Position numbers and translations under genes: made by a program. The notes beneath the pieces were generated by a model that searched no databases, was not told where the DNA came from, and saw only the letters and a program-made list of their open reading frames with translations. Shown here piece by piece: positions 1 to 64,000 of a stretch of 64,000 nucleotides of DNA; the first letter of the stretch is position 1; every line of letters starts with the position of its first letter. This DNA comes from Bolinopsis microptera (lineage: Eukaryota > Ctenophora > Tentaculata > Lobata > Bolinopsidae), in contig NC_087079.1 in NCBI RefSeq assembly GCF_026151205.1, positions 14,942,445-15,006,444 on the forward strand, written 5' to 3'.

Positions 1-530
1 TCTAGTGAATTTTTATACCGATAAAAATATGTTTTATCTAGATAAACAGATAAATTATTTTAACGAATTATCGGAGATAATTATCGGTTACGATTATCGG
101 AGTGGATAGCCTAGTTTCATGTCTCATGAATCACTCGTCACGTGTCATTCCATATATAAGTGCCGTTTTATAAATATTTAAGAGGTCATGTTCGAGCAGT
201 TCTGTTATCTTCTATGTTACTATCATAATCTTTATATTACTTTCAAGAGTTATACCTCATAGTTATACCGTGTTTCCTTTATACGCAAACATCGTAAAAC
301 AACCTGCATCACAGCTAAAACTTCCTGCTAGTTATGCTCACCTGCTGAAAACTGCTCTATATTTATCAGCGATTAGATAATTTGAATGGCACCAACTGCC
401 AACATCTCTGATGTGTGCTCTTACCCTGTGTTAATTGTGTTTCTGTATATTCGCTCGTTTGTTGGTAACAATTTAGTGAAAAACGTCTAGAAAATATATC
501 CTATTTCCTTTATCTTAATCTGCACTCTGC
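1..530. other. No gene seen, AT-rich
   Basis: No open frame of useful length, splice-flanked exon or RNA gene was recognised. The first 120 bases are rich in short GATAA/TTATC motifs without a clear repeat unit. Confidence 0.5.
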
Positions 531-855
531 AGTTTACTTACTTTATTTTACTTTACGTTGTTTAGCTGCAAGGCAGCAGGGTCATCTATGAAAACCACCT
601 TTTTCTTTTACTTCGGACAACCATGGCCGACACCAGCACTTACAGGAACCCGAAGGATCGATAACTAAGGCCAGCGACGGTTAAGGTATTATGCCACACT
701 TTCTTCGCCTGTGGCATCGGAATCCTTAGCAGAACGGCAACGCCGCTCACCCCATGGCTAGCGGCACAGGCGGGGATCGAACCCGCAACCTCGTGATTGA
801 GAAGCATATCACGAGTAAGGCAGGTCGACTAACGAACTGCGCCACTAAGCCAGTT
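531..855 (-). mobile_element. tRNA-derived SINE
   Basis: Read on the minus strand, the element opens with a tRNA-like head: an A-box-like stretch (TAGTGGCGCAGTTCGTTAG) just inside position 855 and a B box containing GGTTCGATC at 775-783, spaced as in a tRNA. About 200 bases of unrelated body follow. It ends in a degenerate AAAGTAAAATAAAGTAAG tail near 531-560. This is the standard plan of a Pol III SINE: head, body, simple 3' tail. It is seen directly; the SINE family is not identified. It lies 230 bases upstream of the secreted VWC-like gene and probably has no link to it. Confidence 0.7.
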
Positions 856-1088
856 TAATCTTTATTTACATTCTTTTGAAATAGATTGATCTGAATTCTG
901 ATCTGAATTCTGATCTGAAGACTTAATAATTGTTGTTGAAACCTCCGGTTTTTGCAATCACAAGTGACATTTAAAAAAATTAGTTTTGTGAATAATAAGT
1001 TTACACCTGCTCACAGCTTTAAAATTTTCTTTTTGATTAGTAACTTTTACCGTTTCAACCTTCATTTGTTCACATTAACTACCACAGA

Positions 1089-1654
1089 ATGATGATAGTT
1101 AAACTGCTGTTTCTCCTTCCTCTGGTCCTGGCTGGAGATGACAGTGGTGCCACCCCCGGTGACGGTGGTGACTCCCCCGGTGACTCCCCTGGTGCCGTAT
1201 GCTATTACGTGACACAGCGTACCAAGTAGGTGACATGCTAAAAGAATATTGCTCAGACTGTTCATGTGGACTTGACGGTGAGTGGGACTGCAAAGAAAAG
1301 CCATGCTGTTTGTATGTTGATCCGACGAGTGGAACTGGCGCTACAACACGTGTTTATCCGGGAGATAGGTTTTACGATGGGTGTAGGAAGTGCATATGTA
1401 AGGCTAATCATAAGGGTGAATTGATGAGTCTGTGCAAAAAAATTGGATGTCCAGACAAATGCTCATACGAGAATTGGGATGGGCTCATAGGATACGCCAA
1501 AATAGGAGAGATGATTAACGTTAGATATTCTCCAGATAGTAAGGAAAAAGAATGTCCCAGAATCTGTGAGTGCAAGAAAAATGTCAGGGGCCTGGCTGTG
1601 GTGAGCTGTGCTTTTGATGATGGAATTATTTTAAAAGCTTGTGTCCCCCTTTAA
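1089..1654 (+). pseudogene. Secreted VWC-like cysteine-rich protein, frameshifted
   Basis: An ATG at 1089 opens a classical signal peptide (MMIVKLLFLLPLVLAG), then a short Gly/Asp/Pro-rich linker and the start of a cysteine module (VCYY). This frame hits TAG about 40 codons in. The frame that starts at 1199 continues the same module and runs to 1654. It has three consecutive cysteine modules, including C-x-D-C-x-C and DGCRKCIC patterns typical of von Willebrand factor C domains. Restoring one base near 1207-1210 would bring the usual CYYG...GD pattern of a VWC domain into one frame. I infer a secreted extracellular protein of about 188 residues, without introns, broken by a single-base deletion or a consensus error. 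The exact family (VWC against another small Cys-rich fold) is not certain. Confidence 0.6.
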
Positions 1655-1970
1655 GTTTCTAGCAGACAATTAACAGATTCTGTAATTTGTGAGCAAAACG
1701 TTCTCGTAGGTCTGGGTGCTTACCAGTAACCATGCTTCAGATACCAGTAAAATTTTACCCTGATTGATTTTATTTGCTCCTTACTCAAAGAAAGATTTCG
1801 TAAACAAATATGTAAAATGTTATTTTTTGCTTGTACCTGTCAAAACCTGGTTTTATTTTGTTTAGTAATTTATTTCCTACATGATATGTGGTTGATCAAG
1901 AAATACCTACGGTATAACAATTAAACAACGGTATAACAATTAAACAACTTAACCTGAAAAGTGAATATAC
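1655..1970. other. No gene seen between VWC-like and BTB genes
   Basis: The region holds a short direct repeat (ACGGTATAACAATTAAACA, twice near 1910-1945) and AT-rich sequence. I looked on the minus strand for the next exon of the BTB gene (BACK or Kelch coding) and saw none. Confidence 0.5.
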
Positions 1971-3022
1971 CTCATACTGATAAAAGACAAGCGATCAGCT
2001 GCCAACACCAGTTCCTGGACGTTGTACACATCTATAGTAACCTGACCCGTGTATGTGTAGTCTATCAGTATCGACATTATTTCTGGGCTTACTCCTAGTG
2101 TGGAATCAAGTTGTGACATTGCGATAGTACCGCAGACACTTTGTCAATTTCAGGTGAGCATTCTTTTAAACATGAATTATAATCAGCTGTTGTCATAAAC
2201 AAACAATTAATATCTGACTGGAAATTCTTTTTGAAATCTGAGGGCTACAGTTTTGTTTCAAATCATATTCTACAAAAGATCATTCATGTAACAATTTGAG
2301 CATGCAAATTTCGAAATCAATTTTTACGGGTTTTCATACCTTTTATTTCGATTTCTTCTTGATTGCACTCAGTCATGCCAGAAAGAAACATGCTGTTGAA
2401 GTACCGAGACCTGGCTGCTAGTATTACCTAAAAAACAAATAAGATCACAGCAACATCTCATCACAATACTCATCAGACTGGCAGTTGTTGGAAATAAAAA
2501 CATCTAAGATTTAATAAAATTAGTACCTGACTTACCTTATGACAGGAAAACTTTGTTGTTCCTGTCACCACAACCACATCGCAGAGCAAATCCTTTTCTT
2601 TAAAATCTGACAAGGTATCCAAAAGCTGAAAATAAAGGGGTGTTTAATAATCAATTCTGTTCAAGATATATAATCTTCATTTATAAATACATTTTATTTG
2701 TGTACATGATGTAAAAGAGTTTATAAATTTCAATTAAACCTTGTATTGAAAGGGAATTATATATCCAAACTGAACTGAATATTGAATAAGGTTATAAAAC
2801 AACAAAGTGGATAAAACAAAAAGTAAAATAAAAATCCCTCTCAAAACTTACACTCTGAGAGCTATTAGGCTCCTTATAGACAAAAGAGGCCATCTCACCC
2901 ATCTCGTTACTCCCAGCTAAAGACAGCGATTGAAGTGGTTCAATGTTTGTTTGCTGTCCCATAGAATCATTGTCGTCATCAAGATTAACTTCAAGGGCCA
3001 CTTTAGATGTAGGCTGAGTCAT
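1971..3022 (-). CDS. BTB/POZ-domain protein (KLHL-like), four exons, 3' part not found
   Basis: Minus-strand exons: 3022-2852 (start ATG, 57 codons, donor GTAAGT), 2625-2536, 2427-2340 and 2094-1971, all with GT-AG borders and consistent phase. The N-terminus (MTQPTSK...) is acidic and unstructured. Exons 2-4 read as a BTB domain: DFKEKDLLCDVVVV...FSCHK, then VILAARSRYFNSMFLSGM, then SPEIMSILIDYTYTG...ELVLAADRLSF. BTB domains dimerise, and in KLHL proteins they bind Cullin-3 to build ubiquitin ligases. After exon 4 I see a possible donor (GAG/GTATAT) or, if unspliced, a stop nine codons on. No BACK or Kelch exon is recognisable down to position 1, so the gene either continues outside the window or is a truncated copy. 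Exon 1 alone gives a misleading 76-residue frame. Confidence 0.7.
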
Positions 3023-3068
3023 ACAATCCTAAACGTTTATGAAATTTAGATTATCATAATAATAATAA

Positions 3069-3119
3069 CAAGAATTGCGCCCGTTGTTTCGTTTTGGCGG
3101 ACGCTAGATTTCCATTCCA
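3069..3119. repeat. ~51-bp sequence also present at 10,717-10,768
   Basis: This stretch with the core GTTTCGTTTTGGCGGACGCT lies just upstream of the BTB gene start. It recurs, nearly identical and in the same orientation, near 10,717-10,768. It may be part of the BTB promoter/5' UTR that was copied, or a fragment of a dispersed repeat. Confidence 0.7.
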
Positions 3120-3389
3120 CATTTACTTTAAATTTAACTATAAGCTCCAATCAGCTCACTTCAATCTTCATGATAATAATATTTCAATTGACAAATTATG
3201 CATTAAATACGGGAAACACTTGAAATTCAATTCAATTAAGCTGTAGAACTTAACTTGTATCTGTAATTCAAGAAATTGTAAATGTAAGCAAAGCCAAAGG
3301 TAAACTATACTCGTGTACACATCAATACACTACGCGTGCCACGTACAGATTGGGCTCATAACCTAATATTACATATTATACATTACATC

Positions 3390-3452
3390 TTCACATAGCA
3401 ATGTGTATACGCGTACTGCGTGACGAGAGGGCTCTGGTTAGACTTAGAGCAA
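3390..3452 (+). mobile_element. Micro-element family D (TTCACATAG...AGAGCAA)
   Basis: 63 bp, starting TTCACATAGC and ending TTAGAGCAA, flanked by CATTACATC (3381-3389) and CATTACATT (3453-3461), a 9-bp target duplication with one mismatch. It is a deletion variant of the copies at 13,182 and 20,615. The poly-G element that follows inserted into its right-hand duplication, so this one is older. Confidence 0.7.
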
Positions 3453-3462
3453 CATTACATTG

Positions 3463-4252
3463 GGGGGGTACCACTGTCCATTTTGTCCATTTTGTCTTTG
3501 TCTTTTTTTACATTTTTTTGTGAAGGACAGTGTTTTGGGGACAAAATGGACAATACTAGGGACAAAAGGGACAAAAGGGACAAAAATTTTGGACAAATGA
3601 GACAAAAAATTAGACAAGCTCAAATGTAGAGAATGTATATTATATTCTACTCGACATCAACAATTTAGATTTTCATGTCAGTGTTTTGCTGTACTTAGAA
3701 TCAACTGAAACCACTGAAGGGACTGAAATAAGCAGAATTCATCGACGGCATCACATAAATAAATGTGTACACGGTTCAGTCAATATTTCATTAATCCCAT
3801 TAATCAAGTGGTGATATCAAAAAAGTCATCATCAAGTTCAGCTCATATGTCAAATGTGAATCAGTGAGCAGGCATATCGGACTAGACCAAGTTGTCTTGA
3901 ACAGTGAGTACACTAAGGCTGATATATAACCAAGATTGACTTTACTGTTCTGTCTGAATTTACCCAACTTATTAGCTTGTTGGAACTGTGCCTGAACTTA
4001 TTTTTTGCATTTCAACGGATAATTGACCTTATTTTCTTTACTGTCCATTTTGTCCCTGTCTATTTGTCTCGTTTGTCCCTGTCCTTTTTGTCCATTTTGT
4101 CCTTTTTGTCCCCGTCTTTTTTGTCTTTTTTGTCCCTATTATCTTTTTTTGTCCCTTTTGTCCCTCTTGTCCCTTTTGTCCCTTTTGTCTTTGTCTTTTT
4201 TCAGTTTTTTTTGTGCAGGGATAAAATGGACAGTGGTACCCCCCCCCCCCCC
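3463..4252. mobile_element. Non-autonomous DNA element with poly-G/poly-C ends
   Basis: The left end reads GGGGGGTACCACTGTCCATT and the right end is its inverse, finishing in 14 C. The flanks TACATTG (3456-3462 and 4253-4259) are a perfect 7-bp duplication. Both subterminal regions are arrays of TGTCCYTTT / GGGACAAAA units in opposite orientation, so a single strand could fold back. No transposase is encoded; long open frames in the T-rich array are composition artefacts. It shares its end style and 7-bp duplication with 53,044-55,994, although the unique parts differ. I do not assign a superfamily. Confidence 0.75.
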
Positions 4253-4259
4253 TACATTG

Positions 4260-4710
4260 TATTCGTATACATAGATCACAGGCTATCTATACATCACATC
4301 TCCGCAAACAATCCTCGAGCGCGCGCGCAACTTTTTCGTTGCATGGTAACGGACGTAAGGAAGGAAGGAAGGACACACGACATATTTAAACCCACCTATC
4401 TTGTTCTCCAAAATCCACGTTTTTCTGCAAAAACCTCCATTCGTAACCTTTCACTATTGCCTTTTTAAAAAAGGGTTAAATGGAAAAAATTGTTGTTAAT
4501 AACTCAATAGCCCCTACTTGTGGGCACAACAATTCATTTTATTTGGAACTAAAACTGGACTGCCTCTGAGTTTTTTTAAATCCAAGGAATTTTGAGAGAA
4601 GCAGGGGCAATGTGATAACCTAACTAAAATTTTACTTCCCGGAAAGAGTGAAATGTGTGTGTAGGCCATTACAACTCACACATCAGGTCATTTTATCCAG
4701 ATCTGGGTTT
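4260..4710. other. No gene seen
   Basis: Holds a GCGCGCGC run near 4320, a short AAGG microsatellite near 4358 and AT-rich sequence up to the LINE poly(A) end. Nothing else recognised. Confidence 0.5.
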
Positions 4711-4938
4711 TTTTTTTTTTTTTTTTAGAGAGGCTGGGCCTGGTTGGCCCACGAGAGGATAGCATATGAATGCTTTGCCTACCTCTGGGGTATGGCAGTC
4801 CTGTGGGAGGATGCCAGTGGAATCAAGATGTGTAATCAAGGATGATGGTAAGTGTTGTGGGGTGTGTCATAGATAAACGCTTAAGTGGTGGTTGAGTGTG
4901 GAAGAGAGAGGCGAAATAAGACGGCGTTAAAGTAGTCG

Positions 4939-6507
4939 CTATGTTACACCTGTCTGGTCCAACTCCTCTGGCACCACTAAGCGTTTAGTGTGGTTTGTAA
5001 AGTTGACAATGGTGGAGATGTGTTGGTTGTCGAATATGTCATTGACAGAGAGGTAGTAGTCCCGGAAATATTGACCTCTTATTTGGGCAATAGCCGGGCA
5101 CTGTCCGAGAAAGTGTGAGACAGTCTCCTCTTCGTCGCCGCATTTAGGACAAGCACTTGTGTCTGATTTGCGAATGGTGTGTAGGTGTTTGTTGAGGCCA
5201 CAATGTCCCGTGATGAGGTGCACTGCAGTTCTATAATTTTGTCTGTTGTTACTGAGTGTAGTGTTGAGATTTTTGATGATGTTGATGTTTTTATGTCCAA
5301 GTGTCAGTTTAGTGTGTCTGGGACCATCAGTAATCCATGATTCTTGATTAAGTTTTGTGACTTTGTCGTTGATCAGGCGTTTGATGTAAGATTGTGGAAT
5401 TGGGCAATTCAAAGTGGATTCACTGGTTGTACCATTTTTGGCCAGCTCGTCTGCTTTTTCATTACCCCACAATCCAATGTGTGCAGCTATCCATCTGATC
5501 TCTAAGGTGTTAGTGGATCCGAGTGTATTGAGGGTGTCGTAACAGTCTCTAGTAGTCCTACTCCTCGTTGAAGGTGAGGATATGGCTTGAATAGAGGAGA
5601 GACTGTCTGACCATATGATGATGTGTGTGTTTGTATAAGTTGATAGATATTTACAAGCTTCGATGATGGCAGTGAGTTCTGTTTGATAAACGGTGCAATA
5701 ATCGGGAAGCTTGAATGATCTTTCATCTAGTGTAGTGTTGTTGTTGTCTGTGGTGATAATATAACCAGCCCCGCTACCTGAGTCTGTGCGTGACCCGTCT
5801 GTGTAGCAGGTGATGGTTTCACTGGGGATGTTGTCGATGGTGTTTTGGAGTGAGCCTCTATATCCAATGTTGTCAGCTCCAGGAGTGGTGACCGTGAAGC
5901 GTCGTTCAAGCATCATGGTTGGTATAGATAGGTCTCTCTCTGCTTTGGGTGGTATGTTGAGATCTACCATGAATTGTTTGTTGATAGTGGTGTGAGTTGT
6001 GATGGTACCTTTTCTGGGGGCGATAGTTTCGAGGGTTAGGCTTCCATAGGCTTGAAGCCTGGCTGTGCCCTTTGCTGCTTCACCTCTCAGGAAAAGTATG
6101 ATATCTGGAGTGTTAGTGAGGTGGTTCAGTGCGATGAAGGGAGTACTAGGCATGGCACCAGACATCATTCTCAATGCCAATGCCTGAACTCGTTTGAACT
6201 TCCTCGCGTTGGTGTCTGTTTGGGTTGCTCTAATCCATATACTACAGCAGTATGATAGAATAGGTCTGATGACAGCGGTGTACATCCATTTGCATGTTTT
6301 AGGGCTCATACCCCAAGTGGGGCCGACAGCTCTTCTACATTGCATAAGGGATGCCGTAGCTTTTTTGGTGGTATTGGTGATATGTTCATTGAAATTGAGC
6401 TTGCTGTCGAGGGTCACTCCTAGGAATTTGGCAGATTTGGATAGACCTATAGTGGTGTTACCCACCACCACAGGTCTTAGTGTCCATTTCTTATTCCAGG
6501 TAAACAT
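4939..6507 (-). pseudogene. LINE ORF2 C-terminal part: RT thumb, RNase H, CCHC knuckle
   Basis: Translation shows the end of the RT/thumb region, then an RNase H type I domain with its acidic residues in order: D in CYTDGSR, E in YQTELTAIIEA, D in WSDSLSSIQAI and the ADELAK helix. A zinc knuckle CPKCGDEEETVSHFLGQCP near the C-terminus is usual for these LINEs. The start methionine is not real: the frame is the continuation, after a frameshift near 6585, of the RT frame upstream. RNase H degrades RNA in the RNA:DNA hybrid during target-primed reverse transcription. Confidence 0.85.
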
Positions 6508-8245
6508 GACTATTTGTGTTTTGAGTGCGCTTATGGATAGATCTTTGGTTTGGCACCATTTTTCTATTGTGTTGATGGTCTAAATCATTCCCCTCCGCTA
6601 GAGAGAGCAGATCGTCTGCAAAAGCTTGCAGATAACCTGGTATGTCTCTTGCGGTGTAGGCCAGGAGATCATCGACTACCAGGTTCCAGAGGAAAGGGGA
6701 AAGGATGCCACCTTGAGGGCACCCTCTCCGGATCCGAACCCTTGTCGACTTATCCTTATGATTTAATGTGATGAATCTGTTAGTTACCATGTTGATAATC
6801 CATTGTGCTGTGGCCAGATCCACTTTCGTGGTCTTGATAGCGTCAGAAATAGCCTTGAAAGAGACATTATCAAAAGCTCCCTCTATATCTAGAAAGACGC
6901 CTAGGACATATCCCTTCTTAGCTATCCTGCGCTCGATGGTGTGAGTAACTTTATGAAGGGCTGCTTCGGTTGAACATCCTTTCTTAAAGCCAAATTGTCG
7001 TTTGTTGATGTCTTTAGCGATATTAAGGTCGTGTTGCATATGCCACAGTATCACCTTCTCCTGTAGTTTTAACATCACTGGAGAAAGGGTGATAGTGCGA
7101 AATGACTTTGGTTGGTTGTAGTCAGTTTTTCCAGGCTTTGGGAGAAAGATTCCAAGGGATTCTTTCCACAAAGTTGGAATGTGTTGGGTTTCATGATTTT
7201 TTGTCATAATGGTTCTGGTGATGTCTTTGATGTGTGTCCAAGCTTTCTGTATGATGATAGGTTTGAGGGTGTCGGGTCCAGCAGCTTTCAACGGATCGAA
7301 GGATTTAAGAGCCTCCTCGATTCTGTCTGGGCTGTAGATGGTATTGAGTAAGGTGGTGGTGATTGGTAGAGGACCAGGTGGAGGCACTGGCGGATCAGTG
7401 ACACTATCCTTGAAGTGGGTTCGTGTCATGACCTCCAATGTCTCCTCTGCATTTTTGGTGATGTCTCCGTTTGGTTTGTAAACGGCTTCTAGTGTATGTT
7501 TGTTGTCGTTACAGGATTTCAGAATCTTATTCATCCTTCCGGATTCCTTAACAGACTCTGTTTCCTGACAAAAAGTTCTCCAGGCATTACGCTGGGAGTT
7601 GGTTATAAGTCTGTTGTATTGTTTGTTGCTCTCTCTAAGAGCGAGCCACAGGGCATCAGTCTTCTTTTTGCGGGCAGTAATCAGTTTTTGTCTTATTCCC
7701 CTCTGTGCTTCCTCTACTTCTTGAGTTAGCCAGGGGGGTTTGCAGACGGAACTTGAGATGTAAGTAATGGGGCATGCCTCCTCGAAGGCTTCCTTTAGTG
7801 CAGTATTGATTATGTCTATTTTGTGATCAATTTCAGTCGTAGTGTTGATTTGTGTGTTGTTAAGGTTGGGGTTATTCGATAGGATCTCATCAAATCTGTC
7901 CCAGTCAGTGTTTTTGACTAGTCGGATCTGTTTGGGTTCCTTCTTTGGCCCTGTAGTTATATCGAACATAATATAGCGATGGTCAGAGTTGGAGTAAAGG
8001 TCACTAACATGCCAGTTACTAATGAGATCTCCTCCCAACTGGTTTGTTATTGTGAGATCGATAATTGAGTTGTGGCCTCGAGAGTTGAGGAAGGTTGGGG
8101 ATGATCCTTTGTTGGCACATGACAGCCCTAGGGAGGAGAGAAAGTCAAGAAGCTCCTCTCCCCTTTTATTGCATGCCTTGTTCCCCCAAAGGGTGTGGTG
8201 GGAATTGGTGTCCGACCCTAAAAATGAGCGGGATGTTGTTATCAT
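6491..8245 (-). pseudogene. LINE ORF2 middle part: endonuclease end and reverse transcriptase
   Basis: The frame begins inside the endonuclease domain (GSDTNSHHTLWG; SIIDLTIT; SDHRYIMFDI is the conserved SDH box) and carries on through a linker into the RT. RT motif A is VFLDIEGAFDNVSF, motif B is GCPQGGILSPFLWNL and the catalytic box is QAFADDLLSL. The first residues and the last ~25 are out of the true frame, because single-base shifts join this segment to the neighbours at about 8240 and 6585. Catalytic residues remain, so decay is modest. Confidence 0.85.
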
Positions 8246-8885
8246 TTGCGTATTTTGCTAGAGGTGATGTTTCTTGTGGCGGTACCGGCCCATTTATATC
8301 CATGTACGAAGCTGCCAGAATGAGTTCTGTCGAGCTGAGTTGGATTTTAATGGCCACTTGATCGGGTGTTGTGAATTGTGTAAGTTCCCAACATTTTACT
8401 GTCAGGTTTTTGTGCAGTACAATAGCGGCACGGGGTCTTTTATCCCCGACCTTGTAGTAATATTGGGTGAGATCCTTATTGATGGGTGGTATTAGGTTTT
8501 TGTTATTAGAGTACGGTTCTGTTGCAAGAATGATTGGATTTCTCCGGCCGTGAGTGTTGATAAGGAGGGTTTTCCATGCATTGAACTTGCGTTTGAGATT
8601 AATTTGGGTGACAGAGTAAGTTTCAGACTGCTTATTGCGTGCTGCAATAGTAGTTTTTAACTTTTTTTGGCGTCTCTTCTTTTTTGTGCTAGTTTGAGCG
8701 TCATTGAGCGGAGTGGAAGCCGTCCCTCCCCCTAGACAGGTATTATGACCTATCATTGCCGGTGGGGCGCTGAGGAGTTGGACAGGGTTGGGTAGCAGCA
8801 GCTGGCCCTCCAGAAGGTACGCATGGTCCCTTCCAGACAAACAGCCCCCGCCAGACCTTCCCTGAACATGGCTCCCACAGTCCAC
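8166..8885 (-). pseudogene. LINE ORF2 N-terminal part: endonuclease start
   Basis: After a basic stretch (KKKRRQKKLKTT) the translation gives VTQINLKRKFNAWKTLL and LATEPYSNN, the N-terminal strand and catalytic-glutamate region of the AP-like endonuclease that nicks the target. It then gives KRPRAAIVLHKNL and LILAASYMDINGP. It shifts frame at about 8240, where the next segment takes over. The residues before position 50 (Gly/Leu-rich) may not belong to the protein. Confidence 0.8.
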
Positions 8886-9477
8886 TCAATAGACGTTTGT
8901 GTGTGAAATTGTGTTTGTTGTTATCTTTTGTTTGTGACCATATGTTCTCACGTGGGTGCGCGCACCCGCGCGAAGATATGATTTTTTTAGCTTTTAACAC
9001 AATAATGTCGTATGTCGGTTGGACCATTGAGACTTGCCGAGAGTCAAAAGTGGTCGGTTGAAAGTAGGTTGTTGGTCTGATCGCAATGCCAACTGTCGAT
9101 TCAAAGTCCCCATCCGGCCCGACTGCAAACAACTTAACTTGCTTAAGCTGGTCGTTATGGATAGTGACCGTCCCTCCAGTTGGCACCACTGTTGGTAGTA
9201 AAGGTTGGTTTTTGGTGTTGTTACAGTATATTACTTTATAGGGTTCGTGGACGGTGCACAAAGTGCATGAGTCAGACCCAAGAGTCCGTGCACATACATT
9301 CGTGTTTGCCGAAGCACACTCTATCCACGATCTATAAAGCAAATGGTTGATCAGTGAGGGTGTATCGTGAGTTTTAACACTTTCTGCGAATCGTAGAAAG
9401 ATGCTGAGAAATACTACGACGACAGTGTTGAAATGCCGCCCAATAAAGCAGGGAAAATGGGTGCTAATGATCGGCAT
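8743..9477 (-). CDS. Unrecognised Cys-rich ORF with N-terminal hydrophobic segment, chimeric
   Basis: 244 codons on the minus strand. The N-terminus has a hydrophobic stretch that could be a signal anchor. A region with six closely spaced cysteines follows (about residues 52-84), then a Thr/Val-rich part. The last ~60 residues overlap the start of the LINE endonuclease frame in another frame, so the ORF runs across a junction and its C-terminus is probably accidental. A 99-bp piece of it is repeated at 9,967-10,065. The layout could suit a fragment of a retroelement surface protein, but I do not recognise the family and assign no function. Confidence 0.3.
   Translation of the reverse strand: MPIISTHFPCFIGRHFNTVVVVFLSIFLRFAESVKTHDTPSLINHLLYRSWIECASANTNVCARTLGSDSCTLCTVHEPYKVIYCNNTKNQPLLPTVVPTGGTVTIHNDQLKQVKLFAVGPDGDFESTVGIAIRPTTYFQPTTFDSRQVSMVQPTYDIIVLKAKKIISSRGCAHPRENIWSQTKDNNKHNFTHKRLLSGLWEPCSGKVWRGLFVWKGPCVPSGGPAAATQPCPTPQRPTGNDRS
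9081..9179. repeat. 99-bp direct repeat, copy 1
   Basis: Matches 9,967-10,065 in the same orientation with few mismatches; it lies inside the unrecognised Cys-rich ORF. The shared core includes TTGCTTAAGCTGGTCG. Confidence 0.8.
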
Positions 9478-9479
9478 TA

Positions 9480-10548
9480 AGGGCCCGACCTGAAGCGCAC
9501 ACCCTAAACTTCAAAAACCCTATAGCTCAATGTGAATGAAAGCTGTGAGTGCTCAGGGAGGAAGGATCAGGTGAGTTAAATAGCCAAAAGAAGTGCACGT
9601 GCGACTTATGTCCAGTGATGCCCAGCTGGACAGTACGGCTTAGTTTCGGCAGGTCGAGTGAAGCCGAGTAAGCCCCCTTACCACGTCAAGGTCACTTAAC
9701 CGACTCCAGGCTGCAGTTCCAATCAATCCAAGAATGAAAGACACGAACAAGAAGTGGGTTGAAAGGAATTACAGTCAGATAAATCAGAGTAAGTGGGCGG
9801 AGTCTTCACGAATGCTCTGGTGCTCAGGACTGACTCCGCCGCCGTACTTATAATCCCAGCAATTCTAAAGCGTCCAGGAGGCCCCAGACGAGAGGCGGGA
9901 GCCCAAACCCCCCGTGCTAGCCCCGAGAAACGGGTCCAAGGCCCGAGAGTTTGACAAGAGCCAGGATCGCAATGCTAACTGTCGATTCAAAGTTCCCATC
10001 CGTCCCGACTGCAAACAACTTTACTTGCTTAAGCTGGTCGGTATGAATAGTAACCGTCCCTCCAGCCAGCACCACTCACCCATCCCCGCCGCACCCCCGT
10101 GCCAACCCCCAGATCTCAGACCATACCACGAGGAGCACGAACCCACACCAATCCCGCCCAGGACCCACCCAGCCGCTCGAATTACCGGGAAGCTGCCTGG
10201 CTAATGCTCTGGACCAGAACAAAAGGGGGTAAGATCTGGGTTGTGATGCGCCCAATAATAATATTGGCTGACTCCCGCATAGGTACGTGTCCATTTGTCT
10301 AGAAAGCTAGAATCACAAGCTACAACACACAGCTTCCCCAAATCAATGAAAATCTTTTTTAAAAAGTTTGCTATGAGACTAATATAACAGTATAACATCA
10401 TCTTACTATTTAAACTTCTATTGGGGCTTGTTTAGTGTTTAATACACACTTCAGTTAAAAAGTTAAGTGATTATATAGAATGATAAAAATTATGCATTCA
10501 ACAAAACTCTGAAAAGATTTAAAATATAGCTTCATTCAATATTTCGAA
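9480..10548. other. GC-richer segment without recognisable gene
   Basis: Roughly 9,480-10,230 is clearly richer in G and C than its surroundings and holds several CpG and CCCGCC-type motifs; the rest returns to AT-rich sequence. Short open frames here overlap on both strands and look like composition effects. It may be the 5' untranslated or promoter part of the retroelement to its left, but this is not shown by the sequence. Confidence 0.4.
9967..10065. repeat. 99-bp direct repeat, copy 2
   Basis: Second copy of 9,081-9,179, 886 bases away in the same orientation. Beyond the matching block the two flanks differ. Confidence 0.8.
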
Positions 10549-10788
10549 ATGGCTACAACCCCTTTCAATAACATTGTTTCTCTAATTCCGCTGAATCTTA
10601 CATATTCACGGGAAACAATTCAGTATCAACCAATCACGATAAAGCATGGCGAAGATAAAAAGTACATCACGTACACATGGAGTAGACTTTTGAGGTATAA
10701 TGGATATTATGATTTAAACAAGAATTGCGTCCGTTGTTTCGTTTTGGCGGACGCTAGATTTCCATTCCATATAACTATAATACAATAA
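10549..10788 (+). CDS. Short ORF of unknown function
   Basis: 79 codons from ATG (MATTPFNNIV...) with balanced composition. Its last third is the ~51-bp repeat shared with 3,069-3,119. No domain, signal peptide or membrane segment is visible. It ends just inside a small hairpin. It may be a fragment rather than a gene. Confidence 0.2.
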   Translation: MATTPFNNIVSLIPLNLTYSRETIQYQPITIKHGEDKKYITYTWSRLLRYNGYYDLNKNCVRCFVLADARFPFHITIIQ

Positions 10789-10849
10789 TACCTTGGCTGT
10801 TGAGTGCTGAGGGCGACAATGTGCACGAAAACGAAGCCAAGGTATTATT
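10784..10849. repeat. 66-bp hairpin with 15-bp perfect arms
   Basis: AATAATACCTTGGCT at 10,784 and its exact inverse at 10,835-10,849, with a 36-base loop. It looks like a small MITE-type foldback. A target duplication was not identified. Confidence 0.6.
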
Positions 10850-10963
10850 TACCCTTATCTAGTTTAGAATATAAATGCGGGTTGCTTTTTCAGGTTATAT
10901 TGTATCCTGAACTATTTTCGTGGCACACCTGTAGCGAGAGCTACAAACAGTGTTTTTAATGAA

Positions 10964-11757
10964 ATGTGCCATGAACTGGATGTTAAGGAATACGGAGATC
11001 TAGTATTGAAAAACCTGAACAAGCGATCAGTTTCGAAAGAAAAACTGTGTGATTGGCTGCAAACTGTTTGCTTCATTTTGAATCGTTATGCAGCTCCTCA
11101 TTTGCAAATGGCTGCGGAGAGAGTAGATAAACAGAACATTTCATTAATTGCGGAGCAGAAAACTGTCATTGATTTGCAGAAGCAGCTCATTGAAAAGAAG
11201 GACGAAGAACTCAAGTCTGTCCAAACAACTGTGCAGACAGAGATGAAATCATATTCTTCTGCCCTGAAGAAGACTTGTGCAGCTGCTCTTACGCCAAAGA
11301 AGATCTGTACTGCAGTTAAGACAATAGCTGAAAAGGATGAAAGAAGCAGAAACGTCGTAATCTACGGAATAAGTGAATCCGACGGCGAGAAGTTAGAAAA
11401 CAAAGTTGCTGAAGTTCTTGGTGAGATAAACGAGAAACCTTCATTTCGTGACTGTTGTAGAGTTGGTTTGAAGAGAGCCGGCACATTAATACCACCTACT
11501 AAACTATCTCTAAATAGCTCTGATATGGTTACTCGAAGGTGCTGCGAAAAGCGAAACTACTACGCACAAAAGAGGGCTATAAAAGTATCTACATTTGCCC
11601 AGACAGATCAGTGGAAGAAAGGAGAGCTTACAAGAATCTCTGGGAGGAATTAAAAGAGAAGAGGAAAGCAGAGCCTAACAGAGTTCATTTCATAAGGAAC
11701 AATAAAATTGTCAGCTCTGATAAGAACAGTGTATCAGCCTCGTCTGAAGAAATTTGA
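10964..11757 (+). pseudogene. LINE ORF1-like RNA-binding protein, frameshifted
   Basis: From ATG at 10,964 the translation has a helical N-terminal region with a likely coiled coil (AERVDKQNISLIAEQKTVID...). An RRM-like block NVVIYGISE...DCCRVGLKRAG follows, as known from L1/CR1-type ORF1 proteins. Near 11,560 a frameshift moves the conserved continuation into another frame: YICPDRSVEERRAYKNLWEEL...RVHFIRNNKIV, ending at 11,757. Such proteins package LINE RNA. No ORF2 follows, so this is either a detached ORF1 or a domesticated relative now decayed. Confidence 0.7.
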
Positions 11758-12009
11758 ACTGTTTCACATTCTTCGCCACACATTTATTTGATCACAATTT
11801 TGTTTCACTCTTTTAAAAATCATATCGGGGCCATATAATTGCGGGCACGTTTTACTGTACAGTACCGTGTTTGGTCTCCCGTCAGATTTTACAGACGGGG
11901 GCAATAATTTATTCGAGTTTATTTCATAATACGTTGTAATTGCTGTACTCTGTAAAGTTTGAAAAGTATTTAATTTAAAAAAATTAAATCCTTTACATAG
12001 TAAAAGTAG

Positions 12010-12122
12010 TTGACGGATGTTACTCGTCTAAATTTCTTCGAAGTAGCGCGCGCCGCTTTCTTCTCGAAATAGCAAGTGCTACGAAGTAGCGCGCGCCGGG
12101 CCAGATCATTAACAATGGTCAA
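12010..12122 (+). mobile_element. Micro-element family A (TTGACGGATG...CAATGGTCAA)
   Basis: 113 bp with short inverted ends TTGAC/GTCAA, flanked by a perfect 9-bp duplication TAAAAGTAG (12,001-12,009 and 12,123-12,131). The core contains two GTAGCGCGCGCC motifs. Related copies sit tail to tail at 39,781-40,041. Confidence 0.85.
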
Positions 12123-12203
12123 TAAAAGTAGCCGATTTGATTTGTTGGCTCTAAATTTATATTTAGAAATCTGATATTTTTATAATCTGATTATATTTTT
12201 ATT

Positions 12204-12308
12204 TTGTAGCGCGATGCACTACTGAGTCGCGCGCGCATCAAATAATGCTTCTCGCAACCACCGTATGCAGATCGGCGAGATGCGAAGGATTGACATGTCG
12301 TGAATCAA
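12204..12308 (+). mobile_element. Micro-element family B (TTGTAGCGCGATGC...)
   Basis: 105 bp, beginning TTGTAGCGCGATGC, ending GTGAATCAA, with a perfect 9-bp duplication ATTTTTATT (12,195-12,203 and 12,309-12,317). Other copies are at 20,942 (also with duplication), at both inner ends of the giant palindrome and near 41,040. Confidence 0.85.
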
Positions 12309-12379
12309 ATTTTTATTATTATAACTGCATTACCACTTTTATCCTTTTTCTCCTCTAAAAAGAGCTAACAATAATTGTT

Positions 12380-12475
12380 TTACCTGGGGACCTCAGGCTA
12401 TCATGTTTATAAACATATAGAATACATATAAACGAATAGAGGTTAGGCGGAATGACAGGCTGAGCGCGGCCCAGT
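12380..12475 (-). mobile_element. Micro-element family C, minus orientation
   Basis: 96 bp with ends TTACCTGGG / CCCAGT, flanked by AATAATTGTT at 12,370-12,379 and 12,476-12,485 (10 bp). Orientation is reversed relative to 12,837 and 13,028. The core GGCGGAATGACAGGCTGAGC is shared by all copies. Confidence 0.85.
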
Positions 12476-12485
12476 AATAATTGTT

Positions 12486-12836
12486 GTTCTCAATAAAAAT
12501 AATGTAATTTTTTAACATTTTAGTATATTTTTCATTTTTGAAATGAAAATAGTTTTTTTTTAAAATAAAAATAATTTTTACTGTCCCTGTATTTAAATAA
12601 TCAGTAAACGTTGATTTAATTTCGGTCGAGTTATACAAACAATTTTATACATTATACATCATTAAAATGATTAAAAAACTGTTCTGTCGATCGTTTTTCC
12701 CAAATATGAGGCTAAACTGTAACATGTAAGTAGAGCGCCATTGTCATACGTTGTATGACCCACCGCGCACGAAGTGCGCGGCTCCCCTCGTATCGTCAGG
12801 ACGATAAAGTGAAACGACCGTGGGGGTCGCAACGTG
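12486..12836. other. No gene; one small GC hairpin
   Basis: AT-rich. It contains CCGCGCACGAAGTGCGCGG near 12,762, a near-perfect stem, preceded by a GTCATACGTTGTATGAC-type palindrome. A related arrangement (CATACGTTGCATG then GCGCGCGAAGCGCGC) occurs near 13,977-14,015, so this may be another small element family. Confidence 0.4.
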
Positions 12837-12913
12837 TTACTGGGCCGCGCTCAGCCTGTCATTCCGCCAAATCTATATGTTAATGAACATAATAGCCTGG
12901 GGTCCTCAGGTAA
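12837..12913 (+). mobile_element. Micro-element family C
   Basis: 77 bp, TTACTGGGCCGCGCTCAGCC at the left, CCTCAGGTAA at the right, with an 8-bp duplication GCAACGTG (12,829-12,836 and 12,914-12,921). Confidence 0.85.
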
Positions 12914-13027
12914 GCAACGTGATACAAAAGCGCCATCGACAGTGAGCAGCGCGTGCCGACTATGTAGCGTAGGATGGTTTTTTAGCGCTAATTTTGAATT
13001 TCGGCCAGCACAAAATTCTTGATACAA

Positions 13028-13102
13028 TTACTGGGCCGCGCTCAGCCTGTCATTCCGCCAAATCTCTGTTTATGAACATAATAGCCTGAGGTTCCCAGAT
13101 AA
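13028..13102 (+). mobile_element. Micro-element family C
   Basis: 75 bp, TTACTGGGCC...TTCCCAGATAA, with a 7-bp duplication GATACAA (13,021-13,027 and 13,103-13,109). A 5' fragment of the same family, without its right half, lies at about 13,309-13,328. Confidence 0.8.
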
Positions 13103-13181
13103 GATACAAGTGTGTATTGAGTAACCTTCCCTTAATCCAATTTTAACAAAAATTTGTCAGCTTACTTACATCATACATACT

Positions 13182-13274
13182 TTCACATAGCCATGTGTCT
13201 ACGCGTACTGCGTGACGCGCTTGTTTCACGGCGGTCGCGCGCTACTGCAAGCGAGAGGGCTCTGGTTAGAGCAA
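13182..13274 (+). mobile_element. Micro-element family D
   Basis: 93 bp, TTCACATAGCC...GGTTAGAGCAA, with a perfect 9-bp duplication ATACATACT (13,173-13,181 and 13,275-13,283). Longest of the three clear D copies; it contains CGCGTACTGCGTGACGCG and GCGGTCGCGCGC cores. Confidence 0.85.
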
Positions 13275-13344
13275 ATACATACTTACAAAGAAGCTGTCCG
13301 AAAAATTTTACTGGGCCGCGCTCAGCTGCAGCCACCCCACACCC

Positions 13345-13574
13345 CCTGATATTGAAATTTGGTACAGTGGTTCCTTGGACAATTATCTAAATATTTGGTG
13401 CAGCGATTTTATTTATTTGACTAAGTTCTCGAATTATGAGGTTAACCAATTAAATTTTTCGAATTTTTGACCTGATTAACCTCATAATTTGAGAACAGAG
13501 TCAAATAAAAAATCGCTGCACCAGATGTGGGGATAATTGTCCAAGGAACCACTGTACCAAACCTCAAGATCAGG
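13345..13574. repeat. Hairpin element of about 230 bp
   Basis: Arms of about 100 bases (13,345-13,445 and 13,475-13,574) pair over most of their length, both including CAGTGGTTCCTTGGACAATT or its inverse, around a 30-base AT loop. A MITE-like foldback; ends and duplication are not clear. Confidence 0.7.
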
Positions 13575-13615
13575 GATTGGCCGGTTTTCTCAATTATAAA
13601 GGAATCGAAAGGTCA

Positions 13616-13717
13616 TTAACGGGTGATACTCGTAAAATATCTGTTCCATATATTGGACCGTCGACGAGTCCAACTCGGCGCGCGTCCTGGTAGGTTGTAA
13701 TAAATCTAAACCTACAA
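13616..13717 (+). mobile_element. Micro-element family E, flanks diverged
   Basis: 102 bp, TTAACGGGTGATACTCG...ACCTACAA, close to the copies at 14,145 and 40,343. No matching flanks, so its target duplication has decayed or been lost. Confidence 0.7.
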
Positions 13718-14144
13718 AAAAGTTACAGCCGTTTAAAGTTCCAGTTTAACATGAAATTACAGGTAAACCTCAAAATTGAGCGCGCGATATCTCAGAAGCG
13801 CAAGGTCAGATTTTGATCCGGTTTTTTTCTTTTGGTTCGTCTCTAGTAGCTATTATCAAACATGCAAAAACTACAAAAGTGCCATTCCCCCCCCCCCCGC
13901 CCGCCCCCTCTGGCCTTAACAATGGTGATCAATTGTCAATGCCGTTCCCTGAGGTGGGTTTTTGTTAAAACATTGACATACGTTGCATGCCACTTTTCGC
14001 GCGCGAAGCGCGCATCGCCGAAGGCGAAACATAATATCTCTGATATTTGGATACGAAACATGTATCAATTAAAACACCTCCTGGGATCCCATATTATTGA
14101 GGATAAATTTATTTTTCATACAATTTATTTTTCATACAATTGTG

Positions 14145-14241
14145 TTAACGGGTGATACTCGTAAAATATTTGTTCCATACAGGACCGTCGACGAGTCCAA
14201 CTCGGCGCGCGTCCTGGTGCTGGTAGGTTGTAAACCTACAA
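14145..14241 (+). mobile_element. Micro-element family E (TTAACGGGTG...CCTACAA)
   Basis: 97 bp with a perfect 9-bp duplication ACAATTGTG (14,136-14,144 and 14,242-14,250). It contains the near-palindromes GTCGACGAGTCCAACTCGGC and TAGGTTGTAAACCTA. Confidence 0.85.
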
Positions 14242-14250
14242 ACAATTGTG

Positions 14251-14950
14251 CACTTCAGTCGTATAGTAAACCGGCAGAAAAGCATAAAATACTTTAGCTT
14301 TAATGATAAAAGATTCGTTTGTTACATAATTATATTTATGCTTTTTTTGAGTCGAGGAATACAAAATATGATGTTAACAAAACAAAACTTTAAAGAACGA
14401 TCAAAATTCTGACAAACTACAAAGTTTTATAAAACTCTGTGACTGTTAAATTAAAGTATTACTATTAGGTAAGTTATTCTTTTAATTCTGCCTTGATGGT
14501 CTGTAATGTAGCTTTTTCTCCTGTTTCCCATTTTGAGGAAGTCGCGATCAACCCTCTTTTTAGAAATCGTGCAGCAGATAGAGAGTCGACGGGTCTGAGA
14601 ACTCCAACGAATGAGGCATGATATCTTCTTCTACAGTCTTTTTAAAAACTTGTTAACATTCTGAGTTATATTATTGTCATAACAACGAATAATAATAGAA
14701 TTTAAAAAATAGCTTAACTCTAGCTCTAATAACTAAACTTTATAGTCATCTGATCGTGACAATCATTTTAGTTTTAATACTGTCAAAATAATAAATAGAA
14801 GTAGCTCATCTCTAATAATAATAACTAGACTTTATAATTATAGTCATCTCGTGAAAATTACTATATTTTTAATATTATCATAACAATGGATAGAAGTTAA
14901 GAAGTAGCTCAACTCTAGTCTCTAATGTTTGGCCCTAACGATTTGGACCT
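14251..14950. other. No gene seen
   Basis: AT-rich, with diverged internal duplication (two related segments containing ACTTTATA...TAGTCATC near 14,735 and 14,830, each followed by TAAAAGTAGCTC-type sequence). No coding signal recognised. Confidence 0.45.
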
Positions 14951-15165
14951 AACGGTTAGGGCCAGGCCAGGGTTGGAGTTTCAGCATATGCTTCAAGTCC
15001 AGTTAGGACATAGGGATTGGGTTAGGTTTGGGGCGGGGTTGGGATCAGATTAAAGGGTTAGGGGTTTCGAATAGTATGTAGTAATTCAGGGCCACCGGCC
15101 TAGAGAACGTGTTAAAAAGTAACGTGACAGTCAAGTGTACAGTGATTATTATTAATCATCGTCCT
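14951..15165 (+). repeat. Left member of inverted repeat pair around the GPCR pseudogene
   Basis: TTAGGG-rich repeat whose inner part (GATCAGATTAAAGGGTTAGG to GTGACAGTCAAGTGTACAGTG) matches the inverse of 20,836-21,130. The interspersed TTAGGG motifs are not in tandem, so this is not telomeric DNA. Confidence 0.7.
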
Positions 15166-16200
15166 AATCTTAATGATAATTAATATTCATGTAATTCGAA
15201 TTTGATTTTATAAATAAAAACTGCTGACCCTCTCAAATAATTGGTGTACGCTTCATAATATTAAGGATGCTCTGTATTTAAAAATAAAAGATTTAAGTCA
15301 GCGCATGAGCGCAATTTATTATATTTATTATACAAAGAAGCGTCTGTTCTATAGCTGCAACTTTGAGTTTGAGTGGTCTCAAAAAAACAAAGGAAAAATA
15401 AAATAAAAAACAACAAAGGAAAAAAGTATTGTCACGTTCTCACACTCACAATTCAGAATTTTAAAAATATATAATATTTATCGAGAACAAAGGGATTTTG
15501 TAGCTATTTTTATACTAACGAATCTCACGCGTCAAATTTTAGCATCGCACGTTACATTTTTATTGAAGACAAAGGACTTAAATCTGAGGGTAAAGGTCTA
15601 CGCGTTAGAGTGTTTGGGTATAAAGCGGGCGGCGCTCAGCCTGTCAGGGAGCTGCGGCAAGCAAAATACAAAGTAGCTAATTTGTATTTAACTTCCCCAT
15701 AACTCAGTGGTCATTGCAGAATTCTACAAGATTTAATTTGTAATTTGTCCCATAACTCAGTGGTCTTTACTGGACCTTTTAACTTTTCCCGTATCTCAGT
15801 ATTTTATTATAGAGTTTGGCATATTTACTGAAGTACCTTATCTGCTTGGCTGTTTTCCAAAGCCTGTAATCCCCCTATATCGTAAAGGGACGACTAAAAC
15901 ATTGTACAGTATTAGGCCTTTGTAAAGAAGCGTTTTAACTTTTTCATTCCATGAGGCCTTCTAGATCTTGTAGCTGTTGAAGGCAACATATCCCAGGTTT
16001 ATGATACGCTAAATATCAGCTTTGCCACACTTTAAGACGGATCCTAGATCGAGTGATACCTTCCCTCGATCTTCCCTTACTTGATTCCCCAACAATAATC
16101 TTGATTATTTGCATAAAATTTATCAAATATAAGATCATAAACCCTTCTGATCAGGTAGTAACGTTATAAATTCCCGAATCACAGCCGCAGAAAAGAAACC
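15166..16200. other. No gene seen; upstream of GPCR pseudogene
   Basis: AT-rich with a family C-like fragment (GGCGCTCAGCCTGTCAGGGA) near 15,630 and a short repeat CCATAACTCAGTGGTC twice near 15,696-15,765. The last ~200 bases may hold the promoter of the pseudogene, but no clear element stands out. Confidence 0.4.
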
Positions 16201-19200
16201 ATGAAAACAACCAGTTTACTGCTAATAGCACTAGTAACTGCAGGAATCGGAGCCAGGGAACTTGAAACCAACACTTTAGCGACACAAAAACAAGGTAATA
16301 TTGAAACCTTCGGGTCCTTCAGAAATACACAAAATGACAGTGAGCAACTGCACCCGTGTCCTGCTCCGACGCTTCCTCAAGGAGAAATGTTTGATCAACA
16401 ACAAATGGTACTACAAGTGCACAAAATCTAATAGATTTTACAGGATCTTTCTTGAGACGTGTGAGGAGACTACTTTCTCCAGAGTTTGTCCTAATGACAC
16501 AACTTTCTACCAAGCCTGCGGACACGACAGTTGCGGATCGCATAAGAAAGATACCTATAAAAAGTCAGCTACTGATCTGGAGCCTATCTACGGTTCAAAA
16601 GTGGCAGTGTGTGGAAAACCAATCTGTGTGTCGGTACCCATGAAGAAGACGTCCTTCTTTCAAGGAAATCCTTATTGGTTAAACGATTTAGTCTCAAATA
16701 CCAACCAACATAAAGTGGGCACAATCAAGAATAAAAACAAATGGGATTTGACACGATGCAAAGAAACCAGTAACTGCGAGAATGAGATCGAGGGAGTAAA
16801 AGTTGATCACTACGGCTGCGGAAAAACGTATGATTATAAATGCGCCATCCCTGACAGGAAGAGCATAGAGAAACAGTTGCTGTGTGATAAAAAATGTGAC
16901 TGTAAATTATGTGATGATGAAGCAAGATGCCACAACATGACGGTTGGGTTTTTCTGCGAGGAAGAGAATGATAGGAAGGTATACATTACGCCTGGGCAAA
17001 TCATAGATGTATGTGATGGTATCAGGAGGGCTGTTATACTGGATTTCAATTTAATTTTTCAATATGCTTTGGCGGAAATGAGATTTGCAATGCACCCTTA
17101 AGCCAAAATATAATAATCTTATCGCCTCTATCCAAATGCTCGATTCCTGATCCTGTTTCTCTATTCCTGATTTGTGAAGACTATGAAGACCAGATGAACT
17201 GCTCTCATTCCACAATCAGTCCACTAACATGTAATGTGAACGGTCACTCAACTACGATCTCCGAGTACATAATCTGCAAGGACTTGATTCTTTGTGATGA
17301 CAATTTGGATGACGTCTGCATTGACGCGGAGTTTCAATGTACGATACACAAACACAAGGGTTTGCGATGGAATTAACGACTGCTTAAACGGAAACGACGA
17401 GAAAGACTTCTTCTGCAAGGATTTGGTTCGTCAAGAGATTAACTGTGTCAGACGACTGTCATACAACAAGTCTGTTACAAAAATACCCCGACAATGGATC
17501 ATGGATGGGGTGGTGGATTGCATGAACATGATTGATGAAGATTCTAACTCGTGGGCAAGGGAGTGCGGCTGGGGAACACAAGAAATATACTCGTTTTCTG
17601 GCAAGAGTAGTGAGGATTGCAGTCTGATCACCCAGCTTAAGTGTCCAAAATCAGACAGCAGAATAAACCTAGATCGAGTGTGCACTGGAAAATCTTATAA
17701 CTGTGATTCCCAGGTATGCTTTGCGGCCCGAAAAAATTACGTGGTCATGAGTCGAGTAAAAACAAGAATGAAAAACGGCGTCGTAACATTGCTTTACTGT
17801 TTAAAAGGACTATACAGCCTTGAGAGAGTGGCAGGAAAATGTGCTCCACGCCAGGCTTACTCATCAAAAGAGAGTTCATGGAATTGAAGATTCCTATGTC
17901 ATAACTTCACAGAAATATGCCAAATCCTACATTGATTGGCAGACATCTGTTTGGGAGAGTATTTGGTGTATGTGTCGTGCGCCGGACACTGTTATCAACA
18001 GGACGCGTGTCCCATCAAACTCTTACTCCTTCTAACTGTCTCAACTTCCCCAAATCAAAACTGGTTTTCTCACTGGCATGGGACGACGACCTTGGCCATG
18101 GGCTGTTAAAAACAGCAATGGGTTCAGCAAGGAGTATTTTGCTTGCAAAAGTGGACTTTGTATTGAGTTTGATAAAGTTTGCAACTTAGAAGATGACTGC
18201 AACGATCAATCCGACGAGGAGAACTGTATAAACAATTTCAAGTGTGAATCAGGCGAGTTTATTCCTCTTTCCAAGAAGTGTGACGGAATATTCGACTGCT
18301 ACGGCTACTCTGACGAGTGTAACACTGAGTGTTACAACCAAGTAAAAATGTTCAATCACTCTTCACTACTTGTAGTTGCGTGGGTTTTTGGGATAACCGC
18401 CATTTTCTTGAACGTATTCACTCTGATAAACGGGTTGAGGGAGTACCCGAAACTAACAAAAGAGACTGCTCTGATAAACAGTGTTTTGTCTTGATGATTA
18501 CAGTAGGTGACTTGCTGCAGGGGAGTCTTCCTGCTCCTCTTGGCAGTAGTGGATACCTTCTTTAACACCACCACCCTGCATCACACAATTTGAATGGACC
18601 ACAAGTAAACTATGCACCGGCTTGGGAATTCTCTCCACAATCGGCTCTTTAGTGTCTCTCTACTCAATGACGATCCTCAGTATCATCCGTGCTTCAACCA
18701 TTGATCCCTTGTTGGCACCCGCGGACGGTTTGGTCTAGGAAAAAGAAAGTCTACCTAGCTACTACAGTGATAATAGTGCTTTTAAGCGCCTTTCTCTTCG
18801 CTATATTTCCAGAAATCACATTGGAGGACTAGTTTGGTTCAAAATCTCACTACAATGACAATCCTCTTTTTGTGGGAGCTCCAAATAAGAAAAAGCACAT
18901 ACAAATCTTGGAAGCATACTATGGGAGATCATCAATGCATGCAGATATGCCTTGGGAGACTATTACGAACCTTGTGAAGGTCATGTTTGAGAATGATCAT
19001 GTTGTGGGATCAAACGTTGGTTTTTACGGTGAAAATGGATTTTGTTTGTTCAGCTACTTTGTCAGAGAGACTACTCCCTACCGATGGTTCTCAATTACAG
19101 TCCTCTCTACAAATCTGTTCTGTGGTGCTGATAATCGATGGTGCTACATCATGGTTAACATACTTGCTACCAGAATTCAGGTGCTGCTGCTGGCTACAGG

Positions 19201-19600
19201 GGCTTCAGAGGCTGCCAAAAGAAACCGAAACGCCAGAGGAAAATCACCATAATAGTCATGACAGATGTCTTGACGTGGCTGCCATTTATCATGGTGTGCG
19301 TTATTAACTACACAGAGTTGATCGATACCTCAAACTGGTATTCTGTGTTCTGCATATTCTTCCTCCCGATCAATTCAATCATTAACCCAATTGGGGATCT
19401 ATGATGAGACAGTGTATGATTTCGGTAAACTCATTCTTAACAAGATCAAGCAAACTTTTCAGTATGATTATCTGAGTTGCTTTATAACAACTCAAGAAAC
19501 GAAGCAGGAAGAGACGGAAATGAACCAAATAGAGAGAACAGGGGCAGAAATGAAGAGCGAAGGCGGTCAAAATGGAGAAGAAATAGAGGAATCTCGATAG
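16201..19600 (+). pseudogene. LDLa-ectodomain rhodopsin-type GPCR, multiply frameshifted
   Basis: Begins with a signal peptide (MKTTSLLLIALVTAGIGA). A large cysteine-rich ectodomain follows, then LDL-receptor class A repeats: VCDGINDCLNGNDE near 17,355; CIEFDKVCNLEDDCNDQSDEENC near 18,165; KKCDGIFDCYGYSDEC near 18,275. Then come seven-helix pieces: TM1 LLVVAWVFGITAIFLNVFTLI (about 18,365-18,430), TM2 after a shift near 18,490, TM3 with SLVSLYSMTILSIIRAST near 18,650, and TM6-TM7 VLTWLPFIMVCVIN...NSIINPI (19,270-19,395). An acidic tail ends at 19,600. The coding frame changes at least seven times, at about 16,370, 17,100, 17,350, 17,890, 18,100, 18,490 and 19,395, and short parts are lost, so no functional receptor can be made as written. 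The architecture matches relaxin-receptor-like/LDLa GPCRs that bind peptide or glycoprotein ligands. No intron is needed, which could mean a retrocopy. Confidence 0.8.
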
Positions 19601-19854
19601 ACTCTACTTATTGCTTTTGTTACTTTTGTTACTACAGATTTTGTTACTTTTCACAAAAGTTCTAATTTATCAAAAAACAGCTATTTTAATTCCAATCCCG
19701 AGGAAAACTGAACTTTAAACCGATATCTTCGGGGAGGTTGTGACTCAGACTGAACTGGCTGTGCACTCTTTTGCAATTATTGGTTGTTCCATATAGCTTT
19801 AACTGGTTAGCGATAAATAATCACACTGATATGGGTAAAATAACTGATACTTTA

Positions 19855-20046
19855 CTGTCACCAAGATGTAAATCAGATCGAACGAGAAATTAGATCGAAC
19901 CAGTTCGATCTAGGAATTAGATCGAACGCTGGCGCGAGATACATATACAAATACATTGAAAGCCGCGCCGCGCGTTCGATCTAATTCCTAGATCGAACTG
20001 GTTCGATTTAATTTCTCGTTCGATCTGATTTACATCTTGGTGACAG
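19855..20046. mobile_element. Hairpin MITE, TA target (Tc1/mariner-type)
   Basis: 192 bp with near-perfect 78-base inverted arms, starting CTGTCACCAAGATGTAAATC, around a 36-base loop, flanked by TA on each side (19,853-19,854 and 20,047-20,048). The arms contain internal GATCGAAC repeats. Confidence 0.8.
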
Positions 20047-20048
20047 TA

Positions 20049-20605
20049 ATGGATAAAACTTGAATCCCGCAGTGTAGTAACTCTATAACTCTAACTGTAT
20101 AACTATAAACGCAACGATCGGTTAAACTGTATTATCGATATCTTGGATTGCTCAGACATACAGTCCAATAAAATTAAAGAAAGAACACGAATTGTACTGT
20201 AGGCAAAAGTATCAAACTGTTAGTCCCAATTTATAAACATTACTTTTAATTATAGGCTAGCACACAAAATGTCACATGGCTACTTATTCGACCCCGCTGT
20301 CAGTCGAGCAGAGGCTTTCGTTCTTCGATGTTCTTATCTTTCTTCATGTCTCTGATTTTCCAGCAGTAGATGAAGGAAAAGATGGACTGAAACGAGGGAG
20401 CGTAATGGTTCAATTTAAAATTATGTGAATTATTCTCTCAATTAGAAACGATTTTTATCAAAAATAAAAACTAGCCGCAGAACTTGTATAACTCATGTTT
20501 AACTAAAAACTGTAATTTTACCTGCGCAATAAAAATAAATCCTAATTCTCCGGTGGACTCTTCAAACGGGATGTAAAGAGCGCCAAGTGGGAAACAAGAA
20601 CAGTA
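20049..20605. other. No gene seen
   Basis: AT-rich sequence. The short open frame that begins at 20,587 merely reads through the family D element and is not supported. Confidence 0.45.
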
Positions 20606-20614
20606 CACAGAGAC

Positions 20615-20686
20615 TTCACATAGCCATGTGCCTACGCGTACTGCGGTCGCGCGCTACTGCAAGCGAGAGGGCTCTGGTTAGAGCAA
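20615..20686 (+). mobile_element. Micro-element family D
   Basis: 72 bp, TTCACATAGCC...GGTTAGAGCAA, with a perfect 9-bp duplication CACAGAGAC (20,606-20,614 and 20,687-20,695). It is an internally shortened form of the 13,182 copy. Confidence 0.85.
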
Positions 20687-20835
20687 CACAGAGACTATCG
20701 TGTTGGATGCTGAGATGGACATCTCCCCTCCATTCCTCAACTGAAATATCTCAGTCTCATATCCTTATTAACTCAGCTCTGTCACTACACTAAATAAATT
20801 AAAATTGAAGTTAACAGTAAGATATTGTTTTATGT

Positions 20836-21130
20836 TGGATGATGATTAATCACTCTACACTTGACTGTCACGTGACTTTTTTAACCGGTTCTCTAGCTGG
20901 TTCTGAACGACTTTTCGAAACCCTAACCCTCTAATCTGATCTTGTAGCGCGATGCGTTACTGTGCCGCGCCGCGCACTTAATAAGGCTTCTCACAGCTAG
21001 ATCGGCGAGATGCGCTATTGTGCCGCGCCGAGCTGCCATGAATTGACATCGTCAATTAAATCTGATCCCAATCCTAACCCTAACCCAATCCTTAACAAAA
21101 AATATGCTAAAACCCTAACCCTAACGAGAA
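20836..21130 (-). repeat. Right member of inverted repeat pair around the GPCR pseudogene
   Basis: Inverse of 14,951-15,165 with the same order of motifs (AGTGTAGAG, GTGACAGTCAAG, GGGTTAGGGTTTCGAA, GATCAGATT). It is interrupted by a family B micro-element at 20,942-21,058. Together the pair could be the ends of a ~6.2 kb unit that contains the receptor pseudogene. Confidence 0.7.
20942..21058 (+). mobile_element. Micro-element family B inside another repeat
   Basis: 117 bp, TTGTAGCGCGATGCG...CATCGTCAATTA, with a perfect 9-bp duplication AATCTGATC (20,933-20,941 and 21,059-21,067). The uninterrupted target can be read at 15,046-15,060, which proves the insertion. Confidence 0.9.
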
Positions 21131-21175
21131 ATTAGACTAACTTCCTTATACGGTCATATCACGTGATCGATACAG

Positions 21176-21268
21176 TTTTTTGCCAATATCTCGTCAGGAG
21201 AGCATTTTAACCCTATGTCATGGGGGCAGATTCGGAATCAGCGTCCGAAAATACATCGATTGGAAGTT
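21176..21268 (+). repeat. Repeat shared with the palindrome centre (28,753-28,845)
   Basis: Both places read AGAGCATTTTAACCCTA (one variant AAGCATTTTTACCCTA), then GTCATGGGGG and GATTCGGAATCAGCGTCC. One copy lies just outside the giant palindrome and the other in its centre, in the same orientation. Confidence 0.75.
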
Positions 21269-21752
21269 GGTTACAACCATCAGGGGCCCTTTTAGAACAA
21301 TCTCGAAGATCGACTGTAGAGTGATTTAGCACGCTCGTTTTATGTTCGCTAAAGATCAGATTCGCATAGTTTGCACTTCGACATGATTTATGATTATTGG
21401 TTAACGTCGTCATGGTGACTGTTGCTATGGTTACTAGAATATATTTTACCTTGTAAACTTCAAACATGATGAGCAGTATGGTGGCCGAGGAGGCTCATTT
21501 TTAAAAATAAAATAAAAAACCATACTCACGTGGCCGAGGAGGCTCATTCGGCCGAGGAGGATCATTTTTAAAAATGACCCTGCTCGGCCATGGCCGAGGA
21601 GTATCAAACAATATGACGGAAAAATGAGTCTCCTCGGCCATGGCCGAGGATTATCAAACAATATGACGGTGGCCGAGGAGGGCTCATTTAAAAAATAAAA
21701 TATAAAACCATACTCACGTGGCCGGAGGAGGCGTCATTCGGCCGAGGAGATC

Positions 21753-21803
21753 ATTTTCTCTTCTCTCTCTCTCGTCTCGTCTCTCTCTCTCTCTCTCTCT
21801 TTC

Positions 21804-21835
<32 letters not shown>

Positions 21836-21920
21836 TCTCCCTCTCTCTCATCTCTTCTCTCTCTCCTCTCTCTCATCTCTCTCTCTCTCTCTCTGTGTCT
21901 TTCTCTCTCTTTATCTCTTC

Positions 21921-21951
<31 letters not shown>

Positions 21952-21978
21952 CGCTCTCTCTCTCTCTCTCCTCTTCTC

Positions 21979-22016
<38 letters not shown>

Positions 22017-22069
22017 CTCTCTCTCATCTCGTCTCTCTCTCCTCTCCTCTCTCTCTCTCTCCTCTCTCA

Positions 22070-22121
<52 letters not shown>

Positions 22122-22183
22122 ATCTCAGCTCTCTCTCTCTCTTTCTTCGCTCTCTCTCTCTCTTCTCTCTCTCTCTCTCGTCC

Positions 22184-22223
<40 letters not shown>

Positions 22224-22224
22224 G

Positions 22225-22277
<53 letters not shown>

Positions 22278-22392
22278 TGTCTTTCTCTCTCTTTATCTCT
22301 CTTCTCCTCTCTCTCTCTCTCTCCTCTCCTCGGTCTCTTCTCTCTCTCTCTCTCTCTCTCTCTCGGCTCTCGCTCTCTCTCTCTCTCTCCTC

Positions 22393-22424
<32 letters not shown>

Positions 22425-22477
22425 GTCTCCTCTCTCATCTCTCTCTCTCTATCCTCTCTCTCTCTCTCTCTCTCTCA

Positions 22478-22523
<46 letters not shown>

Positions 22524-22533
22524 TCTCTCTCTC
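21753..22533 (+). repeat. Degenerate CT microsatellite in left arm
   Basis: About 780 bases of (CT)n with frequent C, T or G interruptions and an internal higher-order duplicate (CTGTGTCTTTCTCTCTCTTT occurs twice). The right arm has only about 220 bases of nearly pure GA at the mirror position. Open frames here on both strands are low-complexity artefacts. Confidence 0.9.
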
Positions 22534-22900
22534 AGGATCATTTTTAAAAAATGATCCTGCTCGCCATGGCCGAGCAGTAATCAAACAATATGACGGGAAA
22601 AATGAGCCTCCTCGCCAGGCCGAGCAGTATCAAAAAAATGAGCCTCCTCGGCCATGGCCGAGCAGTATCAAAAAAATGAGCCTCCTCGGCCATGGCCGAG
22701 GAGTATCAAACAATATGACGGGAAAATGAGCCTCCTCGGCCATGGCCGAGCAGGGTCAAAAAAATGAGCCTCCTCGGCCATGGCCGAGGAGTATCAAACA
22801 ATATGACGGGAAAATGAGTCTCCTCGGCCATGGCCGAGCAGTATCAAACAATATGACGGGAAAATGAGCCTCCTCGGCCATGGACGAGCAGTATCAAAAC
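22534..22900. repeat. CGGCCATGGCCGAG array, left arm
   Basis: Tandem units of about 33 and 53 bases. Each has the 16-base palindrome CTCGGCCATGGCCGAG (with variants) followed by AGTATCAAA and often CAATATGACGGGAAAATGAG. Similar units lie outside the CT tract at 21,481-21,750. The mirror array is at 38,421-38,880. Confidence 0.85.
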
Positions 22901-24166
22901 ATCGCGCGCGCAATGCGCGTCTTTTACTTCTTAACAATGTCACGCACAGCGGCTTACGTAAACAACAAGACAGCGTGGACTAACTAAGTTTGCATAATCA
23001 ATATTTCGACTCGAATTATAGAACGGACATGTCATTGTCATCATCTTTATACTTGAAATCTTTTTTACAAAATGAAACACAGATGTAAAATAATGAATTT
23101 ATAAGAGCATTATCCGAGAACCCTTAAACACTGCAATGAAACTCCGCTGAAAAATCCGTTAAGTAGGTGAGAATTTACCTACCATCGGAAAGTTCCAAAA
23201 TCTGTAGCTAAATTCAAAACGTTTACAATCATACACTCCTTGCACCTTGAGATACGGAGATTGAACAGCGAGACGGAAAATAAACGATGAGACAGATATT
23301 GAACACTAGGAGTTGGACGGACATTAAATACAAAGAGAACTATTTAACACGAGATAGAGATTGAAAACTGAAAGACAGATATTAAACACTGCACAGTGAG
23401 ACGGACAGTCAATACGCAGGGAAACACTGGGACGGTCATCAAACATTGAGGGAGACGGAGAATCGAGAGAGTTAACACTGAGTGACATAAACACTGATGT
23501 GCATGATTGTTGAACTACTCAAACTCTTTCCCCATTCAAAACATCAAATAACAAATGCTGTCAGTAGCAGATTGAAAAATAACATTGCATTACTTTAAGA
23601 TTAAAATTATAACCATTCTGAGCTGCGAAAGTAGCATTTGAAAGTGAATTTCAATCCTCCAACAAACTTTAGTAAAATACACGATGTCATATGTTTCAAA
23701 AGATTGTTATATTTTAATCTACCCTTGCTTATTTAATTAACCTCGTGCTATTTGCTAAAGAGAGAATAGCATTAGCAGATCTAGTTCACGTCTTCATATT
23801 TTCATTCAAGTCTGCGTGATGTAATTCGATGAAGCCACAAATCTCACAGAGCTACAGAATTCAGTGATCGTCTACAACACCAATAAAACCTGAAAAAAAT
23901 GGAAGTTATGATATACATTTTAGAAACTCCATTGCAACATATTGCAATAGATCATCTAATCCGGGGTATAGTATGATGTGAAATTTGAAAAGTATTTAAT
24001 ATAAAAGCAAATTGTTTATCTCGTTAGGAAAATTTATCACGGAACTCAGAAAAGAACTTTCCTCTGCCACTACACGAAGGCCAACGCAGTAAAATTTAAT
24101 GCTAAAGATATCTTTCTTCAAGATGCACTCTAAAATTTGGATCAGAATAATAAACAATGAACCTTA
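22901..24166. other. Left-arm noncoding DNA with a degenerate minisatellite
   Basis: Between about 23,240 and 23,510 a unit of roughly 25-30 bases (GAGACGGACATTAAACACT and variants) repeats about ten times with many changes. The rest has no coding signal. The same content is inverted at 37,152-38,420. Confidence 0.6.
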
Positions 24167-24382
24167 TGCCAAATTATTAGACGGAGATCGTCTACTGATA
24201 TTTCTCCGGAGTTTGCAGTTCCACGACCAGAGACCATCTACGGTAATTTTGTTGATTCTGTATGAATTAATCTCCGAGAAATTTTTGGAGAGCTTCATCT
24301 CCGTCTAATACAGTAGACGGAGCCGGAGAATCATCTCCGGAGATGATCTACGGGAAATGGACCTCCGTCTAATAATTTGGCA
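24167..24382. mobile_element. MITE with TA target, left arm
   Basis: 216 bp with inverted ends TGCCAAATTATTAGACGGAG, flanked by TA on both sides. Internal repeats of CTCCGTCTA and TCTCCGGAG. The 69-codon frame here is contained in the MITE and its edge and is not a gene. Mirror copy at 36,936-37,151. Confidence 0.8.
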
Positions 24383-27049
24383 TAATATCCGGCCATGGAA
24401 CTGGGGGGTAAACTGTTTTGGAAATATCTGTAAATTTTGAAAATGTTTTATTATAAATGATGGCAACGTTTCGACTAAGACGTTGCCACCTCGACAGTCT
24501 GTCTATTGTGTAATCAATTTTACCTAAGTTAAGTCAGAATTCACACACCATCTGTACCTCAAATAGTCCACTGGCAAAATCATTTTCTACAGAACCCATA
24601 TACTGTGGAATGGACTCTTTTAATTACAGGTAAGACAGATTGTGTCTGAATTGTTATCTTTCATTCAGAGACCGTGTAGATTATATAATATATATTAAGT
24701 AACTGCACTTACACAATTTTCTGGAATCATTGCAGTTGTGTGATAAGTTCATGTTTTAACTCTTAAGTAGTGTTCATGGTGATCATATTTTTGGATCCCA
24801 AAACTTGGGAAGCACTCAACACACCAGGCTGAAGCAAAACTTTCCCCATTTCACCGTACGAGGTAAGATGATCTAAAAGTATGTACTCAGCTTACAACTT
24901 TACTCGTGGGACGAGACGTCGTGACTTGAGCCCCGAAAATTATTGAAATTATATACAGTTAGTTATAAGTATGCATACATAAATATGATACCAAACAATG
25001 TACAATGTGGTTTGGCCATTGCTATATATTTAAAATAAAATAAATCTGCCATATAATTATAAAAAATTTAAAAAATAAACCTGAAGAAAGGAGATGGAGA
25101 GTACTGAGTAGTTTCACAAACATACATAGAATTAATTAAATGTTAGACAGAATAAATGCAAGCTTGTATCATTTTATTTTATTTCTCTAGCTCCCAATAC
25201 CCGTATTTTAGCCGTTCAATCTACTTTTAGTCATCATAACTGTCATTTATTTAACTTTCTTCCTATTGATCGATAATTTTTTTCATGACTTTTACAGCTT
25301 TACTCACTCCCGCATATTGTCATTCATCAGATCACTGTATAATAATGTGAACGTCTTTAACTAGAATTCCTCCTTCAGAAAATCAGAACTTGAGGTGCTG
25401 AAAAGATAAAGAAAACAAGGAAATCAAAGTCGGGGCCAAACACAATGAACAGTACAGCATTGTAGAGTAAAAAATAAACTCTTTTAAAATTGTGCCCTAC
25501 AGATCAGTACAATTAGTTGCACTGAACAGGTGGTATACAGTCCACTACAATTTAATAAAATGTCCACTGAAATCAGGAGCACAATAGCACCAGCTCAAGC
25601 TTGTTGACAACTTCTATACAATCATCATTGCTAAAAGTCGCCTAGGAATTCATAAAGCTGCAACATGCAGCCAACAATACAGCATGGACCTCAAGTGATT
25701 ATGACACCGCTGTTGATTAAAAATAACCTCCATCAACAAAAATGAGTAACCAGAGTAAGTATCGCAAAACATTCAAACAGAAATTGCCATTAAACTTTAG
25801 AACTACCAACAACTATTTACAGAATAAATGTTAGAAAAAAGGATAAAAAGTTATTCAAAAAGTACAACTTGTATGGTGACCTTTATTAAGAGGGAACTGC
25901 ATTGTTATTAATATTAGATATAAATCCACGATCTACATAAGCACTATTACACTCAGGTACTAGCATAAATTAATGATTTTCTTAGTGAATAAATAGATAC
26001 ATTTACAGTATACGTTAAATTTCGGTTATTCACAAATCACAGGCCGTTAGATTCATTGTCTCCTAGAGTCCTAGTGTAATGTGTAGTGTTTAGCGTGTAA
26101 GGCGTAGTGTTTAGTGTCAAATGTGGATGTGTAGTGTTTTGTGTCTCACAGCAACAAATACAAGCGATCATTAATTGTTGGATTTATACGATTATGATCT
26201 CAACTTTAATAATCTTAATCATTTAATCAAAACTTGGTTCAGTCTGCTCAGTAATATAAAATACTAGCAATAAATCAGTGTTTCAAAGTTGGTTGAAACT
26301 GTGGAGGAAAAGCTTGAAGGTATACGATTAAAAATAACTATTATAACTAACCAGGTTACAAGTTAGACAGTCAGTATGTTGCAGACTGCAGAGGTTGAGA
26401 GGTACATTAATCAGTCACAGTGTGAACTAAAGCATCTGGCTTTGGTCTGACTTCGTTTTCACCGCACTTAGATCGTTGCACTGCTTCAAATCATCTCCTA
26501 AACAGTTAAAAGCTAAAGCAGTTTAAACGAATAGTAACGCAAAATGTTTTTATTAAGAATGGACCACATTAAAATCAATAAATCTTCGGCTGCAACTTCA
26601 AATTGCTACATCAATCAAAATGGATACTTGAAGAGCCATAAAATGATGACATTATACAATAGACATTTTACAATATTATTCCCATTATACATTGAAAAAA
26701 CTACACAGGGAATTTAAACATAAATTTCGAGATACAATTCGAAAGGTTCAAATATCCAGACAAGATATAATTATAATAATACTGTTAGGTATCTGTGTGT
26801 GCACACAAAAATTCTTAACGACCTACTGACATTAAGCTAGTTTTTTATTGAAGAGTGAAAAATGTTAAACAGTATATATAATATATATACAATAAATTAA
26901 ATCAAGTGATGCAATTGGCAGAGCACAATCGTTAATCCTGAGCAATAGATATCGTCTATCCTTCGTAGCTCTTCTCCTCAGGTATCAGGTTGAAGGAGAC
27001 ATTGGATATAGGGGCGGTCCATGCCTTCTTTAGCTTTCCATGTACACCT
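24383..27049. other. Left-arm noncoding stretch, 2.7 kb
   Basis: No protein-coding exon or RNA gene recognised. It includes a short hairpin (GGCAACGTTTCGACTAAGACGTTGCC without its first base, near 24,463) and a GTGTAGTGTTTAG repeat near 26,080-26,140. Identical content, inverted, is at 34,270-36,935. Confidence 0.5.
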
Positions 27050-28482
27050 CTAACTGCTACTAGCACACTCCTCTTTAGTCTTTATATCCATGCTCAGGCG
27101 TGTCCTGATGTTACACATCACCTGGCTGTAGTCTTCCTTGGTCTTGGTGGCTATCAACACAGCAAGTTTCCTTATAAAACACTTGGCCTCAAGCTCATGT
27201 GCCATTCCTCCTGTAGTGGTAAATACAGGGAGGACAAAAATGACCCTTTCTTCAATTATTGTAGCACACTGTTCATGCATACTGGTTCTTTTTCTCATTC
27301 TCGTGCAGAGTGTAGAGCTGTGGCATGGTCTTTCCTTGATATGTAGGCGATTTAGGATTGAAAATACGCATGTCAAAGAAAGTCCTCTCAAATTTGCTCC
27401 ATACTCCTCTTGCTGATATATCGAGCCTAGCCTTATATCAGCATTGTTGCCCTTTTGTTGGAAGTTGGCTGATTCTATAGGTGTTAACAGGGGCTAAATC
27501 CTCAGCTCACATCCTTGGTCACCAGCCTAAGGTATTCAGCAACAGAGTCTCTCACGTTGTTATGACGGTAGTTCTTACAGTTGAGGATATGATTGTGATC
27601 ATTATTGGCTCCATAATCACAGATTCTTCAAGGGGTGTTAGGGATGTCCCAACCATACCAGAGATGAACAGCATCTCTGAAGTCTTGCTCGCTATATAAG
27701 CATACCCTAGCTGTTGAATGGGGAGACATGTTAGCCAAGCTCCTGACCCATGTTCTTGTACCAGTTGCAGTGACTCCCTAGTATTCTCATCCACTTCACT
27801 CATTATCTCAGCAAGCTCCTTCTTCAAGTGTAATTCTTTGACTAACTTGAGGCTGTTCACTCTGCCCTTTATCTTAATTTTATCCAACTTCATCAGGAAT
27901 GTTTCCTGGTCATAGATGAGGTCAACCAGCTCCTCTGTTATATTGAGTGACGTCTGGTATTCCTTTTCCGCGATCTCTACTGGCTTAACAATACCAACCA
28001 CCCCTCATCTTACAGGTAGCGCAGACATTCTCCTGCGCAGGTCAGTCACATTCCTACCAATAATTGCCGGAATGAACTTTTCTCTTGTACACTTCTCCAA
28101 TGGGATGAAGAGGTATTAATAGTGTTTTGGATGGTGCGCATCACAAAGGTCCACCGATGACAGAGGGCTTTGGTATACGATGATAGGGCTGCCTGAAGTT
28201 CATCAAGAGCAATTTCTGACAACTCTTCTACATCCTTCACCCATTTTTCTACTTTATTTTTTTGCATACGTCTCTCTAGCCTCCTCTCCACCTATCACTG
28301 TTCCCAGATGATGCTCCCCATCGCATGTGATCTCTATACCAGTATCTCCAAATAAAAACATGGCTGCTGGTAGTAGCGATTTTTCTTTTAGGCCCTTTAG
28401 GATAAGAATAGTCTTCACTTTCAAAATGCGCGCCGAGTTGAACTCGTTGACAGTCAAATGTTTTTGGTTTTACTAGAATCAC
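27050..28482 (-). pseudogene. RT-derived repeat protein, C-terminal part, left arm copy
   Basis: On the minus strand successive frames give pieces in the correct order. They are ITCDGEHHLGTVIGGEEA; WVKDVEELSEIALDELQAAL then CHRWTFVMRT; a helical region (KLVKELHLKKELAEIMSEV); SGAWLTCLPIQQLGYA; FRDAVHLWYGWDIPNTP; ARLDISARGVW; FFDMRIFNP; and VFTTTGGM...KLAVLIATKT. From memory this order matches the region after the reverse transcriptase in a repeat family common in cnidarian and fish genomes. The histidine/cysteine region and the D...FFD motifs suggest a nuclease-like end, which is inference. Frameshifts and stops, for example near 27,690 and 27,250, make it a pseudogene. I do not name the element family. 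Confidence 0.65.
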
Positions 28483-28566
28483 ATGTTAAAATAGCACTTA
28501 AGGACTTAATATAATGTCTTAAGGCCAGGAAATCTTACTGGCAGCTGGCAGTGGCCTAAGTACGGG

Positions 28567-28690
28567 CCTGTTGCGCGATGTGTTATTGTGCTGCGCCGCG
28601 CACTCAATTATGCTTCTCACTAGTGACTAGATCGTGGCAAGATGCGCTACTGTGCCTCGCCGAGCTGCGATGAATTTGCATCGTCAATTA
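28567..28690 (+). mobile_element. Family B micro-element at inner end of left arm
   Basis: TTGCGCGATGTGTTATTGTG...CATCGTCAATTA, close to the copy at 20,942. Its mirror image lies at 29,204-29,326 at the inner end of the right arm, so the palindrome centre is bounded by two head-to-head copies. Confidence 0.7.
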
Positions 28691-28704
28691 AGCACGTACA
28701 GCTG

Positions 28705-29188
28705 TGTAGTAAAAACAGTTTAGTAAGCTGCCTGCGTGCAAATTTTGACCGTAACGGTTTTTTGCCCATAACTCTCCAGGGAAGCATTTTTACCCTACGT
28801 CATGGGGGGTGATTCGGAATCAGCGTCCAAAAAGACACCGATTCAGATCAATATCACACCCAAAGGGCCTTTTCACAAGAATTTTCTTAAAATTTGGGCG
28901 AGCGATTTAGTAGGAGCGGTATTATATAGTATGCAGATCGGCGAGATGCGAAGGATTGACATCGTGAATCAACATCGGTTACCGAAAGTTTAAGGTTTAC
29001 CCATTGATACTCTTAAAATACTTGCTTCAAATATTAAGTCTATAATAAGAACGTCGACAAGACAGCAGTGAACAGCAGTTATCAGCTAGCAGTAATATAG
29101 TTGATACTAGCTTCACATAACCATGTTGCATGTGCTAACTGCGAATTTCGCGCAATGCAAATAAAAGGCTTTGGATAAAGCAATTGAT
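28705..29188. other. Palindrome centre, 484 bp single-copy spacer
   Basis: Contains the repeat shared with 21,176-21,268, a family B tail fragment (AGATCGGCGAGATGCGAAGG near 28,935) and a decayed family D fragment near 29,111-29,187 (TTCACATAACCATG...AAAGCAA). No gene. A transcript across this spacer would fold into a very long hairpin. Confidence 0.7.
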
Positions 29189-29472
29189 CAGCTGTACGTG
29201 CTTAATTGACGATGTAAATTCATCGCAGCTCGGCGAGGTACAGTAGCGCATCTTGCCACGATCTAGTCACTAGTGAGAAGCATAATTGAGTGCGCGGCGC
29301 AGCACAATAACACATCGCGCAACAGGCCCGTACTTAGGCCACTGCCAGCTGCCAGTAAGATTTCCTGGTCTTAAGACATTATATTAAGTCCTTAAGTGCT
29401 ATTTTAACATGTGATTCTAGTAAAACCAAAAACATTTGACTGTCAACGAGTTCAACTCGGCGCGCATTTTGA

Positions 29473-30243
29473 TTTTGATAGGTTATTAATATATTATATC
29501 AAATTGTTATTAAATTATTATAATAATTATTAAATTATAACATATAATTATTTATATATTATAACCTATAACAATATTTTCGAAATTCATTTCTGTACGA
29601 CTAATTTCTAATAACGACTAATTTAAATGCATCAAATATAATTCTGGCAAAATAATTAATTCTTAATGAAACCAAATTTTAGGTGCGCCGCGCATATTTT
29701 AGAAAATTTACACCGTAGTATGAAAATCGAGCGCTAAAGCAAATACTGCCATATTTTCACAAGAATACTTTAGTAATTTTTTAGTGTTATCGTTGCATTT
29801 CAAACCTCCTTTATTCACTTTATTAGGTTATCTTTTCGACGATTAATTTGATTACTATCTATGTTTTCTCGTATTGTCATTGATATGGAGTACACATTGA
29901 TGAAGGAATAAGGGACAGTCTAAATAGGAAAGATTTTAGAAGAGTCTTAAAAGATTCCAAAGATTGAGCCAATGATATGTGGCCTGGTAACAGGAAGTCC
30001 TTTGTACATCTTAGGAGCCACTACAGAGAAGTTACCCACACCAAACTTTGATAATCGGTAATGTAATACAGAATCGTGGATTATACCCGATAACTACTGG
30101 CCTGTAACAGCCGGCTACTAGCTTACAATTGATGCAAGCTTGGTGTGTGGATGACTCTGCAGCAGCAGGTTCTCTGAAGAAACTCGGGCTGTTGTAGGAT
30201 TTACTCAGTTTGAACGGTCCTAAGTTAGGCTACTTCCCCAAAA
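29473..30243. other. 771-bp segment present only in the right arm
   Basis: The left arm reads straight through the joint (mirror position about 28,411), so this is an insertion here or a deletion there. The first 130 bases are almost pure A+T. No open frame, inverted ends or target duplication beyond an A-rich joint are visible. Confidence 0.7.
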
Positions 30244-30314
30244 AAGTGAAGACTATTCTTATCCTAAAGGGCCTAAAAGAAAAATCGCTACTACCAGCAG
30301 CCATGTTTTTATTT

Positions 30315-32972
30315 TGATTGAAATAAATTTTCGTGCACATACAGAATGAATGGTTAATAATTTAATATATATGTAGACCAAGGTCTGTGCACGGGATGCT
30401 TCCTGGAAGAATCCAGTTCTTTTAGCGGGGCACCCTACCTAAAGCCAAATTGAGATATAATAATCATATTCCTAAGAAATAATCAGAAATCGAATACCAA
30501 TCAAATAATATGATATACATGAGTAGTAACCATATTTACTATGCAAAATGCCCCAACCACATAGTGTAAATTTATATAGAATTCAAATTCCATATCATCA
30601 TTAAACCTCAATACCTAGTCAATATAATAGCCCAAGCAAAATTAAATAACTTCTTATATACCTTACTGTCATACTACAAATTAATTAAACATTTGAAATC
30701 TGTTGACCAGAGAATAAATTTCTAAGCCTAATGCAAGTGAAATAATTTAGATGCAATAATGAATGCCTAATGTGAGTATCATTTGTCAATGTCCTTGTAA
30801 AAAAGTCTGTACAAGAGATATGAGTAACTAATATAGAAGAAAAAACAGGAAGTTGTCGTCTGTTGTAAAATAAATAAAATATCTAGAATATAAATTAGAA
30901 TATAAAATAACATTCAGTCAATGTGTCGTCAATAAACTGTACAATTATCAAATGTTAAAACTGGGTGATACAGTCACCAAAAAAAATACTAAGTATGATA
31001 AGTTAATAAATTAAATGTGGTCTATAAAACTACCACTAAGTATAATAGGTCAATAAATTAAAAGTGGTTTATAAAACTACCACTGTGGGAACCCCTTCTC
31101 CAGTTAAAACATGTCAGTCATGTGCAAAATCAATCAGAATGGTAAGGTGGTAAAAAAGGGAATATCTTTTCGATACGTCAATTATATATGCCTCAGATTT
31201 AAAAGAATTAGAAGTTACTTAGTTATCGTCGACTATGATTGCAGTGTAAAATTTGTCATATGAATTGTCGACGGTATAATTAGGGTCTGTTGTTATAGAT
31301 GATAGTAGCTGTTTCTTATACGAATCACTAAAGCTTTTAACATCGGGCAGATTTCGTAGATCTGTTGGAACATTATTCCAACATTTTGCCCCCAAGTATT
31401 GAAAGTTTTTATGTGATGTTGATCTATTGACATAAAGGTTGCAGCTTTCGCCGCTCCTACTACCTCCTGATATGTAACTAAATTTGTTCACAAAGTTTGT
31501 AGGACAATTGTCATGGATGATTCTAAACATATAATTTGACAGATGGAGTTGTCGTCTAAGATGGAGTGGTAACCATTTCATGTCTCTATAAACATTAAGG
31601 CTGCTCTCTGTTTTTGGAACGTTGAGAGCTATTTTGGCTACCTTTTTGTACAGAGTGTCAAGTTCAGCAAGTTTTGTCTTGCCAGCTCTACAATAGATCG
31701 TGTCTAAATAATCGAATTGTGGCAACATGAGTGCATTGGCAAACATTTTCCTATATTTAATGGGTAGCAGTGCTTTACTTCTATACATGGCACCGATTCT
31801 CTTCATGACCTTCCTAATAATATAATCTACATGGCTTTTGAAGTTTAATTTACTATCTAAAATGAGGCCAAGATATTTTGTCTCTTTGCACTCCTTGATT
31901 GTGAAAGTTACCTCATTACAATCAATGGTTATTTCATCATGTTGGTCAACAGAATCAAACAATAGGAATTCAGTCTTCTTTTCATTGAGTGATAATTTAT
32001 TAACACTGAGCCATTTAAAGATTGTCATAAGTTCTATTTTCATGTTTATAAATGTGCTTCTGCAGGTTTGATCAAAGAATAGTGCACCATCATCTGCAAA
32101 TAGAAAGGGCTTAGATAGGTTACAGGCATAAATGATGTCATTTATGAAGATACTAAATAATATAGGCCCAATGATGCTTCCTTGTGGTACACCACTCAGA
32201 ACTTCTAAAAATGAGCTTAGATTGCCATTGATCCTAGTGCATTGATATCTACAAGATAAGAAGTTCTTAAACCAGGTTAAAGCAATGCCACCAATTCCAT
32301 AATATGCCAATTTTTGAAGCAATATTTCATGATTCACTGTGTCAAAGGCCTTCTTAAGATCAAGAAAGATGATTCCTGGTTTATAAGACTTAGATTTACT
32401 CATATATATTTCGTCCATCAGATCGTACATCAGATAAGTTGTGGAGTGATTTTTCCGAAAGCCATATTGATGCCGGATGAAAAGTTTGTTCTCTTCCATG
32501 TAATCAGTGAGTTGCTTGCCGACAAAGTATTCTATAAGTTTTCCTACAAGTGGAAGGATGGATATTGGCCTGTAATTATTAGGATCATCTTTCATTCCTG
32601 CCTTATGGATGGGAGTTACTCTAGCTTTTTTACAAAGGGTTGGTACAACACCTGTATTAAGGCTCAGATTGACAATGTGGGTCAGTGGCTCAACTATGTG
32701 TGGTACAGCTTGCTTAAGTAAAAATAGAGGCACATTGTCATATGAGGCCTTGTCATTCTTGAGCGTTTCGACATACATTAGGATATCAGTTTCATTTATT
32801 TCTTGGAATCTATCAAATGAGATATTAGAAGTTCTAGGAGGTAAAAAATCAGTAAAACTAACTCTTTCAATATTGGGGGCCTGATTTTGTAATCTTGATC
32901 CAACATTTGCAAAATGAAAGTTAAATAGCTCAGGATCATTCTCATTGATAGTTTGACAATTAGTTGTACCAG
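30315..32972 (-). mobile_element. 5'-truncated LINE (CR1/L2-like) in the right arm only
   Basis: 2,658 bases on the minus strand. The left arm holds the uninterrupted target (28,352-28,366 region), so both edges are exact to within a few bases. The RT reading frame is open back to the 5' edge, and about 900 bases of 3' UTR follow the stop at 31,219. No clear target duplication and no long poly(A). The RT C-terminus ends with CWNNVPTDLRNLPDVKSFSD, a tail typical of CR1/L2/Rex-like LINEs. Confidence 0.85.
31219..32778 (-). CDS. LINE reverse transcriptase, intact but 5' truncated
   Basis: 519 codons without interruption; the same frame stays open upstream to the element edge at 32,972, so the methionine at 32,778 is internal. 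RT motifs in order: RVTPIHKAGMKDDPNNYRPI, QYGFRKNHSTT, motif A IIFLDLKKAFDTVNHEILL, motif B SGVPQGSIIGPILF, and the catalytic box PFLFADDGALFF, then KTEFLLF and KYLGLILDSKLNF. It copies LINE RNA at the nicked target. The endonuclease domain is missing, so the copy cannot move by itself. An intact frame indicates a fairly recent insertion, later than formation of the palindrome. Confidence 0.9.
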   Translation of the reverse strand: MYVETLKNDKASYDNVPLFLLKQAVPHIVEPLTHIVNLSLNTGVVPTLCKKARVTPIHKAGMKDDPNNYRPISILPLVGKLIEYFVGKQLTDYMEENKLFIRHQYGFRKNHSTTYLMYDLMDEIYMSKSKSYKPGIIFLDLKKAFDTVNHEILLQKLAYYGIGGIALTWFKNFLSCRYQCTRINGNLSSFLEVLSGVPQGSIIGPILFSIFINDIIYACNLSKPFLFADDGALFFDQTCRSTFINMKIELMTIFKWLSVNKLSLNEKKTEFLLFDSVDQHDEITIDCNEVTFTIKECKETKYLGLILDSKLNFKSHVDYIIRKVMKRIGAMYRSKALLPIKYRKMFANALMLPQFDYLDTIYCRAGKTKLAELDTLYKKVAKIALNVPKTESSLNVYRDMKWLPLHLRRQLHLSNYMFRIIHDNCPTNFVNKFSYISGGSRSGESCNLYVNRSTSHKNFQYLGAKCWNNVPTDLRNLPDVKSFSDSYKKQLLSSITTDPNYTVDNSYDKFYTAIIVDDN

Positions 32973-34269
32973 GGAGATACTGGTATAGAGATCACATGCG
33001 ATGGGGAGCATCATCTGGGAACAGTGATAGGTGGAGAGGAGGCTAGAAAGACGTATGCAAAAAAATAAAGTAGAAAAATGGGTGAAGGATGTAGAAGAGT
33101 TGTCAGAAATTGCTCTTGATGAACTTCAGGCAGCCCTATCATCGTATACCAAAGCCCTCTGTCATCGGTGGACCTTTGTGATGCGCACCATCCAAAACAC
33201 TATTAATACCTCTTCATCCCATTGGAGAAGTGTACAAGAGAAAAGTTCATTCCGGCAATTATTGGTAGGAATGTGACTGACCTGCGCAGGAGAATGTCTG
33301 CGCTACCTGTAAGATGAGGGGTGGTTGGTATTGTTAAGCCAGTAGAGATCGCGGAAAAGGAATACCAGACGTCACTCAATATAACAGAGGAGCTGGTTGA
33401 CCTCATCTATGACCAGGAAACATTCCTGATGAAGTTGGATAAAATTAAGATAAAGGGCAGAGTGAACAGCCTCAAGTTAGTTAAAGAATTACACTTGAAG
33501 AAGGAGCTTGCTGAGATAATGAGTGAAGTGGATGAGAATACTAGGGAGTCACTGCAACTGGTACAAGAACATGGGTCAGGAGCTTGGCTAACATGTCTCC
33601 CCATTCAACAGCTAGGGTATGCTTATATAGCGAGCAAGACTTCAGAGATGCTGTTCATCTCTGGTATGGTTGGGACATCCCTAACACCCCAAGAATCTGT
33701 GATTATGGAGCCAAGAATGATCACAATCATATCCTCAACTGTAAGAACTACCGTCATAACAACGTGAGAGACTCTGTTGCTGAATACCTTAGGCTGGTGA
33801 CCAAGGATGTGAGCTGAGGATTTAGCCCCTGTTAACACCTATAGAATCAGCCAACTTCCAACAAAAGGGCAACAATGCTGATATAAGGCTAGGCTCGATA
33901 TATCAGCAAGAGGAGTATGGAGCACATTTGAGAGGACTTTCTTTGACATGCGTATTTTCAATCCTAAATCGCCTACATATCAAGGAAAGACCATGCCACA
34001 GCTCTACACTCTGCACGAGAATGAGAAAAAGAACCAGTATGCATGAACAGTGTGCTACAATAATTGAAGAAAGGGTCATTTTTGTCCTCCCTGTATTTAC
34101 CACTACAGGAGGAATGGCACCTGAGCTTGAGGCCAAGTGTTTTATAAGGAAACTTGCTGTGTTGATAGCCACCAAGACCAAGGAAGACTACAGCCAGGTG
34201 ATGTGTAACATCAGGACACGCCTGAGCATGGATATAAAGACTAAAGAGGAGTGTGCTAGTAGCAGTTAG

Positions 34270-36935
34270 AGGTGTACATGGAAAGCTAAAGAAGGCATGG
34301 ACCGCCCCTATATCCAATGTCTCCTTCAACCTGATACCTGAGGAGAAGAGCTACGAAGGATAGACGATATCTATTGCTCAGGATTAACGATTGTGCTCTG
34401 CCAATTGCATCACTTGATTTAATTTATTGTATATATATTATATATACTGTTTAACATTTTTCACTCTTCAATAAAAAACTAGCTTAATGTCAGTAGGTCG
34501 TTAAGAATTTTTGTGTGCACACACAGATACCTAACAGTATTATTATAATTATATCTTGTCTGGATATTTGAACCTTTCGAATTGTATCTCGAAATTTATG
34601 TTTAAATTCCCTGTGTAGTTTTTTCAATGTATAATGGGAATAATATTGTAAAATGTCTATTGTATAATGTCATCATTTTATGGCTCTTCAAGTATCCATT
34701 TTGATTGATGTAGCAATTTGAAGTTGCAGCCGAAGATTTATTGATTTTAATGTGGTCCATTCTTAATAAAAACATTTTGCGTTACTATTCGTTTAAACTG
34801 CTTTAGCTTTTAACTGTTTAGGAGATGATTTGAAGCAGTGCAACGATCTAAGTGCGGTGAAAACGAAGTCAGACCAAAGCCAGATGCTTTAGTTCACACT
34901 GTGACTGATTAATGTACCTCTCAACCTCTGCAGTCTGCAACATACTGACTGTCTTACTTGTAACCTGGTTAGTTATAATAGTTATTTTTAATCGTATACC
35001 TTCAAGCTTTTCCTCCACAGTTTCAACCAACTTTGAAACACTGATTTATTGCTAGTATTTTATATTACTGAGCAGACTGAACCAAGTTTTGATTAAATGA
35101 TTAAGATTATTAAAGTTGAGATCATAATCGTATAAATCCAACAATTAATGATCGCTTGTATTTGTTGCTGTGAGACACAAAACACTACACATCCACATTT
35201 GACACTAAACACTACGCCTTACACGCTAAACACTACACATTACACTAGGACTCTAGGAGACAATGAATCTAACGGCCTGTGATTTGTGAATAACCGAAAT
35301 TTAACGTATACTGTAAATGTATCTATTTATTCACTAAGAAAATCATTAATTTATGCTAGTACCTGAGTGTAATAGTGCTTATGTAGATCGTGGATTTATA
35401 TCTAATATTAATAACAATGCAGTTCCCTCTTAATAAAGGTCACCATACAAGTTGTACTTTTTGAATAACTTTTTATCCTTTTTTCTAACATTTATTCTGT
35501 AAATAGTTGTTGGTAGTTCTAAAGTTTAATGGCAATTTCTGTTTGAATGTTTTGCGATACTTACTCTGGTTACTCATTTTTGTTGATGGAGGTTATTTTT
35601 AATCAACAGCTGTGTCATAATCACTTGAGGTCCATGCTGTATTGTTGGCTGCATGTTGCAGCTTTATGAATTCCTAGGCGACTTTTAGCAATGATGATTG
35701 TATAGAAGTTGTCAACAAGCTTGAGCTGGTGCTATTGTGCTCCTGATTTCAGTGGACATTTTATTAAATTGTAGTGGACTGTATACCACCTGTTCAGTGC
35801 AACTAATTGTACTGATCTGTAGGGCACAATTTTAAAAGAGTTTATTTTTTACTCTACAATGCTGTACTGTTCATTGTGTTTGGCCCCGACTTTGATTTCC
35901 TTGTTTTCTTTATCTTTTCAGCACCTCAAGTTCTGATTTTCTGAAGGAGGAATTCTAGTTAAAGACGTTCACATTATTATACAGTGATCTGATGAATGAC
36001 AATATGCGGGAGTGAGTAAAGCTGTAAAAGTCATGAAAAAATTATCGATCAATAGGAAGAAAGTTAAATAAATGACAGTTATGATGACTAAAAGTAGATT
36101 GAACGGCTAAAATACGGGTATTGGGAGCTAGAGAAATAAAATAAAATGATACAAGCTTGCATTTATTCTGTCTAACATTTAATTAATTCTATGTATGTTT
36201 GTGAAACTACTCAGTACTCTCCATCTCCTTTCTTCAGGTTTATTTTTTAAATTTTTTATAATTATATGGCAGATTTATTTTATTTTAAATATATAGCAAT
36301 GGCCAAACCACATTGTACATTGTTTGGTATCATATTTATGTATGCATACTTATAACTAACTGTATATAATTTCAATAATTTTCGGGGCTCAAGTCACGAC
36401 GTCTCGTCCCACGAGTAAAGTTGTAAGCTGAGTACATACTTTTAGATCATCTTACCTCGTACGGTGAAATGGGGAAAGTTTTGCTTCAGCCTGGTGTGTT
36501 GAGTGCTTCCCAAGTTTTGGGATCCAAAAATATGATCACCATGAACACTACTTAAGAGTTAAAACATGAACTTATCACACAACTGCAATGATTCCAGAAA
36601 ATTGTATAAGTGCAGTTACTTAATATATATTATATAATCTACACGGTCTCTGAATGAAAGATAACAATTCAGACACAATCTGTCTTACCTGTAATTAAAA
36701 GAGTCCATTCCACAGTATATGGGTTCTGTAGAAAATGATTTTGCCAGTGGACTATTTGAGGTACAGATGGTGTGTGAATTCTGACTTAACTTAGGTAAAA
36801 TTGATTACACAATAGACAGACTGTCGAGGTGGCAACGTCTTAGTCGAAACGTTGCCATCATTTATAATAAAACATTTTCAAAATTTACAGATATTTCCAA
36901 AACAGTTTACCCCCCAGTTCCATGGCCGGATATTA
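34270..36935. other. Right-arm noncoding stretch, mirror of 24,383-27,049
   Basis: No gene recognised; inverse of the left-arm stretch with only scattered single-base differences. Confidence 0.5.
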
Positions 36936-37151
36936 TGCCAAATTATTAGACGGAGGTCCATTTCCCGTAGATCATCTCCGGAGATGATTCTCCGGCTCCG
37001 TCTACTGTATTAGACGGAGATGAAGCTCTCCGAGAATTTCTCGGAGATTAATTCATACAGAATCAACAAAATTACCGTAGATGGTCTCTGGTCGTGGAAC
37101 TGCAAACTCCGGAGAAATATCAGTAGACGATCTCCGTCTAATAATTTGGCA
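36936..37151. mobile_element. MITE with TA target, right arm copy
   Basis: Inverse of 24,167-24,382; differs at a few bases, for example GAAATTCTCGGAG here where the left arm has GAAATTTTTGGAG. Confidence 0.8.
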
Positions 37152-38420
37152 TAAGGTTCATTGTTTATTATTCTGATCCAAATTTTAGAGTGCATCTTGA
37201 AGAAAGATATCTTTAGCATTAAATTTTACTGCGTTGGCCTTCGTGTAGTGGCAGAGGAAAGTTCTTTTCTGAGTTCCGTGATAAATTTTCCTAACGAGAT
37301 AAACAATTTGCTTTTATATTAAATACTTTTCAAATTTCACATCATACTATACCCCGGATTAGATGATCTATTGCAATATGTTGCAATGGAGTTTCTAAAA
37401 TGTATATCATAACTTCCATTTTTTTCAGGTTTTATTGGTGTTGTAGACGATCACTGAATTCTGTAGCTCTGTGAGATTTGTGGCTTCATCGAATTACATC
37501 ACGCAGACTTGAATGAAAATATGAAGACGTGAACTAGATCTGCTAATGCTATTCTCTCTTTAGCAAATAGCACGAGGTTAATTAAATAAGCAAGGGTAGA
37601 TTAAAATATAACAATCTTTTGAAACATATGACATCGTGTATTTTACTAAAGTTTGTTGGAGGATTGAAATTCACTTTCAAATGCTACTTTCGCAGCTCAG
37701 AATGGTTATAATTTTAATCTTAAAGTAATGCAATGTTATTTTTCAATCTGCTACTGACAGCATTTGTTATTTGATGTTTTGAATGGGGAAAGAGTTTGAG
37801 TAGTTCAACAATCATGCACATCAGTGTTTATGTCACTCAGTGTTAACTCTCTCGATTCTCCGTCTCCCTCAATGTTTGATGACCGTCCCAGTGTTTCCCT
37901 GCGTATTGACTGTCCGTCTCACTGTGCAGTGTTTAATATCTGTCTTTCAGTTTTCAATCTCTATCTCGTGTTAAATAGTTCTCTTTGTATTTAATGTCCG
38001 TCCAACTCCTAGTGTTCAATATCTGTCTCATCGTTTATTTTCCGTCTCGCTGTTCAATCTCCGTATCTCAAGGTGCAAGGAGTGTATGATTGTAAACGTT
38101 TTGGATTTAGCTACAGATTTTGGAACTTTCCGATGGTAGGTAAATTCTCACCTACTTAACGGATTTTTCAGCGGAGTTTCATTGCAGTGTTTAAGGGTTC
38201 TCGGATAATGCTCTTATAAATTCATTATTTTACATCTGTGTTTCATTTTGTAAAAAAGATTTCAAGTATAAAGATGATGACAATGACATGTCCGTTCTAT
38301 AATTCGAGTCGAAATATTGATTATGCAAACTTAGTTAGTCCACGCTGTCTTGTTGTTTACGTAAGCCGCTGTGCGTGACATTGTTAAGAAGTAAAAGACG
38401 CGCATTGCGCGCGCGATGTT
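37152..38420. other. Right-arm noncoding DNA with degenerate minisatellite
   Basis: Mirror of 22,901-24,166; the GACGG/CCGTC minisatellite lies at about 37,850-38,120. No gene. Confidence 0.5.
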
Positions 38421-38885
38421 TTGATACTGCTCGTCCATGGCCGAGGAGGCTCATTTTCCCGTCATATTGTTTGATACTGCTCGGCCATGGCCGAGGAGAC
38501 TCATTTTCCCGTCATATTGTTTGATACTCCTCGGCCATGGCCGAGGAGGCTCATTTTTTTGATACTGCTCGGCCATGGCCGAGGAGGCTCATTTTCCCGT
38601 CATATTGTTTGATACTCCTCGGCCATGGCCGAGGAGGCTCATTTTTTTGATACTGCTCGGCCATGGCCGAGGAGGCTCATTTTCCCGTCATATTGTTTGA
38701 TACTCCTCGGCCATGGCCGAGGAGGCTCATTTTTTTGATACTGCTCGGCCATGGCCGAGGAGGCTCATTTTCCCGTCATATTGTTTGATACTGCTCGGCC
38801 ATGGCCGAGGAGACTCATTTTCCCGTCATATTGTTTGATACTCCTCGGCCATGGCCGAGCAGGATCATTTTTTAAAAATGATCCT
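38421..38885. repeat. CGGCCATGGCCGAG array, right arm
   Basis: About ten units of TACTSCTCGGCCATGGCCGA followed by GGAGGCTCATTTT, alternating with and without CCCGTCATATTGTTTGA. More copies continue after the GA tract, to 39,386. This array has more units than the left arm, so unit number has changed since duplication. Confidence 0.85.
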
Positions 38886-39106
<221 letters not shown>

Positions 39107-39780
39107 AAATGATCCTCCTCGGCCGAATGAGCCTCCTCGGCCACGTGAGTATGGTTTTTATTTTATTTTTTAAAATGAGCCTCCTCGGCCACCGTCATAT
39201 TGTTTGATACTCCTCAGCCAGGCCATGGCCGAGGAGACTCATTTTTCCGTCATATTGTTTGATACTCCTCGGCCATGGCCGAGCAGGGTCATTTTTTTAA
39301 AATGATCCTCCTCGGCCGAATGAGCCTCCTCGGCCACGTGAGTATGGTTTTTTATTTTATTTTTAAAAATGAGCCTCCTCGGCCACCATAGAGCAGTATT
39401 GGAGTGCATCCCATTGGTACAAAGAATCCCAACAGAGCCAGCACCAACATAACCTGCATTTCAGATGTTGCTACCTGAGGGAAAGTTGAAGTTCATGATA
39501 TTGATAAGTGAAAAGACATGTACTCTTCAATTTATTAATATCACAATGCTGGCAAGCATGACCGTGCCTTTTCACTTTTATATTCACAATACTATTTACC
39601 CCCTTTATTATTTACCCCCTTTACTATTTACCCCCTTTATAATTTACCCCCTTAACTTTTAGCCCCTTTACTAATTACTATTTACCCCCTTAACTATTTA
39701 CCCCCTTTGGCTTTACTATTTACATTTTACCCCCTTTATTATTTATACCCCCTTTACTATTTACCCCCTTTACTATTTAC

Positions 39781-39891
39781 TTGACCATTGTTAATGATCT
39801 GGCCCGGCGCGCGCTACTTCGTAGCACTTGCCATCGAGAAGAAAGCGGCGCGCGCTACTTCGAAGAAATTTAGACGAGTAACATCCGTCAA
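39781..39891 (-). mobile_element. Family A micro-element, first of an inverted pair
   Basis: TTGACCATTGTTAATGATCT...CATCCGTCAA: the 12,010 element in reverse orientation, inserted in the minisatellite. Confidence 0.8.
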
Positions 39892-39916
39892 AGTAACATC
39901 CGTCAACTATTTACCT

Positions 39917-40041
39917 TTGACGGATGTTACTCGTCTAAATTTCTTCGAAGTAGCGCGCGCCGCTTTTTTTTCGAAATGTTATGCCCGATGGCACGAGCTA
40001 CAAAATACCGCGCGCCGGGCCGGATCATTAACAATGGTTAA
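39917..40041 (+). mobile_element. Family A micro-element, second of an inverted pair
   Basis: TTGACGGATGTTACTCGTC...CAATGGTTAA, about 25 bases from the first copy, which it can pair with to make a hairpin of more than 100 bases. The spacer contains CTATTTACC from the host minisatellite. Confidence 0.8.
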
Positions 40042-40261
40042 TTGCAATATTTACCCCCTTTACTATTTACAATTTACCCCCTTTATTATTTACCCCCTTA
40101 CTTCAATACCCCCTTTATTGTTTTCCATGCATTAAGACTCATCGAAAGTAGTTCAGCAGGTATATTTAAGTTTAAATCATTATAATTCAATGTTAAAGAT
40201 GACAGGAATAAGAAATAGTTATGTGGAGGTTTTTAAGAAATTTGTGCAAAATACGCGCTAT

Positions 40262-40435
40262 GATCAGCAGCCTGTCATTCCGCTGAATCTCTATTCTATT
40301 ATATGTTTATATATGTTTATGAACATAATAGCCTGAGGTCCCTTAACGGGTGATACTCGTAAAATATCTGTTCCATATATTGACCGGCGCGCGTCCTAGT
40401 AGGTTGTAAACCTACAAGAGGTCCCCAGGTAAAAA
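40262..40435 (+). mobile_element. Family C micro-element, 5' end lost, with a family E insertion
   Basis: CAGCCTGTCATTCCGC...GCCTGAGGTCCC, then a family E copy, then CCAGGTAA. The first ~15 bases of family C are missing or changed. Confidence 0.75.
40343..40417 (+). mobile_element. Micro-element family E inserted in family C
   Basis: 75 bp, TTAACGGGTGATACTCG...CCTACAA, flanked by a perfect 8-bp duplication GAGGTCCC (40,335-40,342 and 40,418-40,425). The uninterrupted host sequence is seen in the copies at 12,380 and 13,028. Confidence 0.9.
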
Positions 40436-41030
40436 AATATAAAAGCATATCCAAGTCCAACCATCAAACATTATGTTACAGTTAAAAGCATCGAATTTTG
40501 CCCCATTTTGATTATTTTATCAACTCCAATATCCACCAAATTTTTCAGACAGTTGTAGATAAAAAGCCCTATTGAAAGGTTTTTCACAAATTTTCAGAAT
40601 GATCTCATTTAAGGAACTGAACACTGAAGATATGACAGAATAATACGACAAAAATCAACGAATTTTGTCAAATTACGCGACTTTTACACATACATAACAT
40701 ACTTTTACTCCAAAAGCCGCGCACGTCACCATCAAACATGTCACCTAGGCAAAACTCACTGATCATTCCAAAAAGGTATGACAAATTTGGTACTGTGAAA
40801 ATTCTCACAAATTCTCACAGTCTCTTATCTAGAAAACAATGGTACAAAAATTTTAAAAATCTGAGCAAGTTTATTTTTATCGTGCACCCCCTAGCTAAAG
40901 GCAAATATAAAGATGCAGTTTATAGTTTTTTCTCATAACACACCAATAACATGATTTTCAATTTCATGCTCTGTAATAACATAACAAACAAGCTGTCTAT
41001 AACCACTGCACACTAATATGTGCGCTTGTT
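40436..41030. other. No gene seen
   Basis: AT-rich. A 66-codon frame at 40,738 has no recognisable feature and is not supported. Confidence 0.45.
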
Positions 41031-41035
41031 TTTAA

Positions 41036-41185
41036 ACGTAGTTTTTGATCGTAGCGGCGAGATGCTTACTCTGGGCCGCGACGCGCATCAATTATGCGTC
41101 TTCACAACACCACAGTTAGATCGGCGAAATGCGCTACTGGACCTCACTGATCTGAAACTGCGAGATCCAATTGGACATCGCAATT
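41036..41185 (+). mobile_element. Diverged family B micro-element
   Basis: GTAGCGGCGAGATGCTTACT...CGGCGAAATGCGCTACTGG...CAATTGGACATCG follows the layout of 20,942 with many changes; no duplication visible. Confidence 0.55.
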
Positions 41186-43527
41186 TATTTTCTTCGGTGC
41201 TTTTAATGGATACATCAAACGATAAGCATTTTTTACATTTTTGATCAATTATTGATTACATTGACATGCAAATTATTTAAAATCGCGATTTGAAGTTTGA
41301 AAAAAGTTATAACACAATCAACAATGCGCGCAATTTTAGGAATTGCTTGTGGTCAAATATAACTGTGAGATCAAAATAGATGCCTTAGGATTTAAAAAAC
41401 ATGTTTTTTAATCATTTTTAAATGAATGTTTACAGTTTGTTGAAACGTTTTATTAACAAGAAAATTCACCGCGGTTAAACCACTGCAAACGATCAATTTT
41501 CCTACGATGTACTAGTTTCGCGCGGCGCGTCGAAGCGGCGAAGTCTCCAACTAAGGAGGAAATTCACTGAAATTATTAACACATTGTAGCGCGCGCGCAG
41601 TATAACGCTTCCATACACATAACATAGGGAATGGTCCTATATTGCGAAGGGCAGACGTTTGTCGTTCAACGAAGGACCGTTGGGCCACCTCATATATCCA
41701 AACCCGATACTTATTCCCTACGAGCTTTTTGCCTTCGGCAAGAGTAGGGAAAAAAAAATATAGTATTCCAAGGAAAAATAATTCTCATAGTATTCTCAAG
41801 AGTGTCATCCTTTGGTAAAGTATTGATTACTGAAGATTTAGCTTTATCATTTAATCAAACATCTCCCATAGTCTGCTAGTACTTTTGAACCAATGCCTCA
41901 TGTCATCTTCCATAAGAACAGTCCCTACTACTAATGGAATCAACATAATTGGTCCTTTTAAGATGTTTTTTAAATATAGACCCTTTTAACAGGTTTTCTT
42001 ATCCTCCTTTGAATTAAATATCTGGCGAAAGTCTCTTTTTGCACTTTGCTTAGTAGAGCTTATGCAATGCCCTTCTAACGTCTCTGGAACATGCTACTAC
42101 TAATGTATATATTAATCTATGGCTGGTTGCTGGATAACCCTTCATGGATGAAACTCTTAACTCTCTTCTTAATAAGCTGCTGGAGTTAGAGATTTTTTCA
42201 TATGGTCTTGGTAGTTTGTCATTGCATCATTTGGTGGTGTACTAGTTTTTAGTCTGGGTACAACAGGTTTGATCAGCTGATTGTGATACTGACCTTTGTC
42301 GCCTGTATAAGATGGTTGAGTACCAGATTTCATGTCTGTAATGAAGCTGGGGATTTTTAGACATGATACAAACAACTCCATGCTTTAGAATCTAGGCAGA
42401 CACCACTTTTTCCTGTTTAATTTCTGTGAATGAACTGCAATATGATAGTTTTCTTCGGTGCATTCTTCATTATCACTATGGGAAGGCATGCATTTCTGGT
42501 CCCAGTACTATAATTATTCATGAGAGCACTGTTGTATAATAATTCGGGAAAAATAAAACCACGATGATCAACACACAAACTTTTGATAACAGATAACGAA
42601 GCAAATACTTCATTATCAAGACGAAATTATGAAATAACCTCGAGCATATTTACAAGACTATTACTAAACCCTCAGTACAACTCTAACTTCACTGTCATTT
42701 TACTGATTAAAGATCTGTGCGCAGTCCCGACATTAAACACACGAATTTATCTTTTTGTACTTTACAACCCCGTACAAGTCTACAAATCCTTATCAGTATT
42801 AAAATCTCTTGTTATAGATCACGATATTAATATATTTTGATAATTTGAAAGTTTTCGTTAATCTTTTATGTAACTATATTATCTAAATATAATGATAAAA
42901 AGTATAATTAATAAAATATGTTCAATAGGTTTGTTTATAATTTATGATTTATGGTACATTGTTATTTTTATCATATTTAAATTTTAGGCTGTAACCTTAT
43001 TAGTTCAATGGAATAAACCTAGCATGCTGGTTGCAGCTTCGCTTCACTTATAGGTGCATATAAGGGCCCCGATGTAATTGCTACGATCAGTTACTGGACA
43101 ACTGGGTTTCGGTGTCCCTAATTTTGTTTACACTCGGTCACTTGTACAAGTCATGTAAGTCATTCGGCGACAAGTAAAATGATGTATTTGTGTAACAATT
43201 TGAAAAGTGTATTGAAAAAAAAATTTTAACAGATACCAGCTAGATAGACAGATGTTGTATTCCCTCGTGACTTCCCCCATTGTACAAAGGTAACACATAT
43301 ATGGGAATTCCCCAAAGTTACTCTTTCCCTATTTTGAAACTGGGGCTAAAATCCATTTCTCAGAAAGATTTCTATAGGAAAATTTTTGGTAATGTCAGGG
43401 CTTCCGTCATGTACACTAAGACCACACTAGATATGGTGTTACATCTATCCAGTAAATACCGCCACTCAGGGATTGACTGAGCCGTAACTCCCACTGAATT
43501 TGATTTTCTGTGTCATGGAGAAATAGA
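41186..43527. other. No supported gene, 2.3 kb
   Basis: AT-rich with a GCGCGC patch near 41,520-41,600 (CATTGTAGCGCGCGCGCAGT, perhaps a decayed family B copy) and GAGCTTTTTGCCTTCGGCAAGAG near 41,725, which contains a short stem. The minus-strand frame at 42,169-42,381 and the plus-strand ones at 42,583 and 43,280 show no domain and are not accepted. Confidence 0.4.
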
Positions 43528-43663
43528 CTATGGTGCTTCAATGATGCCATCACTATTGATTAGCAGGAAAGATTCGGCATCTTCATTCACTATTATATCC
43601 AATCTGTCGTTTTGAAGTTCCTGAACTGCAAACATTTGCACACATTTTCCAGAACTCGATAAT
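43528..43663 (-). CDS. Possible terminal exon, function unknown
   Basis: After an acceptor-like CAATAG the minus strand is open for about 44 codons with coding-like content (QELQNDRLDIIVNEDAESFL, then INSDGIIEAP and a stop at 43,528). The upstream exon is not found. It overlaps a 61-codon frame read in another register. Weak. Confidence 0.2.
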
Positions 43664-44098
43664 CTATTGACGATTGTACTTTATTAACAACGTAACCGTT
43701 AATCTCTGCTATTCTTTGAACAAAAACGTCTGACGTATATGTATTTAGTATTAAACAATTCAGTAAGTTATCTTTCATGTACGCGTACGCTGTAAAAACA
43801 CTGTAGTTAGTAAATGTAAACCAAACTTTTTCGGATCAGCTGCGCGCAGAACCAGTTTTGGCAAAGTAAAAATGTGTATTTTTTTGTACATTTTTGAGTT
43901 GTAAATTTCATTTATTATATTTATCACTTGTACACATATCACAAATTATTTTATTGTAAATAAAAACCACTTCTGAGAAATGGTTATTCTGACTTTAAAT
44001 ATTGAACTAAATATAATTTGATTGTGGTATAAAATAAATTTGTTCTAAAATTTTGTTTTACTATAATAGTCTGAGAAGTGAATTATAATGTCTTCTAG

Positions 44099-44308
44099 GA
44101 TGGAGACTTTCCGCTCGAGAAACTTGATAATGAATTTAAGTGCAGTACCAGTTTTTGCAGTTTTGATCAACAGTTGCATGTTTCTGATTCAAAGAAATCA
44201 ATCAATTATTCAAAATTTGTTAATGAAGATGGTATATTTTATATAATGTTGCCTAATGTTGCAGCTTGTTTTCAATTCCTAATTAAGTATAAATATCACT
44301 TTCAGTGA
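44099..44308 (+). CDS. Possible exon, function unknown
   Basis: Open for 69 codons after TTCTAG, a plausible acceptor, with mixed composition (DGDFPLEKLDNEFKCSTSFC...KFVNEDGIFYIM), ending in TGA. No family recognised; no other exon identified. Confidence 0.2.
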   Translation, partial: DGDFPLEKLDNEFKCSTSFCSFDQQLHVSDSKKSINYSKFVNEDGIFYIMLPNVAACFQFLIKYKYHFQ

Positions 44309-45598
44309 CTGCTATTAATTCTGATTAAAGATTTATAATCTACTTATATAACCATTGTCAAGATCATAAATGGATGCTTTACAACCGGGATAATCATCTG
44401 AACGAGATGAACTAACCGGAAAACGCGAAAAGACGTAGAAATAATATGAAGCAAACAAATTAATTTGGTTTGCGGCAAAACTATTAGAAAACTAATCCTT
44501 TCTGTCCATCTAATTGAGTTTTGATTTTTTTGTTGTTGCAAAACCCTGTAATATAAATTAAAGAAGTAATTTGTGTATATAAATAACAAAAATTTCAGAG
44601 ATTTTCGAGCCGACCTTATATGTAATGTGCACTTGCAACACAAGACCATTGTAACATGTGGCACTTGGCACTTAACAAGTGGCACAATTATATGGTAATG
44701 CTAGTGTAACCGTGCCAATCGGCCGGGACATCGCTATCGCAATAAAATAAAAAGTATAAACCCGCTTAGTATATATCCGAAAACACACATTACATTTCGT
44801 ATTAAACAAATGCCCAAAGTAAGCAGTTGCTCAGGAAACAGTCTGCAATTTAATATGAGTACCCCTTACTTAACCTAATAACTAATACTTGATAGGCAAT
44901 CTTGATGTCCCCTGCTAAATTACCTAAATATATTGCAAATTCTCTCATGGGGAAGATAGCGAGAGTGGGAGAGAGGAGAATTACGTGGGGTCACAAAAAT
45001 GATCAATTAAACCACTTATACCACCGGCCGATTTAAAAATCCTTAATAATGTGGCTCGTCAGAGTTCTGTCCGAAACTATACCGAAAAAAAAACAATCCC
45101 ATTACTCTAACCGTTTTTTTCTTGATTAAAGCCTCTCGGAAATTCCATGCAAACGAACGAACACACATCATAGATTATCAGTATAGATGTGACAACAGCA
45201 GCCACTGTTTGTTGGCAACTTGCAACACTACATATTATGTAATATATTGAATATTGGCACTTTAAGATATTAGAATTAGAGTGACACATATGTGGTAAAA
45301 AACATTATTTTTTGTCACTATAAACTATACTCTTTGTCGTATGTACTAGGTAAGCCCCTAACAAATGTTAAAATTATGCAATGAGTGCTCAGCTTAGCTT
45401 ATTGGCTTATTATAGGCGTGGAAATAATTTGAGAAACTTTTATAGAAATTATGAACTTATTAAACAATTGAAACAGTATTTAAGGACATACAAAATGTAA
45501 TATGCTGACACAATTTCACCCCAACAATTGTAAGAATTTGTTTTAACAATTTTCTTTAACAGAATTTGTTTAATTCATCTAAATATCAAGACAGAACC
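44309..45598. other. No supported gene
   Basis: AT-rich. Minus-strand frames at 44,344 and 45,107 have a hydrophobic, low-quality content expected by chance. Confidence 0.4.
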
Positions 45599-45793
45599 AT
45601 GCCACCAGAGGAACTGTTAATTTAAAAAATTAAAGACCCTGACTTAAACGTTTTTACCCTAAAAGATTATCGTCCTAGTCCACCTCATCCACAAATTTTG
45701 AACTTTAAAAACCGTATTAACTCTTGGGATCCTTTTCACTTATTTGAAAATAAACCCTTAAATTATTCCATAAATATTTTAACAATGTTGTAA
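45599..45793 (+). pseudogene. 65-codon frame with one internal stop
   Basis: ATG at 45,599 is followed by a stop at codon 9, then 55 open codons of protein-like content (DPDLNVFTLKDYRPSPPHPQ...NSWDPFHLFENKP) to TAA at 45,791. It may be a remnant of a mobile element protein. Not recognised. Confidence 0.2.
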
Positions 45794-46149
45794 TAATGGT
45801 TATTGAGTTACCTTAAGAACGACAAATTTAGTCTACCATAAATTTAGTCAAACTTTTGAACTAAAATTGTTGTAAACCAAAGTTCATTGACTAAATTTTT
45901 CGGCGACTAATTTTCGAATTAACCAACATTTTTGTAGAGCATATATGAGTTGAATGTTATTGAATTCCTGAGTAATGCATTAATTTAATCTGGAATGCTC
46001 AGACGTATCTCACTGCTCATTGCTGAATCGATAGATAGCAGTTTATTTAGAAATTGGTTGTTTTTTTATTTCTTTATTGCAACCGAATCATTTAATTTAT
46101 TCACACCTCACGTTAAACTAAAAGTATGACTTTATAGAGTTGTGTGGTA

Positions 46150-46232
46150 CTTCATTTGGTGGTGTAATGGTGCTCCCCCGGACTCGCAACCCCGGACTCG
46201 CAACCAGAAGGTAGAGAGTTCGAAGCTTAAAT
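46150..46232 (+). other. tRNA-like sequence, probably a SINE head or tRNA pseudogene
   Basis: TTTGGTGGTGTAATGGTGCT resembles a tRNA D-arm/A box and GAGAGTTCGAAGCTT resembles a B box. Between them CCCGGACTCGCAACC is duplicated. Stems do not close well, so it is not a working tRNA. Confidence 0.35.
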
Positions 46233-46660
46233 TAAAATTCGAAGCTTAAATTCGCATAAACTAATATTATAACAGCTGGTGTATCAAGGACCATGATAAT
46301 AAGAAAACTTAATAAGCTAAAATAAAATATACTCATTTGTAAACCTTGCAAATTTTCTGCAGACTCTAATATACCATGTTGACTACTGCCTCAACATCGT
46401 CAGTCAAACTAATTCCAGGACCGTCCGTGCAATGCTAAATTTGAATACGATAACACTCTTTATAATTAATTATAGCAATACGGAGTTACCAAACGCGTGG
46501 TCCATTACCTCGTTTTTACCAGTTCTGGCACACATACAATAGCTCAGATGTTATAATCACTCCTAACAGTCTTCTATAGTATATTTTAAGATTCTAAAAG
46601 AAATATAAGTCGAATATGAAAAAAGGGCTAATTGTTTAATAATTTAGTAATGGTTAGTCA

Positions 46661-46754
46661 TAATTGGGCATATTCATAATAAATTGGGCATATTCATAAT
46701 AAATTGGGCATATTCATAATAAATTGGGCATATGCATAATAAATTGTTCATATT
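46661..46754 (+). repeat. 20-bp tandem repeat, about 4.5 copies
   Basis: Unit AAATTGGGCATATTCATAAT, with one changed copy (TATGCATAAT) and a decayed last one. No spacers of differing sequence, so it is a minisatellite. Confidence 0.95.
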
Positions 46755-49700
46755 AGCCGGGACTATATTGTCTTCAAATACCATACATATAGTAACTTCT
46801 TCCAACTTGAATTAAGAAAGTGCCTAATGTAATTTTTTCTGATTTCGGCTATCCTAGCTGCAACCCATATCCCCATAGACGGGCTTGCTGACCGAGGCGA
46901 GTTTCTGTCGACAAGGTTAGCGTTCTTTGGTCGAATATAGGGTGCGTCCGTTCTATAAAGCAGCCTTCTAATGGCACTTTTCGCGACAGCGTAACATTAG
47001 TAGCTGAATTGAACGTTACCAAACCTGCAACAGTAGTGTATTTATGTATGTATTATCAATTAATTTAGTCCACCCCTTCATCTTTAGATGGCTGTGTTTG
47101 TTTAATTAATAATGACTTTAATCAATTGACCGAATACAACAAATTCGTTCGGTAGTTATAAGTTAATATAGGAATTGATTACCACGCTATGAGACAAATT
47201 TCTGCTAAGTACCTGTAACACCGATATACATGTTGGGGAAATGTTCATCATGATCTCCCCGCATTTTTCCCGTGATCCACTGTAGCATGGAAATGAATTT
47301 GTGATCTTTAGGTGCTTAAGGTCTGGAAATACGTGTACATACAGTTGGGAACAATAAAATATCCAAATAGGATACAAAATAACGGAAAACTGATGATTTA
47401 TAAAGGTAAAATCATAAGTCATAACTTTATCTATGTCAGTTACCAATAAAAGACAAAAGCCATTCCTTATCCCCTTTTTCTAGTAGTAGGCGACCCTATA
47501 ATTAGTTATCGAAGTTTTCAAAGACAAATTTTTAAGAATTCAGATGAATACTTTGTAGTACTTATAATATCTTTTCAGGCATCGATAATAAGGCTTTCCA
47601 AGAAATTAACTCCGAGCATTTGCATTCCATGTGAATGTCGCAAAGTAAAGCACTTGAACATGAATGCTAGAAAGTCTATGAATTCTTGAAAACATTGTTC
47701 CGCAAGGGCCGTTGAAGGCGTGAGGGTTTGGATAACCATTAAGTATCTTCACCAAAACTACTAGCAACTAATTTGGGGAGGGAGGGGAATGATATTTTAC
47801 CTTCATGATTCAAAAAGCGTCCATTTCAGCCCCCACGTCGTGAAGAACAAACGTTTATTTCACTTGACGCCTGTTTTATCCCGTCCTAAACGCATTTTCT
47901 GCATTCTTAACATCAACTTGCTTTAGTGTAACCCTTTACCGTATCCAACCCCATCTCACCCCAAGCCACGCACTTGGGGTGGGAGGCGGCTCTTATCAGA
48001 TTTCTCTCTATTTGGGGGACACCACATTTAGCATTGTGAGGAACAGACCAAATGCTCCCCACACACCATCCTCCTTTAAATACATCGTACATTTGATTTC
48101 ACCCACGCAGGAGGTCACAGAAATTGCAACACACCCTGAGAAATTCTTGGGAAAGGCTTTTTTGCTCCTCCACATATGGACGAAAAGCTACCGTATTACT
48201 GCTCCCTTACTAATAAGTAGTCTATAGGCAGTGTGAAATCAATAAATGGCACGTTTGAATTGGGGATTGGTCGATGTTGCACTTTGTTCAAATGGAAACT
48301 CAGGGACCATAGCAACCAACCACATAGGAGCCTTTTTTCTCTTTGGCCACCTTCAGTAGTAGTCCTCTGTTCTTTTCGTGTAACCTAGTAAGAACTGTCA
48401 TTAGAATAAATATTTTCATAGAAAAATTTGTTGTGAAACATTTGATATTTGAGAATTTAAATATGGTGTTTTCATGTCCATCTAAGTTTGAGTTTTGACC
48501 CAGATAAACTCTGAATTTTTTTTATTAACACGAATTACTTGACTCATTAAAGAGTTGCGACAACAAAAAAAACTTCAAGGACACAAAAAAACTCAAAACG
48601 TCAAATAGATGGACAGAAAAGGATAGTTTGTAATAGTTTTTGCGCCAACCTTTATTTTTCGTTTTCTTCTATTTCTACCGTCTCTTTTTCGTTTTCCCGT
48701 TAGTCCCCTCTCTATTGAGATGGATTTCGCTAGTTTTCCAGAGCATCCATTTTCTGATCTAACAAGGTATAAGTTTAGATTATATATCATCAATTGTACA
48801 TAGCAGGTCACCGAATAAGTGATATTAGTTAATTAAGGCAGCGACATTATCATAAAATATACCATCTCTTATCAAACCTTGATGGATTGATTTCTTTAAA
48901 TCCAGAAAAATGCAAGTCTGAGGCGAGGAAAATGTGATAATAAATCAAACGTTCATTAGAATAGTATAACTAACATTTTCAAGTGTTACAAGGTTACAGA
49001 TCACGTTAAAAATCTCTACTGCAATTTATACCGTTATATTAATGTATCGCAAAGTACTGTTATCAAGCTGACAGGCTGAACTTCTGAAATCAAATCGAAG
49101 CAGTGGAATCCGTGCACTCCACCGACCAGACCACCGTCCAAGCGACACTGTCCAAGCTGAGATGAAGTCAAACAGTCCAAGTTGTTGTCTAAAACTGCAC
49201 CTGTGCTTACAGAATAGAGTTTGAAAAAGGGTGTACAGAATGCTGTATCGGAAGAGATCGCAGTAAAGGAATGTCTCATCTTCGGTTTGTAGGAACGATA
49301 AGAGAACCTGTGCGATAAAGTTGACCTGATTTTTCAGCAGTTTTTGAAGCGATCCGGGTGGGGAAAAAAATAAAGGGAAAAAATCAGAGCGACAGACGAG
49401 ACCAGTCAAAAGTTTCGCTAGGGAAATCTAGTACCGTTCAACAATAGTAGTAAATCCAAAATATTAAGACTGTGTGAAGAATCACAAAACTGTTTCATAT
49501 CTTCCAATCGATCACCTGAAGATCGAGCTTATCCATCAGCGGTTGGATTGTGGAAATGAAACAGAAGCCAAAAACACAAAAACATTATTATATCAGAATT
49601 GGTAGTATTTGTAGTGAGTACAAGATATAGAGATGATACATAATAATTGTGTATACGTCCATAAGTTTTTTACCGTTTTGATGATTTTAAAGAAAAATTT

Positions 49701-50060
49701 CGAATAGTACTTTTGGGTCTAAATTTTTTAACTAGTATATTCATATATGAGTATCTAGTTTTTTGGATTATATCGCAATGCACCGCTTGAAATCGGAATC
49801 GTTTATTTTAATTTTGATTGTTTATATAAGCGGGATAAAAATACTTTATTTTATTTCATTTCATCATTTTAGAATTTGAGTTGAAGTATATAATTTGCAC
49901 GGTTATAAATAAAAATTGTAAGAGTTTCTCTATGAATAGGATAAACGACAATTTTGAATAAAGAATAGTCCGGTTCTAGTCTTTAAAATGAGGACTCTTT
50001 AAATAAGCATAAATAGGCAGAGAAGTTAACAATAATGGGCTTGGTGAGAATTGAAAAGTG
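46755..50060. other. No supported gene, 3.3 kb
   Basis: AT-rich unique-looking DNA. The frames at 47,156, 47,979, 48,593 and 49,026 carry no domain, signal or repeat that I can recognise. An exon of a dispersed gene could be hidden here. Confidence 0.4.
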
Positions 50061-50063
50061 CCA

Positions 50064-50304
50064 TAGATGAAAAGTGATGAAAAGTGATGAAAAGTGATGA
50101 AAAGTGAGAAAATGACGAAAATGATGAAAATTGATGAGAAGTGAGCAAAATGATAAAAATGATGAAAGTGAGAAAAGTGAATAAAAGTGATGAAAAGTGA
50201 TGAAAAGTGATGAAAAGTGATGAAAAGTGATGAAAAGTGATGAAAAGTGATGAAAAGTGATGAAAAGTGATGAAAAGTGATGAAAAGTGATGAAAAGTGA
50301 TGAT
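50064..50304 (+). repeat. 10-bp GATGAAAAGT minisatellite
   Basis: Perfect copies at about 50,064-50,106 and 50,186-50,304, with a degenerate middle. The minus-strand frame rich in FITFHHFSSL is its translation and not a protein. Confidence 0.95.
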
Positions 50305-50579
50305 GATAAATCCAGCAACTAAATCTGTATCTTTACTTAATTTTGATGAAATTTGAAATTCTCTAATCTAGGAACAAATCGCAGTTTACGCGCACACAAC
50401 GATCAAAGTAACATGTTGTGGAATAAGCATCGCTATCGCCTTTGCGTAATTTAAAGCGTCCAAAAATCCCCAATGTAAGTTATGATGTGTCTGTATTCAT
50501 GTACATTTTATAAAGAACAACACATTATATATAAATAAGTTTTCCGTATAAATGTATTTTAATTAGCTTATTCCGATAA

Positions 50580-52902
50580 CAGATCTCGCGTAAGGCCGAG
50601 CGTGAGTTTGAAACGATTTTGTTAGTTTGGAGGAGCATCACGGCTCTCGACAGTCAAAGTACAAATACGAAATGAAACTAGGCAAATGTGATAACAAAAA
50701 TGGAAATAATACGGACATGTGCACCTGACGTTTCAGCACTTACTGGCCTTTTACGAAGGATATAATTTAAAAGTGAGGGCAGTCCCGCTATAAAAGAGGG
50801 GGACGTGTAATTAGGTCGTAAGCTAAAGTAAACACGTATTAGAGTGCAGGACTGAAAAGGCCCAATTAGGCAGACAGCAGATTGGAAAGTGATATTGTTA
50901 GGTGATTAGTGTAAAGGATCTAATTAAACATAGTGTATTAAACCCTGATAGGTAAAGTTAAAACACATTCAAGCTGGCATGCTACAGATTGCTAGTAAAA
51001 GGTAAAAAGGAGGATACATCGCTACTCGGTAAACCCGTTACTCTGCATATTGTTAAGTTTAGGTTTATTGGTACTAATAAGCATTCCCTCATTGATAAAA
51101 GTTTCTAAAGTGTCTTTACATTTTCTGCAAAAACTACGAAGCTCATATCCCAACAGCATGACTGTGCCGAACAGTGCAGACGGTTTTCAAGTTTCACTCG
51201 ACGTCGAGAATATGTACTCCACACTCCCCACCGACGACAGAGCTCTCAACGTCATCAAGAGCTACATCGAAAAGAACAATGACCAAATAAACATGCTCGG
51301 CTTCAGTACATCACATATCCTCTCAATGTCGGAATTCGTACTCTCCCACACATACATCAAATCAGGGAACAAGTTCTATCTCCAGAAGAGAGGAATAGGG
51401 ACAGGGTCACACAGCTCCGGAGCATATGCAGAAATACTTGTGGACCACACCTACAAAGTCGCAAGTCAGAAGACCAATCTACAACCAGAGTTTATTGCCA
51501 CCTATGTTGACGACGCATGGCTCTTATGGACTTCCTCACTGGAGGATTTCGAGAAATACAAAGATGCTCTCAACTCTGTCTGGCAATCCGTAAACTTCAC
51601 CTACGAGATGCCGGTTAGTGGGAAACTCAACTTTCTGGACCTAACCGTAGAATTGATGAAGACCGGAGAAATCACCCACCAACATTATCAGAAACCAACC
51701 GACTCAGGACGATACCTCCATCACGAGGCCCACTGCAGTCACATCACCAAAACGAATATAATCAGGTCAGAAACACGCCGGATCATTCGTAACTGCAAGT
51801 ACAAAGAAGATTCCTGGCCGCACTTGGAGACCCTGAAACAGAACCTAGTCTCAAAGTCCGGATACCCCACCAAATCAGTGACGGCTCACATGCTCCAGGC
51901 CATGGAGCAAATGGAAAAGAGGGACCTAACGGACAGTCAGAAACCCACAGCACCCTCCCCCGACTACGTCCTCAAGATTCCATACATCAACGAAGGCTTT
52001 ACCAGGAAAGTTAGCTCCACAGTCAAGAAAGCGGGAATAAACGCCAGAATCGTGACCCAAGCTGGCAGATCTGTTAAAAGCCTTATCAGTGAGAAAACAA
52101 AGAAAACATGTGACTGTGAGCTCTGCAAGTCAGGAAACGACTGCTTCACCAGTCACTTCGTTTACCAGGCAGACTGCAACACATGTGGAAACCAGTACAT
52201 CGGAGCCTCAAGGAGACCGCTGAAAAACAGGCTCAGGAGCACGAAAGCAGTTTTAGATTGAACAACAGCCGTACTACGCTAGGCCAACACGCAGCGGAGC
52301 ACCGCAAAGAGAGCAACGAAATATACCGCCCCAAAGCGGGAACCAGGGACTTCGAGAAGTTTTTAGAATTTTACAACTTCAATATCGTAAGAAAATGTCA
52401 AGACACTTTAGAAACTTTTATCAATGAGGGAATGCTTATTAGTACCAATAAACCTAAACTTAACAATATGCAGAGTAACGGGTTTACAGAGTAGCGATGT
52501 ATCCTCCTTTTTACCTTTTACTAGCAATCTGTAGCATGCCAGCTTGAATGTGTTTTAACTTTACCTATCAGGGTTTAATACACTATGTTTAATTAGATCC
52601 TTTACACTAATCACCTAACAATATCACTTTCCAATCTGCTGTCTGCCTAATTGGGCCTTTTCAGCCCTGCACTCTAATACGTGTTTACTTTAGCTTACGA
52701 CTGAATTACACGTCCCCCTCTTTTATAGCGGGACTGCCCTCACTTTTAAATTATATCCTTCGTAAAAGGCCAGTAAGTGCTGAAACGTCAGGTGCACATG
52801 TCCGTATTATTTCCATTTTTGTTATCACATTTGCCTAGTTTCATTTCGTATTTGTACTTTGACTGTCGAGAGCCGTGATGCTCCTCCAAACTAACGAAAT
52901 CG
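50580..52902 (+). mobile_element. Penelope-like element with inverted terminal repeats
   Basis: 2,323 bp. The flanks TTATTCCGATAA (50,568-50,579 and 52,903-52,914) are a 12-bp target duplication, and the target is the 201-bp repeat. Terminal repeats of 513 bp are inverted: 50,614-51,126 and 52,390-52,902. The right repeat contains the real 3' end of the coding region; the left one is its inverted copy and is preceded by 34 extra bases. The coding region is cut at its 5' end by the left repeat, so the copy is not autonomous. Penelope-like elements are known to have terminal repeats in either orientation. Confidence 0.85.
51127..52494 (+). pseudogene. Penelope-like RT plus GIY-YIG nuclease, 5' truncated, one frameshift
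   Basis: The frame that begins at 51,050 is native only from about 51,127. RT motif A is FQVSLDVENMYSTLP, then GIGTGSHSSGAYAEI, and the catalytic box ATYVDDAWLLW has YxDD, as in Penelope-like RTs; the N-terminal RT motifs are missing. A linker with a Cys motif (TCDCELCKSGNDC) leads to the GIY-YIG part (HFVYQADCNTCGNQYIGAS then RRPLKNRL). Near 52,230-52,260 the frame shifts. The continuation (EHESSFRLNNSRTTLGQHAA and so on) is in the frame ending at 52,494, inside the right terminal repeat. The RT and GIY-YIG nuclease together would copy RNA at a nicked target. Confidence 0.85.
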
Positions 52903-52914
52903 TTATTCCGATAA

Positions 52915-53043
52915 ACAAATTCTGATTTTCTTGCAGTCAATTATATACCTTCTCATATAATACTAATTGGAAGCCAAAGACCATCAGACTTGAATTTTCA
53001 TCAGGGCCATGATCACTTAAACTGCCGATGTAATATTATAATG
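52915..53043 (+). repeat. 201-bp tandem unit, part left of the poly-G element
   Basis: ATAAACAAATTCTGATTTTC to AATATTATAATG, identical in order to the units at 56,001-56,940. The Penelope-like element lies at its left border and the poly-G element at its right border. Confidence 0.85.
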
Positions 53044-53619
53044 GGGGGGGGTCAACCTCATTTTACCTCATGAGGCCAGCCAAAAAAGGCAAAATTGGGA
53101 TGAGGTAAAATGAGGTAAAATGAGGTAAATAAATCTAGTTTTCTAAGCCTTTTTTTAGAGACAAAAAAGGTTTATTCGAAGTCATTATACTATAATTCGA
53201 GGCTGTGCATGGTCTCCCATGATATTTAATGGTTTATTAGGGGTGATGTGGTCCCTGGGAAGGGGCATTCCCAGTTTAACCTACTTACTCTCCAAAATTG
53301 GGGTAAATAAAACTTCGCATTATAATTATTATTTATGAAAAGAAAATTGCACATTTCAATTTCCATGATCCATTAGGAAATTGTTAATAGCACTTGCTAA
53401 GTTTTGTAAAGGAATTAGCAATAACTTTAGTGTCACTTTGGCAGTTGCCAATTTATGGGGATATTTCCGCATTGCATGACATAGACCATTTAAATAATAT
53501 CTTAGTTTGATATTGCGATTATCGAGTCACTCTGAAACAAATTGTGTCTAACTAGACCAAATTTAAACAACAGTTGTGCATGGAACTGGATTGGATATCT
53601 ACATGAATTTAGTCGAAAT

Positions 53620-54049
53620 CAGGAGGTGACCGGGATTGGCAATTTTGAGCTATCCCGGTCCCGGTCAAATGCTGATTTATGATCCCGGTCCCGGTCCCGT
53701 TCCCGGTTAATTTAGGATTCTTGGTCCCGGTCCCGGTCAATCACTCAAATTTGCCGGGATTCTGACCGGGATCTTTTACATAATTTCATTCACTGTGATT
53801 TTAAGTTTTTCCTTTCATTCATTGTGAATTTTATCTTTAAACATCCTCTGAGCCAAATAAAACAATGTTTAAAATTGCTAAACAAGTTTGAGTAATAAAT
53901 TATGATCAGCAATCGACCAGAATTCCCGGTACCGGGAATCCCGGTACCGGGATTGGCAATTTTGAGCCATCCCGGTCCCGGTCAAGTCACATTTTGTATC
54001 CCGGTCCCGGTCCCGGTCAGGCCTGAAATCATGTCCCGGTCACCTCCTG
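53620..54049. mobile_element. hAT-like MITE rich in CCCGGT
   Basis: 430 bp with perfect 15-base inverted ends CAGGAGGTGACCGGG and an 8-bp duplication GTCGAAAT (53,612-53,619 and 54,050-54,057). CA...TG ends plus 8 bp suit the hAT superfamily. Both subterminal parts hold runs of TCCCGGTCCCGGTC and the block TTGGCAATTTTGAGC. Confidence 0.85.
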
Positions 54050-54312
54050 GTCGAAATTGCATCTAGTGAAAGGTCATTTCATAATAAATTACTCATATAA
54101 ACTCATACTTCATACAATTCTAAGTTCTTATCATGTACATGTTCAATGTTCATGATTCGCTGTAGAATAAAGGGCGGTTCACAAAACCACTTTTCGTTCA
54201 AATAATTAGATATCACCTCTAATTAGTTGCTCTACAGGATCAGGAACAACCAAACAATATTTTGTGTCTACGGTTTCGTATAATACTGACTTGGGCCACG
54301 CCCATATTTATT

Positions 54313-55899
54313 ACCAATTTTTAACAGGTAAAATTATCTAAATCGTCAATTTAGTCACGAAGGAGTTTGGAAGGAGTTCTAAATGTGTGCTCCTCTACTA
54401 TAAACAGTAGGAAATGGTTAACTTTAGTCGAGGTTTCAGGTCTCTACAATGTCGGGAAGTTCCTGCAGGAATTTGCGCATTGCGCTGAAGCGCAAGATTC
54501 ACTGCGCCAAAAGCGAAGGTCGTAGAGACATGAGACCTTGACTAAAGTTAACCATTTCATACCATTGCTATCAGAGTATGCCACTTTCAGAGTCCTGAAC
54601 ACACTCCTACAGCTCTTAATCGTCAATTATATGAATTTTACCTGTTAAAATATATCATCTTTAACTGATATCAATTTAGTTTAAAACACTGTTAGTTTTA
54701 AAAAAGAACATATTACTTCACACCAAACTAACGCACAATATGATAATATAAAAAAGGAAGGTTTTCCTTGGATTCCGAATTCAACTTTGATTATATCCTG
54801 GCACTGATTATCATTTCTCGATTGTTCTCCATTTTCCAATGCAGTCAGCAAGTTCCAATTTAGGTAGACTAGGTTTTCGAATCTTCATATTATGTTCAGA
54901 AGCAGGCCAGAAGGGGTTGTTACCAGAGGAATGTCTTCTTGGAACAAGGAATTAATGAGGTCTTCATTTATTTCTTCATAACTCGTCACTGACAGTCCGG
55001 ACAGGATGAGCATTGACGACATCCACTGATTACTTCATAGCTCGTCACTAACTGGATCAGCATAACATGACTAATAACTAACGAGGTCCAGTGATCTCTT
55101 GCTGATACGTCAAAACAAGATCAGTAAATAGCTATAAAATCGAAAAAAATAAGCTGAGAAATTACAGAGTACAAATGCCTTCTTCACAACTAACTCTTTG
55201 GCCTCATCTTTTTAAATCACTCATTCCCTCTGAAACAAGATAATGCTTAGGACTAGGAGGAACTTAGTTAACTTCTTGTATAATTCGGTAAGAGGAAAAT
55301 TCCTTAGTAAGCTAACATTCTTTTGTAGGATGTTACCACTTATCATATCTGTTATCCAGCATAATCCCACAACTAGACCCTCTTATTCTGGAGTCTTGAC
55401 AATGACAGCAGCAATGTACACTATTTTGATGGTCCAGGTCTCCAAGAAAACCTTCCTCTAGCTCTTTATATTCTCATATTGTGTGTTAGTTTGGTGTGAA
55501 GTATTATTTTCTTTTTTAAAACTAACAGTGTTAAACTAAATTGATATCAGTAAAAGATGATATATTTTAACAGATAAAATTCATACAATTGACGATTAAG
55601 AGATATGGGAGTGTGTTTAGGACTCTGAAAGTGGCATACTCTTATAGCAATGGTATGAAATGGTTAACTTTAGTCAAGGTCTCATGTCTCGACCTTCGCT
55701 TTTGGCGCTGTGAATCTTGCGCTTCAAGCGCAATGCGCAAATTCCTGCAGGAACTTTCCGACATTGTAGAGACCTGAGACCTCGACTAAAGTTAACCATT
55801 TCCTACTGTTTATATTAGAGGAGCACACATTTAGAACTCCTTCCATACTCCTTCGTGACTAAATTGACGATTTAGAGAATTTTACCTGTTAAAAATTTT
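54313..55899. repeat. Large foldback inside the poly-G element
   Basis: Arms 54,313-54,774 and 55,439-55,899 are inverse copies with a moderate number of differences, around a 664-bp spacer. Each arm holds a smaller foldback with ends GGTTAACTTTAGTC and a GCGCAATGCGC-type core. The spacer (54,775-55,438) has no accepted gene; the frame at 55,243 is doubtful. Confidence 0.75.
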
Positions 55900-56000
55900 T
55901 GCCGAAATTTACCTCATTTTACCTCATGAGGCCAGCCAAAAAAGGCAAAATTGGGATGAGGTAAAATGAGGTAAAATGAGGTTGACCCCCCCCCTATAAT

Positions 56001-56950
56001 GTATGGTGAACATAGTTGAAATAATTTGTCCTTGTAAATGTATTTTAATTAGCTAATTAGCTTAATCCGATAAACAAATTCTGATTTTCTTGCAGTCAAT
56101 TATATACCTTCTCATATAATACTAATTGGAAGCCAAAGACCATCAGACTTGAATTTTCATCAGGGCCATGATCACTTAAACTGCCGATGTAATATTATAA
56201 TGTATGGTGAACATAGTTGAAATAATTTGTCCTTGTAAATGTATTTTAATTAGCTAATTAGCTTAATCCGATAAACAAATTCTGATTTTCTTGCAGTCAA
56301 TTATATACCTTCTCATATAATACTAATTGGAAGCCAAAGACCATCATACTTGAATTTTCATCAGGGCCATGATCACTTAAACTGCCGATGTAATATTATA
56401 ATGTAAGGTGAACATAGTTGAAATAATTTGTCCTTGTAAATGTATTTTAATTAGCTAATTAGCTTAATCCGATAAACAAATTCTGATTTTCTTGCAGTCA
56501 ATTATATACCTTCTCATATAATATTAATTGGAAGCCAAAGACCATCAGACTTGAATTTTCATCAGGGCCATGATCACTTAAACTGCCGATGTAATATTAT
56601 AATGTATGGTGAACATAGTTGAAATAATTTTTCCTTGTAAATGTATTTTAATTAGCTAATTAGCTTAATCCGATAAACAAATTCTGATTTTCTTGCAGTC
56701 AATTATATACCTTCTCATATAATATTAATTGGAAGCCAAAGACCATCAGACTTGAATTTTCATCAGGGCCATGATCACTTAAACTGCCGATGTAATATTA
56801 TAATGTATGGTGAACATAGTTGAAATAAGTTCTCCTTGTAAATGTATTTTAATTAGCCTATTCCGATAAAACAATTATCATTTTCTTGCAGTCAATTATG
56901 TACCTTCTCATATAATATTAATTGTACCTTAATACCATCAATCAATATCG
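56001..56950 (+). repeat. 201-bp tandem array downstream of the KDZ-like gene
   Basis: Units start at 56,001, 56,202, 56,403, 56,604 and 56,805 (the last one partial and diverged), starting GTATGGTGAACATAGTTGAA. Together with 52,915-53,043 and the left flank at about 50,530-50,579 this was one array before two elements entered it. Read on the minus strand, each unit carries ATTAAA, a possible poly(A) signal for the gene that ends at 56,965. On the plus strand each holds TTTTCTTGCAG, like a splice acceptor. Confidence 0.9.
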
Positions 56951-56964
56951 AGTAAGTCAGTACC

Positions 56965-59900
56965 TTAATTATAATCAAGACTGATGTATTTACTGAAACC
57001 AACCTTTTCAACATCGAGTTTTTCAAATCTTTCAGACAACGATACCAAATTTTGCACCCTGTTAACAGTGAATGTCTTTAAAATTTGGCCACGGATGTAA
57101 TCTACGTCGTAAGACTGATACATTCTTCCAGTGATGAGGCACCAAGCATTGAATAGGGAATGCACTCCACAATTCACAGCGTCATTTTGCTGCTTGATGT
57201 TAACGATCTTGATGTTTTTCGCTTTTGGTCGTAACTGCAACGCAGCAGATGTGAGCGCCCCATCATACGTATCAATAATAACATATTCGGCTGATGACTG
57301 CACCTTACCCCTTCCATAACACGAATCAAAGATAAGAACAGTTTCTGGATCTCTTTGACTGAGGTTCGAAAAAAGGACCCAATGGTTAGAGTTGATGTTA
57401 ACAACTTGGAAAAATACCCCATCAAGTGGTGGCATCAGTCCTCTATTAGTCAACAGTGTGTCCTGGTTGCTGACGTGGCGTTTGTTAAGCTTCCTGTACT
57501 CCTTGACCAGCATCGAAGAAAAACTGTTAATAATCGTTCCATTCAACTCAGATTGGCTATTGTTCAGAATTCTGGATTCTGTCAAATACATCTCTAATCT
57601 GCCTGAGATAGGGTGAGCTGTCACCCAAGCTCGAGAAGGGCCTGCAATATCATCTGGCAGTTCATCAACATTGACGTATTCTGCATTTGGGTTCGGGGTC
57701 TGTGAATATCTTCTCTTTTTGGGACTGGGCTCTTTATCTATCTCTTCTTTTTGGACAAGTTTGTACAGGACCATCTGACTGCTCTTATGGGCGGCACGCA
57801 TGTACTCTTCTCTGGTCAAGATCGATGTCGAGGGTCCATCGAAATATACATACTCATCAGCATTATGATCGTAACTGTATGTGACATAATGCCCCAACTC
57901 AATTGCTCCATGATAAGAAATAAAGCTTATCAATCTATACACAAACTTAACCTCAATTTTCTCGGATGACGTGGACTCCGAGAGAGCAATTATTTCTTCT
58001 TTGATCGATGATATTTCGGTACAGTCGATTGTATCTTTCCCCTGCACACACAACCTATTTCTAGTGGGCGAGATAAATATGTAGTCAATATCAGCAGCTT
58101 GTGTATCACAAATAAACGCAAATATGTCTTCTAGAGGCCCACCTAGCAAATGAATATGACGTGTTCTCTCAAATGCTACTCCGCCTAGCTTTAATATCGG
58201 GAATACCAAACATTCTATAACCTCGCACACATCTTGAGGCTGACCAAGAGAATACAGATGTCTCTGATTGTCAGGTTTGTTGGCTTTGAGCTTTTCAAGA
58301 CATGCTGCCGCGAAATTTTTCTGGACGTTTTTGACATACGCAGTGGAGCAAATCATCTTCAAAAATTTGGCTGCAAGCTCAGTCAGCTTATTCCTATTCT
58401 TCCACCTATCAGCATTTTCAGCAAGTACGGTGTTCAACTCTACTGAAATGAGCATATATGAGATTGAATTAAGCCAGCATAAATTGTTACCTCCCTGAAG
58501 TTTTATAGCCTGATGGAATTTAGACCGTCTTCTTTGAAAATTTGGATTAGTCTCACTTTTTTCTTGTTTAACACCAGTATCAGCAGAGTTATCGGAACTG
58601 GTTGCTGCTTTCTTCTCTCCCAAATTTGCTTTTGGAATTCCGCTAGTTTTTCTTGTAGAGATTTGTTTGCTATCAGTAACAAAAGTTTTTGTGTCTGGAC
58701 AAAAGCTGATATTCGCATGTAATTGCTTTTGAACATTAATTCTATTCCTTTCGTTAATTTCTGCATTCTCTATTGCAGTAACATATAGCAAGAACTTAAC
58801 GAATCTGTCATGGCTCATGGAGCACATTAAATACGCATATTTCTTGAAAAGGGAATTTCGCTGCTCTTGGATCTCGAGATTGCTGTGTTCTTCAATCAGT
58901 TCTTTCACAGCAAACGGATCATGGAGAGCAGCGTCAGCGCCAGTATGATTTGGACGGTGAAAGGGATCAATAAACATGTATCGACCTTTATCTTCCCAAA
59001 TTGTCGGGATACTGATTTTTTCTCCGTCGAGGAGCTTCTCAATGTTTTGTTGAGTGTTTTCCATGATCATACCTCCATAAGGAGAGAGAAATCCGGGGGC
59101 TACAATTTCCATGTATCGCGAAAGCTGAGGGGCGAAGTCAATAACTATGACAGAGGGAGCTTTTTTAAAAGAAAGTAACATCTGACAGTAATCGGAAGCA
59201 CCCTCTGGACCTACCAAGACTTTCATGGCGTACACAACACCGTGCTTGCAAAATCCCCGCGCAACCCCTCCAGATCTTCCGCCCAATTTAAAAAATTGGT
59301 GCGCGAATTCATCGTATCCAACGTTACTTGCTACAATAGCGTTTATCATGTCAGCTTTAGTGTTCGGTAATGGTCTTATACCAAGTGCTTGACATAGTTT
59401 TCTTATCGTTAAGCGGCTGTTCCCTCCAGTCTTGATGTCCTCCAATACATCATGACTGATGCAGAAAGGAGTTCTGGCAGGGCCTACAGATGGCTCTTTC
59501 CTGAATGATTGTGGTTGTTTCTCCGCAACTGTACTAGATCCGAGGAAGGGTAACCAGTCTAAGCCCACTTTCAAGGAAAATTCCTTTACCACCTCCTTGT
59601 TATGTGAAAGGGTTTTGGCAATGTCTCCTTGCTGGACCTTGTGGAAAAACACCTTGCAGTCATCGTACTTATGTTCCTTTTCCTTCTCTGCCTTGTAGGA
59701 GGGTGGAATTCTAAAGGTAACTTTCCTGGTGGCATCAAAGCAGAGAAGGAGAGGGTTATTACCACATATCCCACAAACCATTTCCAATGGAATGTCTTTC
59801 AGGGACATATAGAACCCCATGATATTATAGACAACCTCATGAACAAAACTCAAATTAAAATCTCTCTTCAAGGAGTTGAGTACATCAAGCAGTGAGGTGT

Positions 59901-61362
59901 GAGAAAGCTGTCTACTTAAAATACATTCTAACAGCTTTACGCTAACTACATTGAAGTTGTTATAGTTGATCCAACCGGACCTGTACTCTAGGTGTTTGTA
60001 AGAAACCCCACACTCACTGCAATCCTTGACAAATATGGGCCGGGTGGTGGAGTTAGTTGTAGTGCTGTATAATTTACACCCCTTTTTCAACTCCCTGAGG
60101 ATTAGGGTAACGCCACACCGATAGCAGTTTTCCTCAGAAGGAGTAAACTCGTCCGGTATAATTTCGAGTAAAGCCTCTGATGTGAGTGGAAGCTTCAGTG
60201 GAACAGTTTTTTCTCTCAGTATATAATCAATCATGAAATTTACGTCGTCTGTTTCTGGCTGCATATTTTCCGAGTCAAGTGTATTGACTTCAGGTTCAGG
60301 TTCTGCACAGATGATAAGCTCCGGGTGTATTTGAAGTAGATACATCTTGCTAATCATTATGTGCAGACAAGTTGGCCCATGTGGACAACGACACGTAAAA
60401 TGCTTATGTGCTAAATCAACTGTTGTAACCACACGATTAAATTCCGCATACTGTGAGTTATCTTGCGGATCGTATACTGATAGGTATAAGTAAGCTGGAG
60501 ATTTACTCAACGTTGTATCCTCAAAGAGGACCACTAGAGGAGCGTCATTGTCTCCAGAGGCTTTCAGAAACCTATCATTAATCCGTTCCTTAAGACGATC
60601 GGTGAAATTCATCTTTCCGACTTGTTTTATATCGAATGGCTGCTTTGTTTGGAGAGCAGCATAGTCGGTGGACTTGAGATGTTCGCACAAATATGATACT
60701 CGATCGTTAAAGTGCGCAATTTTGCGAGCGTCCCTACACAATTTGTCGTGGCAGACGGCCATACAATTTCCAGGATCTGTGCTATGAATGACATGCACCG
60801 GTGTCCCTGATCCGCTTTTTGCCTTCCTTACCATAAAGATTTTTTTTGCTGGATCTATCAGCATACTTGCTCTTAAACCTGTCTGTGTATGATATGACAT
60901 GTGACGTTTAATGTATGATGCTGCAAAGAACTTATGACAGATAGAACACTGACTACCACTTCTATTTTTAGAATCTGATTGGGCAACATTGACATTTTCC
61001 GTGGATGGTGCAGTTGCTGATGGAGTGTCCTTCTTAATTCTTTCCGTTGTCCGAGGGTCCTCCAAACAAACGACTATGTGCTTGAATAATCGGCCGATTG
61101 TTTTACAGCTGTACCAACACTGTGGGCAATGATGGTGGTACCTTCCAGGTTTCTGATCATCAATCACACAATATTCCGTTCCTAAACGGCATCCATGTAA
61201 AGTACGACCTTCAACAATCTTAAACTTACAGAGATGTTCCTGACAGTGCTTTTCTAAGTTGTCTTTGACTATGCCTGGTCGACAAAGCGAACACTGACCG
61301 TTAAGAATAAGATCAACTTCGGTGAGGTTGTTATCGAACAACAAATGTTCAGCACCGTCCAT
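56965..61362 (-). CDS. KDZ-like transposase protein fused to USP and Ulp1/SENP protease domains
   Basis: 1,465 residues, one uninterrupted exon. Visible parts: Cys/His pairs at 24-45 and 76-86; a C2H2 finger, C139-C142...H154-H158; a SWIM-type finger FTCRCPHGPTCLHI (C324, C326, C332, H334); CxxC clusters at 413-416 and 448-451, of the kind found with KDZ (Kyakuja-Dileera-Zisupton) transposases. A transposase-like core spans about 510-860: D543 in LLCFDATRK, GGRSGGVARGFCKHGVVYAM (694-713), D742 in VIVIDFAP, FIDPFHRPNHTGADAALHD (797-815) and a possible third acid, E830/E833. A linker with basic patches leads to a USP domain: Cys box GGNNLCWLNS (C962) and His box ELGHYVTYSYD (H1158) with YVYFDG. 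A Ulp1-like domain follows: H1327 in SNHWVLF, D1346 in LIFDSC, Q1391/Q1392, and C1398 in NCGVHSLF. The core order resembles vertebrate HMGXB3. Roles in transposition and in removing ubiquitin or SUMO are inferred from the families. No inverted ends were found. Confidence 0.85.
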   Translation of the reverse strand: MDGAEHLLFDNNLTEVDLILNGQCSLCRPGIVKDNLEKHCQEHLCKFKIVEGRTLHGCRLGTEYCVIDDQKPGRYHHHCPQCWYSCKTIGRLFKHIVVCLEDPRTTERIKKDTPSATAPSTENVNVAQSDSKNRSGSQCSICHKFFAASYIKRHMSYHTQTGLRASMLIDPAKKIFMVRKAKSGSGTPVHVIHSTDPGNCMAVCHDKLCRDARKIAHFNDRVSYLCEHLKSTDYAALQTKQPFDIKQVGKMNFTDRLKERINDRFLKASGDNDAPLVVLFEDTTLSKSPAYLYLSVYDPQDNSQYAEFNRVVTTVDLAHKHFTCRCPHGPTCLHIMISKMYLLQIHPELIICAEPEPEVNTLDSENMQPETDDVNFMIDYILREKTVPLKLPLTSEALLEIIPDEFTPSEENCYRCGVTLILRELKKGCKLYSTTTNSTTRPIFVKDCSECGVSYKHLEYRSGWINYNNFNVVSVKLLECILSRQLSHTSLLDVLNSLKRDFNLSFVHEVVYNIMGFYMSLKDIPLEMVCGICGNNPLLLCFDATRKVTFRIPPSYKAEKEKEHKYDDCKVFFHKVQQGDIAKTLSHNKEVVKEFSLKVGLDWLPFLGSSTVAEKQPQSFRKEPSVGPARTPFCISHDVLEDIKTGGNSRLTIRKLCQALGIRPLPNTKADMINAIVASNVGYDEFAHQFFKLGGRSGGVARGFCKHGVVYAMKVLVGPEGASDYCQMLLSFKKAPSVIVIDFAPQLSRYMEIVAPGFLSPYGGMIMENTQQNIEKLLDGEKISIPTIWEDKGRYMFIDPFHRPNHTGADAALHDPFAVKELIEEHSNLEIQEQRNSLFKKYAYLMCSMSHDRFVKFLLYVTAIENAEINERNRINVQKQLHANISFCPDTKTFVTDSKQISTRKTSGIPKANLGEKKAATSSDNSADTGVKQEKSETNPNFQRRRSKFHQAIKLQGGNNLCWLNSISYMLISVELNTVLAENADRWKNRNKLTELAAKFLKMICSTAYVKNVQKNFAAACLEKLKANKPDNQRHLYSLGQPQDVCEVIECLVFPILKLGGVAFERTRHIHLLGGPLEDIFAFICDTQAADIDYIFISPTRNRLCVQGKDTIDCTEISSIKEEIIALSESTSSEKIEVKFVYRLISFISYHGAIELGHYVTYSYDHNADEYVYFDGPSTSILTREEYMRAAHKSSQMVLYKLVQKEEIDKEPSPKKRRYSQTPNPNAEYVNVDELPDDIAGPSRAWVTAHPISGRLEMYLTESRILNNSQSELNGTIINSFSSMLVKEYRKLNKRHVSNQDTLLTNRGLMPPLDGVFFQVVNINSNHWVLFSNLSQRDPETVLIFDSCYGRGKVQSSAEYVIIDTYDGALTSAALQLRPKAKNIKIVNIKQQNDAVNCGVHSLFNAWCLITGRMYQSYDVDYIRGQILKTFTVNRVQNLVSLSERFEKLDVEKVGFSKYISLDYN

Positions 61363-61372
61363 TTATCTGCTG

Positions 61373-62635
61373 TCACATCATTTGTATGTCAGATTACTGA
61401 AAAACTGTGGGAATAATTGTTAATAAACACGATTTATTCAGTATCCAGTTCTTCAAACTTGTATTAGTTATGTAATTGTAAGGATAGCCAATAACCATAC
61501 GATTGCAGCAATAAATTTATCAAATTAGTACAGCTTTTAATTGATGTTTTGGGACAAAGTGAGAGTCTCCACTCAGTTTTTCGAACAAACATTTTGTCCC
61601 AAAACATCAATTATATGATCAACCCACTCAAAAGAGCGAATACAGATTATCAGTGCAGTTTTTGTTTAGTTAGAAAATTGTATGACTTAATTATTTTTCT
61701 CTGTTCAACGAATCAATGATTATTATATTAATTATAGTGGTTCGATAAATAGTTTTGAAATAATCATTTAACCAAATCTGCCTTCGTGAAGCCTGACCCC
61801 AATGTGATAATTATGGACATTTTAACGTCCAATATTAGCGCTTAGCTCCCATAACATCGGCATTAGAAACCAGGATATCTTGTATTAAATGCTGTAATTG
61901 CTACTCACGAGAGCGCAAAAAGGCGTGGTTACATAACTCATGCTCTACCCCTACAAGTGGAGCTCCAATCAGACGCGGAGTGATTTTGATTTAGATGTCG
62001 CGAAGGCGCCAAAAAAGGGCGATGTCAATTGCGCAAAACTGTACCATACTTATAGTCAAAATTTCTACCCAAGTTAAATTTGTTTTTGATGGGTCCCTTG
62101 AGTTATCCCAAGTATCAAACCCCGGGGTGGAAGTATTTTAGACGGGAATGTTTTCGGATCCTTGATTACTTTTAATTTTCGATAATTTTCGTAATTTATT
62201 TGGTTGTAATGACAAAAATTCAAAACATTCTCAAAAACTGACGAATAATGACAGGTGAGGCTGGAGTAATAGCACTTAAAAGGAATTCATTACTTACTAA
62301 AGAATGCAGCACTCGGTGGAGGAATATCCGTAAACTCACAGTAAACTCTGGTGCAGATCCTCCCCAGTAAACTCACAGTAAACTCTGGTTCAGATCCTCG
62401 GATGGGCGTGGTCTAGGGGCGTGGTTACTCTGTAATGTGGGCCTGCTCGTGCGAATAGTCTGCTAACAATCCTTATCATAAAGCGTTCACTCCTAGAGGC
62501 AGTGGTGGGTTAACATTCAGTGTACAATAACTACATAATATGGGGATTACTGAGATTACTATAAAGCAGTTCCAGATAATATGTCATTATGTAGGGCTCA
62601 CCTTTATAACTTTATAATAACTCTGTGTTGCTCTG
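61373..62635. repeat. 1,263-bp direct repeat, copy 1 (5' flank of the KDZ-like gene)
   Basis: Begins TCACATCATTTGTATGTCAG 11 bases upstream of the start codon and ends in TTGCTCTG. It is followed directly by a second copy with few differences. It holds a 76-base hairpin (61,538-61,613), GGCGTGG boxes near 61,923 and 62,404-62,424, and a 38-39 base repeat (AAACTCACAGTAAACTCTGG) in two copies near 62,333-62,398. It probably contains the promoter; no TATA box is convincing. Confidence 0.9.
61538..61613. repeat. Hairpin in the 5' flank, 20-22 base arms
   Basis: AATTGATGTTTTGGGACAAA at the left and its inverse at 61,592-61,613, with a ~33-base loop. The second tandem copy has the same at about 62,801-62,876. 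It may be a small MITE or a regulatory stem. Confidence 0.75.
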
Positions 62636-63897
62636 TCACATCATTTGTATGTCAGAATTACTGAAAAACTGTGGGAATAATTGTTAATAAACACGATTTA
62701 TTCAGTATCCAGTTCTTCAAACTTGTATTAGTTATGTAATTGTAAGGATAGCCAATAACCATACGATTGCAGCAATAAATTTATCAAATTAGTACAGCTT
62801 TTAATTGATGTTTTGGGACAAAGTGAGAGTCTCCACTCAGTTTTTCGAACAAACATTTTGTCCCAAAACATCAATTATATGATCAACCCACTCAAAAGAG
62901 CGAATACAGATTATCAGTGCAGTTTTTGTTTAGTTAGAAAATTGTACGACTTAATTATTTTTCTCTGTTCAACGAATCAATGATTATTATATTAATTATA
63001 GTGGTTCGATAAATAGTTTTGAAATAATCATTTAACCAAATCTGCCTTCGTGAAGCCTGACCCCAATGTGATAATTATGGACATTTTAACGTCCAACATT
63101 AGCGCTTAGCTCCCATTACATCGGCATTAGAAACCAGGATATCTTGTATTAAATGCTGTAATTGCTACTCACGAGAGCGCAAAAAGGCGTGGTTACATAA
63201 CTCATGCTCTACCCCTACAAGTGGAGCTCTAATCAGACGCGGAGTGATTTTGAATTAGATGTCGCGAAGGCGCCAAAAAAGGGCGATGTCAATTGCGCAA
63301 AACTGTACCATACTTATAGTCAAAATTTCTACCCAAGTTAAATTTGTTTTTGATGGGTCCCTTGAGATATCCCAAGTATCAAACCCCGGGGTGGAAGTAT
63401 TTTAGACGGGAATGTTTTCAGATCCTTGATTACTTTTAATTTTCGATAATTTTCGTAATTTATTTGGTTGTAATGACAAAAATTCAAAACATTCTCAAAA
63501 ACTGACGAATAATGACAGGTGAGGCTGGAGTAATAGCACTTAAAAGGAATTCATTACTTACTAAAGAATGCAGCACTCGGTGGAGGAATATCCGTAAACT
63601 CACAGTAAACTCTGGTTCAGATCCTCCCCAGTAAACTCACAGTAAACTCTGGTTCAGATCCTCGGATGGGCGTGGTCTAGGGGCGTGGTTACTCTGTAAT
63701 GTGGGCCTGCTCGTGCGAATAGTCTGCTAACAATCCTTATCATAAAGGGTTCACTCCTAAATCCTAGAGGCAGTGGTGGGTTAACATTCAGTGTACAATA
63801 ACTACATAATATGGGGATTACTGAGATTACTATAAAGCAGTTCCAGATAATATGTCATTATGTAGGGCTCACCTTTATAATAACTCTGTGTTGCTCT
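62636..63897. repeat. 1,263-bp direct repeat, copy 2
   Basis: Same order of motifs as copy 1, including the hairpin, GGCGTGG boxes and the doubled AAACTCACAGTAAACTCTGG. Small differences include AAATCCTAGAGG where copy 1 has AGAGG and loss of about ten bases near the end. The last 103 bases of the window, after this copy, hold nothing recognised. Confidence 0.9.
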
Positions 63898-64000
63898 TTT
63901 GAACTTTTGAATAACTATCGTATCGTTTCTTATTGTCACGTCATGATATTATAAGTTATAATTAATACAGGTAAACCTCAAACTTTGGCGCGTAATAATT

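Follow-up and report, generated by a model that had tools for sequence, protein, structure and literature searches.

A transposase-like protein with both USP-type and Ulp1-type protease domains in the ctenophore Bolinopsis microptera

The window analysed here is a 64,000-nucleotide stretch of Bolinopsis microptera contig NC_087079.1, in which positions 56965-61362 of the minus strand form one frame of 1465 codons, from ATG to stop, encoding a transposase-like protein of 1465 amino acids with USP-type and Ulp1-type protease domains. A 201-bp tandem array of 4.7 copies (55995-56924, unstranded) starts 40 bp past the stop codon; seen at this locus only, it was formerly longer and is now split by insertions at approximately 50.6-52.9 and 53.0-56.0 kb. 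A 1263-bp non-coding unit stands directly upstream of the ATG, present as two copies in tandem (61370-63895, unstranded), and the mobile DNA around the gene is nested or fragmentary.

A key finding from our Pfam search is that a KDZ-associated CxC4 cluster, a UCH/USP domain and a Peptidase_C48/Ulp1 domain all lie above cut-off within this one frame, in agreement with the first-pass annotation, which had proposed a single polypeptide combining transposase-family, USP-type and Ulp1-type parts. The protein begins with a zinc-finger-like region, followed in order by a SWIM motif, the CxC4 cluster, a transposase-like core, the USP domain and, lastly, the Ulp1 domain. This architecture was compared across lineage A (n = 8), which comprises the window protein, the full-length relatives P0002-P0005, the partial relative P0006, and two copies from the same genome, L032 and L033.

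The cysteine/histidine-rich zinc-finger-like region (residues 1-165; 60868-61362, minus strand) contains invariant alignment columns at C24, C27, H39, H43, C58, C65, H76, H78, C79, C82, H95, C99, C139, C142, H154 and H158; no zinc-finger Pfam match was found in the window protein, and those in relatives were weak and sub-threshold. The SWIM finger named in the first-pass annotation stands as a conserved CxC..CxH motif (residues 324-334; 60361-60393, minus strand), defined by conservation and a family profile, with C324, C326, C332 and H334 kept in 9/9 alignment rows covering it, but not as a Pfam assignment, as the SWIM model gave no match to the window protein at E<=10. The CxC4 cluster (residues 405-501; 59860-60150, minus strand) matches PF18717 at 29.3 bits, above cut-off; counting the window protein, five of the eight lineage-A sequences have a match above cut-off. 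The PF18717 region is absent from P0006 and from the longer L033 frame, and P0005, unmatched at E<=1, nevertheless keeps the CxC4 cysteines.

The transposase-like core (residues 510-885; 58708-59835, minus strand) carries conserved acidic residues and is recognised by a family profile. Candidate catalytic positions on the minus strand are D543 (59734-59736) and D742 (59137-59139), both kept in 10/10 alignment rows, and E833 (58864-58866), kept in all nine rows that cover it. The family profile matches the core of a fish protein, P0007, at 5.6e-40 and that of a mobile same-genome relative, L034, at 1.8e-47. A SAP-like segment within the core (residues 649-676; 59335-59418, minus strand) aligns with SAP matches in L034 and P0007, both under cut-off (that of P0007 just under), and the window protein itself has no Pfam SAP match. 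The proposal of a KDZ-like core was only partly upheld: the CxC4 cluster, homology to a fish protein bearing CxC7 and, under cut-off, an F-box-like stretch, and the 8-bp target duplications of relatives point towards it, whereas the Pfam KDZ transposase core model PF18758 matched neither the window protein nor four core segments at E<=10, nor the fish protein at E<=1, and a structure search with a poor core model (pLDDT 40) gave no significant fold match. We use the term KDZ-like in a qualified sense, with an RNase H-like DDE core as a candidate fold.

The USP-type domain (residues 950-1205; 57748-58515, minus strand) matches PF00443 at 27.3 bits, above cut-off, with predicted catalytic residues Cys962 (58477-58479), His1158 (57889-57891) and Asp1175 (57838-57840). 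All 50 structural matches listed are USP-family proteins by PDB title, although the query was a low-confidence model. The Ulp1/SENP-type domain (residues 1250-1440; 57043-57615, minus strand) matches PF02902 at 30.3 bits, also above cut-off; its predicted catalytic residues are His1327 (57382-57384), Asp1346 (57325-57327), Gln1392 (57187-57189) and Cys1398 (57169-57171), and its best Ulp-type PDB profile match is SENP5 (E 0.012). The USP Cys and His and all four Ulp1 residues (the Gln as 1391/1392) had been picked out from the sequence beforehand, and they prove to be conserved across lineage A: none of the 7 lineage-A alignment rows departs from the USP Cys, His and Asp (8/8 with P0006), the Ulp1 His/Asp/Gln/Cys persist in 9/9 rows covering them, and all eight lineage-A sequences keep both sets. 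UCH and C48 each reach the Pfam cut-off in four of the eight; at E<=1, UCH is unmatched in the longer L033 frame and C48 in P0005 and P0006.

A homologue search recovered the same domain order in the four full-length relatives, one partial sequence and the two same-genome copies. P0002-P0005 each align end to end with the window protein, with BLAST coverage of 99% for P0002, 99% for P0003, 85% for P0004 and, for P0005, 99% of a 962-aa query. L032 is an intact 1481-aa paralogue on another chromosome, in which CxC4 and UCH lie above the Pfam cut-off and C48 just below, while L033 is a broken copy in two frames. Between the window gene and L032, dN is 0.32 in the core, 0.55 in the USP domain and 0.41 in the Ulp1 domain, with pS of 0.82-0.97 in the domains and dS saturated; at 0.55-0.56, the USP dN is the highest of the domains. 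With per-domain dN of 0.3-0.6 against saturated dS, the frame is under purifying selection, both proteases included; selection for a host role was one of two readings offered by the first-pass annotation.

More distant members of the family in this genome are themselves mobile. L034 and L036, two copies of 12.6 and 11.1 kb on different chromosomes, share 96.8-98.6% identity across the main segments of their alignment and bear inverted repeats and 8-bp target duplications, CGCGAAAT and AATTAATT; they are real DNA transposons, so that related members of the family do move. The duplication length equals that reported for Zisupton (8 bp; PMC12730594, excerpted text). Both elements keep the Ulp1 domain and are without the USP catalytic residues, L034 having lost the USP Cys and His.

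For the window copy itself, the suggestion of recent activity was not borne out. When the final kilobase of its coding sequence was searched against the genome as DNA, a single locus matched and no near-identical second copy was found; the nearest intact relative in this genome shares about 50% protein identity, and no inverted repeat with an 8-bp duplication was found around the copy within 49000-65395. These observations, together with the intact frame, the purifying selection shared with the intact paralogue and the nested or fragmentary state of the neighbouring mobile DNA, would fit a domesticated host gene derived from a transposase, immobile and kept for a chromatin role that uses both proteases. 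However, selection would also be expected on an active transposase, and lineage A has left debris on other chromosomes of the kind that transposons leave: on C13, fragments matching the first codons of the window ORF (DNA identity as high as 87%); on C7, fragments that match L033 at 86-87% in DNA; and on C5, one fragment at 73% identity in protein. L033 is itself broken, again as transposons would be. We regard domestication as a possible but doubtful account.

A similarly tentative alternative is that the USP domain belongs with USPL1, a SUMO isopeptidase, and not with the deubiquitinases, in which case both proteases would act on one modifier and the protein would be a double deSUMOylase. 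Peptidase_C98 (USPL1) matches two of four lineage members (best E 0.0022, none shown above cut-off), the Cys box NLCWLNS departs from the usual USP form, and the spacing of 196 residues between Cys and His points to a compact domain without a typical fingers insert. On the other hand, UCH matches all four members, and better (best 3.4e-7), and the USP-family structural matches include USP18 solved with ISG15, though no USPL1 structure is among the matches listed. A reading in which Ulp1 is the sole enzyme, and the USP domain an inert or decaying module that serves in binding or as a scaffold, is improbable: the high USP dN and the loss of Cys and His in L034, where the Ulp1 residues persist, would agree with this, but Cys, His and Asp survive in every lineage-A member despite fast divergence elsewhere in the domain. 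That two genes were run together, so that the domains never share a protein, is very improbable, as the window copy and L032 are each one ATG-to-stop frame in DNA and P0002-P0005 are single predicted proteins with matching starts and ends.

P0007, an uncharacterized protein of the fish Pseudorasbora parva, resembles the window protein in its SWIM motif, CxC4, core and Ulp1 domain, but has no UCH match at E<=1 and continues after Ulp1 with CxC7, which passes its cut-off, and an F-box-like stretch, which at 17.6 bits stays below its cut-off of 24.3 bits. Because L034 and L036 are without the USP catalytic residues and P0007 is without a USP domain, the USP domain was, as far as these sequences indicate, added in one lineage of a Zisupton-like family of transposases and is its distinguishing feature. 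HMGXB3-like animal proteins share the CxC4 cluster but are not known to carry USP or Ulp1 proteases. The likeness to the Zisupton/KDZ transposons of fish and fungi lies in the 8-bp target duplications of L034/L036, in the KDZ-associated CxC clusters and long multi-domain transposase and, through P0007, in CxC7 and the F-box-like stretch, since platyfish Zisupton is reported to have CxC7 and, in one of its isoforms, an F-box (PMC12062965, excerpted text). The window protein differs in its USP domain and lack of a PF18758 match, and its gene is a single frame, in contrast to the multi-exonic gene described for Zisupton (PMC9297572, excerpted text). A C48 peptidase is likewise carried by the Kaonashi MULEs of plants and by CryptonF/CryptonS of oomycetes, but with another transposase or recombinase, and the available portions of their descriptions name no USP. 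The icefish Helitron2 Helinoto is likewise a transposon reported, by title, to have three deubiquitinase-like domains, but it is a Helitron, and the title does not name Ulp1.

Overall, the window protein is probably a Zisupton-like animal transposase or a descendant of one, with a putative DNA- or chromatin-binding N-terminus, DNA-cutting core and pair of tag-stripping proteases. Binding of DNA or chromatin would fall to its zinc-finger-like motifs, SWIM motif and CxC4 cluster, and DNA cutting and joining to the core, in which D, D and E are conserved, as expected from its relatives. An Ulp1-type protease follows the core in the wider family, and in the window lineage a USP-type domain sits between the two. 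Both domains may be catalytically competent cysteine proteases, taking ubiquitin and SUMO (or some other ubiquitin-like modifier) off the transposase itself or off chromatin and repair proteins where it inserts, and tag removal could confer resistance to turnover or SUMO-dependent silencing.

Given two kinds of protease in one transposase-type gene and a layout kept in relatives, this DNA-transposon lineage may tamper with the protein-tagging systems of its host. It is tempting to speculate, as one possibility among several, that the transposase polypeptide itself houses two enzymes which together clear its target sites of ubiquitin and SUMO, as a counter-defence aimed at SUMO-dependent silencing and ubiquitin-driven turnover, and that the slot for a ubiquitin-pathway module is contested in this family, with one lineage holding an active USP, another a catalytically dead USP-like remnant and the fish an F-box-like stretch.

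Transposons with an Ulp1-type protease are already known, as are deubiquitinase-like domains in at least one Helitron. The combination of the two in one transposase had been flagged as unusual, and no case of it, with both catalytic sets conserved, was found in the open-licence papers searched. If the window copy is instead a domesticated gene, its product would combine de-modifying activity of dual specificity with a DNA-binding part. The family provides a defined, testable protein for asking whether transposons directly attack SUMO- and ubiquitin-based silencing, with a natural control in the mobile relative that lacks the catalytic residues of the USP.

The 1465-aa window protein is read from a single stop-free frame on the minus strand (window 56965-61362), in which the KDZ-associated CxC4 cluster (residues 405-501), the USP model UCH (residues 1125-1200) and the Ulp1 model Peptidase_C48 (residues 1320-1426) all exceed their curated Pfam cut-offs. 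Both protease profiles suggested by the first-pass annotation match, and every protease residue that it named is found in the sequence. Its SWIM finger stands as a CxC..CxH motif at residues 324-334, but the Pfam SWIM model was not among the matches listed for the protein. As in the window protein, a Ulp1-type peptidase is known from plant Kaonashi MULEs (PMC6117577) and oomycete Cryptons (PMC3212892), and a Helitron with deubiquitinase-like domains appears by title in a reference list (PMC7599744). Among the open-licence papers searched, none appears to describe a transposase with both kinds of protease.

Among 5.8 billion predicted proteins, a first search recovered three full-length relatives (40, 40 and 32% identity), and further relatives were a full-length protein (P0005, 41%), a partial protein of 933 aa (P0006, 40%) and a fish protein from Pseudorasbora parva (P0007, 25%). 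Homologues with the same domain order do exist: predicted proteins P0002-P0005 can be aligned end to end with the window protein. Lineage A is represented by eight sequences, namely the window protein, L032, the 1366-aa frame of L033, and P0002-P0006. All eight retain the USP Cys, His and Asp and the Ulp1 His, Asp, Gln and Cys, while the curated Pfam cut-off is reached by UCH in 4/8, Peptidase_C48 in 4/8 and CxC4 in 5/8.

Selection on the frame is evident when the window ORF is compared by domain with L032 and L033. Against either copy, synonymous change has reached saturation, and dN lies between 0.31 and 0.56 across the core (0.31-0.32), USP (0.55-0.56) and Ulp1 (0.34-0.41). At the protein level, then, both proteases are under selection, the USP domain less tightly. 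Constraint is much weaker in the linker between core and USP than in the domains (dN 1.14 and dS 1.17 against L032, over only 25 codons; dN 0.84 with saturated dS against L033, over 46 codons).

At least 37 protein matches occur in the genome that contains the window (264.65 Mb, 232 contigs), where scoring covered 32 of the 93 candidates. They fall on contigs numbered up to C13, and those contigs with a stated length measure 16-26 Mb. To lineage A belong the window copy, an intact 1481-aa copy on contig C1 (L032), a copy on C10 divided between frames of 520 and 1366 aa (L033), and fragments on C7, C5 and C13. L033 carries a 60-bp repeat expansion (3969-5155, 19.8 copies), which lengthens the charged linker ahead of the USP domain by ~400 residues with the frame still open. 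Lineage B, whose membership was set by DNA similarity, includes L034 (1746-aa open frame), L036, L037, L038, L040, L041 and L042, and lineage C is represented by L035 (Ulp1 match, 51.6 bits). Adjoining the lineage-B frames is a 22-bp tandem array (L037 8080-8695, 28 copies) whose length apparently differs in L038, L041 and L042. Lineage-A core profiles match L034 (1.8e-47), L035 (1.2e-32) and fish P0007 (5.6e-40), against 0.045 for the best shuffled decoy. In a core tree of 10 rows, the seven lineage-A rows form one group (98/99); the order among the three outside rows is unsure because their branches are long.

No UCH match was listed in fish P0007 at E<=1 (Pfam). C-terminal to Ulp1, this protein instead has CxC7 and an F-box-like stretch, the latter below its cut-off. 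Platyfish Zisupton is reported to have CxC7 as well, and an F-box in one of its isoforms (PMC12062965). L034 retains a USP-like stretch (E 1.5e-5 in one profile comparison, with a second weakly supportive) in which Cys has become Ser and His is lost. The simplest reading of these sequences is that USP was gained in an ancestor of lineages A and B and later decayed in B, although it may have been gained in lineage A alone.

L034 and L036, found on separate chromosomes, match each other at 96.8-98.6% identity across their main aligned segments and have sharp ends (left, GAGTTCATGAATCCGAGATTTTGGAACA; right, read inward, CAGAAGATGAATCCGAGATTTTGGAACA) flanked by 8-bp duplications, CGCGAAAT and AATTAATT. 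The wider family is therefore a real DNA transposon. The copies span C1:14762053-14774603 (12,551 bp) and C2:1177359-1188474 (11,116 bp), each start being placed four bases inside its BLAST edge, as an end scan indicates for the first copy and the sequence itself for the second. One end of each carries a 325-bp tandem array. Target duplications of 8 bp are also reported for Zisupton (PMC12730594). The window copy, too, is flanked by tandem arrays, of 201 bp downstream (4.7 copies) and of 1263 bp upstream (2 copies), and the end scan over 49000-65395 (window coordinates) found no matching element ends around it.

By eye, a Penelope-like element (window 50533-53043; RT-like frame at 51158-52261, a 103-aa frame and inverted flanking arms) is inserted in a 201-bp unit copy, with an apparent 12-bp duplication, TTATTCCGATAA. 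A ~2.95 kb insertion (53045-55990) interrupts the 201-bp array; it bears a 72-bp sequence repeated identically in direct orientation close to each end (53055-53126 and 55911-55982) and an internal foldback element (54316-55897; arms 94-97% complementary). Window 61785-64726, part of the upstream 1263-bp unit plus outer flank, recurs at L048 on C4 at 90-98% identity, where it stands once and the gene is absent, and L049 shares the sharp edge at 61785. Farther away, non-LTR retrotransposon-like frames (RT, RNase H-like) were seen by eye at 4939-9477, in several pieces, and at 31219-32778, and successive cysteine-rich frames at 16334-18494, with LDL-receptor-class-A-like repeats also recognised by eye, may represent exons encoding a host surface protein.

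How might these domains work together? The zinc-finger-like region, SWIM motif, CxC4 and a SAP-like segment would bring the protein to DNA or chromatin, where the core would serve as transposase through candidate catalytic residues D543, D742 and E833, which are invariant in every alignment row covering them. The USP domain, which gives weak matches of the USPL1 type, may cut either ubiquitin or SUMO. The sequences directly show domain order, conservation and selection; beyond these, we postulate that the two proteases are active and would strip ubiquitin-like tags off the protein itself or its surroundings.
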